Source: Apostichopus japonicus
Taxonomy: Eukaryota; Echinodermata; Holothuroidea; Aspidochirotida; Stichopodidae
NCBI RefSeq assembly: GCF_037975245.1
Contig: NC_092577.1
Coordinates: forward strand, 33,800,898-33,864,897
Direction: 5' to 3'
DNA: 64,000 nucleotides
Shown here: piece after piece, positions 1 through 64,000 of the stretch
Position numbering within the stretch: the first letter of the stretch is position 1
Layout of the letters: every line of letters starts with the position of its first letter
Made by a program: the position numbers and the translations under genes
Notes under the pieces: model-generated
Database searches by the model: none
Told to the model about the DNA's origin: nothing
Seen by the model: only the letters and a program-made list of their open reading frames with translations

Positions 1-405
1 AAGAAAAGAAAAGAGAAAAAGAAAAGAATGAAGTCCTGATGTCCGATATGGTGTAGAAAATACATCCATACTGAGAAGCATATCACTAAAGCAAAAAAAA
101 AAAATAATTTATCCTAAATGTTTAACAGAGCAGAAATACATCCTTTCAGAGGAGCATATCACTAAAATTTCCTTTAAAAATCCTAAATGCTTCAAACAAG
201 GATATTCTGGGGGGGGGGGGGAGGGGAGGATTAATCTTTAAATCTCCAAATTTATTCCTGCAGGAAATGAGGTGTCTTCAAAGCTCTCTCGACATTAAGA
301 ATTAATTTACTGTTTATTTGAACGTGGCCTGGATGTGAGCAATCACCGTTTTCCCTATCGGCCAATACCATTTTTGGGAACAAACACCGTTGAATTCAAA
401 CTCAC
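1..405 (-). other. SRRT intron 5 (left edge)
   Basis: This stretch follows the donor of the last visible SRRT exon. Reading through the donor gives an open frame down to about 314, but it loses resemblance to the family, so I treat it as intron. It holds a G-run near 209-220. No other feature was seen. Confidence 0.5.
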
Positions 406-3400
406 TCGTGTCCATGATTTTCATAAGGTCTGGCGCCGAGGAGGCGTCGAGCCCGCCTCTGGCTAGAATCTCCTTGTTGAAGATCTCCATGAAGATGTGA
501 AGCCTCTGCCTCTGTCGTACCAGCTTCTTGTAGTTCTCTCGCTCCCTCTCGCTGGGGTGGTACTTCATCTTGAACCTTGGCGATAGAATTTTAATAGACG
601 GCAAGAAAAATGTTATCGGTCTGGCAAGGATTTCATCATCATGAGTAACATTGCAGACTCTTCCCCAACTCATTTCTTGTTTCCTTCAAACTTTCCCGCA
701 CTTTTGAAAAACTCATATTTTTCTATTCTGTTTTTTAATATTTTATTCTTTCCCATAGGTTTCATATCATGCTCGTATGGGCATGCTCCATACAGAATCG
801 AAGACAACTTTCATTGGTAATGGTTTTTTGCCCTTTTTTTTCCGTCAGAGAGCTAGCTCCTTTTGTTTACTCGACTTTGTGAGAAACGTTCTATCGCTGG
901 TTCGGTAATCAGAATAACACTGAGCCTAGAAACAGTTGGTTTTCAACATTTCAAGAAGTCACTGCATGTGAAAACATTGCTAATTCTCCACTTCAACTAC
1001 TGACCCTTCCTCCACTGCCTCTAACCCCCCCCAAGCTCCCCTCCCCTAACCTTGACATTAAAGACATACCCTGCCAATCCTCACTACTGCAATCTGCACA
1101 ACTTTGGTTATTTGAAATCTAAATTTTATATACATTTAACATGAACTTTTAACAAATGCTAAAGAAGTTTCAATGCGACCATCACCAATGACATGCGAAG
1201 GTCTTACGAAGAAGCGATAAGATATTTTGTAGGAAATAGTTCAAAGTTTTGCCTGCAAAGTTCTAAAGCATTTGAATGTGGAGATGTTTGCATCCAGTTA
1301 CCATGGAGATGTTTCATCTTTTCAAAACATCAAGTATTTACAACAACAAAATCACTTTGTTTCTACTTTTTATTGCACCGTTGGCTCCCATTATGTAAAT
1401 ATAAATAGAAGAGATAAATAGAGGCTTGGAAAACTAGTTTTTTTCTTGTAAGACAAAACTTTTCGAACCCATGCAAAATCTATCGTTCACCTTCTAGATA
1501 GATAAATGTCAATATTTCTATTTAAAACTCCAATCAACAGGCCCAATCACCAACAAGAATAATTTTTAGAGTGATAAAAAACCACGATGAATGAGAAAAA
1601 TGTGACAATATCGCGTGTCTCAGGCCTTACCTACCAGCACACCATTGAGTGTGACACCCAGCCTTTACTCAGGCTTTCGTACAAAAAGACTGAGAAAAAC
1701 CAACCGTCATAATAGGTTCATTTCCCGACGTGAGGATTCCGTACATCTTCCGTCTACTTAACAAGGAAGTGAACTTCCGTGAGTCCCCGCTTTTATATTT
1801 GCTCAAAGGTAACAAAAGTGGAATTTAACTCGCGATTTGTGATTAGAGAAGCTCTTGCCTACACAAAGGGGTGAGTAAAAGCTAGCCCTACGACGCTCAG
1901 CGACCACTGCATTGTTTCACAGGGTCGCGATTTTGTATTTCTTAAAACGCAGATGAATTTAACTTTGCACGTTGGCAACAAGTCTTCCCCATCTCTTCAC
2001 AAAATACGCTGTCTGGGGGGTAAAAGTTCAAGTTATACATACGAAACAAATTCAATACGACAAAACAACAGATCAATTTAAGAAAGAAAAGAAAATGAAA
2101 GAAAACATGAACTTTCTATGCCAACAAAAACATGACCAAATATTCTACTATTTAACAGAATAAAAACTGTTTGAAAGTTTCTTCAACATGAGTTTATTAT
2201 TTCTTAAATTAAAATGGAGTTTGTTTTCATTTACAGAACTTCTGACCAGCCAAAACTGACCTACTGTATAGAGCAGTAATACAATTTGTCACTGTCCAGG
2301 GTTTCAATTCCTCAGAACAAATAAATGAGAAGGAAAATATTTTAATGTAACTTAAAGTGATATGTTGCATCCCTCAATTAAACTGCCAAACAGCTTGAGC
2401 TGGGTAAGTTTATATCTGGAGGCAAACTTAAGAACCCCCCCCTTCACTATGCCCAGTAGCACTGTCAGAATTAATGTTAAAATCAACAATTAGAACATTT
2501 CTTGATGGTTGGTTAGAAGTGTGCTGACATTCTTTTCCAGTTAAAATTTCCAAACTCAAAGTTTATTTATTGTCCACAAGAGTATACTTTTAGTATAAAT
2601 TTTAGACAAACAATTTTTTGGGCATCCAACAATTCCAGGAAGGTTTGTAATTCTCTTTTCTGAGATGACAAGAGGAGACGAGAGCAGGAAGAGGAATCTG
2701 GGGATGGGAGTGGGGGGGGCGGGTTGGGTGACCTAAATATCGATATTATTAATATTTCATGTAAACTGCTCACCATTCTTCATCTTTGTGGGCCAAGAAG
2801 AAGTCGCTGAGTTGCCCTTTCTTAAATTCCAACTTGTACTCGTTGTACTTCTTAACTGCCTCCTGGTCATCTATGTTGTCTTCTTGAGTGGTCAGAAACT
2901 GCTTGAAGCTAAGTAGCTGGGTCGAATCTTTCTCGGCCCTCCTGTAGAGATATAGCATTCATGCCATACATGATTGCATTCCATTACCAGAAATCACAGA
3001 ACAATTTTGCAAAAGTCCATGAAAAAGGTTTTCACACCATTGTTGTTCACGAGTAAATTTGAAAACTAAAAATTCAAAAAACATTGTTGGTGGTGATTGG
3101 ACCAAAACATAATCCATCAAAAGGGTTCATTGTCTTGTCTTTCTCAGTGTTTTGCCATTTTACGGGAATAAGAAAATTCATATCAGACAGCTTAACCGTG
3201 AGACACTCTCCTATCACCCTAGTCATAAGAAAAGCAAAAACATAGCTTCAAGTGCCCATGGCTCTGTGTTGTTATTAGATATTAGACTTACTCTTGTCAC
3301 CCATCTTTCAACTGCAATCAGTTATTCAATGAAATCAGTGATAACTTATCACAGGGATAAACAATGTAACTTAGGTGTTTTAGGAGTTCTTCATTAGCTC

Positions 3401-5271
3401 ACCTGGGTCCTTTCTCTCTGGACTGATTCCAACCACCTTGGGAATATCCCTGGTTACCATAGCGATCATTGTAGTAGTTTGGTTCCCTAGAAAGAGTCAT
3501 GTAAAATTTGTCAAAAATGCAAAACTTCAATGCAAGGTGGCAGATGGTTGCCATAATTTATGCAAATGGTATTCGAATGTCCTTCATACCAGATTCATTC
3601 CGGTGACCTGTGCTGTTGACAAATTATGCTTTTCGAAGAATGTACATTCTCGACCCAAAAGAGTGCATTCAGCTGATAATGACCTACTCTACCTCTCTCA
3701 AATTACCAACCAGTTTGTCAAATTTCTACAGTTATTGGATAGATAACAAACTTGGTTAGAAAAACACTGAATTTTATTGCCATGGGCCAAAATGCATTCA
3801 AATTTCATGAGAGGAAAGGTTCTGGTGCATCGTTTCTAACCTCTCCCTTATCAATAAATAATTGTTTTTTTTTTATTTTGAGGATTGAATAGACAAAGCA
3901 TGAGTCATATGTGGAGTCTTGACAGTTCACTATTGTTCCAAGATGACCATACTTGACAAAAAGATGTCAATTATTGAACTACAGAATGATCACTTATAGA
4001 TCTAAACATCGCCGAGTTCCAGAAACAGAAGGCGTTCTCTGCTTGGGTAAGCCTAATATCAGGCAAATAGCCAAGGGGGGGGGAGAGGCGAAGAAGGCAA
4101 CCGTCCCCCCCCCCTTCAGCATATTTTTTTGGTATGTTTTTTATGATATCTCTAGTAATTTAAAGCTTAGATGCAATTTACAATGCCATTTTCAACGATC
4201 AGGGAGGCATTTTCAGGCAAAATTTTCTTGTACGCGTAGCGCCAACTAATGGTGGCGCTATGCTTAGATAGTTATCAATGCAGAATCTACGGCTCTGATA
4301 GTTTGCCTACAGGTTTGCCCCTCCCTTGGCAAATTCCTGGCTACGCCCCTGCCTAATATGCATCCACTGCATGGAGAATATTAAGAATATACTGTAAATG
4401 CTTACAGATCTATATTTAGCTAAACATTGCAGGAAAACCCTGAAATTATCATCTTCCACCCTGACTGCTTACTCACCAATCACGCCTCGGTCTTTTGTTT
4501 GGTGGACTCATCTGATCACGATAGTTATCAGAGCGCCCTCTAGAGTAGTTCTGATACGGACGTCGGTTAAAATCGTTGCGATAATTCTCCCTTCCGTCTC
4601 TCCTGTTTGTAAAGAGAGGATTTGACTTCTCATTGAAAAACATATATATTTAGTATATTTCATTTTAAGGCTTCTTTCTCAGTCATTCTAAATTAGTTTT
4701 ATAACAAGCAATCAAGCCTTTCTCGTTTGCACACACCCATTCAGAAGCTGTCAAGCAGATGTTAAACATACAGTTCAAGTATTAAGGTGTTGAAAGCAAT
4801 TTTAGGCCCAGTGTGCTATGCCTTAAAGTCGGGTCTACCACGAACTGACTGTGTATACACTGCTACTTCAAAATCCTTCTTTGTTCAATTAAGGAGTCCC
4901 TACTCTGACTCAGAATTGCCTAAATCCTAGGACCGTGAGCACTCGACTCCAAACTATTAGGAGTCACAAAGAATGATTTATCACTTATCGCATAGCTATG
5001 CAAGGCTTTACATCATTGCACAGATACTGTGTGTGGAGTCAATTTTGTGCACAGAAACTATATACTAATATTAGAGAACCTTTTCAGGGCCTTCGAAACT
5101 GCTCGACAAAATCCGACCACTACTTTTACTCTATGATTGCAATTTTTTTTACCTGTCAGCCCAGTTATCTCGTCTTCGGTCATCTCTCTCTCTCCTATCT
5201 CTATAGTCACTTCTCTCCCTCCGAAATTTGTCCCGTCTCCTCCCACGCTCATATTCATCATCGCTGTCCAT
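406..5271 (-). CDS. SRRT: Serrate RNA effector molecule (ARS2), 5' five coding exons, partial
   Basis: ARS2/SRRT binds the nuclear cap-binding complex and links capped transcripts to processing, export or decay; this is family knowledge. Coding exons read on the minus strand: 5271-5153, 4602-4477, 3486-3403, 2941-2774 and 575-406. All have AG acceptors and GT donors, and the phases join without a stop. The product starts [20 protein letters not shown], an RD/RE-rich N-terminus as in human SRRT, then an Arg/Tyr/Gly-rich stretch. The conserved core follows: a segment ending in the family hallmark [11 protein letters not shown], then FKMKYHPSE and a helical region ending LMKIMDT. The last donor (GTGAGT at 405-400) is placed where the human protein continues DAAVIK, but that exon lies outside the window. 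The RNA-recognition and zinc-finger parts are therefore missing. An AG acceptor at 5283-5282, just upstream of the ATG, suggests a separate 5'UTR exon. Gene identity is confident; the exact end of exon 5 is less so. Confidence 0.92.
576..2773 (-). other. SRRT intron 4
   Basis: Intron between the exon ending DEE-W and the exon starting FKMKYHP. It is AT-rich with short C/G runs near 1026 and 2437. Small ORFs inside it show no recognisable protein and no splice-supported exon. Nothing else was recognised. Confidence 0.6.
4060..4351. mobile_element. hAT-like MITE in SRRT intron 2
   Basis: A 292-bp element flanked by a perfect 8-bp direct repeat CCTAATAT (4052-4059 and 4352-4359), the size typical of hAT target duplications. 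The right end reads GGCTACGCCCCTG, whose complement CAGGGGCGTAGCC is a hAT-like terminus; the left end is a weaker match, CAGGCAAATAGCC. The interior is G/C-run rich with no coding capacity. Confidence 0.65.
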
Positions 5272-5283
5272 GACTGCTTTCCT

Positions 5284-7010
5284 ATTTTTCATTAAGAAAG
5301 CAAATGCATTGATGAATTTAATTTAAAAAAAATTATTAAGTATATCAGCCAAGTTTCCGGTTTAAAAAGTTATTTCTAATTGAAGAAGTACAATTGCAAA
5401 TGTTCTTTATATCTTTACTGTTTTGGGATAGCTGCTAATTCTTGCTGGCACAAACCCGCAGTGAATATGTAAGTAAGCATGACACGTTTCATCCAGAATG
5501 AAGCCACATTTGCTAGCTTTCACAAAAATGCTGCATAACATTGATTAACATTTTCATTTATTAACAATTTTTTAAGGTGAAATAAATTGCCAAATCTCCA
5601 GAGTTCCCTAATAAAGTTTGTAAAAGTATCTGATAAGATCTCATAGATACATTTAAATAAACTTTGGCTACCACTCTTTGGAAATCAGTTATGGCAACCC
5701 CAGCAGTAGTCTATTTGATGCATACATAATTATATAGAGAGTCAAAATACTTTTATCCAACTACTTTTGTACATAAAGTTCTTTCTCATATTTGTCGGGT
5801 TTGACATTTTCTGACCCCCTTTGTTCAAGCAGACAACCTCAGTGAGAAATTCAATTGTCTGGTATATAACTAGTTAGTCTTCTTGTAAAAAAACATTAAA
5901 AATAGGCTTAGCGTATAAATGCCCTAACACACACACACCTAGTGGCTAAATAACTCTACTAATTTAACTTCTGTGAAAAGAAAATACCTTTTGGTTCTAA
6001 CCCCTCTTGGACAAAGCATTCTACTACTGTAAAGAAAGGCACAGCTGATAATAACTGAAGGAAACTGATTTTTCAGTTCACCACAGAAATTTAGGCCTTG
6101 GCTTATCCCAATGAAATTGCATCATGTATATTTTGTCACTCTTCAAATTATCAAATTGGTAGCCTATCCCTACTGCTTTCATTAATAACATTTTAAAAAC
6201 TGTACATTTGACAGACGAACAATACAATGTTTAGTTCACTACTACTTACCAGGCCATTCAACTTTCTACATTACAAATACTACTACTAGCCTAGGCTACT
6301 TCTGTACAGTACTACTGCTAGTACTATACTACTAGTACTAGGCTTAGCATAGTCTTGAAACTGTTTCCTACTCCTAGGACTGTTGCCTAGGCCTTTTAAA
6401 TAATTGACTAAGTTAGACCACTATTACAGCCTAGCAAGTACAATTTTTGTAAGCTAACTCAGGCAAGTTGGGCTACAGTAGCCTGCTTTTGTTTCCGATT
6501 TTAGTTCCTGAGACTTTAGTACAAACAAGTAGCTTAGGTCTTGTAACTGCTGGAGCCTAACATAACAAGGAATTAAGAAGTTTAACAGCGCGAACAACCA
6601 GACAAGCAATCCTCATGCCGGTCGATTCAGAAACATGCCCATCATGTTCTCACCGCAATAAACAAGAAAATCGTGTTTATCAGTTAATTATTTTACCGCT
6701 GTTATGTTACCTTAGATCAATAACGGACGAAAAAACGATGTGAACTGTTTGGTTTTAGTCACGGCGTTACTGTTTCATGGTCACGTGGTAACGTTTGCAT
6801 TTGCAACTGGCCAAAAAGTAATTGACAAAAGCAGCTCTTTGCGACAGGCTGAAGCTGGCCAACAGACCCGCAAATGAACCGCTGAAAAAGTAACAGTCTG
6901 TCTCGATTGGGGTATTGAAGGTGAGGAAGATTAAAAGTGCCATCAACATAAGAAAAATTTGCCGCAATAAGTCACCAGTTTTCAGTAAATTGTTTAGATA
7001 ACAAGACAAT
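5284..7010. other. Region upstream of SRRT start codon; possible 5'UTR exon
   Basis: No coding exon was recognised. On the minus strand a sequence near 6712-6760 ends CTAAG and is followed by GTAACA, a possible donor for a noncoding first exon of SRRT that would splice to the acceptor at 5283-5282. This is a weak inference. The tract 6280-6420 is full of CTAG/CTAC/AGGC words, a low-complexity type seen again at 48720-48990 and 54480-54760. Confidence 0.3.
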
Positions 7011-7317
7011 ATCTTATCCAGTGGCGTAGGAAGGTACTTTGAGTGTGGGGGCTGAAGACTGAAGGCCGGCCTGGAGGAGGGGTCTAAGGGGAGGGGGACC
7101 CCTCCCCTTTGGATTTTTTTTGCATTTCCAGGTGGCCTCAGATGCAATTTGGTGCAATATAGCACACTTCAACACCTACTCCATTTTGTAAATAATGTTG
7201 CATTTTCACCTGGCCCTAGATGCAATTTGGTGCTCCAAATGAGATTTTTTTTCACATTTGGAAATGAAAAAGGGGTTTTCTGACTTGCGAAGCGGGGGGC
7301 GGAATGATACTTCCCCC

Positions 7318-8341
7318 ACTGGCGGATCCAAGGGGGGACCAAGGGGGGTCATGGCCCCCCCCCCAAAGGTGAGCCAAAAAGTGTTTCCGAACATCCGCTA
7401 AATCATATGATTGGAAATTAAAAAATCGAGAGGAATAGCAGTGGTAGACTAATCTAAACCTTTTCGTTTTCTGGTTTAAAATTAAATGCAGAGCTCCCAA
7501 CTGACCCGCAATTCGCGGGAATTAGACCCGCATTCTAACACCCAAACCCGCTGACCCGCACAAGCGTCCGAAAAAACCGCATTGCAATTGTCAAGTATAC
7601 ATACAAAAAATTTGCATCAAATTTTGACTTAGCAACCATCATTTCTTTAGCATTTAGCATAATAGTGTATAAAACCTCCTTTACAGCATCATTTGAACCT
7701 CAAATTAGCCTATAATTCTTTTCATTGGGGCGAGCAGCGAACATTTTCATGCCACGGGAAAGAATGAATTATCACCTACTATTCAATTTATTGATGTTAC
7801 ACACAATAAAATGCATATTTCTCAGAAAATTTTGGGTGACAAAAGCCTTTCTAAGTGCCACCATTTTACATGTAGGCATCACCAGGATTCCAAAAAAAAT
7901 CAAAAGGGGAGGGGGACAGCCCCTCCCCTTATACCCCTCCCCCAGGACGGCGATTCGTGGCATGGACCAGCATTTGCCTTCTCAGGAGTTGGGAGCTATG
8001 CAAATGTATGAGCATGAGGTATTACAGTTTAACACCATTTTGCAGTTACAGGCTGGTTGTAAGAAATTTATAACCTATGAGAAATAAAATTTCTTGAGAA
8101 AGATGATCCCAACTTTGTTTTATAAATATTTTAGAAAATTACACCTGGGAAACATTTTTTTTAGAAGTAAATTAACATCACCATTGTACACTTTTGTCGC
8201 ACCAAATTGCATCTGAGGGCATTCAGCAATGGAAAATTTTTCAAAGGGGAGGGGGCACTCCCCTCCCCTTAGACCCCTCCCCCATATCACTCTAATATGC
8301 CACTTTGGCCCCTCCCAAACAAAGACCCTGGATCCGCCAGT
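7318..8341. mobile_element. Second TIR element nested in the 7019-8407 element
   Basis: Ends CACTGGCGGATCCA and TGGATCCGCCAGTG are perfect inverted repeats. The host sequence is interrupted at CTTCCCC on the left and resumes CTTCCGCC on the right, an 8-bp duplication with one base missing on the left. The empty site is visible in the related copy at 10663-11035, where the sequence runs through CTTCCGCC uninterrupted. Confidence 0.65.
7491..7997. mobile_element. Third, innermost TIR element of the nest
   Basis: Terminal inverted repeats AGCTCCCAACT and AGTTGGGAGCT, flanked by the direct repeat ATGCA at 7486-7490 and 7998-8002. The left side is rich in ACCCGC words. No coding region is present; open frames through it are chance. 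The 5-bp duplication is short, so the superfamily is left open. Confidence 0.5.
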
Positions 8342-8425
8342 GCTTCCGCCCCGCATATTTTTCACCGGGGGGGGGGGGGGCTGGCGCCCCCGGTTCCTAC
8401 GCCCTTCATCTTATCAAAACTCAGA

Positions 8426-8548
8426 AAAATGTTGAATTGCTCAGTTGCTTTAACTGAGCAATTGCACATTTTTCTGCAGAATGTTTACTTGTCAACTTAT
8501 CAGATCTCGTCAATTCAACATTTTTCTGAAAAATGTTCAATTTTCTCC
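8426..8548. repeat. Compound inverted repeat (cruciform-like)
   Basis: AGAAAAATGTTGAATTG near 8427 is exactly complementary to CAATTCAACATTTTTCT near 8511. Inside the loop, TTGCTCAGTT pairs with AACTGAGCAA. A further partial copy of the outer arm follows immediately. It may be a very small foldback element; no flanking duplication was identified. Confidence 0.6.
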
Positions 8549-8736
8549 ACACCTTTCTGTCTTTGTCCTTCTCCAGTTTACTCCCTATCCCTTTCCCTTA
8601 ATCCTCTCTTTGCCCCTCCTCTGTTTATCTCCTACCTCTCCTCTTCCCCTGTTTGGTTTCTTTCTTTCTTCTCTCCATCCCCTGTCTACTGTACTAATCC
8701 CCTTACATCTATCTCTTTGTGTTCAACATGCTCATT
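8549..8736 (+). other. Pyrimidine-rich tract
   Basis: About 190 bases of C/T-rich sequence with words such as CTCCTC and TTTCTTTC. It leads directly into the retroelement-like tail at 8737 and may be part of the same insertion. The long open frame across it reflects composition, not coding. Confidence 0.4.
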
Positions 8737-8850
8737 AACCTGTCTGTATTCTGTGTGCTTTTTTGTCCCTTTTGTTACTGTTACTCGTCATTTAGCCTTT
8801 GAAGAAGATCCTGCTAGGATCGAAACGTCAGGCCAACTTACTTTTACACA
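8737..8850 (+). repeat. Retroelement-like 3' tail with conserved hairpin, copy 1
   Basis: Matches 56440-56550 nearly base for base. The core is a hairpin GATCC-TGCTA-GGATC preceded by TTTGAAGAA and followed by GAAACGTCAGG. Tails of this form recur in invertebrate retroelements. The family cannot be fixed without the reverse transcriptase, which is absent here. Confidence 0.55.
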
Positions 8851-9672
8851 AGATATATCATTTGTTAAACATTCTTAGAAATAATGTATTTCTGCAGTCT
8901 GCCAATAATATACCTTTGCAATTTGTGAAGAAATATACGATATGTGATCAACCTAACCCAAACATGTGCTTATGATTCAACGACAACGAACCATGCACCT
9001 TATTTATTGGATTGTACTCCTTTCATTCATGAAACAAAAATACTGTGACATTTGACAAACATGTGACCCTGGAGAGACTACGGAAGCCTCCCGAGGCTCC
9101 TCTTCAGCAAGACTACTTTCGTCGCTGGTTTATTTTGGACTATACCATTCAATAGTAGGTAAGCATCAAGATTTTAACATGGTGAAAGATTGGCATATGT
9201 TTAGTAAGTTTTTCAAACGCATTTAAATGATAGTTCGTATTCGCAATTTTACAAGGCCCGTATAAAAATGACTCCATAGTTTCACTTTCGGGAAACTAAA
9301 AAAATATTACTCGATCATGTCCACCCACGACTGCGGTTGTCTGTCTGTTTGGCCTTTTGCCAGCTATGTACGTTTTTGTCTGATACGCCACAACTTATGA
9401 AGGGACTTTTAAATTGTCGCGCTTGTTGAGGCAGTACAGGGAGTTGTAATTTCTACTACTTTTCTGCCAAAATAGCTGTTCTCGTTGGTTGCTGGAGTTA
9501 AAGCTTCAATCTTTGCCCAAATTTGTCACGCATATCTGCAAGCAAGTGTTGAACGTGTTACAAAGCGAAAGTATAGCGAAAATGCGGTAACATCTAACTG
9601 GACAGTTGTGTACATATATAGATACAATAACAAAGCTTCAAGATATAACTACAGATTCCGGCTATAATAACA
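8851..9672 (+). other. Upstream region of the first small membrane-protein gene
   Basis: No coding exon was recognised. TAG followed by GTAAGCATC near 9155 is a good donor sequence and could end a noncoding first exon starting near 9060. This is tentative; the rest shows nothing identifiable. Confidence 0.25.
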
Positions 9673-11442
9673 ATGAGGTAAGTTAAATATGACTGTTTCC
9701 TTTGGTTTCATTTCATAATGAAAGATTATAACATATTTTCAAGTTCATGGAGATATTGCTATACAAGTTAGACTTGTATTAATATTATTATTACATAAAT
9801 GCCTATAGTTTCCTTTCTACCGTAAATACTGCCGCTCAATGGTTTCACTGTATGAAAACATTAATACATACGTGCAATGATTTGGTCATGTACTCTATTA
9901 CCATTATGTACGTTTGTGCAATCGGTGACATACTTGGTCTGGGTTCAAGTTCTGGTACAGTTCTTGTCATATGTTTTATAGGACAATATATGCCAGCAAT
10001 TCTTGATAGCTTGAGAAGCGCCTATGTTAGTATAGGATTACCGTAATATATGCGTCACCCTTGTTAATTCGACTATAGATAGCTATAGGTTTACACAATG
10101 TTGTTCAAACGTATATATGTTCAAATTTGGCAATCTGCCAGTAATGCTGTGTAATATTCAGTTTGACTTCATCATAAAGATCTTTGTAACCCTCTCTATA
10201 CCCTACCCAGATCATGGAGGTTAAAATATTTGACCTTTTTTCAGCTTAAATGTAGATGCCTAATTGTTGTTTTATATTTCTTATGTGTATCGCTCTGCTA
10301 CATTGTTTGAATGTAGGTGTATAATAATACTTAGGTGTTTATGGCGTAGTATAGTCCGCAAAATGCAATAGTGTATACGTCACAACACGTAACACCGTTT
10401 GTATAAATAGCCTATTGGCGTCGCGCCAAATCATTGCTACAAATGGTATATGAACAATCCCATTTAAAGAGGGAACTTTGTCGTTATTGAAAACACACAA
10501 GTTTGTTAGATGAGTGTGCCATATTTATACTTCTCTATACATCGCAGGCGATAGTAGGAAGCTGAAATCCACCCTATGGTAGCGTAATAAACTGGCGGAG
10601 AGGGGAGGGGTAAGGGGACGAAAGACGACGAAGGTAAAAATGTTAAGCTGTTAAGGTATGACCAGTGGCGTGGGAAGGTACTTTTGATGGGGGGTGGGGC
10701 TGGGATAGATGGCCGGCTTGGGGGAGGGGTCTTAGGGGAGGGGGTGTCCCCCTCCCCTTTGGATTTTTTTTGCATTTCCAGGTGGCCTCAGATGCAATTT
10801 GGTGCAATATAGCACACTTCAACCCACCCACTCCATTTTGTATATAATTTTGCATTTTCACCTGGCGTTAGATGCAATTTGGTGCTCCAAATGAGATTTT
10901 TTTCTCATTTGGAAATGAAAAAGGGGTTTTCTGACTTGCGAAGAGGGGGGGGGGTGGCGGAATGATACTTCCGCCCCTCCATATTTTACACTGGGGGGGC
11001 TGGCACCCCCAGCCCCCCCGGTTCCTACGCCCTTGGGTATGAAAATTCATTTTTTTTAATTCAGAGTATGTTTATTTTTCTCAGTCTCATCAAGATGGGC
11101 TACCGTACTTTCCTGAGCACCACCGTGACTTTGCCTTTTATGCTTTGGTTGGCCAATGCCGCACCTACTCTACCATTATCAGATGGACACGTACCGACCG
11201 TGGCACCAAATATTCCGAAATCAGATGTCCACGTGACGGTAGGGCTATCTGCTGGAGTCATCTGCCTCATTGTCGTAACCACCATTGTCATCATGGCATG
11301 CTCGGGGGCTTTTTTCCTTTGTATGAACCTCAGAGTTACTAGCAAAATGGCCAAAAATCTTTCCAATAATTCCATTTACATTCCCATGGAGACCAGGGAA
11401 AGGGGCAGCGACAGAAGACAGCAAGCAGAGCTGAACCACTGA
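9673..11442 (+). CDS. Small single-pass membrane protein A (two exons)
   Basis: Not a recognised family. Proposed coding exons are 9673-9677 (ATGAG, then a strong GTAAGTTAA donor) and 11085-11442, after the acceptor TTTTTCTCAG. They join in frame to MSLIKMGYRT, giving 120 residues. A hydrophobic N-terminal stretch ending WLANAAP looks like a signal peptide. A short Pro/Ser/His extracellular piece (about 35 residues) follows, then one transmembrane helix (AGVICLIVVTTIVIMACSG), then a charged cytoplasmic tail. The gene at 18788-19114 has the same plan, an acceptor at the same place relative to an ATGGG start, and a loosely alignable ectodomain (SDGHV...APN..KS versus SEHV...TPN.KS). The two are probably tandem paralogues. 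Translation could instead begin at the exon-2 ATG at 11095. Role unknown; a small surface protein or membrane adaptor is possible. A hAT-like MITE ends 49 bp before exon 2. Confidence 0.55.
10663..11035. mobile_element. hAT-like MITE, short copy, in intron of gene A
   Basis: 373-bp relative of the element at 7019-8407. Left end CAGTGGCGTGGGAAGG, right end CCGGTTCCTACGCCCTTG, flanked by GGTATGAC (10655-10662) and GGTATGAA (11036-11043), matching at 7 of 8 bases. It lacks the two inner insertions of the long copy and so shows the uninterrupted sequence. Confidence 0.75.
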
Positions 11443-14400
11443 AAAGAGTGATTTATAACCATGAAACTTTCAATAGGCGTGCGTCATGTAAGCCATTCCT
11501 TGGTTACAAATCCGCAACTTCCACTTGTATATCAGGTCGGGGGGGGGGCGGCCAGTGGAGAAGGGGGAGGGGGGAGGGGCACAGGGGAAAAGTCCCACCC
11601 AAATTTTGTGAAAAGCCAGACACTGGTTCGCCTTTTCATAAACAATAAATAGCCCTTTGTGGTAAGGAATAGCTTATTCTTTTTAAATTAGATAGTATTA
11701 CTCGTCAATGAAAAAAAAAACGATGCCATTTTTGAAAAACCGCAAGTTAATCATTTTATTACGAAAATCAAAGCTGATAAATTGTTCTTTCAAATTTTCG
11801 AGTTTTTGTGTGGTACGCAGATTTTTAAACAAAGTCATGATACGGCCCATTGGCCATCTCGGCTCGTGTGCTCAACCCACCCCTCTCCTACACCCCTCCC
11901 CCACCCCTCCCGCCGATGAACGTCCTCTTCCACCAACCCTGGGTCAGGTAAAATCTACAACAGCCTATAACGTATGTTGTACATATGCCATCATATATGG
12001 AACATATTTCGTTAAAGGCTAGGCGACGGTCTTTTAAGTCATCGCCGTTTTTCGGTGAGTGGATGATCGGTTTTCTAAGTTACCGTTTTTTCGGTGATTA
12101 GATTGCAATGTAATCTTACCTCTTTTTTTAGGGTGATTGAATTGCTCTGTTTTCTAAATTATCGTGTTTTATTGGTGATTGCTCAACTACAATTATGTGT
12201 TCAAGTGTCTTTCGAAAGAAAGTACCTTTAAGTTTTGTGAATTTAAGAGGGAGATATATTATGGTGCTTATGATGGTGCTATTATAATTTGACTTTAAGG
12301 TCAAGTGTGTCTGAAGGTGCATGTGAATTACTGAACTGTTTATGAAAAGATGTCCATATACTTCTACCAAAATATCTTAAAATAATATGTCGAAAAGAGA
12401 AGAAAAGAGCAAAGTAAATTTATGACTATAGGTCGGGACGCGAATCAGTGACCCTTGGGTTGCAAACTCAGATAGTTTCAAAACCCATTTCTAATCAGCC
12501 ATACATTTTTTGGCTCTTTTTCATTGTCTAAAATTTCTCAGTCAGTTTTCCATGATTAATTTTTCAGTAAATATATTAACGAGCTGTATACCAATGAATT
12601 TTTGTTTAGTGACGCAATTTGTCTGCAATGGTATATAGGTACATTGTGCACTTTACAGTACCTTCACATATAATTTATCTTTTTTACCGCCTTTTCTGTA
12701 TAATTTTGTAGAATATATTTATAGGATATCGTCAGGGCCTATAGAGTGTTTTGATTGCAGCTTTTCTGTGTATATTTGTAGATAAATGATAGATTTGTTT
12801 TCTTTATCGACCACTTCAACTACTGCGCCATGTGTCCACGCGGTATAGCTGAAAAGTATATAGTCAGTTTTAAATATTACGCATAACATTTGTTTATATA
12901 TCTGCACAATTAACAAATTAATTGTTATTTACTTCTTGTTTATGTTTTGGTTTCTGTTGTTGATAAAATCGTACAAAAGACTTTCACTGTGACTGAAGTA
13001 ATGTGTAATGTGTGAAAAATCAAATCGGAAATTTACTCTTTAGTTGGTGTGATATATATGAATGAATGTTACTTGTATCATATTTTGTTTTATTTACATA
13101 TTTTGATTAATATTTCATACCAAGATCTCATTTCATTTACGTCTGTATATAGTGTGTATGTCGGGAGTACTCTCGTAATAATAATAAGAATCATAGTAAT
13201 AACAACAATAACAGTATTAATAGTATAATAACAACAATTACTGTAATAATGCTCGTGTTTATGAACATTTTCGATAACATTTTCGTCGCTGCAGGTCTAT
13301 AATAAATCTCCATGACAATGCTGGACAGTTGATTGTATAATTAGCAAGTTTCATCGAAATAAAGTAAAATACAATACTGATAAAATGATCAATCCCCTTT
13401 GTCGAATTAGGTTGTTCCATTTACCCAAGTTATGGGAAGTGCCTCCTGGGTCGGGACCAGTGGTTGGGGACCATCATACCCCCAGTTTACACCACTGCGT
13501 CAGTATATTGATCAGTTATGGTGGGGTGGGGTGGGGGGGGGACTGAGTTATCAGGTGTACATTGTTATATTTGAACCCAGTAGGTAAACGGTTATCACTC
13601 TCTTACTTGAGATATGTGAGGACGGAGCTTTTACTTGTTAAATGGTTGCGGCAATGTTGTACAATGCCAGGAGTAGTCAACCTATGTTAAGAAAACCTGT
13701 TTATAGAAACTAATCGCACAAACCAAACACACTATTTATATAGTTTGTTGACGAACACCTGTTTATTTATTTGTTTATTGTCGGGTACTGTTGCAATGTG
13801 ATCCAATATTCTTTGGTTCCCTGTCATTACATAAATTGACTTTTGTTTTTGAAAAATAACCATTTAAAGATGAAAGAATGAAAAAAAAAACCGAGCTGAT
13901 TATGTTAGAAGTATTACTTTGTTTTAATTTAAGGTAGCTAAGAAAATGATGTAATGTAAATACAGAGAGAGACTGCAGTAAGCCTTTATATATTTAATCT
14001 CAGTTGGGAAAAGTTGATATTTTGTAACTTTGGCAAAGATATATATTTCGTTGATTCATTACTTAAATTTTATTTATTTATGTTAAGTTTTGTCAGAGAT
14101 ATAAATAACACATTTTATATGTGTATTGTAAAACACGAGTAAATAAATGATATATCTAACACGTGTAGGCTACATTCTTAATGCTCCTCTATTTAGGGGC
14201 GGGAGTTGTTAGCACGCGAGAGGAAGATAGAGTCAGGGGAAACAACTTCCTCAACAAATTTCTCAAACTGAATTAAGCATTAACATACATGAATAAACAA
14301 TTCGACATTTCTTCCTTAATGATGGCAAATTATTTAAACTTCCACAAATCCCTCCCCCCCCCCCCCTCCAAAAAAAAAAATCATCATCGATGTTAGGCCC

Positions 14401-14829
14401 AAACAGTTACATAGTCTTAGATAAAGTAAACGTTATAAATGCAATAAGAACGTTCAATTAAAGCCACCGGGCTTCTCTGCCCCCCAACCCCCTAAGGTGG
14501 GTTAAGGTACCGTAGTGGTCCTGATGATACAGTTACCATACACTTGACAATAAACCAAGCCATTATGCCTACTTTGCAGATTTCAACCGTGCGTGCAGTG
14601 TTTGATTAAACGAGCTTTAAACCCCGATCAATGTAAAAATTCGAAATTCCGGTTGGGCATCAGCTGATAAGTATCATGTGAATAAAGCTTTTAATCACGC
14701 GGTGGATAGGGATAGGCACTGTATTGTTTGTATATCTTCCTCATCTGTTTACTTACAACGCCGTACTATCATATATAACCATGGTTGAACTTGAGATAGT
14801 CCGCCAGGGCACTGACCGACGGATCACGA

Positions 14830-14830
<1 letters not shown>
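11443..14830. other. Intergenic DNA between the two small membrane-protein genes
   Basis: No gene recognised. It contains G-runs at 11540-11580 and 13524-13541, a C-rich stretch at 11877-11912 and an AT-rich remainder with ATA/ATT trinucleotide runs at 13180-13250. AATAAA at 11644 could be the poly(A) signal of gene A. A possible tRNA-like fragment on the minus strand near 12425-12490 is too degenerate to call. Confidence 0.4.

Positions 14831-14892
<62 letters not shown>
14831..14892. repeat. (TA)n microsatellite
   Basis: About 60 bp of pure TA dinucleotides. It lies at the 3' side of the minus-strand SINE at 14893-15022 and may have grown from its tail. Confidence 0.95.
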
Positions 14893-14894
<2 letters not shown>

Positions 14895-15022
14895 TGAATG
14901 TAGAGAGGCAATATAGAAAAGTGCCTTGCTCAAGAACACAATAGATAATGATCTGGCCAGGACTCGAACCTGCAAGCCATCACAAGTCCACTCATGCCTA
15001 AACCACTTTGACCACAACACTC
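14893..15022 (-). mobile_element. tRNA-derived SINE with tRNA-Ser-like head
   Basis: On the minus strand the sequence opens GTTGTGGTCAAAGTGG and contains GCAGGTTCGAGTCCTG, a good B box with its T-arm stem. The first part resembles a tRNA-Ser 5' half (GTGGTCnAGTGGTTnAGGC) with the long variable arm missing. A body containing TTGAGCAAGGCACTT follows, then the TA tract. Extent and family are inferred. Confidence 0.6.
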
Positions 15023-17232
15023 TCTAAAAGTATCACCTGCTAAATTTGTTCACTTCGAAATATTATTTTTATATCATTAGGCCTATTATTATTATTATAA
15101 TGACTGTATTTTACAGTTCTGCCGATGGACATCCTTTGTCTCTTTCATGAGTTTTTACTTGAACGCACAGCGACGCCGGTTTTCATATCTAATTATTATC
15201 ACTTGATAAACATGTGATGATTTGTATTCCATACAGGGTTCCCCAATGTTTGTTTAACGAGCTTTTGTTGTTGCACAATAACGGGGAATCACCCACCCAC
15301 AGCAACAGAATAATTACTTAGTCATTTAAAGTTGCGCGGATTTCACCATTGCATTACAACGTATTCTCCAGTCGCATAAGAAACATCGTTTGAAAACCGT
15401 CTGTTCTCCAGTGCAACTATTTGCAATTCACGATATTTGCTCTTACGGAAATACTGTTATCTAAAACGCGTTAACCTGTTAATCCTATTAGCCTATACTT
15501 ATATTTATATATACATTAGTTTTATCTGTGTTCGTTAATAGAGACGTAACTTAACACTAAACGTACAGCAGAGATAACAATTGCAAGTTCAGTGATAACA
15601 AGCTTTATCGAGGACAATACAAACAGTAACAAGAATTGCCTCAGCAGGTAAGTCGTAACATTTGAATCTTTTTTCTTTCTTTCATATCGCTGTGAAGCAA
15701 TTAAAGAGGTACAGGAATACCTCGAAATACATATTACGTCAGAATAACCACCATTGGAAGGCGGAAATTGAAATGAAACTTATGTACAAAATCTTACCAT
15801 TCCATTTCCCGTCATAATAGGCCTAGTACTACACGGACTAATTTACGTTTAATGTGATACTGTCTGAACAAGCTGTATTTCTATCAGAATTTAGTACGTG
15901 GTAAAAGTCTTAAACATTTCGGTGTACATTAGCCAATACAGTGTCTTTACTTGTGTTGACAGAATCATTAAAAGTCACGTTTTTACACCCTAAACATTTA
16001 CCCCCCCCCCCCCACCCAACCTTATACCCTTCAATTTCTCTCTCCCCAATACCGCTTACCGTTACGTATAACATATTTCCTAGTCATACAGTTAGTTTTC
16101 CCTTGATATAACGTTAAAATCATAATATTATGATACAATGATCGAGGTCAGTAACGTTGCCTGTTTGCATGATTGCATGAAGGTCACCTCCATGTATATC
16201 TGATAATGATGTCAACATAATGGCGCAATATGCACTACGGAGTACATTACCAATCATCAGCGTGTTATCAACAAAATAGGTTAAATAGGAAATACGTGAT
16301 TTATTATCAATTTCATAAATTTTAAATTTGATTAAGGGCTATACACTATACAATTATTTGTCCTCCCTCCCCTCCCCTCCCCGCCCGCTCTTTGCTTTTG
16401 AAAATTAATCAATTATTTAAGGGTCCATTGCAAACATATCAACGACATCGTAACGCTTCCATACATTATGAAACCAAAATAGAATGGGATTTCCCGATCC
16501 GAGTGTCGTGACCCTGTGTGCTTTCTCTATACTGGGCAGACAAAAAACATGCCATGAGTGTGGGATTTAAGTCTAGTTTATTTGGTCCGTATTATAACAG
16601 TGGTAATCTATGAAATATGAAATATGAGTTTGCTAAAATAGTCGCTTGGTTGGAACTTACTATGTATGGGCATAGGCCTACATCTATATACTATATATCT
16701 TACAACATGCCCCTTTGTTATGATTGAGTATATATATATATTGTTGTACACACAACCAACCCAAGCTAGCTGCGTACTTGAGTTCATGCCAACATGGCAC
16801 ACCGTTTTGTTATAGACTGGACAAACGTGAAACTAAAGTAGTCCACCTGCTAAAATGTTGGCGAGGGTACATGAAGAAGATTGAGCGGACTACTGATTTA
16901 CCAGTGGAGTGAAAGATAAACGGGCGAAAGATGAGCACCGGATGGGGTTATTAACTAGACTATACAACTGCTTAAGCATAACTTGGTAATCTAATTATTG
17001 GAAGCCTTTCTTTACATATGGCATATACCCCTTCCTAGCCCAATCCCTTTCTATCCATCACATCGCTACCCATTCCCTTCCCGTTCCTACCCTTAATACT
17101 CCTACCCTTCCTTTATCATACCTACTCCTTCCTACGTACCCACCCGTTCCTAACCACTATTTCCTATCACCTACCCTTCCCCTCCGGTCAATCGTACCCC
17201 TTCCAAGCAAACCCTTTCCGGCTCTAGCACTG
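15023..17232 (+). other. Upstream region of gene B, with candidate 5'UTR exon ending 15647
   Basis: CAGCAG followed by GTAAGTCG at 15648 is a strong donor, and the ~100 bases before it have no ATG. It could be a noncoding first exon splicing to 18781. The bases before the donor loosely resemble those before the gene A donor (AACAAGCTT versus AACAAAGCTT). Elsewhere there are C-runs (15999-16015, 16363-16384) and CCTTCC-type repeats (17030-17200), with nothing else recognised. Confidence 0.35.
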
Positions 17233-18720
17233 TTTGTGTCTCCTGGCTGTGGAGGGTGGGATGAGGAGGGGGTGGGGAGTTGTTACAGCTATATATCTCT
17301 GTCACAAAGACCAATATTGATGGTTGGGATTGTGTCTCCTGGCTGTGGAGGGTGGGATGAGGAGGGGGTGGGGAGTCGTTCCCGACAGCTATATATCTCT
17401 GTCACAAAGACCAATATTGATGGTTGGGATTGTGTCTCCTGGCTGTGGAGGGTGGGATGAGGAGGGGGTGGGGAGTTGTTACAGCTATATATCTCTGTCA
17501 CAAAGACCAATATTGATGGTTGGGATTGTGTCTCCTGGCTGTGGAGGGTGGGATGAGGAGGGGGTGGGGAGTTGTTACAGCTATATATCTCTGTCACAAA
17601 GACCAATATTGATGGTTGGGATTGTGTCTCCTGGCTGTGGAGGGTGGGATGAGGAGGGGTGGGGAGTTGTTCCTGACAGCTATATATCTCTGTCACAAAG
17701 ACCAATATTGATGGTTGGGATTGTGTCTCCTGGCTGTGGAGGGTGGGATGAGGAGGGGGTGGGGAGTTGTTCCCGACAGCTATATATCTCTGTCACAAAG
17801 ACCAATATTGATGGTCGGGGTTGTGTCTCCTGGCTGTGGAGGGTGGGATGAGGAGGGGGTGGGGAGTTGTTCCCGACAGCTATATATCTCTGTCACAAAG
17901 ACCAATATTGATGGTTGGGATTGTGTCTCCTGGCTGTGGAGGGTGGGATGAGGAGGGGTGGGGAGTTGTTCCTGACAGCTATATATCTCTGTCACAAAGA
18001 CCAATATTGATGGTCGGGATTGTGTCTCCTGGCTGTGGAGGGTGGGATGAGGAGGGGGTGGGGAGTTGTTCCCGACAGCTATATATCTCTGTCACAAAGA
18101 CCAATATTGATGGTCGGGGTTGTGTCTCCTGGCTGTGGAGGGTGGGATGAGGAGGGGGTGGGGAGTTGTTCCCGACAGCTATATATCTCTGTCACAAAGA
18201 CCAATATTGATGGTTGGGGTTGTGTCTCCTGGCTGTGGAGGGTGGGGTGAGGAGGGGTGGGGAGTTGTTCCCGACAGCTATATATCTCTGTCACAAAGAC
18301 CAATATTGATGGTTGGGGTTTGTGTCTCCTGGCTGTGGAGGGTGGGGTGAGGAGGGGTGGGGAGTTGTTACAGCTATATATCTCTATCACAAAGACCAAT
18401 ATTGATGGTTGGGGTTTGTGTCTCCTGGCTGTGGAGGGTGGGGTGAGGAGGGGTGGGGAGTTGTTACAGCTATATATCTCTATCACAAAGACCAATATTG
18501 ATGGTTGGGGTTTGTGTCTCCTGGATGTGGAGGGTGGGATGAGAAGGGAGTGGGGGAGTTGTTCCTGGCAGCTACATATGTCTATTACATATACCAATAT
18601 TGATGGCTGGCCGGGTTTGTGTCTCCTGGCTATGGAGATTGGGGCAAGGATGGTGGGGTGAGGAGGGGGGAGGGGCAGGGAACTGTTCATGTACGTTATC
18701 TCTGTCACATAGACCAATTC
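17233..18720 (+). repeat. ~97-bp minisatellite, about 15 copies
   Basis: Tandem units of 96-100 bp, each with CTCCTGGCTGTGGAGGGTGG, a G-rich GAGGAGGGGGTGGGGAG block, TATATATCTCTGTCAC and CAATATTGATGG. Most copies are nearly identical; length varies by small deletions in the G-run and by presence of TCCCGACAG versus TACAG. The last copies (18510-18720) are degenerate. Long open frames here on both strands follow from the repeat and are not genes. Confidence 0.95.
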
Positions 18721-18787
18721 GATGTTGCTTGGGTTCGTGCGTCCTATAAGTAGAGAAACTTTGTTTTTCTTTTCTTACAGTCTCAAC

Positions 18788-19114
18788 ATGGGTGGAAACC
18801 AGATCAAACATTTCTTGTGCCTATCATGGATGGCCATCTGGCATACTCTTCTCTCGTTGGTCGATGCCCGACCAATGTTCAGCGAACACGTGACAAGTAT
18901 GACACCAAACTCAAAGTCTACAGTTGAAGTGGCCGAGGGGTTCCCTACAGAAATGACAGTTTTCATTGTCTTTGTAATTTTGATTGTTTTTGTTTATGTC
19001 GGTGTTATTAATGTTCGTACATCTGTCACTTGTAGTAAAGAAATATCAGAAGAAATCAGAGAAACCAAAGATGGAAGCAAAGAGAATGACAATGACATGG
19101 TTCGTAACGTATGA
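18788..19114 (+). CDS. Small single-pass membrane protein B (paralogue of gene A)
   Basis: Unrecognised family. The exon starts at 18781 after the strong acceptor TTTTCTTTTCTTACAG, and the first ATG is seven bases in, giving 108 residues. A hydrophobic N-terminal stretch ending LVDARP looks like a signal peptide. A short Ser/Thr/Glu-rich ectodomain follows, then a transmembrane helix (MTVFIVFVILIVFVYVGVI), then a Lys/Glu/Asp-rich cytoplasmic tail ending MVRNV. Plan, size and exon start match the gene ending at 11442, so the pair looks like a diverged tandem duplication. The sequence has drifted far, with only scattered ectodomain identities. The intron before it is filled by the ~97-bp minisatellite, which ends about 60 bp from the acceptor. 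Function unknown. Confidence 0.55.
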   Translation: MGGNQIKHFLCLSWMAIWHTLLSLVDARPMFSEHVTSMTPNSKSTVEVAEGFPTEMTVFIVFVILIVFVYVGVINVRTSVTCSKEISEEIRETKDGSKENDNDMVRNV

Positions 19115-19174
19115 CATGAAAGAAGTGATACTGTTTCTCAAGATACAAGTGATCACGTAGCTAAAACGTTATCC

Positions 19175-19395
19175 AAAAGGGGGTGTGGTGAGGGGGTGGG
19201 AATATTGGTGATGGGGTTGGGGTAGTGTTGAGGGGTGGGTGGTGTTGAGGGGTGGGGTGGGAGTGAGGGGTTGGGTTGATGGCTTTGTGAGTTGTGGAGT
19301 GTGATGAAGTGTGGTGTGGTAAAGGGGTCGGTTGGTGGTGATGGGTGAGGTGGTGGTAATGGGGTGGGACTGGTAGCGAGGGGGTGGAGTTTCTC
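19175..19395 (+). repeat. G-rich low-complexity tract downstream of gene B
   Basis: About 220 bp of GGGGTGG / GGTGTTGAGG-like sequence with many G-triplets and G-quartets, able in principle to form G-quadruplexes on the plus strand. The minus-strand Pro-rich ORF through it is compositional. Confidence 0.8.
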
Positions 19396-21894
19396 CAATT
19401 ATGTTCTAATATTACTATGACTTGGTCAGAACTTGATAACTTGGTTGCAACTCAAGACAACATGCAAATTTAGCGATGAACAACAACCACTCTAGCCACT
19501 ACTAGATATAGCGCTTCAAGTAATATTTGACGTTTAGAGTCTAGCAAAAAGAAGAAGAAGAACAAGAGAAAAACATGATAAAGGTAAAATAAAATGTTAA
19601 AATGTAGATGCATATTGTTTCTGATAAAAGCCATCAGCTGTTGTATCGTCCACCAAAATTATGCTAGAATCATGTTAAATTGTGGTCACTCATGTTCCAA
19701 ATACAACATGCCATCTACTGTCAGCTTCCAAAATGTTACCTCATTGATAAGGCTAAATTATTTTGTCTACTTTTACACCCCTTAATATCTGAGAATGTTT
19801 TGGGGTTGGAAGGGGGAGGGGGGGCGGCTACGGAACCCATGAATGAATTGGAGTATTTTTGCGGGTAAACTTTGAGCAATCTCTATTATGCTAGACTTTA
19901 GTCTAAAACCCATGACCTTAAAATGAAACGTGCGCATATGCCAATGTCATTGTTGGTTGCCATTACGGTGTTAACAAAAATATGCATGCAATAATTCTTT
20001 ACAATTTATACATTTATATTTTCACTGAGTAGTTTTCATTAAGAAATCTTAACGTTATAGTTATGATTTCATGCCAAAGAATTAGGTGCAGTTACAACTT
20101 GTAATCAACATATCAGGTAGATTAGTTTATTGTCTCTTAATTTAGTCAAATTTAGTAAAACTTGAAAGAGCAAATGGCAAATATGTCCTCTTTATAGTGT
20201 TTTGTTTTAACGATAACTCATCTCAGGTTGTCTACTTATTTTATGATTTGTTTTCTTTGTTTCATGCTCGATCTTCATTTTTATATTCTTGATAGAAAAC
20301 TTGACATATTTTTGTGTTGTTTGAAATCGATTATGTTCACGGTTGTACCCCTAATGACCCCTGTATATATACCTATGTACAAAGTTTCATTGCCAGAGAG
20401 ATATCACCTTAAACTGTGAGGCTCATAGGTGGTATAACCATTAGCTGTGGTAGGCCAGCTTTAACTCTCAACCCTTTATCATACCTGCTTTTTTCTTATC
20501 ATATTATTTTTTCTTATTTTTATTTAACATTTATTTTGGTGTTTTATTATGTTTGAGCTGATAATTTTCTTTTGTCTGAAATATGTGTAATGCACGGCCA
20601 ATGCAAAAATGTCGTTACCTTTCTATCTTTGTTACAAATGCAAACATACTTACTCAGTGTTACTATGGCAACCACACGATACTTACTCTTACTTCAAACA
20701 TTTTTTTTACGTTTGGGCGGCAAACTGACTATATTTATCAAGGTTACACCGCATTGATCAATTTCACTGTATATATGTTTATTATACGTATATGTAGTAA
20801 GGTTATATGAGAATAAGCTAGTTATCAAGTCACCTTAACTTAGCCATCTTTAGAAAGGGTACTGATAGGAAACACCAACCTAACCACCATCACTGGCCTA
20901 TGTGATAACGATGTCTGTCATGAATACATTGTACAAACAGCTTAGGCAAATACTATTATTCCATTTCGCAGGTTTACAAAGATTTAATGTTCCTGCACAC
21001 ACACACACACACTACAAGGCTGAAGACTTGATCAAGTCAAAATATGACGTCATCGAGCCACTTGTGCATCAATTTCATCTTGATGTTATTCTCTATTTAT
21101 TTACGATTCTAATCTTCTCTAAATGGAGGGCTTTTGTAAGTACAACAGACACATGTTTCAGTCTCAGCACTTTAAGGTAACTTCCTCTCCACCATGAACA
21201 AACAAAAAACAAACTGGAGGTAATAATTACAGGTGTCAGTTTCCCCATAGTGACACTATGACGTCACAAATTAACACAATGACAGTTCTAATAGGCACAA
21301 CGTTTAAAGTAGAATATCTCCCAAGTGAAACAAAATGGAAAATCTCAGTTGTTTGTAAGGGTTGTTCATCACAAACATCTCTGTCACATAAGCTAAAGTT
21401 GATAGTTGGCTTTGTGTTTCTAACTTAATATATTATATATAACTTAAATATTAATATTCACGTTCTCCATAATTAATTGGGTATTACTCACCGGTTAAGT
21501 ATTAAGTATAGTGTATCATATCACCAGAAAGAATGTAATAGTATCTGATTATTAATAATAATATAATGTAACATATTGTCAAATGTAATATCAATGATTA
21601 AAATTTATATAAAAATAAATTTATTAAACATTACTTTTTCCGGGCGGCCTAATTGGTACTTGATTAAAGATATAATTAGATTTTGTGGAGTATATATTAT
21701 AAACTGTGACTTTGTACATAGTGTAAGTAGAAATAAATTAAAGTACGAACAAATCCGCACCGATTGTGGTATTTTGTTTTTTCTTCCTTATTTTAGGATC
21801 GGGTTTGCGGTAAAGACTAAAGTCGTTTTTAGCAAATTTTTCGACGCCTCAGGATCTAAAACAAAACTTATGGGGGAGGATACCAGATCTGTAC
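19396..21894. other. Intergenic DNA, no gene recognised
   Basis: AT-rich sequence with only short chance ORFs. It has a G-run at 19808-19825 and a short CA run at 20998-21012. No splice-supported exon, RNA gene or transposon terminus was seen. Confidence 0.4.
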
Positions 21895-22123
21895 CCCTCC
21901 TATGTACCCCTCCTATGTACCCCTCCTATATACCCCTCCTATGTACCCCTCCTATGTACCCCTCATATGTACCCCTCCTATGTACCCCTCCTATGTTCCC
22001 TTCCTATGTACCCCTCATATGTACCCCTCCTATGTACCCCTCCTATGTACCCCTCCTATGTATCCCTCCTATGTACCCCTCCTATGTACCCCTCCTATGT
22101 ACCCCTCCTATGTACCCCTCCAT
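21895..22123 (+). repeat. 13-bp minisatellite (CCTATGTACCCCT), ~17 copies
   Basis: Tandem 13-bp units, mostly CCTATGTACCCCT with single-base variants (CATATG, CTATATAC, TTCCC). Because 13 is not a multiple of 3, all three plus frames cycle through the same 13 residues and stay open, giving false ORFs rich in Tyr, Pro, Val, Leu and Cys. Confidence 0.95.
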
Positions 22124-22432
22124 TTCAAAATCTTGGACCTGCCTCTGGCCATTCCATGCAAGTTGATGCTCCTATCTAAATTAGGTGCATATGTGTGTGT
22201 GGCTAGGGGGGGGGGGGTTGGTGAGCTGAATTTTCTAATCATAAAATATATTTGCGATAGTGATATCTTCAATTTGATTGCGAAATTATATATTTATTGG
22301 GTTAAATGAAAATATAGGGGTAAAGCTTTCGACAAACACAAAGAAAACAAAATGATATAAGAAACTTTGACTGAAGTTTATTTTCATGGTTTTGAAATAA
22401 AAAGTTTCTAAGCTTGACTTAAAACATAGACA

Positions 22433-22500
22433 TCCAGCCCTGTGAAGTCATTTCGATGCTGGGCTATTTGTGCTATGCCGTTGTATAGTTACTTTTAACC
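22433..22500 (-). repeat. SINE fragment related to 28082-28205
   Basis: CCAGCCCTGTGAAGTCATTT followed by GATGCTGGGCTATTTG matches the 28140-28205 segment with a few changes. Only the leader part is present, without the tRNA-like head. Confidence 0.5.
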
Positions 22501-22534
22501 ATCCCCATATGTCCCCGAATATCCCCATATATCC

Positions 22535-22536
<2 letters not shown>

Positions 22537-22632
<96 letters not shown>
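22537..22632. repeat. (TA)n microsatellite
   Basis: About 95 bp of TA repeats with a single AA interruption near 22606. Confidence 0.95.
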
Positions 22633-22994
22633 GTGTTATGATTGTACAGAGTGCACCTCTGGTGATTTGAATCTGACAATTTACACAGAATAACCCCTCT
22701 CTATTAGCAAGCCAAGCCGTAAATAAAAAATGTGTAGCAAGTGGTATGACAGTATGATTTATAGTAAATAAGTAAAGAACAATTCATACGCATTCACACA
22801 CCAGTAGAATCACGAGTGGGTATACGGACTTAGGTCTGTGTATATTTAAGAAGAGAATTCAAATAAGCAAGCACACCACCTGAAGTACATAAACATTATA
22901 GATATAATAGACAAGTCCTGGTATATATCATTTGCTGTTAAATACTACTTGCAACCAATTTCCACAATTTTCAAAATATTGCACTTATCCAAGT

Positions 22995-23255
22995 AGGGGG
23001 CGGATCCAGGATTTTATAATGGAGTGTGTGGACCTGGTGTCGTTGAAGCCGAAAACCGTGTAATGGGTGGGTCCTGTGGGAGGATCTAATGAAAAAAAAA
23101 ATGAATGTTGATTCAAAAGCATACTTAGATCTCTATCTATTGTGTTAACGCTTACTTTTTTAAATTTTGAGTGAGGAAAAGTGGGGAGGAGGGGGGGGGG
23201 TAGGGGTGCGAACGCCTACGGCCCACCCCCTGAAGCGACACTTGGTTACGTGCCT
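22995..23255. repeat. Dispersed hAT-like repeat
   Basis: Starts GGGGCGGATCCAGGATTTT and ends CTTGGTTACGTGCCTG, whose complement begins CAGGCACGTAACCAAG. A second member lies at 35865-36497. No clear target duplication. G-run and C-rich blocks lie near the right side. Confidence 0.4.
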
Positions 23256-23444
23256 GCTGCTATAAGTTAAGTGTACAATACTTTCTCTCAAACAATTCTG
23301 TGCGGTCAACAATTAGAAATAATTTTCCTTGGACAGGCCCAAAAAAGAACAACAATTAGAACCAATCCCTTGCTATTGTCTTAAGTACTGGACAGCTGCA
23401 TATATCCAACTATGTGGTAAATTATTGCAATTATTCTTGACGAA

Positions 23445-24731
23445 TTATACTGGTTCATTAAGAACTCTATTGACACTCTGGTTATTAGTGTCGGGTCCTT
23501 GTACCATCTGATGTTCTTCACCATCGTGTATGGGTGATTCTTGAGCAGTTTTGCAAACTTTTTCTTTCTTACATTTTATAATAATTATCAATAACACAAC
23601 AACAACAATAGTAATAACAGTAACAATGACAATCCAAACAATATTATCTGAATATGACGAGTTGTCTGTCTTCTCCGTAGACGTATCTTCTTTAGAAGTA
23701 TTGGACTCTTCCGTGACGTCACCAGGATTACTCATAGTTGCATTCGTCGTTGTTTCAGGACACGTGGTATCTTCGGGTTTTAGTGTCCTAGCCAGAACTA
23801 TTTTCATGGTGACGGTATTTACACATGTCCATGTACACGATGTCCTCAATGTCTCGTCTCTCTGTATCCACTCCCTTACATCGTTAAAGGAGCAATCACA
23901 TCTGAATGGGTTACCGTCAAGTAGCAAATTATCAGTTACATTCATAAAATAAGTAATATTTGTGGCATCAGATATCTCATTATTCCTAATATCTAGTGTT
24001 TGAAGTCCCATCAACGGCTCACTACTCAAAGGTCGTGGAATGGACTGTAACCGGTTATTGGCCAAGTTTATGGTTTCAGACGAAAAGGGAAAGAGCCAGG
24101 AGTAGATGTCTAGAATCGAGTTACTGCTTAAATCCAGAATCTTTAAATGATGCAGGGGTTCTAATAATCCGTTTGGAATGCGTGTTAGTTGATTTGAATT
24201 TAGATGAAGGCGAAGAAGAGCAGACAAGTCCATGAACAAATTTGGAGATAAATCCGTCAACCGATTCTGTCCAAGAAACAAAGCTGAAAGTTTAGCCAAG
24301 TTAGAAAACGTACCTTCACTGATTTCAAGTAAATTGTTCCTGTCGAGGTGAATTTGTTCAATGGTGTCTTGAACACTGTAAAATATCGTCTCTGGTAATA
24401 TCGCGATATTATTCTGAGACAAGTCGATACTGACAACCTTTCCTAACCCTGAGAATGATCCAGGCTGAACGTCGGTTATCGCGTTGGCCAATATATCGAG
24501 ATTCTCCACGTGACGATAATGGAGAAAAGAATTGTTCGGTAGAGAGGTTATATCGTTGAATGATAAGTCGAGAACACGAGCGGCTGCACAACCGTCATGA
24601 ATCGGTATCTGATCCAGCTCTGTTTCCCTACAGTCAGCAATTCTATGTTGGCTATCGTAGAAACACTCATTCCTGCAAGTGGGACTAGAGAATGCTTCAG
24701 TCAATACTAACAACAGCCACAGAAATTGCAG
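23445..24731 (-). CDS. LRR transmembrane protein 1 (last exon)
   Basis: Extracellular leucine-rich-repeat receptor type; ligand unknown. In order: a hydrophobic leader, an N-terminal Cys cap (CRNECFYDSQHRIADC), about eight LRRs of the LxxLxLxxNxL type starting at RVLDLSFNDI, a C-terminal cap (NPFRCDCSFNDVREWI ... CTWTC), a Thr/Ser/Asn-rich stalk with N-glycosylation sequons, one transmembrane helix (IVWIVIVTVITIVVVVLLII) and a ~45-residue cytoplasmic tail. No TIR or kinase domain is present. The exon start at 24731 follows an excellent acceptor (TTTTCTTCTATCTTTGCAG). The same position is an acceptor in the paralogue at 29931-32018, so the signal-peptide start is probably in an upstream exon not identified here. 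An unspliced start at an in-frame ATG upstream of 24731 is possible, since reading through also gives a plausible signal peptide. Confidence 0.85.
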   Translation of the reverse strand: MQFLWLLLVLTEAFSSPTCRNECFYDSQHRIADCRETELDQIPIHDGCAAARVLDLSFNDITSLPNNSFLHYRHVENLDILANAITDVQPGSFSGLGKVVSIDLSQNNIAILPETIFYSVQDTIEQIHLDRNNLLEISEGTFSNLAKLSALFLGQNRLTDLSPNLFMDLSALLRLHLNSNQLTRIPNGLLEPLHHLKILDLSSNSILDIYSWLFPFSSETINLANNRLQSIPRPLSSEPLMGLQTLDIRNNEISDATNITYFMNVTDNLLLDGNPFRCDCSFNDVREWIQRDETLRTSCTWTCVNTVTMKIVLARTLKPEDTTCPETTTNATMSNPGDVTEESNTSKEDTSTEKTDNSSYSDNIVWIVIVTVITIVVVVLLIIIIKCKKEKVCKTAQESPIHDGEEHQMVQGPDTNNQSVNRVLNEPV

Positions 24732-24857
24732 CTGCAAAGATAGAAGAAAATGAAGAGAAATTGATGACATTGTTGACATCTCAGTGCAAGCATAAATGTT
24801 AATCCTTTTAATACCGTACTTGTAATGTTGTATTATAAAGTCTATTAACTCCATCAA

Positions 24858-25461
24858 ATCATATTAGTTCAACTACCAATAAACAACAAAGCATCACCAT
24901 TTATCCTTGACAAATTTGCAACACATTAATAACATGTCTTTTGAGGCCATAAAATCTTTAAGCTTTCCCAAATGAGTTTTGTGTTGTATTTAAAGGAGCT
25001 GATCTTACGGTATGCGTATTAGACTTGAAGGTCCAGTCACTTCTTCAGTAACGACTATGAGTAACGACAACTTATAATATAATGTTACAATGCATTTCTT
25101 AATGATTTAATGGATGATCTAGACTTCTCTTTATCTGGTAAAGAATGCCAGCAATGTAGCAGAACGATAACGTTAACAGTTCCTAATAATATTACTTCGA
25201 CATTTTATTGATACATGTAATTTATTACCATTGTCTTCTATAATTGTCATGAAAATTAGAGTTTGTAGCCAAGCCAATTAAAACAGTGCGGTAACATGTT
25301 ATTACACGATCGACAAACAAATGTAGCCATATTTAAAATTAAAATAATATGAGACAACTTCATTCAATTTAAATATTTAAATCAGACAATTTTGTGTGAT
25401 CACGTGGTTGAGCGTGTGCAAAACTGCGGATAACTTTCTTCTGAAGTGTGATCAATTGTTT
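24858..25461. other. Region upstream of LRR gene 1
   Basis: AT-rich DNA that should hold the missing first exon or promoter of LRR gene 1 if the splice model is right. I could not pick out a convincing exon. Confidence 0.3.
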
Positions 25462-26120
25462 TCATGTGACATTGGCTGGTTTCAAACCAAACAATATATG
25501 AGTAAATGAGGTAAAATTGAAGTCTGATAAATAGTTCTGGGAATTTTCCATAGATGGATATGCTTCGGGTTTGATAAACTTCCAACCCCTTTTGAAACCC
25601 GGCCTAGAAATATGATCAATGTGTTCACACCAGGAAAGATTAAAATCAATGTAAATAATTTTACATAGAGCCAAACGTTCCATAAATGTCGAAAAAGAAA
25701 GGGAATTGTCTGGGCCCAGAATAGAACCTTCGGGAACACCACAGAGTACATTACAAAACTCTGAATTATTACCATCGTAAGAAGTAAATTGTTTTCTATT
25801 GGAAAGATAGCTAGTAAACCAAGTGAGAGCAGGTCCCCTAATGTTGTAGTGACGAAGTATTTTTAAAAGCATAGGAAAGTGCCAAAAATGAAGTGATTAT
25901 TGCTAATAAGCAAGTACTCAATTTATCAACTGCATCAACAAGTTCCATTTCAGTAGAATAGCCAGTATAAACCATATTGACCATCACAAATAGCATCATG
26001 TTTAGCAAGAAAATTAATTACTTGGTTTTACATAAGACGTTCAGGAATTTTTGATAAACAGGGTAACACGGAAATTGGGCGATAGTTTACAAATTAATAT
26101 GATTCTCCCTTCTTAAAACG
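25462..26120 (-). pseudogene. Non-LTR retrotransposon reverse transcriptase relic
   Basis: Minus-strand reading, across frame breaks, gives fragments diagnostic of Jockey/CR1-type reverse transcriptases. NYRPISVLPCLSKIPERLM lies at about 26085-26035. Next come INFLAKHDAICDGQYG and then GPALTWFTSYLSNRKQF ... GVPEGSILGP near 25800-25720. The segment carrying the catalytic aspartates is deleted, and the reading resumes with WCEHIDHISRP...GWKFIK and a degenerate C-terminal stretch. Stops, frameshifts and the internal deletion make it inactive. It lies between the two LRR genes, on the same strand. Clade assignment is tentative. Confidence 0.8.
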
Positions 26121-28081
26121 TACTTACAAGTAGGTTACTATGCCTATGCGGTTATAAGGGCTACATACTGTACCTATGACTCATATTTACAGTTTAGATT
26201 GCAGCAATGACACTATAATACATAAACAGTAGAAAGTAGTGAAAATACTTACAACTTCCATTTTGTCCAAGTATAGGCTATAAGCCTATAACGTATATAA
26301 CGAGGTATATACGGTATATACGGTACCAGTTTTAAGATAGCTGCTTTAGGCTGTTTGTGGTAAGGTGAACTTCGAACTCAATAGAAGATTTTAAGATATC
26401 ATTAGATGCGTGTTACAAGTTCCAGTGCGATGTTTGTTTTGTTTTTGATAATTCGTATTTGAAATTTGAATAGAGATAACTAAACATAAAATCGAAAGTC
26501 AACATTGTGACGTAAAATACCACGTGACAAAATATGACATAGGTGATAATATACGTCCCTTAAACCACGAACTTACAGTCCTCTACTCGAACTTATAGTT
26601 CTCTACCTCGAACAGTAATATTTGGCATATATTCCTCCCCAGCCCACTCCTCTATGCAATCCTCCATGCACGGTCTGACAGAGTGTTATTTATGGAGGCA
26701 GTTTGCGATGCGTGTAAGAACAGCGTCAAGTTCTCGGCATAAGGTTGGTAGAGGGATCGAAATTCACAAAACAGACTCGAAGGAGTCTACGAAAGGCGGA
26801 GAACTGGGTGAAGATATTAACGTTTTTCTCATGAATATTCTATTTGTCGAAAATATCAAGACGTTGTTGCATCATTGGTAACAGCTGCAACTTAAATAGC
26901 CCCCTTAAATCTTGGGTTAAAGTGTCATCGTTAAAAGCTGTCAAAATTACACAGTTTATTATTGTGTGCACAATATTGCTATGTTTTATGAGCATGGGTG
27001 AATTTAATATAAATAATGCCAGCTATCTGCAGAACTTACGTTCCTTCGGCGTCATAAATGCTTTATTTTTGTTATCTTTTTGTTGTTATATTGGAGTGCA
27101 GCTTATATACATCGTCACCTATAATATTTTGCCACGTGTTTTAGGTTTGATTAGCTCCATGATGTTACGGTATCACTATTCAAATTTCAGATAAGAATTA
27201 TTCAAAACATATCACTCAATGCTTCAGCTTCCGGGGGGGGGGGGGGAGATGGGGGGGGGGGGTAACAAGGGCTCGGAGATAAACATCCCATAGAATGTTA
27301 AAGTCAACCTTCTCTCTTTATGCGTTATTGGGTTTCTTAAGATGCTGCTGCTCCCGGGGACCAACCCCAACCCACCACCTGTACTCACAACCAATAATAA
27401 TGTACATATGTGTAGAACAAATTGTCGCTTTTGTTGGCTGACTTTTCGAAACGTTTCTCGGCCAATCACTAAAGTCGTTCTCAATAAGAGCTAGTCAGTC
27501 TGGAATTCGCACTGCCTCCCACCCTCCCTTGAAAAATTTCAAAAGTATGTCCCTGCTTACAGCGTGTTATATCCTAGATGAGTTGATTTTTTTGGCCATT
27601 TTATCATTTTGGTATGCGCGACATGGCCAAGTGTTGTTACTGGATATGTATTGAGCCTATTGGACACTGTGTGGCTATAAAACCCACGCCGAGGCATGTG
27701 ACCTACCAAGTTTGAAGTCCATCGGCTATGATACGGATTATATATTAAGGAGTAGTTCGCGAAATGTGAGATAGCTATAGACTGGAAGGTGACTTAAATT
27801 CTGACTTTGCTCAAATACTGCAGAAAATAATGCGTTACATGCATTTTAGCGCGAAAGGACTGCGCTCTTGGGCTTACAGCAAATGGGGAGAGAATTTCTC
27901 ATTTTGGAATAGCTTATACAAAAAACAACATGATGAAAGAAAATATATTTGTTTTACTTTTTTATTTTCCCGGTGATTTTTAGTACAAATCTGCAAAGAC
28001 TTGACTTAAATAACTTATTAACAGTAATCCCTTGCAAGTGATATTACAAAATGTTGAAGGAGCAAAGACATTCTAGGCTAT
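26121..28081. other. Intergenic DNA between LRR genes
   Basis: No gene recognised. Poly-G runs at 27232-27262 could form a quadruplex. Small ORFs here lack any recognisable domain or splice support. Confidence 0.35.
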
Positions 28082-28205
28082 TACGTGATTCGAGCCAGAG
28101 ACCTCATGACTACTAGACCAGTGTTCTACCAACTGTACTATCCAGCCCTATACAACCACTTCAATGCTGGGCTATCTTCGTTGTATATTTACTTGTAAGA
28201 GATTT
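28082..28205 (-). mobile_element. tRNA-derived SINE
   Basis: On the minus strand, GGGCTGGATAGTACAGTTGG contains a good A box (TAGTACAGTTGG), and CTGGCTCGAATCACG, 45 bases on, resembles a B box and T-loop. A leader upstream of the head (AGCCCAGCATTGAAGTGG) is shared with 22433-22500. Too degenerate for a functional tRNA. Confidence 0.55.
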
Positions 28206-29346
28206 CTGTTATAAATTAGCATAGCTAATCACTGTTTAAAAACAAAACAAAAGGCGAGAGTATTAAGCTGCGATAAAAGTAAATCACTTAGATATACATA
28301 CAAAGCCAATGCATGAAAGCAATATGCAAAAATTTAAAGGAAAGAGTTATATGTTACTATTAGAATTTTATTGAATGCAAGTAAAACACGACTTTATTCG
28401 TCTTTTAAAAAAAATATAATTTGCACTTTAATCAGCTGTATGGTGAAGTATAAAATGTCATCAAAGCTATACATATCCCTTCCCGATCCATCTTTGGATA
28501 TGCTAAAAATATCAAAATTGGTCACCAATATATATGATCTTGTTTCATACATAAACTTCATGTGAATTATTCCTCACCTCCCGCCTCCATTTGATACTTG
28601 ATTCTACAAGTTTCACCATTCTCCAAATCTTTGTCGGACTAATTCGAAGCTGTAAAATCGCTTTTAAGTAAGTTATTCCCTAAACCGTTTAGCAACATGA
28701 GGATTTTGAAATATGGTGAATTTGTTTTCGTATAGTTGCCAGTTTTAGTTCACAAAAAGCCATCTCAGCCTTCTGTTGTTATTTTGACAATAGTGATAAA
28801 TTTCAAAATACCAAATCTCCCGCCGCATTTCTCCAAAATGAAATCTGAATGAAAATTAGTGTTCAAAATTTCAGTATTTAAAACAATTGTGGCAAGTCTT
28901 GTTTTTTCAAAGTGTACAAAATCACTTCGACTGGGTATTATAATTATTATTGATTCGATTAAGAAGGGTTCACGATTTATTACAAATTGGGTTCAAATAG
29001 GTGAAAACTCTGGTACGGCATGACGGTCTAAAAGTTACGAAAAGTTGTAATTATTTCAAGAGTTCAATGAAGTGAAACTTTGTGAGTGAAAGAAAGTCTT
29101 AAACGCTGCATGTGAAGGAGGAAAGAGTTAAAGCTTTAATGAGATAAACTTGTAAGAACAAAAACCAATAGGCAACCCCCTCCCCCCAAATGGGGTAGGG
29201 AGAGGGGTGGGAAGAAAGTAATATATAATTCTTGAACATGGTATCTTTCTAATATAAACAGTCCTGACAAACTGATGTTATAAAGAAAAACAGCAGTAAG
29301 TTATTTCATTTGCTCTAATGATTAGATTAGCTTAGATGTGAAAATT
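28206..29346. other. Intergenic DNA, no feature recognised
   Basis: AT-rich. Short C/G runs at 29176-29211. Nothing coding or structural seen. Confidence 0.35.
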
Positions 29347-29478
29347 GATCAGAAAGTAGTACTGTATTTTCAAAAGAACCAGAGTTAAGTACATTTCGAT
29401 ACATTTTGAGTTGATCAGAAAGTAGTACTGTATTTTCAAAAGAACCAGAGTTAAGTACATTTCGATACATTTTGAGTT
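29347..29478 (+). repeat. 66-bp perfect tandem duplication
   Basis: Two adjacent copies of a 66-bp unit starting GATCAGAAAGTAGTACTG. They appear identical over the full unit, so the duplication is recent. Confidence 0.9.
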
Positions 29479-29930
29479 GATATAAACATGAAAACATCGA
29501 GTTAAATCAAACAAAGATTGAAATTAACATGTTTCACCATGTTTTCATGAGAAAAATATCTTGAATAATTTCAGTAAAGTGTATTTCATAGAAAGCGAGT
29601 TATAATGGTGTCTTGATCCTGGCGTACCGTTATCCAGAGGTGTCGAGCACCGGGTCGCGCCTCTTATGATAAGTATATTTATGAAAATGACTGAGGAACA
29701 TTAGTATTTAAACCAAATTTCCTGGGCCCTTTATTGACCTCTGAGCTACAGTATAGCCTGTGGCAATATGAATATAATCACAAAGCCTCACTATAAACAC
29801 CTTTATAAGCAGTTGCGAACAGTTGAGACAATTTTTTTAAAGCTGTATTTTTGCGATACCCCTTCAAATCAACTCCTGACAACCTAACGGTACGTACAAT
29901 ATTGTATACAGAGCAATTAACGTTTCCTTG

Positions 29931-32018
29931 TCAGCATTTTGAACTGGTTTGGTCTGAATTATCAGTGGAGTCACCCATCAACTTAATTCCAACCGATGTA
30001 GTTTTACCTTTTTCTGTGAAGCTTACATTAAGTTGTGTGGATGGTGGACTTTTGACAAAACTTTCATTAAGCTCGTTTTCCCGCGTATAATTTTCATCAT
30101 CATGCAGCTTATTTTCAGTGATGTGAACCAAACCATCAATTTCACCTGAATGGTCATCATTGCCGTTCTTAATGTCCCTATCAGCGCCACCACCGAAGAC
30201 GAGCTTCTTCCGGGGCTTTTCAGAAGAAGAGTTGTTTTCGATTTCTTTGTTGTTCTTATCTTGAGGTGTCCTCTTGCGAAGCCCATTTGCACCAATGTTA
30301 GATGGACTCTTGGCTTCAGAATTTGGGTATCCTGTGTTCTTGCTTTCCTTATTTGGTGTCCTCTTGCGAATCCCATTTGCACCAATTTTAGATGGACTCT
30401 TGGCTTCAGAATTTGGGTATCCTGTGTTCTTGCTTTCCTTATTTGGGGTCCTCTTTCTACATCCATTTGTACCCTCTGTGGGTGGACTCTTGGTTTGAAA
30501 ACTTTGATCGATTTTACTTTCTTTCTCACTGAGGTTGTTTTCTGTTAGGTTTACCACCAATTTTTTAGCCTTCATGCCGCCTGATGTTCTGTTGTTGCCA
30601 GTTGTACGTGGCGTCTCGACATCTGACATCTCAGTTTTATTATCACTCGATCGTCTCGGAGAGCTGTAATCTTGCATTCGACTGACGGCTTTCTTTAACA
30701 GTGTTGGGGTCTTGCGGGATTGAATGATTGCTTCTGTCAGTTTTTCAATTCTTTTGTTTGTTTGGCAGAGACAGATGGCAAGAATAACTGTGAAAAATGT
30801 CAAAAAAAACAAAAAAACGAAGACAACCACAATAACAAGGGGAACAGCCCAACCATCCAACATTGATATGAAGGTATGATGGGTGACATTAATGTTATGT
30901 GACACCGGGGGAATCTGTTCCCATTGCATTTTCCAAATTACATGATTTCCCTTCGAAGGTTTGACCGTAGTCTTCATGACGTCATCGGCGGGTTTAATCG
31001 TATGTGTTTTCGACGTTGTTGTTTCAGGACACATGGTATCTTCGGGAGTTAGGTCTTTAGCCAAGACTGTTTCGTTAGTAACTGGGTGTATACATGTCCA
31101 AGTGCAAGCATCACGTGACGTCTCGTCCCTCTGTATCCACTCCCGCACATCATCGAAGGAGCAATCACAACTGAATGGGTTACCATCAAGTAATAACTTA
31201 TCAGTTACATTAATGAAATAAGTAATATTAGTGGCGTCAGATATCTCATTATTCCTAATATCTAGTGTTTGAAGTCCCATCAACGGCTCACTACTCAAAG
31301 GTCGTGGAATGGACTGTAACCGGTTATTGGCCAAAGTTATGGTTTCAGAGCATAATGCAATATCAAACAACTTTGGTGAAACTTCTACAATTGAGTTACT
31401 GCTCAAATCAAGAATCTTTAAATGATGCAGGGGTTCTAATAAACCGTTTGGTATGCGTGTTAGTTGATTTGAATTGAGATGAATGCGAAGAAGAGCAGAC
31501 AAGTCCATGAACAAATTTGGAGATAAATCCGTCAACATATTCTGTCCAAGAAACAAAGCTGAAAGTTTAGTCAAGTTAGAAAACGTACCTTCACTGATTT
31601 CAAGTAAATTGTTCCTGTCGAGGTGAATTTGTTCAATGGTGTCTTGAACACTGTAAAATATCGTCTCTGGTAATATCGCGATATTATTCTGAGACAAGTC
31701 GATACTGACAACCTTTCCTAACCCTGAGAATGATCCAGGCTGAACGTCGGTTATCACGTTGGACGATATATCGAGATTCTCCACGTGGCGATAATGGAGA
31801 AAAGAATTGTTCGGCAGAGAGGTTATCACGTTGAATGATAAGTCAAGAACACGAGCTGCTACACAACCGTGATGTGACGGTAACCGGTCCAGTTCTGATT
31901 CACTGCAGTCAGCGATACTATACTGGCTGTCGTAGAAACACTCATTCTTGCAAGAAGGGCTGGCGAATCCATCAGAAGCCAACAGTTGAATCAGAAACAC
32001 AGCCACCAATATGTTTTC
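29931..32018 (-). CDS. LRR transmembrane protein 2 with long cytoplasmic tail (last exon)
   Basis: Paralogue of the LRR gene at 23445-24731, on the same strand. N-cap CKNECFYDSQYSIADC, about eight LRRs and C-cap NPFSCDCSFDDVREWI are followed by a short stalk, one transmembrane helix (about VPLVIVVVFVFLFFLTFFTV) and a ~280-residue Lys/Ser/Asn-rich cytoplasmic tail with no known domain. The tail contains a 30-residue repeat (units ending RKRTP), two near-perfect copies plus a diverged one, encoded at about 30268-30500. No start ATG precedes the LRRs in this frame, and an acceptor CTCCCTCTTTATTACAG ends at 32019. This is therefore a 3' exon whose start codon lies upstream, not located. Ectodomain DNA is almost identical to gene 1 over long stretches while stalk, helix and tail are unrelated, so the two probably share a ligand-binding surface but signal differently. 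Confidence 0.87.
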   Translation of the reverse strand, partial: ENILVAVFLIQLLASDGFASPSCKNECFYDSQYSIADCSESELDRLPSHHGCVAARVLDLSFNVITSLPNNSFLHYRHVENLDISSNVITDVQPGSFSGLGKVVSIDLSQNNIAILPETIFYSVQDTIEQIHLDRNNLLEISEGTFSNLTKLSALFLGQNMLTDLSPNLFMDLSALLRIHLNSNQLTRIPNGLLEPLHHLKILDLSSNSIVEVSPKLFDIALCSETITLANNRLQSIPRPLSSEPLMGLQTLDIRNNEISDATNITYFINVTDKLLLDGNPFSCDCSFDDVREWIQRDETSRDACTWTCIHPVTNETVLAKDLTPEDTMCPETTTSKTHTIKPADDVMKTTVKPSKGNHVIWKMQWEQIPPVSHNINVTHHTFISMLDGWAVPLVIVVVFVFLFFLTFFTVILAICLCQTNKRIEKLTEAIIQSRKTPTLLKKAVSRMQDYSSPRRSSDNKTEMSDVETPRTTGNNRTSGGMKAKKLVVNLTENNLSEKESKIDQSFQTKSPPTEGTNGCRKRTPNKESKNTGYPNSEAKSPSKIGANGIRKRTPNKESKNTGYPNSEAKSPSNIGANGLRKRTPQDKNNKEIENNSSSEKPRKKLVFGGGADRDIKNGNDDHSGEIDGLVHITENKLHDDENYTRENELNESFVKSPPSTQLNVSFTEKGKTTSVGIKLMGDSTDNSDQTSSKC

Positions 32019-32289
32019 CTGTAATAAAGAGGGAGGTAATAAAAGTAAATTATGTCGCTGCAATTAGGTATCTTACATAAAGACTTCAATCCCTAAATCC
32101 AACCAGTTAGATAAGAAATCTAATACATCTGACAAGTGCACTGTAGCCTAAGTATATTGATATTTTTTTTTTTACTGTAGGTGGTTTCTGCCATTTAAGG
32201 AATATAACCTTTGGAAACAGGTTTGGTGCATTTTGTTGCGTTTCTTAGGAACTGAGCGGGATACCAAGATGGGAGTTGGACCAAACTTT

Positions 32290-32645
32290 TTTTTTTTAAC
32301 TTGTTCCGTGGTATTTATTTTTACTTAAAAAAAACGCCACAATACAAAAATGTATTGATTGTGGTTTCGGTGATGTGACATGAGCAGTTTCCCTCATGAA
32401 TCTGACGTAATGCAATATCATGTTTACAAGGTTTTCACAATTTTAAATCATGTTGACCCCAAATGGCCTTTGACCTCCACCAAAAACAATAGGCTTCTTG
32501 TACTCAATGTGGTCCTTCTACACACCAAATATGAAGTTGCCTCAACCTTCGTGTTTTATCGTGTTTACAAGCTGCGCGTCACAAACACACACACACGCCA
32601 TCATGAATGAAAGGTTACGATTATCATCGAACCAAAAACTGAACG
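32290..32645 (+). repeat. Dispersed repeat, copy 1
   Basis: Shares several long motifs with 62835-63455, including AATCTGACGTAATG, CAAAAACAATAGGCTTCTTG and the end CGCCATCATGAATG...GGTTACGATTATCATCGAA. Only one internal unit is present here, against about three in the other copy. A short CA run lies at 32584-32597. Confidence 0.7.
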
Positions 32646-33567
32646 TAGACTAAACAGCTTGTTAATGATGTCTTTAGGCACAAAATCAAGTTTGATATGT
32701 TGTAGGCCATTGACATATACTGCCATCACTTATCAGTCCAGGTTGGTTATAACGTCTGTACTGGTCACTATTACGTTTGGAGGAATGACCCTCTGCAGGT
32801 TGGTCAGTAAATGTGACTGGCCTATATTGTCTACAGTAATGCACTGTTAGGGCATATATATGCAACACCTAACTTTTTTGCAACACACTGAAAATATGTC
32901 AATGACAAACTGTATCATGTTGATTGTCATCCCAGGGCGAGTGTAATGTTTACATTTCTATGTTTTGGTTTAGTTACTGAAATTTATAAAATAATGGATT
33001 AAGATTGAGCCTAGACCATCAATTAAGCCTTGAAGGGTATTCCACATTACGAGAGGAAGATATATTGTACTGGTCAGTCAAAAACATATTTACCCCTGAA
33101 ATATCCTACGAATTGTAGAAATAGCCCTAACCAAATTAACAAACACACAATTATCACATATATGTTATTTGGACTTGTGTTCAAGTCATATATAAAGTCA
33201 AATATAAATATATTTATATTATAAAGTCAAAAAATAAATATAAAGTCAAAAGTTCAAGTCAAATCATATATAAATTCAAACTGAATTTCGACTTTTCTTA
33301 CAGCTGACGGATTTTGCATTTGACGGTTGGGTTGTATTCTCTTTTAAATATTGTTGTACATCCTTAACAGTTCTGTCCATCCAAACTAGTGTGATGATTA
33401 TGTCTGTGATCGTTTGATGATTGTAGTGTAGTATCAAATAAACGGTAAATAAGGGGGCGGGGGTTGCTGGAGGGAACTAGACAGTGAAATTGAAAGATCG
33501 TTTTTAATGTAACTGACATCTCTTTTCGTCGCTAACTGTACGGTAGGCCTACCACTTTTGATTATCC
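32646..33567. other. Intergenic DNA, no gene recognised
   Basis: AT-rich. Short direct repeats of TATAAAGTCAAA type occur at 33190-33270. Nothing coding recognised. Confidence 0.35.
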
Positions 33568-33579
33568 CAGGAATAAATT

Positions 33580-34130
33580 TACCTCAAATTTACCGAGGTA
33601 ACATACCACACTTTTACCCCGGGCGGTAAAACCGGGGTAAAAACGCGGTAAATTTGTTGTACATTACCGCGGTGTTTTGGCCCTATGGACGCCGTAAACC
33701 GCAGTAAATTACCACAAATTTACCATGGTTTTACCTCACTTTTACCGCAATTTACCACGGTGTTACCATACTTTTACCGCGCTTTTACAACACTTTTACT
33801 ACGCTTTTACCCCAAATTTACCGTTCTTTTACCCCAATTTTACCGTATATTTACCACGCTTTTCCCTTAGTTTTACCTCAATTTACCATATTTTACCACA
33901 GTTTACCATTCTTTTACCCCAATTTTACCCTAGATTGACCACGCATTTACTACACTTTTACCCTAAATTTACCACATTTTTACCATTCTTTTACCCCAAT
34001 GTTACCGTAGATTTACCACGCTTTTACCTTAGTTTTACCTCAATTTAGCATACTTTTACCCCAATTTTACCGTAGATTTACTACACTTTTACCTTAGTTT
34101 TACCTCAGTTTACCATGATTTTACACTAAT
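33580..34130. repeat. Left TTTTACC array
   Basis: Irregular repeats of TTTTACC separated by short AT spacers (CTTTTACC, AATTTTACC, ATTTACCACG), with TTACCGCGGTG-type palindromes at the left edge. Phe/Thr/Tyr-rich ORFs here are repeat artefacts. Confidence 0.85.
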
Positions 34131-34445
34131 TGTAGGAGTTTTACCTAACATTGAGCATGATTTTGTCCTAACTTCAATCAGCATGTACACCATATATTTC
34201 TTTGAATTTCACCCATCAGTGTACTGTATCATAATTTGGCTATATGCATTTACCCTTATTGTAATGGTTGTATGCCTGACATGTAAGTCCTCAGTTGTAG
34301 AATGCAACAGTTTTTAATTCATCAAATCCATGGAGGTTTCACACATGAGAAAGCTTTGTTGAATTTCAATTACCCTAGATAGTCTGATTCCTGACTCTCT
34401 TCTTTTGACTTAATTGGTAGTCCAGATTGGACTTTTGATCTCTGA

Positions 34446-34711
34446 TTGTTCTCAAAGACTTGTTTTAAAACGAAAGAGTACTGTGATCATCATCATATCA
34501 TATACATCGTATTACGCTTCCACCCGAAGGTGCTTCAGCAGACTAAGGAAATCCTTAGTCGGAAATTATTGAGGTTCCAAGTTTTTGTGTGCGTGGAAAG
34601 ACACCGGCGAATCTCGCCTTCTCTTTTCGAATAGTGCCCTGAAGTAACGAGGCAGGGGTGTGTAGTCCTGCTCCCGGGACCGCAATTCAACGTCCCCTCC
34701 GAAGGACGTGA
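34446..34711 (+). other. Retroelement-tail-like segment
   Basis: Holds a perfect hairpin GACTAAGGA-AA-TCCTTAGTC near 34541-34560, followed by GGAAATT. The arrangement recalls the hairpin-then-GAAAC tails at 8737 and 56437, but the sequence differs. No reverse transcriptase is visible. Confidence 0.3.
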
Positions 34712-34741
34712 GTACCGTATGGCAAGCCGTTTTACTTTTTA

Positions 34742-35262
34742 TTCGATATTTGATGATATCATCAAATATTTGGTGATATCAGCAAATAATTGTTGATATC
34801 ATCAAATCATTTGATGATATCATCAAATAATTGCTGATATCAACAATTATTTGATGATATCAGCAAATAATTGTTGATATCAGCAATTCATTTGCTGATA
34901 TCAGCAATTCATTTGTTGATATCATCAATTCATTTGGTGATATCACCAAATAATTGCTGATATCAATAAATAATAGCTGATATCAACAAATATTTGCTGA
35001 TATCAGCAAATGAATTGGTGATATCAGCAATTGAATTGATGATATCAGCAAATCATTTGCTGATATCAACAATTCCGACATATCACTAATTAATTAGTGA
35101 TATGAGGAACCGAATTGCTGATATCATGAAATGATTTGGTGATATCATTAAAAGATTTGCTGATATCAGCAATTGAATTGGCGATATGTTGGAATTGCTG
35201 ATATCAACAATTCATTTGCTGATATCACCAATTCATTTGCTGATATCAGTAATTCAAGCGTA
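34742..35262. repeat. Left TGATATCA palindrome array
   Basis: About 25 units at ~20-bp spacing. Each has the 8-bp palindrome TGATATCA, usually extended to nnTGATATCAnn with AAT/ATT spacers. Variants such as TTGATGATATCATCAA are longer palindromes. Confidence 0.92.
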
Positions 35263-35768
35263 TCGAACCAACGTCTACAAAAAGGAATTAGAAACGAGCG
35301 CAATCAACAGGCATTCTTTTTGGGCTTAAGGGCGCTGTTTGGCTGGTAGCGGGCACAGAAAGGCGCCTGGTGCGAGGTTAATTTCAGCCTTGGTTATAGC
35401 GATCAACGGGAGGGGAAAGGGGACTAAGTTACACAGTACCACTACTGCCACTGGGAGACCTCCGTGGCTACCCATGCACTTGTGACAGGGAGGACAAACA
35501 TTGGGCAAGCACCGAGTAGGCCAGGCCTATAAACCTATGAAAAATAATATCGGGGTGGTTAAGTAGCTCAATATGAAATACCAAAATGTAAAAGTATACC
35601 CTGGTCGGCGGGCGACAGAAGCAGGCTGGGAACTGTGTCCATTGGACTGGCTCCCCGATGGTGGCTGCGATTTGTTTCAAATATTGGGGTGGGGGGACTT
35701 TAACTTGGGTGCAGACGCGTAACAATTCCCCCACCCCAAATTAAAATTGTTCGCGCACTTCGTTATTT

Positions 35769-35770
<2 letters not shown>

Positions 35771-35848
<78 letters not shown>
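35771..35848. repeat. (TA)n microsatellite
   Basis: About 78 bp of TA repeats inside the 34718-37734 element, immediately left of a hAT-like repeat. Confidence 0.95.
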
Positions 35849-35851
<3 letters not shown>

Positions 35852-35864
35852 GTATATATAAATA

Positions 35865-36497
35865 CAGGCGTGTATCCAGGATTTTCTAACCCGGGCGCGC
35901 GATCGAATTACTATCTAAGCGGAGCGCCACAGAAAATTTCTGGTTTTGATAGCCCCCAGATCACAGGAAATGGCACTTCTCGGGCTTGAAAATGATCAAC
36001 AAGTTGTACACTTTGGCCTGAGAATCAAGTTTTTCCAATAGTTTTTTTTTTCATCCATAACCTTTTTCAAGATTGTCACCAGTCACACATCATGTTCGAC
36101 CTCATCGCTTCTCCTGTGGATCATTGCTTTGGAAGGTAATACTATGTAACGGCCTATACAATACCCGTCAGCCCCACTTTTCAAGGTTTGAAGCCCATTA
36201 TTTGTTCAGAATTTGAATTATAAATTCACTTCAAAATATATCCATAAATGTTGCACAAAATTTCATCTATGGTCAACCAATATAGAAAAAAAACCTTCAA
36301 CCCCTAACAAACCGGTCAAAATGGCACGAGTAGAGGAGAGGGAAGTATGATGAAGAATGTTGGTCAGGGAATTTTCGAAAATTCAGACACAGTTAATTTA
36401 TTGTGTACAAATATTATAAATATAAAACTTCGATATCGTTAAAAAAGACAAAAAATATCTTCGCCCCACCCCCCCCCCCTACTTGGCTACGTGCCTG
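35865..36497. repeat. Dispersed hAT-like repeat, copy 2
   Basis: Begins CAGGCGTGTATCCAGG and ends CTTGGCTACGTGCCTG, the complement being CAGGCACGTAGCCAAG: an imperfect inverted pair. Resembles 22995-23255. No flanking duplication seen. Confidence 0.45.
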
Positions 36498-37235
36498 CGG
36501 TTAGAAATCTTGTAGGAAACAGGCCAAATGGAAACCCAGTGAACCCATATCGATGTGGATCATATATATGATTGTACGTACTTACACTCATTCACAAGAG
36601 ATGTACAGACATTATGATAATAATCATGAGTGACAACATGCTATACGGTCACAGGAACGACGACGAAGAGTCATTTACCTCATAGCGCATGTGTTGGATG
36701 AAGTTTAAGCCACCGCCAAATAGGATTTGGATAAATAATCTCATGCATTATTTTCTATTTATAGCCACACAAAAACACTATGCCACCAAATATTGGGGGG
36801 GGGGGGAGATATTAGATACTATATCCCCCACCTAAAATATGTCCCCCCCCCATGATCGCCGCTCATGGCTGCAACATTCCGTTCCGTCTGGCTGTGCCTG
36901 TGCGTCTGCGATGGAAAGGAGCTGATCGTGCACAGCTGCTATTGAATTGAACCTATGCTCATCGATGCTCGCGTTAATCCGTTCTAAATTTCTCTTTGCT
37001 TTGGAGAAGACGTTCTTTCGCTTCAGAAGCATTCTCATTGCCAGTTAAGAGCCTATCTACTGCGCCCCGAGAACTTCTGTCAATAATGCTTCATCAAGTT
37101 TACCGCAATCGCCAAGGTGAAAGTAACGCTACCCGTACCCTGTTGTCTCGTCACTGTCATTTGCATGTACTGCTTAGTACACTGACATTGTGTGCGCATG
37201 CTTGTAAGACGGGCTGCCACGGTTGAATTACTGAT

Positions 37236-37705
37236 ATCATCGTCACGGTTGAATTACTGATATCAGCAAATGATTTGTTGATATCATCAAATGAATTGGT
37301 GATATCAACAAATGAATTGGTGATATCAACAAAAGCATGCATTAGTGATATGTACGGTTCATTTGCTGATATCATTAAATCAATTACTGATATCACCAAT
37401 TGATTTGTTGATATCAGCAAATGAATAAGTGATATGTTGGAATTATTGATATCATCAAATGATTTGCTGATATCACCAATTATTTGATGATAACAGCAAA
37501 TAATTGTTGATATCATCAAATGATTTGCTGATATCACCAAATAATTTGCTGATATCACCAAATAATTGCTGATATCTGCAAATATTTGTTGATATCAGCA
37601 ATTATTTGTTGATATCAGCAATTATTTGATGATATCAACAAATGATTTGATGATATCAACAATTATTTGCTGATATCACCAAATATTTGATGATGTCATC
37701 AAATA
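37236..37705. repeat. Right TGATATCA palindrome array
   Basis: About 22 units of the same type as 34742-35262, running into the right TIR. The outermost ~100 bp mirror the left array almost exactly. Confidence 0.92.
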
Positions 37706-37740
37706 TCGAATAAAAAGTAAAACGGCTTGCCATAGTACCG

Positions 37741-38214
37741 CTTCCCACGATACCACGAGAAATACTGTGATCATAGATACCTAGACCTGTCAAGTCATTT
37801 AATGGACCTGACAGAGAATACCCAAATCTGAGGACACTGATTGGTCAATTTTCGTGTGCTACAGTGTCGAGGCACAGAAGCTATGCCTTATGTGTGCTAG
37901 TTTATATAGTTCTTTTTTCATTTTAAAGGCTTTTAGGTTCTCCCAAATAATGAAAAAAGAATTAATTGTTGTCTCCTCTCAAATATATCAGGGATTCCAT
38001 GAAGGAATTCTCTATGCATCTATCCTCTGCTTCTTTTTTTTTTAGGAAAAGAGATGCATACTATAACATATAAGAATAGCAGTTTGTCTCTCTTCTTTAT
38101 TCAACTCGAATCCACAGGTAATTTATTAAGATATGAATACAACAAAAGGTTTGTCATATCAGTCTTGCAAAAATATGGGACAAAATCATGGAAAATTGCT
38201 GTAAATTTACCATC
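37741..38214. other. Inner sequence of the TTACC-array element, right part
   Basis: Resumes after the 34718-37734 insertion. No coding feature. Short poly-T near 38032-38043. Confidence 0.4.
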
Positions 38215-39040
38215 ATGTTTCATAGTGTGACCCATATATATTCTACTGTGGTAAAATCATGGTACAATTATGGTAAATTTACCATAGTATAATTGCACCA
38301 TATAGTTTTACCTTATTTTTACTGTGGTTAATCATGGCACAATTGTAGGAATTTCACATATGTAGTTTACGTACCATATAAACTTACCCTACTTTAACTA
38401 CAGTAATATCATGGTAAAACTATGGTAAATTTACCGTAGTAAATGTACCACGCTTTTACCCTACTTTTACCGCGGTAATACCATGGTAAAACTGTGGTTA
38501 ATTTACCGTAGTAAATGTACCGCACTTTTACCCTACTTATACCGCGGTAATATCATGGTAAAACTGCGGTAAATTTACCGCGGTAAATGTACCACACTTT
38601 TACCCTACTTTTACCGCGGTAATACCATGGTAAAACTGTGGTAATTTTACCGTAGTAAATGTACCACTTTTACCGCGGTAAACCCTGGTAAAACTGCGGT
38701 AAATTTACCGCAGTAAATGTAACACACTTTTACCGCGGTAAACCATGGTAAAATGCGGTAAATTTACCGCAGTAAATGTACCACACTTTTACCCTACTTT
38801 TACCGCGGTAATACCATGGTAAAACTGTGGTAAATTTACAGTAGTAAATGTACCACACTTTTACGGCGGTAAACCATGGTAAAACTGCGGTAAATTTACC
38901 GCAGTAAATGTACCGCACTTTTACCGCGGAAATACCATGGTAAAACTGCGGTAAATGTACCGCGGTTGATTTTACCACACATTTACCCTATTTACTACAC
39001 ATTTACCATAGTTTACCGCGGTAAAATTAGGGTACATTTT
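38215..39040. repeat. Right TTACCGCGGTAA array
   Basis: Composite units of roughly 60-80 bp containing TACCATGGTAAAACTG, GGTAAATTTACCG, AAATGTACCACACTTTTACC and TTTTACCGCGGTAA, at least eight copies. Each is rich in self-complementary words. The minus-strand Tyr/Val/Phe-rich ORF is an artefact. Confidence 0.9.
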
Positions 39041-39889
39041 TTGCTGTAATTAGTAATAGAATGTAACACCAAACGGTTTCAGTTGTTTTCCGCATACGTT
39101 ACTTTCCGCTGAAAAAAAACTGCGGAAAACACCTTTTTTTCACTTACCTGTACACTATATTTTTCCGCAATTTTAGGATACCAAATTCAGGCAGGATGAT
39201 TAAAATAACATGAGAAAGTATCAAAGAACGTCGATCAAGGATGGTTAGACTGAGTTCATGTCAGAAAAGTTAGACTGCTTATAATTTAGAGGAGGCTTGG
39301 GGTGTTTGTAATTAGGGATTATTAAGAAGTATGAGGCGGTCGGCGGATAAAAGGGCAAAGGGACGCCCGCGTTATGAAGGATTGAGTATCTAATAAAGTA
39401 TTAAAACTGCGGTCCGATGATGGTTTAAAAAAAAAAGTTGTGAAAGGCGGTATCTTTGATTTTCGCTGGAAATGGCTGTATCAGTAAGGCATGTCGAAAA
39501 CTACAACCCAAAAAGGTGGCGCTGTTTAACTAAAATTAAACTTGTGCTTACAGCCTAAGCTAGTGCTTACAGCCTAAGCTACAACCTTAGCTATCCTAAA
39601 TCTAGTCTCGAAGCTACATTTTATCCTGTTACAGTCAAATCCTATCTTCTCCATCTTCCTAAATCCTTCCATATGCCTAATCATTTCAGTAAGTCATTCT
39701 GTTCCTCCCAAAAAAAAACGGTACTTTCCGCTGAAAAAACGTTGTTTTCCGCTGACAAATTTGCATTCAAATCCAAAAAAGTCCTGCACAAAATCCTGCG
39801 GGATTTTATGCAGGAATTATGCCAGGATTTGGCCACATCCTGCAGGATTTATGTAGGATTCCTACAAGAAATTTTGCAGGATTTTAAAG

Positions 39890-40773
39890 GGCTATGCAGG
39901 ATAATTTACAGGAATGTACAGGACTTTTGAAAGACTTATGCAAGATAATATACAGGATTGTACAGGACTTTTGAAAGACTATGCAAGATAATTTACAGGA
40001 TTGCACAGGACTTTTGAAAGACTATGCAAGATAATATACAGGATTGTACAGGACTTTTGAAAGACTATGTAAGATAATTTACAGGATTGTACAGGACTTT
40101 TGAAAGACTATGCAAGATAATATACAGGATTGTACAGGACTTTTGAAAGCCTATGCAAGAAAATTTACAGGATTGTACAGGACTTTTGAAAGACTATGCA
40201 AGATAATTTACAGGATTGTACAGGACTTTTGAAAGACTATGAAAGATAATTTACAGGATTGTACAGGACTTTTAAAAGACTATGCAAGATAATATACAGG
40301 ATTGTACAGGACTTTTGAAAGACTATGCAGGATAATAAACAGGATTGTACAGGACTTTTGAAAGACTATGCAAGAAAATTTACAGGATTGTACAGGACTT
40401 TTGAAAGACTATGCAAGATAATTTACAGGACTGTACAGGACTTTTGAAAGACTATGCGGGATAATTTACAGGATTGTATAGGACTTTTGAAAGACTATGC
40501 AAGAAAATTTACAGGATTGTACAGGACTTTTGAAAGACTATGCAAGATAATTTACAGGATTGTACAGGATTTTTGAAAGACTATGCAAGTTAATATATAG
40601 GATTGGACAGGATTTTTGAAAGACTATGCAAGATAAAAAACATGATTGTACAGGATTTTTTAAATACTATGCAAGATAATATACAGGATTGTACAGGACT
40701 TTTTAAAGATTATGCAAGATAATTGACAGGATTGTACAGGACTATTAAAAAGATTATGCAAGGTAATTTACAG
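39890..40773 (+). repeat. Left 43-bp tandem array, ~20 units
   Basis: Units of about 43 bp containing ACAGGATTGTACAGGACTTT, TGAAAGACTATGCAAGATAA and TTT. Very regular from 39960 to 40560, decaying toward the inner edge. Confidence 0.95.
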
Positions 40774-41162
40774 ATCTGAATACTGTTTATTGGCATTTGT
40801 ACATCCTGATTACTAGAAATTTTAGTTCTTTAAAGAAAAAAAAGGCAAAAGTGGAAAGATGACTTTGCCAAGTAAAAGTCACCATCAGTCTATAATAGTG
40901 TTGGTTAAAGCCACTTTTAAGAAAAAACTGTCCAGAAGATCTCCTTTGAAAAGTTAAGTTGTAAGTGACAGCAACATACTTTCCATATCCTGGATTTAAA
41001 TATATAAAACTAAATACCATTTAATGTCAAACAATAACTGTTAAAAACAAAATAAAAAATTTGGGTTTAAAGTTTAATCCCACTTTGAAAAAAGAACTGT
41101 CTGGAAAAATTCCTCTGAAAAGTTAACTTGTAAGTGAAAGCCACTTTGGATGGATGGTGTCA

Positions 41163-41280
41163 AGCAGGCAACTGGGCTGACTCTGGATGGACTGCGAGGG
41201 GCAACCAGGAGCCGGAAGGATTGGAGGATGAAAGCCATGGTCATCGGGGGTCAGACACGACTGGACGGTACAAGTTCACA
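41163..41280 (+). pseudogene. C-terminal scrap of a non-LTR retrotransposon
   Basis: One plus frame reads ATGLTLDGLRGATRSRKDW followed by a stretch ending GGQTRLDGT. This resembles the last residues of many invertebrate non-LTR reverse-transcriptase polyproteins (T-L-L-A-RDR-W ... RLDGT). Only about 38 codons remain. Confidence 0.4.
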
Positions 41281-41394
41281 AGTTAAGTGACAGCAATATG
41301 CTGTCAGTTTGAATAAAACTAAAGACTGTTTAATGGTAAGCAATAACCATTGAAAACAAATAATATGCTACTAATGTTTAAAGGCCTTCTTTGT

Positions 41395-43256
41395 TTTATG
41401 ATCGATGTCAGCTTCTTGGATATGTATTTGCTGAATCTTGCAGCTCCCTCAGTAAATTGCAGCTTTCTTTCAAACATTCCGTGCTGCAAGAAACAAAGTG
41501 AATGAACACTTAAGAATTGACTTATCATGATTTACAGTAATAGTGTGATCCTAAAACTCTCTTGCATTGCTAGATGAGTGCTTTCATGGAAAGTTAAGTT
41601 CAAACTTTCCTGGGGTTTAGAATGTCTCACAATATTTATCTCTGTTGGTATCCAACCTATATGGACTAGCAATCAGTCCAACCAAGTACATTCTTTTGTC
41701 TCAAATCCAAAGGAAAAACCTTCTCACCTAATTGAAAGATGAACTTTGAAGATGAAGCAACAATTGATTCTTGAATTATGACAATCACAAAGTTCTGAAA
41801 CCCTCCAAGGGCAAAATATACACCATGACTTAAAGCAACTTTCTTTTTTGGAGTTATAGCATTGACAAGCATTTTAGAGTTAGACCTCTACTGACCATGA
41901 ACTTATAACAACATATAGGTAGTATGCTTACCAACAGCAATAAACATAATTGTACAAACTTGAAATTTCAAGTGAGGTTATGTATTCCATTATAATCAGA
42001 AAGTAATGCAATGCCTAGGTAGCTTAAATAACATAATGGTAAAGAACTTCTACCACCCAAAGATGGTTCTATAATTAGCAGAGATTTTAGCAACTTCATA
42101 TATATATTATATACCAACACAAAGAATGTCTTTTCAGTTTTGCATGCATCTGATCTGTTGCCCTTCGCAAAGGGCAAGCTAGCTTTTGTTTCTGAACATT
42201 AGATGGACAATTTTTGTTTTGGTTTAGAATTTGGGTTCGCTCAATCTTTTGGTTGGAAAAACTACACCACTATGGTAGCTACTGGAATGCATAATTCTAC
42301 TGATAAATAGTTCTGTCAGTGTTACAAAATGATTTACTCCTGGAAAACAGCTTATCCAGTAAATTATTTTGTACACTTGTGTACTAAGTCATGAGCTTGT
42401 AATATAAATGTTACTCGTTTGAAAGCTTTTAATAATTACTAACCTTTCATAGCATTAACCTTCATGGGAGACAACAGCGGTTTTGCATCTCTGTCACTGT
42501 TGAATCTTGGAAAAGAGTTCCTCACGACTTTCATTTTAAAGTGTTGGTACCCCAAATTGACACCAGTAAAGTTTCACGAACATATAGTGTTTCTCTTAAC
42601 TACAAATGGCCTCCCACTTGTCTTCAGGAAGCCAAAAATCTGCACCAATATTAACCTGTGAACAGAAAATATGATATACTGTACATGTAAGCAAGCATAG
42701 ATACAGATTTAGCACATGATAACTCACATTATCATAAACATATATTAAAATTTTATAACATATTGGGAGGTAAACATTTAATTCTAGGTCCCTCAAATTA
42801 TAAGCCAGGAATAGCAGCTTATCCAAATAATTATTTTGCACAGTATAACACCAAGTTATTTTTCTAAGCTTAATAATCATGTTTATAATGTAAATACTCA
42901 TCCCAAATCTGTTAAAAATTCGCCTAACTTATGAAGCTTGCACGTAAATGATGTACCAGACTGTTCTTCTTTTAAAACAGGTAATGAAAAGTATCTTTAT
43001 TGTCATTACACAGTAGGGTACAATAGTTAAACTCACTCTTCCATCTTTTTTCTCTATGGCACTTGTTCCTTTGCTTTTGGACTCTCGGATAAACTCTTTG
43101 GTCCTGCAAAGGGTACACATACAGTATATCAACTTAACACAAAATGTCTTTAAGCCATATAACACTTTTCTCCACTTCTGTTGTTGCCTCCACACTGGTG
43201 TAGTACATCACAGGAAACCTCACCCTTGACCTGGATATTTGGCTTTTCAATTCTTC
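41395..43256 (-). CDS. Candidate multi-exon gene inside the 8.9-kb element, unrecognised
   Basis: Not a known family to me. Minus-strand segments with splice-like edges are 43256-43224, 43103-43037 and 42660-about 42601. The first two join in phase to read ...EKPNIQVKGTKEFIRESK...; the third continues VNIGADFWLPEDKWEAIC and then stops. Acceptors TTTCCTTTTTCCAG, TACCCTTTGCAG and TTTCTGTTCACAG and donors GTGAGG and GTGAGT are good. Further coding-like pieces follow downstream (KVVRNSFPRFNSDRDAK near 42530; LVNAITPKKKVALSHGVYFA near 41870; HGMFERKLQFTEGAARFSK near 41487, after the acceptor TTTGTTTCTTGCAG), but phases between them do not all agree. It may be a captured host gene or a decayed element gene. 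Low confidence. Confidence 0.3.
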
Positions 43257-44112
43257 CTGGAAAAAGGAAATGGCAAAGAAGTATTCATCATTTGAAGAAA
43301 ATGAAATAAAGTTGTTACCACAAAAAGGTTGTGAGATTTGCTTCCACAATAGTCTCAAAAAAGCAATTCCAAAGTTTGATGCAGACTGTATAAAGCTGAA
43401 CATTTGAACAAGAGTGTCCTCACCAGAATCAAATGCCCAGACTACAGAGATAATAAAACATAGGCTAAATCTTTGTTTGTTTTTATGATCTAAAAATATA
43501 AAATTTTAGAAACACAAATGCACTGAACCAACTTATTTATACTATAGGCCTAATCGTTTTTAGTTGTTATATTGCTTGCTCACTTAACATTAACAAGCCT
43601 GTTCAGACCTAGGCTAGAGAAGAATCAGTACTTTGTTACTCTAAGTTTGTCTTTCGATCCTTTCATTTAGTCTTACTAATAGTGCTAAAGTATATTATAC
43701 CGATGACTAGCCAACATAATTTGTTCAGCCTACTGTACTAGTACTGTATGTTTGAAGATTTAGCCTTGCTTTATTCAATCACATACTAGGCCTACATAGC
43801 CTACAGGCCCTAGCCTACCCTGTACCCATTTAGATTCACGTGGGAAACTACAGAAAATCTTTACCAAATGAGTGTAGGCTTCAAATAAAGTATTGAGTCT
43901 TAGTCCCAGCATTTGTTTGGAAATACATAGAAGATGATGTGCCACTGTGTTCAATCTAGCCCAAAACACACATAACACAATGTTAACTGATGTTTTTAAT
44001 GCAGTTTGGTGTAAAGAATGCCACAGTAGAAGCCTAAGCTACTCACTGTCATTGCACTTGTGTATTGCAAAACGCCAGCCTAACGACGGTTACACTCACC
44101 ATATTAGTATAG

Positions 44113-44605
44113 TCAGTATTGCGAAGTTCGACATACTGCGAAGTTCGGACCACCCTAAGAAATACACGATTTCACCATGAAAACCTACAGGAAGAGTCAA
44201 ATTTCACCAAAAAGTACGAAGCTACAGTTATTTTCTCTCCAAAATGACCCGTATGCAATAAATTACTTACATATTTGTCGATAAAATGACGAAGATCTAT
44301 GAAGTCTGTTATAATTACTGAAAGAGCAACTGCGCCACCAATTTTATCACCAGCGCCACACTGTGGGTTGCGTGTCCGAACTTCGCAATACTCTAGCAAA
44401 GAAATACCAGTTCCACAATCACGAAGAATCTTCTTGGAAAACAACGTGAAAACAGTTTGCAGGAAAGAAAGTTTGGCCGTGTATCGTACTATAACAAAAT
44501 TCTCCCACCATATGAAGTATATTTTCAAATGATTTATACCAGAAGATTTAGTTTTGGGGTGTTTTAAGTCTTAAGTGTCCGAACTTCGAAGTCACCATCC
44601 TACTA
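44113..44605. repeat. Inverted-repeat element with CGAAGTTCGGAC ends
   Basis: CGAAGTTCGGAC near 44137 is mirrored by GTCCGAACTTCG near 44577. Extra copies of the motif (TTGCGAAGTTCG at 44119; GTCCGAACTTCGCAATAC at 44371) lie inside. It may be a MITE. Edges uncertain. Confidence 0.35.
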
Positions 44606-45240
44606 GTGGCCTGACAATTAACGTTATTTTTACCTCCAAGTTTAAGGAATAACAGGTAGGCGGTTAATAATTCCATTCTTCTGTAGACCTTCTTGGGTGA
44701 GTAACAGTTGAAAGTTGCTTAGAAATTTCCACAAAAATTATTTTGTAAATCAATTTATTTGTATCAGAGTGATCGTGTAAAACTATGCCAGGCAATGCTT
44801 ACGCTGTGCAGAAGTTAAACAGCTGCCTACGCGTTGCTTCGCGGTTTCGAATTGAATATGGTGTTGGAGTCAAAGGTCAACTTAAACCTCGTACACAATG
44901 TGATTATAAAAAATGGAGAAAATTGTCTTAGACCTCCCAATTTGAGAGTTTCGTGTTACTGAAAATTATGAATATAATTAATTTATATCAAAAATTTAAA
45001 ATAACGATAAATTGGGAAAAGTTGAATCACAATATAAATTGTACATTAATTATTTTAATCTTGATCTTGACTTGGCAATATGCGTTTTACTTTCAGTGAC
45101 TATGAATCACTGATCTAAATATAGATGCGAGCTCATCTCAATCACATCAAAATAATGCAGGTGTATGCTGCGTATTAAATTATAAACTGGAAGAACTTCT
45201 CTCTCATAAATTATGAACTATCCTTTAATTTGTCATGCAT
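44606..45240. other. Inner sequence of the 8.9-kb element, no gene seen
   Basis: AT-rich DNA between the CGAAGTTCGGAC repeat and the right array. Nothing coding recognised. Confidence 0.4.
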
Positions 45241-47190
45241 AACCTTAAAAGTCCTGTACAATCCTGTATTTAACTATCTTGCATAATCTTTTAAAATCCT
45301 GTATAATTTCTTGCATAGTCTTTCAAAAATCCAGTTCCATCCTGTATATTATCTTGCATAGTCTTCAAAAATCCTGTATATTTTCTTGCATAATTTTTTT
45401 AAAATCCTTTATGATCCTGTAATTATCTTGCATAGTCTTTCAAAAGTCGTGTACATTCCTGTATATTATCTTGCATAGTCTTTCAAAAGTCCTGTACAAT
45501 CCTGTATATTATCTTGCATAGTCTTTCAAAAGTCCTGTACAATCCTGTATATTATCTTGCATAATCTTTTAAAATCCTGTACAATCCTGTAATATCTTAT
45601 GAAAATATATATTAAAAGTCCAGTGCAATCCTGTAAATAGTCTTTCAAAACTGCTGTTAAATCTTGTAATTTGTAAAATTAAAAGTCTTTTACAATCCTG
45701 TAAATTGTCTTGCATTGTCTTTTAAAAGTTCTGTATATTATCTTGCATAACATTTTAGTAATCATGTACAATCCTGTAAATTATCTTGTAGTCTTTTAAA
45801 AGTCATGTAAAATCCTGTAAATTATCTTGCATAAACTTTAAAAACAATTCTGCACAATCCTGTTAATATCCATGTATATTTACTCCAGAATCCTGTAAAA
45901 TCCTGTAAAATTTCTTGCATAGTCTTTGAAAAATCCGGTTCCATCCTGTATATTATCTTGCATAGTCTTTCAAAAATCCTGTAAATTTTCTTGCATAAAT
46001 TTTTTAAAATCCTTTATGATCCTGTAATTATCTTGCATAGTCTTTCAAAAGTCCTGTACATTCCTGTATATTATCTTGCATAGTCTTTCAAAAGTCCTAT
46101 ACAATCCTGTATATTATCTTGCATAGTCTTTCAAAAATTCTGTACAATCCTATATATTATCTTGCATAGTCTTTTAAAAGTCCTGTACAATCCTGTAAAT
46201 TATCTTGCATAATCTTTCAAAATCCTGTAAATTTTCTTGCATAGTCTTTCAAAAGTCCTGTACAATCCTGTATATTATCTTGCATAGTCTTTCAAAAGTC
46301 CTGTACAATCCTGTAAATTATCTTACATAGTCTTTCAAAAGTCCTGTACAATCCTGTAATTATCTTGCATAATCTTTTAAAATCCTGTATAATTTCTTGC
46401 ATAGTCTTTCAAAAATCCGGTACAATCCTGTAAATTTTCTTGCATAATCTTTTAAAAGTCCTTTACGATCCTGTAATTATCTTGCATAGTCTTTTAAAAG
46501 TCCTGTACAATCCTGTAAATTATCTTGCATAGTCTTTCAAAAGTCCTGTACAATCCTGGAAATTTTCTTGCATAGTCTTTCAAAGTCCTGTACAATCCTG
46601 TATATTATCTTGCATAGTCTTTCAAAAGTCCTGTACATTATCTTGCATAGTCTTTTAAAAGTCCTGTACAATCCTGTAAATTATCTTGCATAATCTTTTA
46701 AAATCCTGTATAATTTCTTGCACTGTCTTTGAAAAGTCCGGTTCCATCCTGTATATTATCTTGCATAGTCTTTCAAAAGTCCTGTACAATCCTGTAAATT
46801 TCTTGCATAATCTTTTAAAAGTCCTGTACAATCCTGTAATTTCTTATGAAAATATATTAAAAGTCCAATGCAATCCTGTAAATAGTCTTTCAAAACTGCT
46901 GTTAAATCTTGTAATTTGTAAAATTAAAAGTCTTTTACAATCCTGTAAATTGTCTTGCATTGTCTTTTAAAAGTTCTGTATATTATCTTGCATAACATTT
47001 TAGTCATCATGTACAATCCTGTAAATTATCTTGTAGTCTTTTAAAAGTCATGTACAATCCTGTAAATTATCTTGCATAAACTTTAAAAACAATTCTGCAC
47101 AATCCTGTTAATATCCATGTATATTTACTCCAGAATCCTGTAAAATCCTGTAAAATATCTTGCAGAGTCTTTTAAAAATCATGAGTACAA
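45241..47190 (-). repeat. Right 43-bp tandem array, opposite orientation, ~45 units
   Basis: The complement of the left-array unit: TCTTGCATAGTCTTTCAAAA, GTCCTGTACAATCCTGTA and AATTA. More degenerate than the left array. A block of about 315 bp at 45595-45913 recurs at 46846-47158. Confidence 0.95.
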
Positions 47191-47325
47191 TGTAAATACA
47201 TTCTCGCATATTTCTAGTAAACAACGTAATGGAGTGCCTCTATTAATTAATAGAGGGAGAGAAAATAATAGAGAGATAAATTTCTCCAAATATTTAAAAA
47301 CTCATACATGTACAACGCGAATGAA

Positions 47326-47760
47326 GGATTCTTGCATGCATACAGTATGAAGGATTCCTGCATGTAAGGAGTCCTGTGTGCATATGTGAAGGATTTTTGT
47401 ATGCAACCCTAATTATTTTGTATAAAGGATTCCTACATGTGTATGAAGGATTTCTGCATGTGTATAGACTGAGTGAAGGATTCTTGTAGGTTAATGAAGG
47501 ATTCCTGCATGTTTACGAAGGATTCTTGTATGTGTATTAAGGAATCCTGCATGCATATGAAGGACTCGTGTACGTAAATAAAGGAATCCTGCATGCTTAG
47601 GAAGGATTCCTGTACAAGCATCATGGAATCCTGCATGCATATGAAGGATTCTTGTACATAAATGAAAGAATCCTGCATGTGTATGAAGGATTCCAGACTG
47701 TGGCTGAAGGATTCCTGCTTGCATTTGAAGGATTCATGTTTGTTAATGAAGAGTTTTTAT
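47326..47760 (+). repeat. Degenerate AAGGATTCCTGCATG array
   Basis: Roughly 30-bp units of GAAGGATTCCTGCATG with variable linkers (TGTGTAT, CATAT, TTAAT). Both arrays share the word GGATT/AATCC-CTG, so this may be a diverged relative of the 43-bp unit. Confidence 0.8.
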
Positions 47761-47990
47761 AGTGAATTCAAGAATCATGTATTTTTGTAAAAGAATCCTG
47801 CACTACATTGAAAAAATCAAGTTTCTAACACTAAGTGGTTTATAGTTCAATCTCCATTTGGAAGGAATCCTGTTCCATATGCAGATTCCTGCAGGACTTT
47901 TTTGTATGGGCAGCTGCATGTTTGCGGAAAACACCGTTTTGTTTCAGCGGAAAGTAACATGTGCGGAAAATAACGGTACCCACACCAAAC

Positions 47991-48540
47991 TAGCTGCCTA
48001 ACAAAAATGTTTATACAGCTAAATGCCTGTGAACTGAGAAAAAAAGGAGGGTGTCCCCTCCCTGGTGTACAAACCACTTTTCAACCTCACACGAAAAGTT
48101 AACTAGTTGTATGCCACACATTATTTTTTTAAGTTTACCATGGAGCAATAAACTATTATAGCTCAACGAGTTTACGTAGCCTAAGCTTGATATACAGCTA
48201 TGTAGTAGGTACAGTAGCCCTAGCTAGTACTATTGTGAGGCATAGCCTATGTGGTCGCTAGAAGTATACTATATGTAAGCCTCATTGGCGTCAATTTAAC
48301 GATAATTGACATAGTGACTTCAAGCAGTAAAATGTACTGAAAACACGCACCTTCGCTTTCATTTTGTTTGACGTTTAACATCACCAACAAAGCAAAAAAG
48401 CGTTTAAAAGCGTTCAAATTCAAATATGGCGCCCACTGAACGGAATAAGCCTTTTCGGAATTACTTTTTGCGCATGTGCGTGACCTTTCTCCAAAGGTCA
48501 AATAAGAACTCAGCATTTTCTCAGCTGTACTGTGTACGTG
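47991..48540. other. Gap between 8.9-kb element and transposase gene
   Basis: Contains none of the array repeats. It should hold the left end of the ISL2EU-type transposon, but I found no inverted match to the region beyond 53940. Confidence 0.3.
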
Positions 48541-48662
48541 TCACTGTCATAGACAATCAATTATCAACACTGAGTAACTTACACTACGAACCAAAATAAA
48601 CCGAACTTTCAACAACTATTTCTTTGCGTTTTTATCCGTTCAACAACGATAACGACTAACTG
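48541..48662 (+). other. Candidate 5'UTR exon of transposase gene
   Basis: ACTAACTG followed by GTGAGTAG at 48663 is a strong donor with no upstream ATG nearby, and would pair with the acceptor TTTTGTCTTTTTCAG ending at 49444. The left edge is arbitrary. Confidence 0.4.
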
Positions 48663-49456
48663 GTGAGTAGAAGAGAAATCATAAACGTCATTTGGAAGTA
48701 AAGTTGTTTAGAAAATCTTTGAAATGAGACTAATGTGGGTAGGCTTCAGTATCGCCAAATTCACGTAGGCCTAGGCTAGGACGTGGCGTACACAACGTTG
48801 TTTCGATTTTGGCCAAACTATTGTTAAAACTCATTCGTACGTAGAACATATTATGCTGCAAATTACAATACAATAAGAATGGAAAAGAGAACGATGTAAC
48901 ACTAACGGTAAATTTAGTGATTCAGTAAAAACCATTGTTGTACGGTGTTGGCTACAGTACTGGCTAGGCCTATTGTGGTTAATTCACTTAGGCTAGCAGT
49001 TGCAGGTGCACAGTGACGAAGATAATTAGGGTCAAGAGAATATGAGTCCCATTCTTACTTGCATATGTGGTCGTCTGTTTGGAGTGAAAGAGGAAGGGGG
49101 TGGGGGGTTGGAGTAGTTGCACATGAACCACTTTTCAGGTTTCTTTTGAACAGATTGGACTGTCTTTCAATCTTTCTTTAAAAGGGGTTCACCCTATGGA
49201 CTTACTTTTTGATAGCCTTCCCATAGTTCCATTTATGTCAGTTGAGATACGTTACTCCGTAATTGATACTGAAGCAGTTATCTATAGAATATTATGGAGA
49301 ATCCTTCAGGAATTTCCATTAGCTGTGCCATTTTACATTTGTTAAAAATTTAAAATGCAGTCATAATTATTGCAAAAATATCACACGTTTCATGGATCGT
49401 ACAGTCTTTCTTCTATTAAATACTTCTCCTTTTGTCTTTTTCAGATTTCATCTATT

Positions 49457-51055
49457 ATGGTGAGGATATGTGTAATTTTTGGCTGTGGGAACAGTACCAA
49501 ACATATAGACAAATGGTTAGCTCAGCTGTGCGAAGTACATGGTCTAATGTTCGGAAGCTGTGTATGCAAACCACCGTTTAGCCTCTTTCCGTTTCCATCA
49601 GAAAAGAAGCATCCATATAGACGTCAAGCATGGGTCAAGTTGGTTAACAGAAAGGGAACTGATGGCAAGAATTGCAAACCACAAACGTATTCTAGGATTT
49701 GTTCCAAACATTTTAGGGATGGAGAACCTACAGAACTCAATCCAGATCCCACAGAATTACTTGGATACGATTTGATTTCTACATCCTCAAAGGGTAAACT
49801 TCCAAGGAAACCACCATTAAAGCGTTGTTCCCCATCCACCAGTGAAAAGCTGGAAAAGGCAAAGAAGCAAAAAGCAGACTGTCCTGAAGCTAAAGTGCCA
49901 ATTCCTGCTTCATTTCATACGAAAATTGAGACAGAAGATTATCAACCAGAGTACACTCCAGCAGTAGACCATTCGTATGGTTTTCTTGGAAATGACTGTA
50001 CTTCTTGCAAAAGTAAGAATGACCGAATTTCAAAGTTAAAAGAACGACTAAACCATTTAAGGACAAAAAGTAAAGCTCGCAGCAAATGCTCGTCAAGGAG
50101 TTACTTCTCTATCTGTAACATTGTACTGAAATCTGACTCAAGCGTGAACTCATACACAGGAATTCAAAGCAGGGACAAGTTCATTGCTTTTCATAACTTT
50201 TTACTTCCAAAAGTTGCAAAAATGAGGTACTGGTATGGATGCAAGAAGTCTTCTCCAAGGAACACACCAAGGGGTAAAAGGACCCCAATGAAACGAGGAC
50301 CTGCAAGAAATCTCACTGCTAAGGAAGAACTCATAATGGTACTAATGAAGTTAAAAATGTCGTTGACGATGGCATTCCTTGCAAGTTTATTCTTTGTTTC
50401 AGGTGGTACAGCCTCGAACATATTTACTACATGGATTAAATTCCTTGCATTTGAACTGAAACCATTCATTTTATGGCCTGACAAGGTGCAAGTTCTGACA
50501 AGCATGCCACCGTCTTTGAAAAAGAAGTACCCAAATCTTCGATGCACATTGGACTGCTCTGAAATATTTATAGAACGTCCCAGGAACTTGGAACTGCAAG
50601 CATTAATATGGAGTGACTATAAGCATCACAATACGGTAAAATATATGGTAGCAATAGCCCCCAATGGAATGATATCCTTCTTATCAAAAGCATGGGGTGG
50701 AAGAACATCAGATGTGCACATCACTAAGGAGTCTGGATTCTTGAATCTTATTGATCCTCATGATTTAATCCTTGCAGACAGGGCTTTCACAATTAAAGAA
50801 GAACTTCTCCTCAAACAAGCTACCCTCGAAATCCCACCCCCAAGCAAAGGAAAAGAACAGCAGGCACCAGAAGAAGTTGGACGCACCAAAAAGATTGCTA
50901 ATGCGCGGATTCACGTCGAGCGGGCCATTGGCCGCATGAAATGGTTCCGTATTCCGAAGGACACTTTACCAATTACTCTTATACCTCTTGTTGATGACAT
51001 TAATACTGTTTGCGCTGCTTTGGTGAATCTACGTTCTCGTTTGGTTTCATTGTAA
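49457..51055 (+). CDS. THAP-DDE transposase (ISL2EU-type), 532 aa
   Basis: Catalyses cut-and-paste transposition in the nucleus; the THAP finger binds element DNA. The start is the ATG 13 bases after an acceptor ending at 49444. The frame is also open upstream, but that part is intron. THAP zinc finger at residues ~1-90: C5, C10, W59, FPFP at 44-47, C82 and H85. A basic Lys/Pro linker, then a short coiled-coil-like stretch (ISKLKERLNHLRTKSK), then a helix-turn-helix (LTAKEELIMVLMKLKMSLTM...SGGTASNIFTTWI). The DDE_Tnp_4 nuclease fold holds the likely catalytic triad D366 (TLDCSEIF), D441 (LILADRAF) and E488 (ARIHVERAIGRMK). No internal stop or frameshift is visible, so the protein may be functional. 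It converges on the SWIM-YqaJ nuclease at 51789-53940; this pairing characterises ISL2EU elements. A domesticated gene is possible but less likely with the partner alongside. Confidence 0.92.
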   Translation: MVRICVIFGCGNSTKHIDKWLAQLCEVHGLMFGSCVCKPPFSLFPFPSEKKHPYRRQAWVKLVNRKGTDGKNCKPQTYSRICSKHFRDGEPTELNPDPTELLGYDLISTSSKGKLPRKPPLKRCSPSTSEKLEKAKKQKADCPEAKVPIPASFHTKIETEDYQPEYTPAVDHSYGFLGNDCTSCKSKNDRISKLKERLNHLRTKSKARSKCSSRSYFSICNIVLKSDSSVNSYTGIQSRDKFIAFHNFLLPKVAKMRYWYGCKKSSPRNTPRGKRTPMKRGPARNLTAKEELIMVLMKLKMSLTMAFLASLFFVSGGTASNIFTTWIKFLAFELKPFILWPDKVQVLTSMPPSLKKKYPNLRCTLDCSEIFIERPRNLELQALIWSDYKHHNTVKYMVAIAPNGMISFLSKAWGGRTSDVHITKESGFLNLIDPHDLILADRAFTIKEELLLKQATLEIPPPSKGKEQQAPEEVGRTKKIANARIHVERAIGRMKWFRIPKDTLPITLIPLVDDINTVCAALVNLRSRLVSL

Positions 51056-51788
51056 GCCATATTTTCTCAGCCAGGCTCCATAGACTTTCTAGCCTCAATT
51101 TTTTCCAGGGTTGAAAATGTTATGTTAAAGTTCAAGAAAGTTAAATGTCTCTTTGTTATGAGTTTCACCTTCAATATTCATGTCATTTCTTGTTTATTAA
51201 ATACTGCAGCACATAACCATTTGTTACAATTGATTTTTGAACAACTTACTTTTAAATGAAAACTTAGGGCCCAATACAATATAAAAGAGGAAACTTCAAT
51301 GGCTACTTTCATTCAGTTTCTGGAAAAGTGTACCAACACCAGTCTCTCACCCCCCCCCCCCCATTTTTCAGATTCTGTTCCCAGTGCCCCCATTCCTCCT
51401 GGAATATTTAATAAATGTTGCAGATGAGCTGTCAATTGCCACATGAAAACAAAAAGCATATAATAATAATTCTACAGTACTAACAGTGTGAAAGAAAGTA
51501 AAGAAGTGAGCATTGAAATATATCGAAACGTTGTATACTCTGTAATTAAAATTTGTATATCTATCAAATCTTTACCTAAAAGATTCACTGCAAGGGCTGG
51601 AAAATATGTATCGCAATACGGAGAAAATTGTCACTTATTAATACCCCCCCACCCAAAAAAAAAAAAAAGCAAAAGAAATTAAACTGTAATATCAACTTGA
51701 AAGCAGTACTTATATTTGCTCACAACATGAAATAACTAAAGGAATGTCTCACAATTGAAAGAAAACTAAAAACTACTGTGTGAAAATC
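51056..51788. other. Convergent 3' ends of transposase and nuclease genes
   Basis: Holds the 3'UTRs of both genes. AATAAA at 51409-51414 could serve the transposase transcript. A C-run lies at 51350-51362 and a poly-A at 51655-51668. No gene. Confidence 0.5.
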
Positions 51789-53940
51789 TCATGCATTTTT
51801 AGACTTAAAAATATCTTTAGATAAAAGTTCAATTGCCAGGAAGTTTCTGAAGAAGAAATCACTGAGTCTCTTCATTTCTAACCAATACTCCTGATCAAAA
51901 AATGTTCTAACTTTTAAAAATCCATGTCTTGAATATAAAAACAAGTCACACCATTTGGTCCCAGAAACTGCCATTTCTAAAGTTACTTGGGAGTAGTACG
52001 CATGTGATTTCTTTAAAGTTGGTTTTTCTTCTACTTCACATATATAATCCAAATTGTTACAAGTTGGTGTTGTGTGGGAGACTGAGAGGGGGCACTTAAT
52101 CTCCAACACTCCTTTTCCACAGCACTCGCAAGAAATTATGCAATCTGGACTTGCTGCCAGGAACACATGGTCTGCACACACCAGTAAACCACTTTCTTCT
52201 ACCCTTAATTTATGGCCCTCAGCTTTCATGGTGGATATGTACTTATCCCGAGCTTCGCTCTCCATTTCCCTCCCATACTTCAAGGCAGGGATGTTTGGAT
52301 TTACATCGCTGTAGAGAATTCTCTTTAGTAAACATGTGTTATCCACATCCTCACCCTTCTCAAGCCTACGAGCTCTAGTTAAGACAGAGTGGACAATGGA
52401 TCCTGTGATACGACCTTTCCTTTCTTCGAACCAATAAGAGTTGTTGGACTGGCCTCTTGTTTTCTTCTCTATAAGTGTTACTGTCGAGGATGAATATACT
52501 GGGATGGTGAGAAGGAATTCCTGTATGCTTCTTGATAGGTCTGCTAGAGCAACAAGTGAAGTAGGTATAGATGTTTCCACTTCAACCGTTTGTCCTAAGT
52601 TGATATCAGCAGAGGGTTCCACTGTTGTTGTTATGGGCATCTGTTCACCTGTTGAACAATATGCAAAGACACAGGCATCTGGAAAAGCATGTTGGAGTGT
52701 CTTCAACCCCTCTAGGCTTGGAAGACTTTTTCTTTGAGGAATTGGAGTACTGGCTTGAGGTAAAAATAGTTGCCTGAATGCTGGGTTGATTCCCTCTGAT
52801 GATGGTTTTGCTAAGGAAGGTAGAAAGGGGATAAATGAAAGCTGTTATTAATTCTATCCAGTAAATATCATGTTTTTCATATCTGGAGAGTATGCAGTAT
52901 TCTTTTATCAGTTACAGGTAGCATCAACTTGAAGATACAATTAAGTTTAATTACTATTATTGTCTTCAAACAACTAAGTTACTGTCTAACTGTTAGAATA
53001 CTGACCAGCCTGTTTGGAAAATTTGGGTCATTTCACATATTCTCTTCGGCTGAACACTGTGTTTAATCCCAAAAGATTTCCATCCGCATTCACGTGACGT
53101 GCAGGCTGGATTGGTTAATCCATTTTGCCAAGCGAAATCCACCTTAAACAATACTGCAGCAATATGATTACAGGTACTGCTGTATCTGTTGACAATAAAA
53201 GAATATAATGGGTGAAAAGAATTTCAACAACATTTTTTCCTGTATTTGCTGCTTAAAGGGTGAAAATCAAGCAAAAAAGTTTATGATGTGGGAAAAATGA
53301 TACAGCCTTATCTTTACTTCAAAGACATTGGAACAGACTTCTACAGTATCTGTGATTCTTGGTTATTTGCCTAAATTGCAAATACCATATATTATATAGT
53401 GAAGTAAAATATTAGTTTGGTTTACTGAAGGTTAAGCTGTCCTCACTTTTTTTAAGTACAAGGATAAATGGTTTAACTTACCCTGCAAAACAAGTACAGA
53501 AAGCTGCATATATTTCCCCAGACGTTTTTCCAAGGCACACCCACACATTCCATGGAATGTTATTAACATTTTGCGAAGGCCTGCACTTGGCCCATAGTAG
53601 GCACAGGTTACTTGAATCACTCAACGCGTGGTAGAACACTTCTTTCAACCAGCCAGACGCAAAGTAACTATAACCTTTCCATCTTTGTAGTCACTCATGA
53701 GACGCTTTTTTAAGCTAACGTCATCAATGTTTTCCAAGTACAGTATCTCCCAATGTCGAAAGCCATTGTTGGGGGCCATTTCGTTATCCCACTTTTCTCA
53801 TTTTCCCACCCATCTGTAAGTTGAAGAGGATCAGGTATTGCTTCTTCACCGATTTTCAACAAATTCTGGTACTGTATTTCCTTCTCTTCATCGATAGTTT
53901 CTTGGGGCCTAGGCTTACGCACTAACTCAGGCATTTTCAT
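51789..53940 (-). pseudogene. SWIM zinc-finger / YqaJ-type nuclease of the ISL2EU element, apparently frameshifted
   Basis: The second ISL2EU protein, a lambda-exonuclease-fold (YqaJ) protein. The ATG at 53940 gives MKMPELVRKPRPQE; exon 1 runs to 53482. Its donor GTAAGTT and the acceptor before 53176 join CTCFAG to TCNHIAAVLF, rebuilding a textbook SWIM finger (CxC...CxH). That exon ends near 53006. The last exon (52810-51789) has the nuclease core: GRITGS, GREMESEARDKY, ASPDCII, VLEIKCP and a YYSQVTLEM motif, so the catalytic Glu/Asp/Glu/Lys residues are present. Two single-base-type frame changes break exon 1: near 53740 (FDIGRY to YLENIDDVSLKK) and near 53675 (SDYKDGK to YSYFASGWLKE). The phase of the 53006-52810 junction is unresolved, so a small exon may be missing. 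Either the gene is decaying or the assembly has indels. Confidence 0.85.
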
Positions 53941-53960
53941 TGCCGCAAACACTAAGAGAG

Positions 53961-53988
53961 CAGAGCCGTATCTCTATATACGGCTCTG
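53961..53988. repeat. 11-bp-arm hairpin beside nuclease start
   Basis: CAGAGCCGTAT and ATACGGCTCTG are perfect inverted arms around a 6-base loop, 20 bp upstream of the nuclease ATG. Role unknown; could be regulatory or a transposon-end relic. Confidence 0.6.
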
Positions 53989-54077
53989 TAAGAGAGGGGG
54001 TTATAGCGCTCACGAGGGTTAAACCTCTTCAAAAATAAACTAAGTCCGAGATCTGTCACCCGATTCTCCTTGTCGTC

Positions 54078-54179
54078 ACGATAACTAACGTGGTTCTTGC
54101 TAATGGTGATCCACGATAGTTATCGTGGTGTGTTATAACTTCATCACACATGTTATGAATTTCACGATAACTATCGTGG
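54078..54179. repeat. Cluster of CACGATAACTATCGTGG inverted repeats
   Basis: CCACGATAGTTATCGTG (54111-54127) pairs exactly with CACGATAACTATCGTGG (54163-54179). Each arm is itself nearly palindromic. A third, imperfect copy (CACGATAACTAACGTGG) lies at 54077-54093. Confidence 0.7.
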
Positions 54180-55301
54180 ACCCTTACAAGCCATTCAAGG
54201 AGACTTTTGATGCTGGGATATTACAGAAAGCGACTGGGATGCTAATTCTAAAGACATTGGCAATTTCTATCGTCATTATTGTTGTTGCTAACATAAATCT
54301 ATACACTGTGTGGTGTAGTAAGCCTGTAACCAACATCAAACAAGTTAAATGCCTGGTTATACGCAGAATCGAATTAGATAATAAGTCAACCACAACTCTG
54401 CCAACCCTTCCGACTTGGGTAATATTCATGTAGTAAGTGCATTTATGTTATAGAGAAATTGATAGGCGTATGTTAGAGATAACTGATCAGTTCTACTACT
54501 ACTTACTAGCCTAACATAAGGCCTTATTGTACATAGGTCTAGGCCTAACTACTCGTAGTCGTACAGTAGGCTATGCCTAATTGAAATTCGGCTACTTAGG
54601 GCCTAGTACTACTACTAATATTGGTACTAATGTTATTGTTCAGAGAGTCAGTGCAACTTGTTTTGTTAGGTTATATGCCTAGTTTTTAGTAGGGCTATTA
54701 TCACTGACCATATCACACAGTGCCACTCTTTTTGGGCATAGGCTAGGCCTACCTTAATTTGGTCCCTTGGTGATGACTAACTTAAGTAAAGTGGGAATCC
54801 TAAAAGTACAAGGCTACATTGAATTTGAAGATGCCAGAAGTGCACACTGGCATGCTTTTAAGTGTACATACAGATAGGTGTACAAGAAAAGACTGCAAGT
54901 ACAGTTCGCTCAAGCATGTATTCTTTATTCAAATGAGAACCAAGAAGAAAATAAATAAAACATAGCCTGTTGTGCTTATTTTACAGAAAACCCACAAGAA
55001 ATTAATAAAGAAATGTAAATTTTATGTCATTTATTGGTTGTCCTCCACACTTGCTCTTTGTTATTCCTAGGTGCCGTTGTACAGTAGGTGATGTGTTTGG
55101 ACATGTCATAATTGGGAAACATGACATATTTAGTCCTTGGTACTTAGTAATTATGAATGTAAGTCAAGGGTTTTTCATCATTCCTCTGATGTTAATTTAC
55201 TTCATATTTAATACATAGTTCTCACAATGCTTTGTCTAAGCAAATTTTGTACAAAACTACACAAAGAGCATGTTATCCAGGTTGGACATTCTTGTGTACA
55301 A
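54180..55301. other. Intergenic DNA right of the transposon genes
   Basis: No gene recognised. CTAGGC/TACTACT-rich tract at 54480-54760. Confidence 0.35.
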
Positions 55302-55366
55302 GACTTTGTCATGAGGTTGAACCCAAAGCATGGTTTTGGAGTGTGGGTTCGAATCCCACCAAAGTC
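55302..55366 (+). other. tRNA-like relic
   Basis: GACTTTG at 55302-55308 pairs with CAAAGTC at 55360-55366 as a 7-bp acceptor stem. GTGGG-TTCGAAT-CCCAC at 55343-55359 is a perfect T-arm. Only 34 bases lie between, too few for normal D and anticodon arms, so this is a truncated tRNA pseudogene or SINE head, not a working tRNA. Confidence 0.4.
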
Positions 55367-56436
55367 CCCAGATGAATGTCCTTTCTAGTGTATCATGTAG
55401 CATTTTTGTAATGGAACATGCATTCTGGAATAATTGATGAAGACTTTACAGATATTAGTGAATTACAATATCTCCTCATAACTACACAGAGTTTAACTTT
55501 ATACAACATTAGATGATACTGGTCAATATTTGGACAACCAATGTACCAGTGAGGAAATAAGAAGACCCACTATAAGATATACACAACTGCTTTCTCATTC
55601 AACTTTACCGAAGGGTTCTTTAAATCTACAACAGGTGCCGAAAAAATATGATTGAGAAGATGAAGGGTCTCGGGTAAGATAAGCACTTTAAGCTAACCGA
55701 GATTCACCCGCTTACCATGGGTCAATAAATGAGTGTAACTCAGAAATTATCCAGTAGTTTTTATGATTGTTTAAATTGTATAAAATTTTCAATTCACTGC
55801 ACTTTACAATACAGTACAGTACAGTATGTCCAGTCCCATTTTTCAACGCATTGTGAAACTTCTTGTGTGCCAGACCATACAGTAGGTAGTAGGAATGATG
55901 CAATGTGTACTTGGTGTACACTATGGACATTAAATTGAACCAGAAGGCTTGGTGAGTCCTTGCCTGAAAGATGTCAGTCAGCCTGAATGAGTTTCATTTA
56001 TTTTCTGTAGACAGTTGGTAGAGAGTGTTGTATGTTCTTTTCTGCAATTACCCATTGTCAAAGGTGAAACCACTTGATACAGATGAAGATAACACTACTT
56101 AGATCAAACGTAAGGATGATCTTTTCTCAGTTATTTTAAAACAGTATGACACCAACATTTGCTATTGTTGCCATACTGTAGAGAATGATCTTATTGGATG
56201 ACGTCTTTTTCAGATTGAAGGAAATACCATGGAAATATTATATGAATTGGTTTTAGAAGTTAAATTGCTGTAAGGTAGGTGGTCATTTGACATGTGTTGT
56301 CAACTCCACAAGTTTAGAATGTTGTAAAGATGCATTTCCTGACATCTGACCCCAGCAAAAAATGAAAGCAGCCATAAACTCACTTTTGTTTCCTATCCAC
56401 TTCAGTTGCAATCTTGAGTTATCATGTTTACAGGGT
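55367..56436. other. Intergenic or intronic DNA
   Basis: No gene recognised. GTACAGTACAGTA run near 55810. The right end provides the 14-bp target site of the insertion at 56437. Confidence 0.35.
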
Positions 56437-56550
56437 AAAAACCTGTCTGTATTCTGTGTGTGTTTTTGTCCCTTCTGTTACTGTTACTTGTCATTAGCCT
56501 TTGAAGAAGATCCTGCTACGATTGAAACGTCAGGCCAACTTAGTTTTACA
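56437..56550 (+). mobile_element. 5'-truncated retroelement tail with 14-bp target duplication
   Basis: A 114-bp copy of the sequence at 8737-8850, flanked by the perfect direct repeat CATGTTTACAGGGT (56423-56436 and 56551-56564). Short truncated body plus long target duplication is the signature of target-primed insertion. Confidence 0.8.
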
Positions 56551-56564
56551 CATGTTTACAGGGT

Positions 56565-58255
56565 TTAAGGATTTGCCATTTGAGGGAGCTCAAATGACCA
56601 ATGACCTCTTCCCCAAATTGTACATGCTTGTTACTGTTTGTGAGAATCAGCTAGCTACTTGCTATATATGGCACTCATTCTGGAATTCCACTTTATGGCC
56701 TCAGGTGACCTTAAATGCCCTTTGACCACAGCTTAAACAAAAATATAAAACATTGATTCTACTCAAATCTGTAGAAAGTGAGTGGTCACTGTGAAATCTA
56801 AACATCTCATAGTTAAGAATTAACCAATGTTTATTTCCTGAATAAGCCTGTCTACAAGATTCTCAGTTTTTGGCATTTGATCACCTTGTATGACATTTGG
56901 CTGAGACGTCATGTTTGAAGTCCATCCAAGTTTACAATATTGAGTTATTTTGTTTAAAAACCTGAATACATACTTACCTACATGCATACATACACACATA
57001 CACACATACATACACAAACACCCATGCCATTATGACCGCAAAGTATTTACTGTATAAGCCATTCATGAGTTAGTCAATTAAGTTTACTTTCCAAAAGTGG
57101 GTTCTGATCTTTAAAGGTAAACTTATCCTAAATATTAGTAATGGAAGGTAAAGTGCAAGTAATTCTAAGATCTTATTATTGCATTTTGATGAGTGGTTGA
57201 TCACTAGTTTCAGTACAACAACAAACTAGTCTTCCATTTTGAATGTGAACAACCACAATACAGTAGCTTCTGTATTAATGCTCATTGACCACTTTTACTT
57301 GAAAGTGAAATAGTGTGTTGACATTGATCCATGCGACAAAAATACTGTGTGTTTTTTTATTTTTTTATACCTGTATGTTGCTATAAGGGTAGAGTTGCTA
57401 GCTTGCCCAGTGATGCATGGGTTTTGAAACAGAAATCGGACTCAAATTAATAGAAAAACAAAACATTTTCATGTGATTGTGCATCGAAGGAACCACTTGT
57501 GTATGCCATACAATAACTTCACTTTTGGTGCACATGATAGCTTCAATTGATAGAATCCTCATTTCAAACGAAACAGAAATTTTCCCACAATCCTGGGATA
57601 TATACATGTACAGTAACATATTACTGGAATGGTCTACATTTTTTGTGCATGTTTGTGAATCTGCATATTGCTATGTTGATCTTGTTTAACCAAATAGTGT
57701 GTTGAGGGATAAATAATCTGTTGGCATGTGCTTAACCTGTACATTGCTATTTGTTCGATATTGGTGGACTTTAACACAGTTGTATTAAAGACAAAGCATT
57801 TACAGTAACTGAAAACTTTGTGCACACCAAATTTCATTGTTAAACTGCAAACTGCTTCTTTTCTTTTGAAAGTATGTAATTATTGTAGTAAATCTCTACT
57901 GCAGTGATTCCTATGCATGGTTGTTGGTAAATGAGATGGTAACAAATACAGGTATAGTGAGTATTTATCAAAATTCTAAAGAAGACTTTTTTTACACATG
58001 TATGTGTTTTGGGTAAAAATACAAGTGTTCCTTGTCATTCTCTCTCCAATTTCGAAATTGAAGACCCCCTATCTCCCTCCCCCTTCCCTTAATGAAGGAA
58101 ACTTCACATTCACCTAAGTTCTTCATGTTTTTCATCTTCAAAAGTTTTCCTGCAAATATGCCTCCGAAGAAGACTTTTTTTTACCAGAAGAAGCATAAAC
58201 AAATACCTATCTGTGACAAGGATACCAGTCAATTTCTCCGTGGTCAATAAGCCAC
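56565..58255. other. Intergenic or intronic DNA
   Basis: No gene recognised. CATACATACACA-type repeats at 56965-57020. The stretch 56565-56725 has TTTGAGGGAGCTCAAATGACC and TGACCTTAAATGCCCTTTGACC, recalling the 62835 repeat family. Confidence 0.35.
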
Positions 58256-58474
58256 ATGTTTCAACTGAAATGTCTGTGTGACGGAGCAGTACCATCAAGC
58301 AGTCAAACTCCATCTATGGATCATCTGGCTGATGAGGTCAGCATTGAGAAACTTCCAGTACCAAGAAGAAGGAAGAGGTCAGTGCATGGCAAAATATTAG
58401 ACGAAACAGCATACATTGAATCCTCTGTACCCTCTTGCACCTGTTGCCACTTTTGTTCCCAACCCTCCCCTTGA
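58256..58474 (+). CDS. Exon-like ORF, unrecognised
   Basis: One plus frame gives about 70 residues with a balanced composition, an acidic stretch (MDHLADEVSIEKLPVP) and a basic run PRRRKRS that could be a nuclear localisation signal, then Cys-rich SCTCCHFCSQPSP. No family recognised. It may belong with the ORFs at 60312 and 61408. Weak. Confidence 0.2.
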   Translation: MFQLKCLCDGAVPSSSQTPSMDHLADEVSIEKLPVPRRRKRSVHGKILDETAYIESSVPSCTCCHFCSQPSP

Positions 58475-60311
58475 ACTTGTATTGGTCATCTGCTTCGACT
58501 GCGAGACTCGACCAGTGAAGTGCCCTGGATGAGCAGTGGAAAAGGTAGCACTGAATACAAAGTATCACAACTTGGTGCAGTATAAGGTATGCTACTCTAT
58601 TTTCCTTACTTCAGACTCTGTACCTATATGTATATGGTTTGCATGGGTTATACATGGGTATAATAGGTGCTGTGGGTAAGGAGCTATGATAGGATTGGTG
58701 GGATATGGATGTGTCATGATATCAAGTTATTATGTATTTTTGTACTAGCTGCAATATTGCTAGGATATCAATTCATGCTGTAAATATCAATATATTAAGT
58801 GATGCCCTAATTGCATGTGTGTCAATCAAGCACAGGTTCACAGGTTAATGAAGATGGTGAATATCCGTCTTATGTTGATGCAGTATGTTTAGTCGTCACC
58901 ATCAGTAGATGTATACTATGTGCTGATGAATATCAGTTTCGATGTTTATTCCCTGTCAAACGCAAAGGAAGCATATATGTGATGATAATGCTATATGTTT
59001 TTGTCTATGTGATGCATTGGCTTGTACACATGATAGATCAAGAAGTACTTTGTTTATGAACTTCACATGTACATTGACAGTTTGAGTATTAAAAAAAAAT
59101 CTTGTTTTATATGGAGGTCTAATGCCAGCAAAGGTCTGTAATGTAAAGGTAAAATAGTTGACAGAGGTCAAGATCTGAAAACATAAAACTTTGCACGCAG
59201 TTTATATCTGAAGTTTGGACTAATATTTATTGCGCATGACAAATCTTCTCTTAGGAGGGGTTTATTTCTAACATGAAGTCCTTAAAGTAGTTTATGGCTC
59301 ACAAAACTGATCACCAATCTGTTTGTATATGATTTTAATTTGATTATATAAAGATAGTGTTTGTTCTACTTTTTAACTTTTAGAAGGAGCTGAAGGCTAC
59401 CCACCATGAAGACTGTGGTAACTTTTTCATGAGGTCAATGGATGTACAGTATTTGACCATAGAGGTACTGTAAATTGTAAAACACGTTTCTTTTTTCATA
59501 TGATTGCGTTGCAAATTAATGTTGTGCAGGTGTGAACTTTGGATGTCACATGAAATCTTCTGCAATGTAGTGTTGATGTAACCATTTACCAACTCACCAT
59601 ATCACCTTCAATCAGTATGAAAATGGTTCCTGAGAAAAGCTAAATTCCCTTTGATTTAATATCATTTACAAACTGTATTTATTACTGACTAACTGTTTTT
59701 TTTTTCCTATTTAGATGGACAAGCTATTGCACAGCAGTTAGGAAAACAATTTAAAAAATCTTCCTGATCAATAACAGGCTCTCATCAAACCCTACAATCA
59801 AAGTTTCAGTCATATAATTTGTATCATGTTTTGGATGATGCACATTCAACGGATTATTATTGTATATGTTTGACAGTTGACTGACTGATCAGTTGTTTTC
59901 TGAGTCATTGCACCTTTAAATGTACATATATCTATTTGCTCTGGTTGTTACAGGGTAGACAGTCAAAAACAGTATTATTTGGTTCCTAACAACAGCAGAC
60001 AAAGTAGGACTGACATCACTAACCATTACAGTTTAAAACTAGATGGAAACATGTATCATACATATATCATCCACATATAGAGCAAACATAGATTGTAATC
60101 CTGCTGGTGTTTGCAAGCCTCTTTGCATTCTATAACATGAAACTATATTTATATCCATTTAGTCATTTATTTGTAGAAAAATGTGCACAATTACAATGAC
60201 TGCATCACAACTGCATCACTGACTGCATATAGTATTTGTACAATGAATGAATGCATTGTTAGTATTTACTTATTGTTCAACAAGGGAACACACTTACTTC
60301 AAAATTTCCAG
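58475..60311. other. Intronic or intergenic DNA
   Basis: A GTATGC donor-like site follows CAGTATAAG at 58585. Nothing else coding recognised. Confidence 0.3.
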
Positions 60312-60500
60312 GACAAGAAAAACTTGAAGAGGAGGGCAGTTTGTGCCCTCAACATGCTAGAGAGAGCAAAAAAAGAGGAACAAATCACCACAAAGGATGT
60401 GAAGTACACCATTCAGATTGATGATGTTCAGGCCTCATTACTTCATAACCTCATATCAAACTTAGAGCTTCAGAGCTACCAAATAAAGAAGGCCTGTTAG
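60312..60500 (+). CDS. Possible terminal exon, unrecognised
   Basis: After the acceptor-like TTCAAAATTTCCAG the frame reads DKKNLKRRAVCALNMLERAK, then EEQITTKDVKYTIQ, and ends QSYQIKKAC-stop: 62 codons, charged and helical. Composition looks like real protein, but I recognise no domain and the upstream exon is not identified. Confidence 0.3.
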   Translation, partial: DKKNLKRRAVCALNMLERAKKEEQITTKDVKYTIQIDDVQASLLHNLISNLELQSYQIKKAC

Positions 60501-60635
60501 TTCTTTACAAAGGAAACAAGTCTTCTATTGATTCTTTATCACCTATATTAAAAAGTCAATTTGATATTGCAAGTAGAGGAAATATTGATATTCCTGTGAT
60601 ATTCCTGTGATATTCCTGTGAGTCAGTTAATCTTA

Positions 60636-60967
60636 ATGATGGTGGTGTTGGAGGTGGTGGTAGTGGTTGTGGTGGTGATGGTGATGGTGGTGGAGGTGGT
60701 GATGGTGGTGATGGTTGTAATGATGGTGGTGATGGTGGAGGTGGTGATGGTGGTGATGGTGATCATGGTGGAGGTGATGATGGTGGAGGTGGTGATGGTG
60801 GTGATGGTGATGATGGTGGAGGTGGTGATGGTGGTGATGGTGATGATGGTGGAGGTGGTGATGGTGGTGATGATGGTGGAGGTGGTGATGGTGGAGGTGG
60901 TGATAATGATGATGGTGGAGGTGATGATGGTGGAGTTGGTGATGGTGATGATGGTGGAGGTGGTGAA
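60636..60967 (+). repeat. GGTGAT/GGTGGA microsatellite
   Basis: About 330 bp of GATGGTGGTGATGGTGGAGG repeats with 3-, 6- and ~21-bp periods. The Val/Met- and Thr/Ile-rich ORFs on the two strands are artefacts. It is preceded at 60587-60621 by three copies of an 11-12-bp ATATTCCTGTG unit. Confidence 0.95.
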
Positions 60968-61407
60968 TGATTTCATTTACTATTATGTGTTCAATGCAAG
61001 GTCCATCAGTAACATTTTACTACCAAATGGTTTCCTAATAAAGAAGCCACTGACAAAAAAAAAATGCCATCAGATAGGATCTTCATTAATCTATCTTCTA
61101 AAAATATTCTTACTGCTTGCAATATGTTATCTCTATTGTCAAGTTATATTAATAAGATATTTATGGTCAGTGCAAGAAAATCTTTAATTATTCTTTTGTT
61201 GCCTACAGTAGTTTATATTCAACAGATAACTAAATGAAGGAAATTGTTATTGCATTGGTTAGATCAGAACAGATGTAACGGTATGGAACCTATATAAGGT
61301 ACTCTGATTAGCTGCAGGATTCTTATATAGCTTCTCTGGAGAAACTTCAAAGATTTTTGCATGTGTCAATGGAAAGTATTTACCAGTCTTGCATTCATGT
61401 ATGATGA

Positions 61408-61629
61408 ATATTTGAAGAAATTTTAAATGGGATCCTAAATGAACACTTCCAGAGTTATGAAATTGTAAATGTCAAATGTGCTTTTCTTGCCAAGCCCAAT
61501 GATGATGGAGATTATACTCCCAAAGTTCTCAGCAACTTATATGTAGGACTACTCCTATGGATTTTGCATTACTTCCACAAAAAGAAGCACTTAGAGGAAG
61601 CATCCCTTAAAGCAGTTTTGATTTTGTAG
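61408..61629 (+). CDS. Exon-like ORF without start codon, unrecognised
   Basis: 73 codons open from a TGA at 61405 to a TAG at 61627, reading IFEEILNGILNEHFQSYEIV, then NVKCAFLAKPNDDGDYTPK, then LYVGLLLWILHYFHKKKHLEE. Balanced composition and no ATG, so an internal or terminal exon is possible. No family recognised. Confidence 0.25.
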   Translation: MFEEILNGILNEHFQSYEIVNVKCAFLAKPNDDGDYTPKVLSNLYVGLLLWILHYFHKKKHLEEASLKAVLIL

Positions 61630-62834
61630 CCACTAGAGATTCAAATCAGACCTGACATAGTCATTACTGTATTTTTCAAATTTCCTGTTAAGTAACTTCC
61701 ACTTGCAAACATGTTTTTTTCCACTCAGTCAAAGATGGAGGATAATACAAACTAAACATGAAATGTTATCATATTTCATGCAGTGCTGCTTTCATTTGTA
61801 CCATACCATTAATTAAATTTAAGGACAAGTTCTACTATAGAGCAACACTACAGTTCTCACTCAGATACAGGGATCATTCATTGACAAGCATAATTCTTAC
61901 ATTGGTAGAGGTTATCTATTGACATGTACTTCCTTTAAGTAATCATGTGTACATGTTAGTCATGTTAAATTGGTATTGTGGTTTGCTAGCCATTTCTCAT
62001 GTATTAGAAATGGAAGGGATATGATTTTTCTGACTGTTTTAAGTCATCTTTCTTTTAACAGACATTATAAATACAACAAAAAACATCTCCTTATTATTTA
62101 GTCTTCTGTCCGTCTTAAATTTTGAAATGCTGCACCAATTCCTAATGTGGAGTGGGTGTTTGTCATACAGCTCACATCAAGTGACTGAAATTGTTATTGG
62201 GCCTTGAAACTATCTGATATGGCGGAAGATAACCCCAAGTATAATTGTAAGTGGTAATAGTATTCAGTGTGTGTGTTTTTTTTTCTCTGTCTCCCTTTTT
62301 CTAATTTCCACTTGTAACAGTCCATTGAAAACATAAACTACATATATACTTTGCGAAAACGAATTGTACTTGCTGATGAGCAAGTGGTATGCTAAATGAT
62401 TGGTTCTAAGAAGGTGAAAGGATGTCTAAAGGGTGTTCTCACTGGGTTCCGTCTGAAGTTGGTGATCATACCCGCCCCCACTCCCACACCTCCTTGTATG
62501 TCATAACATACTGCATGTGGCACTTGATTGGTCTATTCATCATTTGACTGGATATCCACATGTTGCTATGTAAATAACCCTTCCCACCCACCCACACCCT
62601 TACTTGAAAGAAGGTGATCCTGTATAGTTCAGCTTCACATGTTATCTAGCATGTGAAAATGCATGTGGTTCATGCCCCTCCACCTCCCCCTCCCCACATA
62701 CAACCAGAATAACATCTACTTCCACAGTAAGTTTTAAGAGAAGGCTTGCATTTGTGTAGCATCCATTTTGTGTGATATTGTCATTCGGGGAAAAGGAACT
62801 CTAACCCATGTAACTCATCCTCCTATGTTAACAT
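61630..62834. other. Intergenic or intronic DNA
   Basis: No gene recognised. C-rich stretches at 62470-62492 and 62680-62699. Confidence 0.35.
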
Positions 62835-63455
62835 ACACTTTAAAAAAAAAACTGAATGCAAAAATGCATTGTGGTTTTGATGATGCAACATGATCAGTTT
62901 TCTTCATAAATCTGACGTAATGTATAGTGATGGTGTACTTGTTTACAAGGGTTTCACGATTTGACACTAAAGGACCTTTGACCTCGACCAAAAACAATAG
63001 GCTTCTTGTACTTAATGTGTCACTTCTACACACTGAGTATGCCGTTGATCTGACCTTCCCTTCTTGTGATATCATGTTTACAAGTTTTCCCAAGTTAACC
63101 CCCGGTGACCCAAATGACCTTCACCTTCATCAAAAACAATAGGCTTCTTGTACTTAATGTGGTACTTCTACACAACAAATATGAAATTGGTCTGACCCTC
63201 CCTTCTTGAGATATCGTGTTTACAGGGTATTCACAATTTGACCCTGGTGACCCAAAATGACCATTGCCTCCACTCCAAAAACAATAGGCTTCTTATACAT
63301 TATGTGGTACTTCTAGGCACTAAATATGAAATTGGTGTGACATTCCCTTCTTGAGATATTGTGTTTACAAGCAGCTGGGCGTTTACAAACGCACTGACGC
63401 ATACATACATACGCCATCATGAATGCAAAGGTTACGATTATCATCGAAACCAAAA
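62835..63455 (+). repeat. Dispersed repeat with ~125-bp internal tandem units, copy 2
   Basis: Starts near the A-run at 62840, has three diverged units each with AAAAACAATAGGCTTCTT, a TACTTCTA.ACAC... block, CCCTTCTTGAGATATCGTGT and TGACC...TGACC, and ends CGCCATCATGAATGCAAAGG followed by TTACGATTATCATCGAA. The single-unit copy is at 32290-32645. Confidence 0.75.
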
Positions 63456-64000
63456 ATGGTGAAACTTATATGTCATATCTTCGGGGATCTGTGACAATAT
63501 TGATTGCCGCATTTTGTTTTAAAAATGACACCAATTTTAACTTGCAAAGTTGTAACGTCACAATTACGTATGCAAGTAATCAAAAGACTCTCGGTTTGGA
63601 TATGTGTTCGGCATTAAAATCACCCACCGATCTTTCAATATGCAGCTCTCAAACTTTTAGGCGGACACATTGAGTTTAACCCATAGTTAAAAAAAAAAGC
63701 CTACGCCTTTCCAAAAATGAGATTAAGCAAGAGTAATATAAAGTAGCGTTGTATTTTAGAATACCTCGAGTTGGCAATGTCACAATTAGAAGCCGGATTA
63801 CTTGAGGTGGAACTGTTTGGTCCAACTGAACAGTCTTTCCCAGCTGGGGAAAATAGCTAGCCCGCTTGAGACCCACTTATACAAATTGAACACCAACTGT
63901 AAACACATCCTGATGATATTTTGCCATATATATAGTGAGTTGAGTTTTACGTCACTTCCCGTCAAAACTTTACTCAGATGGGTACTTGAATGCTACGCTG
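63456..64000. other. Right edge, nothing recognised
   Basis: Small ORFs without a recognisable domain. Short poly-A near 63689. Confidence 0.35.

Follow-up and report, generated by a model that had tools for sequence, protein, structure and literature searches.

Animal CACTA elements are described, in the part of the source available, as having CCC tips, 2-bp repeats and a Transposase_21 domain; the TRC elements among them include SmTRC1 of Schistosoma mansoni and occur also in Tribolium and Aedes (PMC1636069). The subterminal repeats of plant CACTA elements, maize En/Spm and soybean Tgmt, are treated in the available text as presumed sites of a TnpA-type protein, and those of Tgmt are distributed asymmetrically between the ends (PMC2613891). 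Mutator-like elements generate target duplications of 8-11 bp, 9 bp in several MULE groups, and minisatellite is present in Rehavkus and some Phantom elements, according to the sections seen of PMC6446971. From similarly partial accounts, Galileo belongs to the P-element superfamily (PMC3573991) and Tm1 is grouped with Mutator (PMC3169594).

The window considered here is the whole stretch of 64,000 nucleotides that was analysed, and coordinates below are positions in it. Its array-bearing interval had been taken, in a sequence-only reading, for a single 8.9-kb array-ended TIR element whose 9-bp duplication fits Mutator-like elements and which could represent an undescribed family. We conclude, with a probability of about 0.93, that the locus consists of two cut-and-paste DNA transposons, one nested in the other: a non-autonomous outer element, probably of Mutator type, and an inner element of the animal CACTA/EnSpm (TRC) type.

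Features of the locus

39066-39074, + strand: left 9-bp target duplication ACACCAAAC of the outer element (direct reading)
39075-39763, + strand: left 689 bp of the outer MITE-like element (L024 alignment; left-end search)
39764-39774, no strand: filler CATTCAAATCC where the terminal CCCATAC of the nested element is expected, without counterpart in compared copies
39775-47910, + strand: nested non-autonomous element of CACTA/EnSpm (TRC) type, left 7 bases missing (end searches, family comparison)
39877-40773, + strand: left subterminal array, 20-22 repeats of 43 bp (TRF and unit counts)
40790-45220, + strand: non-coding core, common to one long copy on C11 and two on C16 (masked blastn; Pfam scan)
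44113-44601, no strand: ~490-bp repeat within the core (alignment gap against C11, C16a and C16b)
45260-47089, - strand: right subterminal array, 43-bp repeats in inverted orientation (several TRF rows, unit counts)
47419-47751, - strand: right subterminal array of period 21/42 bp (TRF)
47904-47910, - strand: intact right terminus GTATGGG of the nested element, reverse complement of CCCATAC (read against other copies)
47911-47920, no strand: filler CAGCTGCATG at the nested/outer junction, of which the last two bases, TG, could be the outer element's (right-end comparison)
47921-47981, + strand: outer MITE-like element, right part (L024 alignment, right-end search)
47982-47990, + strand: right 9-bp target duplication ACACCAAAC

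The outer element belongs to a short, high-copy family

The two copies of ACACCAAAC, at 39066-39074 and 47982-47990, flank exactly the 8907 bp of 39075-47981; nine bases would agree by chance at a specified position with a probability of ~7e-6. The perfect duplication reported in the sequence-only reading is thus confirmed, as are its ~40-bp terminal inverted repeats, which prove to be ~46 bp long with 39 of 46 bases identical, ungapped. Its expectation that these termini would recur with other 9-bp duplications also held: in 16 of 20 fetched copies the same ends are bounded by a perfect 9-bp duplication, the other four comprising one 8/9 match, one 8-bp duplication (L028) and two with none.

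The family that these copies form is MITE-like, with short members (~680-780 bp) in high copy number. A 20-base left-tip pattern has 119 exact matches in the genome, against 0 for a reversed-pattern control; all 40 left ends scored, from 343 candidates, match from base 1, and on the right, where 40 of 194 candidates were scored, the match breaks off at window position 47919 in all 39 ends other than that of the window copy. Of these 39 right ends, 33 find a partner among the left ends listed, at 687-2878 bp, and the remaining six find none there; no second 8.9-kb copy with outer ends was found among the 39. The short copy L024 matches outer bases 1-689 at 92.8% and then continues unbroken into window 47919-47981. 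All 18 fetched copies with both ends are short and run uninterrupted, with no extra bases, through the point at which the window copy is interrupted, and the 43-bp unit is absent from every one of them. The proposal that all the features make up one element does not survive this comparison, nor does its corollary that arrays would lie inside such 9-bp-duplicated ends in more than one copy (0/18).

The genome holds 38 MULE transposase matches. For the 103 left ends compared, a set that drew on 100 of the 119 left-tip matches, none of the 38 lies on the inner side within 30 kb; one lies 5.9 kb outside an outer left end. No autonomous partner was found among these 103 left ends. The family has the 8-11 bp target duplication expected of MULEs, and because that duplication is 9 bp long the outer element fits a non-autonomous Mutator-type element, a superfamily assignment that we infer.

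The arrays lie in a nested element with its own ends

All the arrays are contained in the ~8.1 kb of 39775-47910, a segment that recurs elsewhere with termini of its own. Other copies of this nested family terminate in CCCATACAAAAAAGTCC, and every end scored in the searches matches (left, 40 of 50 candidates; right, 31 of 31). Of the ends read, 15 of 16 on the left and 9 of 10 on the right bear the tip CCCATAC; the two that deviate are the left end in the window and the right end of copy C14s, which is CCCACAC. CCC stands at both ends of the copies so read, save the damaged window left end. Deviating or unfound tips occur in six (L059, L061, L064, L066, L067 and L075) among 21 short members. 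Two-base-pair duplications of varied sequence flank all eight long or medium pairs of ends (seven independent) and 11 of the 21 short members, at a chance of 0.072 each; a clean duplication was not seen in the other 10. The outer ends flank none of the 15 other left or 9 other right nested-family ends read, and the filler CATTCAAATCC is missing from those 15 left ends as well as from the 18 two-ended outer copies.

Three other long copies (C11, C16a and C16b) have the core of the window copy, with main blocks 90-98% identical by masked blastn; the ~490-bp repeat at 44113-44601 is absent from all three and has partial matches at other loci. No Pfam match above cut-off was obtained with core ORFs of at least 60 aa (10 of 15 scanned). 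The window copy is non-coding, and its left tip is lost.

Coding members of the family do exist. One on C17, 12.6 kb long, has both family ends and a duplication, GA; its Transposase_21 match (E 5.7e-6, 26.1 bits) is below the cut-off of 28.6, and the frame is split into several ORFs. Another on C3, 97% identical to it, reaches 29.9 bits, above that cut-off, with one stop read through, its longest ORF piece scoring 23.7 bits by itself, below the cut-off; it carries the family right end, and the left end was not reached within 13.5 kb. The sequence-only reading had looked forward to copies with a transposase between the arrays: such array-ended copies are there, but with other ends and a transposase of the Transposase_21 family. 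The family thus shows CCC tips, 2-bp duplications and, in its full members, Transposase_21, and because of these it is, as judged by sequence, an animal CACTA/EnSpm (TRC) element. The Mutator assignment fits the outer element, with its 9-bp duplication, and fails for the array element. The coding copies and the window core have no coding region in common; because their ends are shared, window-type copies would be mobilised by the Transposase_21 of the coding copies.

The subterminal arrays

The 43-bp arrays are in opposite orientations in the two ends, as had been recognised from the start, and the earlier figure of ~20 units on the left is upheld, that of ~45 on the right being somewhat high. 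Unit numbers vary with the criterion used: TRF gives 20.8 copies for the left array (39877-40773), whole-unit counting (up to 11 substitutions) gives 20 left and 25 right, and counting by a 19-base core (up to 4 edits) gives 22 and 39, with 5 matches in total from 20 shuffles of the 4.4-kb core as control. The right array, located mainly at 45260-47089, holds an internal ~730-bp duplication (89.6%), and the family maximum on one side is 61 matches of the unit core. The 21/42-bp array at 47419-47751 had escaped the sequence-only reading.

Members of ~210-230 bp without a single 43-bp unit carry 2-bp duplications, and the long arrays are therefore dispensable for insertion. The arrays, those of 43 bp and of 21 bp alike, would be expansions of short CAGGA-rich subterminal stretches. 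We also considered helical phasing of the CAGGA motifs; the best period was merely a consequence of the 43-bp unit.

An antisense gene in the coding copies

The coding copies have a second gene, antisense to that for Transposase_21, with a weak BEN-domain match. In C17 this match (Pfam E 5e-4) is below cut-off, and comparison of the BEN piece with PDB returned BEND6 as sole match (E 0.12). The gene's 58-residue N-terminal piece has three genome matches, on C17, C3 and C16, each in the same antisense direction and inside a copy that carries a nested-family end (on C16 the left end is 10.3 kb away and the right end was not sought; on C3 the left end was not reached). The BEN exon likewise has three: C17; C16:30483301, which contains two stops and lies 0.9 kb inward from the C16 copy's left end; and C16:30552655, weaker and outside the copy. 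A general association of BEN with Transposase_21 genes is not seen among the genome's 27 Pfam BEN matches, which leave out that in C17: none is near a Transposase_21 match, the nearest being ~27 kb away by eye. The literature, as far as it could be seen, yielded neither BEN genes in CACTA elements nor comparable animal arrays, which is no proof of absence. That the family has two opposed genes, Transposase_21 and an antisense one ending in BEN, whose BEN protein binds the 43-bp arrays as an animal stand-in, from an unrelated domain, for maize TnpA, is a doubtful proposition at present.

Origin of the nested arrangement

A ~750-bp non-autonomous Mutator-type element would have inserted with duplication of 9 bp, and later a ~8.1-kb non-autonomous TRC member would have been placed at a predicted hairpin tip near its right end. 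The nested site is at, or at most 2 bases from, the 4-base loop of this hairpin, which was predicted by folding a typed composite of outer-family copies (38 base pairs, z -8.3). Transposase_21 from the rare coding copies presumably recognises the CCCATACAAAAAAGTCC tips, cuts, and inserts the element with a 2-bp duplication; by analogy with TnpA in maize En/Spm, the CAGGA-rich subterminal repeats could be the binding region of an accessory DNA-binding protein, a CAGGA-rich stretch of ~100 bp per end probably sufficing for insertion. The window copy, without its left tip and without a 2-bp duplication, does not represent a clean transposition as now seen; since seven left-tip bases are lost and both junctions contain filler, its left end may have been damaged after insertion, or the copy captured in repair of a hairpin break.

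Capture, in which the array element would have filled a break in the outer hairpin tip without transposing, is a variant of nesting to which we give appreciable, though less than even, weight. The seven missing bases, the 10-11 filler bases at each junction, the unduplicated target and the closeness of the site to the loop of a hairpin predicted to be strong all speak for it; the right tip, however, is intact to the base, as transposase cutting would leave it, and damage following a normal insertion, through failed excision and repair, looks identical. Much further from the data is a single 8.9-kb Mutator-like element with array ends, of which the short copies would be internal-deletion derivatives. 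Shared outer ends with a 9-bp duplication, and the Mutator and foldback elements with repetitive ends described in the publications as far as seen, lend it some appeal, but the array part recurs at many loci elsewhere, bounded there by ends and 2-bp duplications of its own, the outer ends flank none of the other array-element ends (15 left, 9 right), no further long copy emerged among the 39 right ends examined, and the coding copies of the array family bear Transposase_21. With two-ended outer copies free of arrays and array copies that have other ends, we consider it a mis-parse and highly improbable.

Within the nested reading, the outer element might be Merlin-like, or come from some further superfamily whose duplications measure 8-9 bp. 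Merlin duplications are 8-9 bp long, a range that accommodates the 8 bp of L028, and the outer tips begin with GG; we nevertheless think this unlikely, as MULE transposases exist in the genome (38 matches) and the 9 bp of 16/20 copies is a length given for several MULE groups in the portion seen of PMC6446971.

Two identities for the array element were dropped. Spy-like elements insert without target duplication, as the junction had suggested; the other copies have CCCATAC tips and 2-bp duplications. ISL2EU elements have 2-bp duplications and a THAP/DDE_Tnp_4 gene, and were brought to mind by the 2-bp duplications and a nearby gene of that kind; the array family's copies gave Transposase_21.

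Comparison with known systems

Separating the two elements averts a false family, for a 9-bp duplication around arrays would be catalogued as a new array-ended Mutator element. It leaves an animal CACTA system that is well bounded and has subterminal arrays of very great length, and since coding, long non-coding and array-less ~220-bp copies occur in one family, the role of subterminal repeats becomes testable by comparison. The CACTA (TRC) type itself being known, the nested family is a modest variation on an already known kind. Its unusual point is the antisense gene with a weak BEN match in the coding copies, a candidate for an array-binding protein; if the BEN domain is true, this partner gene is a testable one.

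The following comparisons are with the described systems as far as the sources were available. The outer element resembles Mutator-like elements, among which Rehavkus and some Phantom carry a minisatellite, in its 9-bp duplication, within their 8-11 bp range; it differs in its short, non-coding form, and the arrays do not belong to it (PMC6446971). The foldback-type elements Tetris (PMC4079207), Tm1 (PMC3169594) and Galileo (PMC3573991) have repetitive inverted ends and are superficially like the array element, but its family differs from Galileo and Tm1 in having Transposase_21 and 2-bp duplications. Plant CACTA elements and the nested family are alike in their subterminal repeats and non-autonomous derivatives; they differ in their tips, which are CACTA in plants and CCCATAC in the nested family, in the duplication, 3 bp for Tgmt against 2 bp, and in scale, Tgmt having 4 + 24 repeats in 159 + 732 bp and the nested family arrays of more than 1.8 kb (PMC2613891). 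With TRC elements the nested family shares tips that start with CCC, 2-bp duplications and the Transposase_21 domain, and SmTRC1 likewise has a tandem-repeat region (PMC1636069); it stands apart from TRC, as described there, by its long inverted arrays at both ends, its second gene, which is antisense and matches BEN weakly, and its long non-coding members sharing a 4.4-kb core.

A short element split by an array-bearing one

The sequence-only reading had taken 39075-47981 for a single 8.9-kb element, and the features it described are present: a perfect 9-bp repeat, ACACCAAAC, lies on both sides, 39 of the 46 bases in the terminal inverted repeats agree, and a 43-bp unit is repeated in arrays that face opposite ways. 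The single element itself did not hold up: the interval is a nest of two, in which short copies of the outer element read through the break point and the array family has tips and duplications of its own:

39075-47981, outer element, interrupted
39775-47910, nested array element, about 8.1 kb

Using the first 226 bp of the outer element to query the genome (671.6 Mb, 35 contigs) gave 343 candidates, and the 40 scored all matched from base 1, with two short secondary matches besides; a 20-base left-tip pattern occurs 119 times, against 0 for the reversed control. Among 20 stretches picked from the scored left-end matches, 16 carry a mismatch-free 9-bp duplication directly abutting the termini GGTTTCAG...GGTACCC. 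These duplications all differ, save in L020 (685 bp, contig C16) and L023 (698 bp, contig C9), whose flanks and duplication are identical. L016 matches at 8/9 bases, L028 has an 8-bp duplication, L015 has a right end without matching duplication, and in L010 no right end was found with the pattern used. The 18 two-ended copies measure 680-779 bp, except L022 (2274 bp), which holds another insert. The outer element is a MITE-like family.

One copy, L024 (769 bp), aligns to positions 1-689 and 8845-8907 of the window element, gapless on its own side. At the break point all 18 two-ended copies continue with at most 2 substitutions and no added base, and none of them carries a 43-bp unit; the window copy is therefore a short element split by about 8.15 kb. 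A typed composite sequence is predicted to fold into a 38-base-pair hairpin, and the break coincides with its loop or falls no more than 2 bases away. Right ends gave 194 candidates, 40 of them scored; of the 39 others, 33 form pairs of 687-2878 bp with one of the listed left ends, no pair comes close to 8.9 kb, and 6 have no partner among the 103 left ends listed.

Mutator-like duplications are 8-11 bp long according to a passage of PMC6446971. The proposed Mutator affiliation is, on duplication length, likely for the outer element, and is contradicted for the array element by 2-bp duplications and Transposase_21. Comparison of genome MULE matches with the listed left ends found no MULE gene tied to the outer family.

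Ends and core of the nested element

All scored ends of the nested element matched, 40 of 50 candidates being scored on the left and 31/31 matching on the right. Junctions of other copies give its true tip as CCCATACAAAAAAGTCC at both ends. CCCATAC is present in 15/16 left rows, the exception being the window copy, whose left tip is gone and which has acquired fillers, and in 9/10 right rows, the short copy C14s having CCCACAC; for six left ends, only that side of the copy was read. Read by eye, 8/8 long or medium pairs have 2-bp duplications (TA, TA, AA, CG, AT, CA in both C8 and C10, GA). The C8 and C10 copies (L038 and L039), on different contigs, have nearly identical flanks, indicating that one segment was duplicated, not that the element inserted twice, so that seven pairs are independent. 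C14s has AT. Of 21 short members, 11 have an exact 2-bp duplication (chance 0.072 per copy), L060 has a 3-base match instead, five have none (including L058, whose end is spurious) and four lack a recognisable end.

The window core is common to copies on C11 and C16 (two), with main blocks 90-98% identical, and these thus form one long non-coding lineage; a Pfam scan of 10 of the 15 ORFs of at least 60 aa in the window core gave nothing above cut-offs. A repeat of about 490 bp is inserted in the core at 44113-44601, with partial matches at other loci; the outer copy L028 sits in similar sequence.

Arrays

All eight copies with both sides have forward units on the left (2 to 25, counting one stray core match in four copies) and reversed units on the right (5 to 61, some of C17's lying inside); the C3 stretch, right side only, has 33. 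In 232 units (165 distinct) chosen for likeness to the consensus, well-kept stretches include TATGCAAGA and TACAGGATT. Members of 200-232 bp have no 43-bp unit, yet hold 9-16 CAGGA/TCCTG motifs; insertion can therefore occur without long arrays, which may nonetheless assist it. Within 45219-47919, about 730 bp of the right array is duplicated internally (89.6% identity), which suggests that the array grew by segments.

Coding copies

An array-family copy with a transposase, which the sequence-only reading had suggested seeking, exists on C17: 12.6 kb, with both tips, a GA duplication and a Transposase_21 match of 26.1 bits (E 5.7e-6), below the 28.6 cut-off. Its protein retrieves one near-identical copy (97%), on C3, whose right end belongs to the nested family and whose left tip was not reached, other sequence lying on that side. 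The C3 frame scores 29.9 bits, above the cut-off, when its one stop is read through, and its longer ORF piece 23.7 by itself. Thirteen relatives at 34-44% identity also exceed the cut-off, 12 of them outscoring C3; the two closest (46-47%) reach 27.7, just below it.

Between left array and transposase gene the coding copies carry an antisense gene, whose 58-residue N-terminal piece has three genome matches, in the C17, C3 and C16 copies. Seven kilobases taken from the C16 copy contain the gene region in common with C17 (77-98%) and, on the last-exon side, retrotransposon-like ORFs judged by eye. The last exon matches BEN weakly; it is located inside the left end both in the C17 copy and in the C16 copy, where two stops interrupt it. 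A third match to this exon, weaker than these, sits at another place on C16.

Neighbouring features

A second nest lies directly left of the outer element (ends by eye), and four ORFs lie elsewhere in the window:

33579-39017, outer part of the left nest, about 5.4 kb, TTTACC/GGTAAA arrays at both ends
34717-37735, its inner element, TIR TGGCAAGCCGTTTTACTTTTTATTCG, inward arrays of a palindromic 21-bp unit, TGATATCA
49367-51052 (+), THAP + HTH_Tnp_4 + DDE_Tnp_4 transposase ORF
51792-52844 (-), YqaJ-type exonuclease ORF
23448-24863 (-), leucine-rich-repeat ORF, 472 aa
29934-32063 (-), leucine-rich-repeat ORF, 710 aa

The transposase and exonuclease pair (49367-52844) presumably recalls ISL2EU elements; no clear TIR pair was recognised around it. 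The leucine-rich-repeat ORFs are probably host genes.

Movement and comparison with known systems

The copies display two independent families, their tips and duplications, the transposase class and the array variation. The Transposase_21 enzyme would move non-coding copies through the shared tips, and the subterminal repeats might, by analogy, bind an accessory protein, as in the En/Spm model outlined in a part of PMC2613891. Where tested, the nested family shows the features of animal CACTA (TRC) elements set out in a portion of PMC1636069; its long arrays and second gene make it a variant that deserves a note, not a class of its own.
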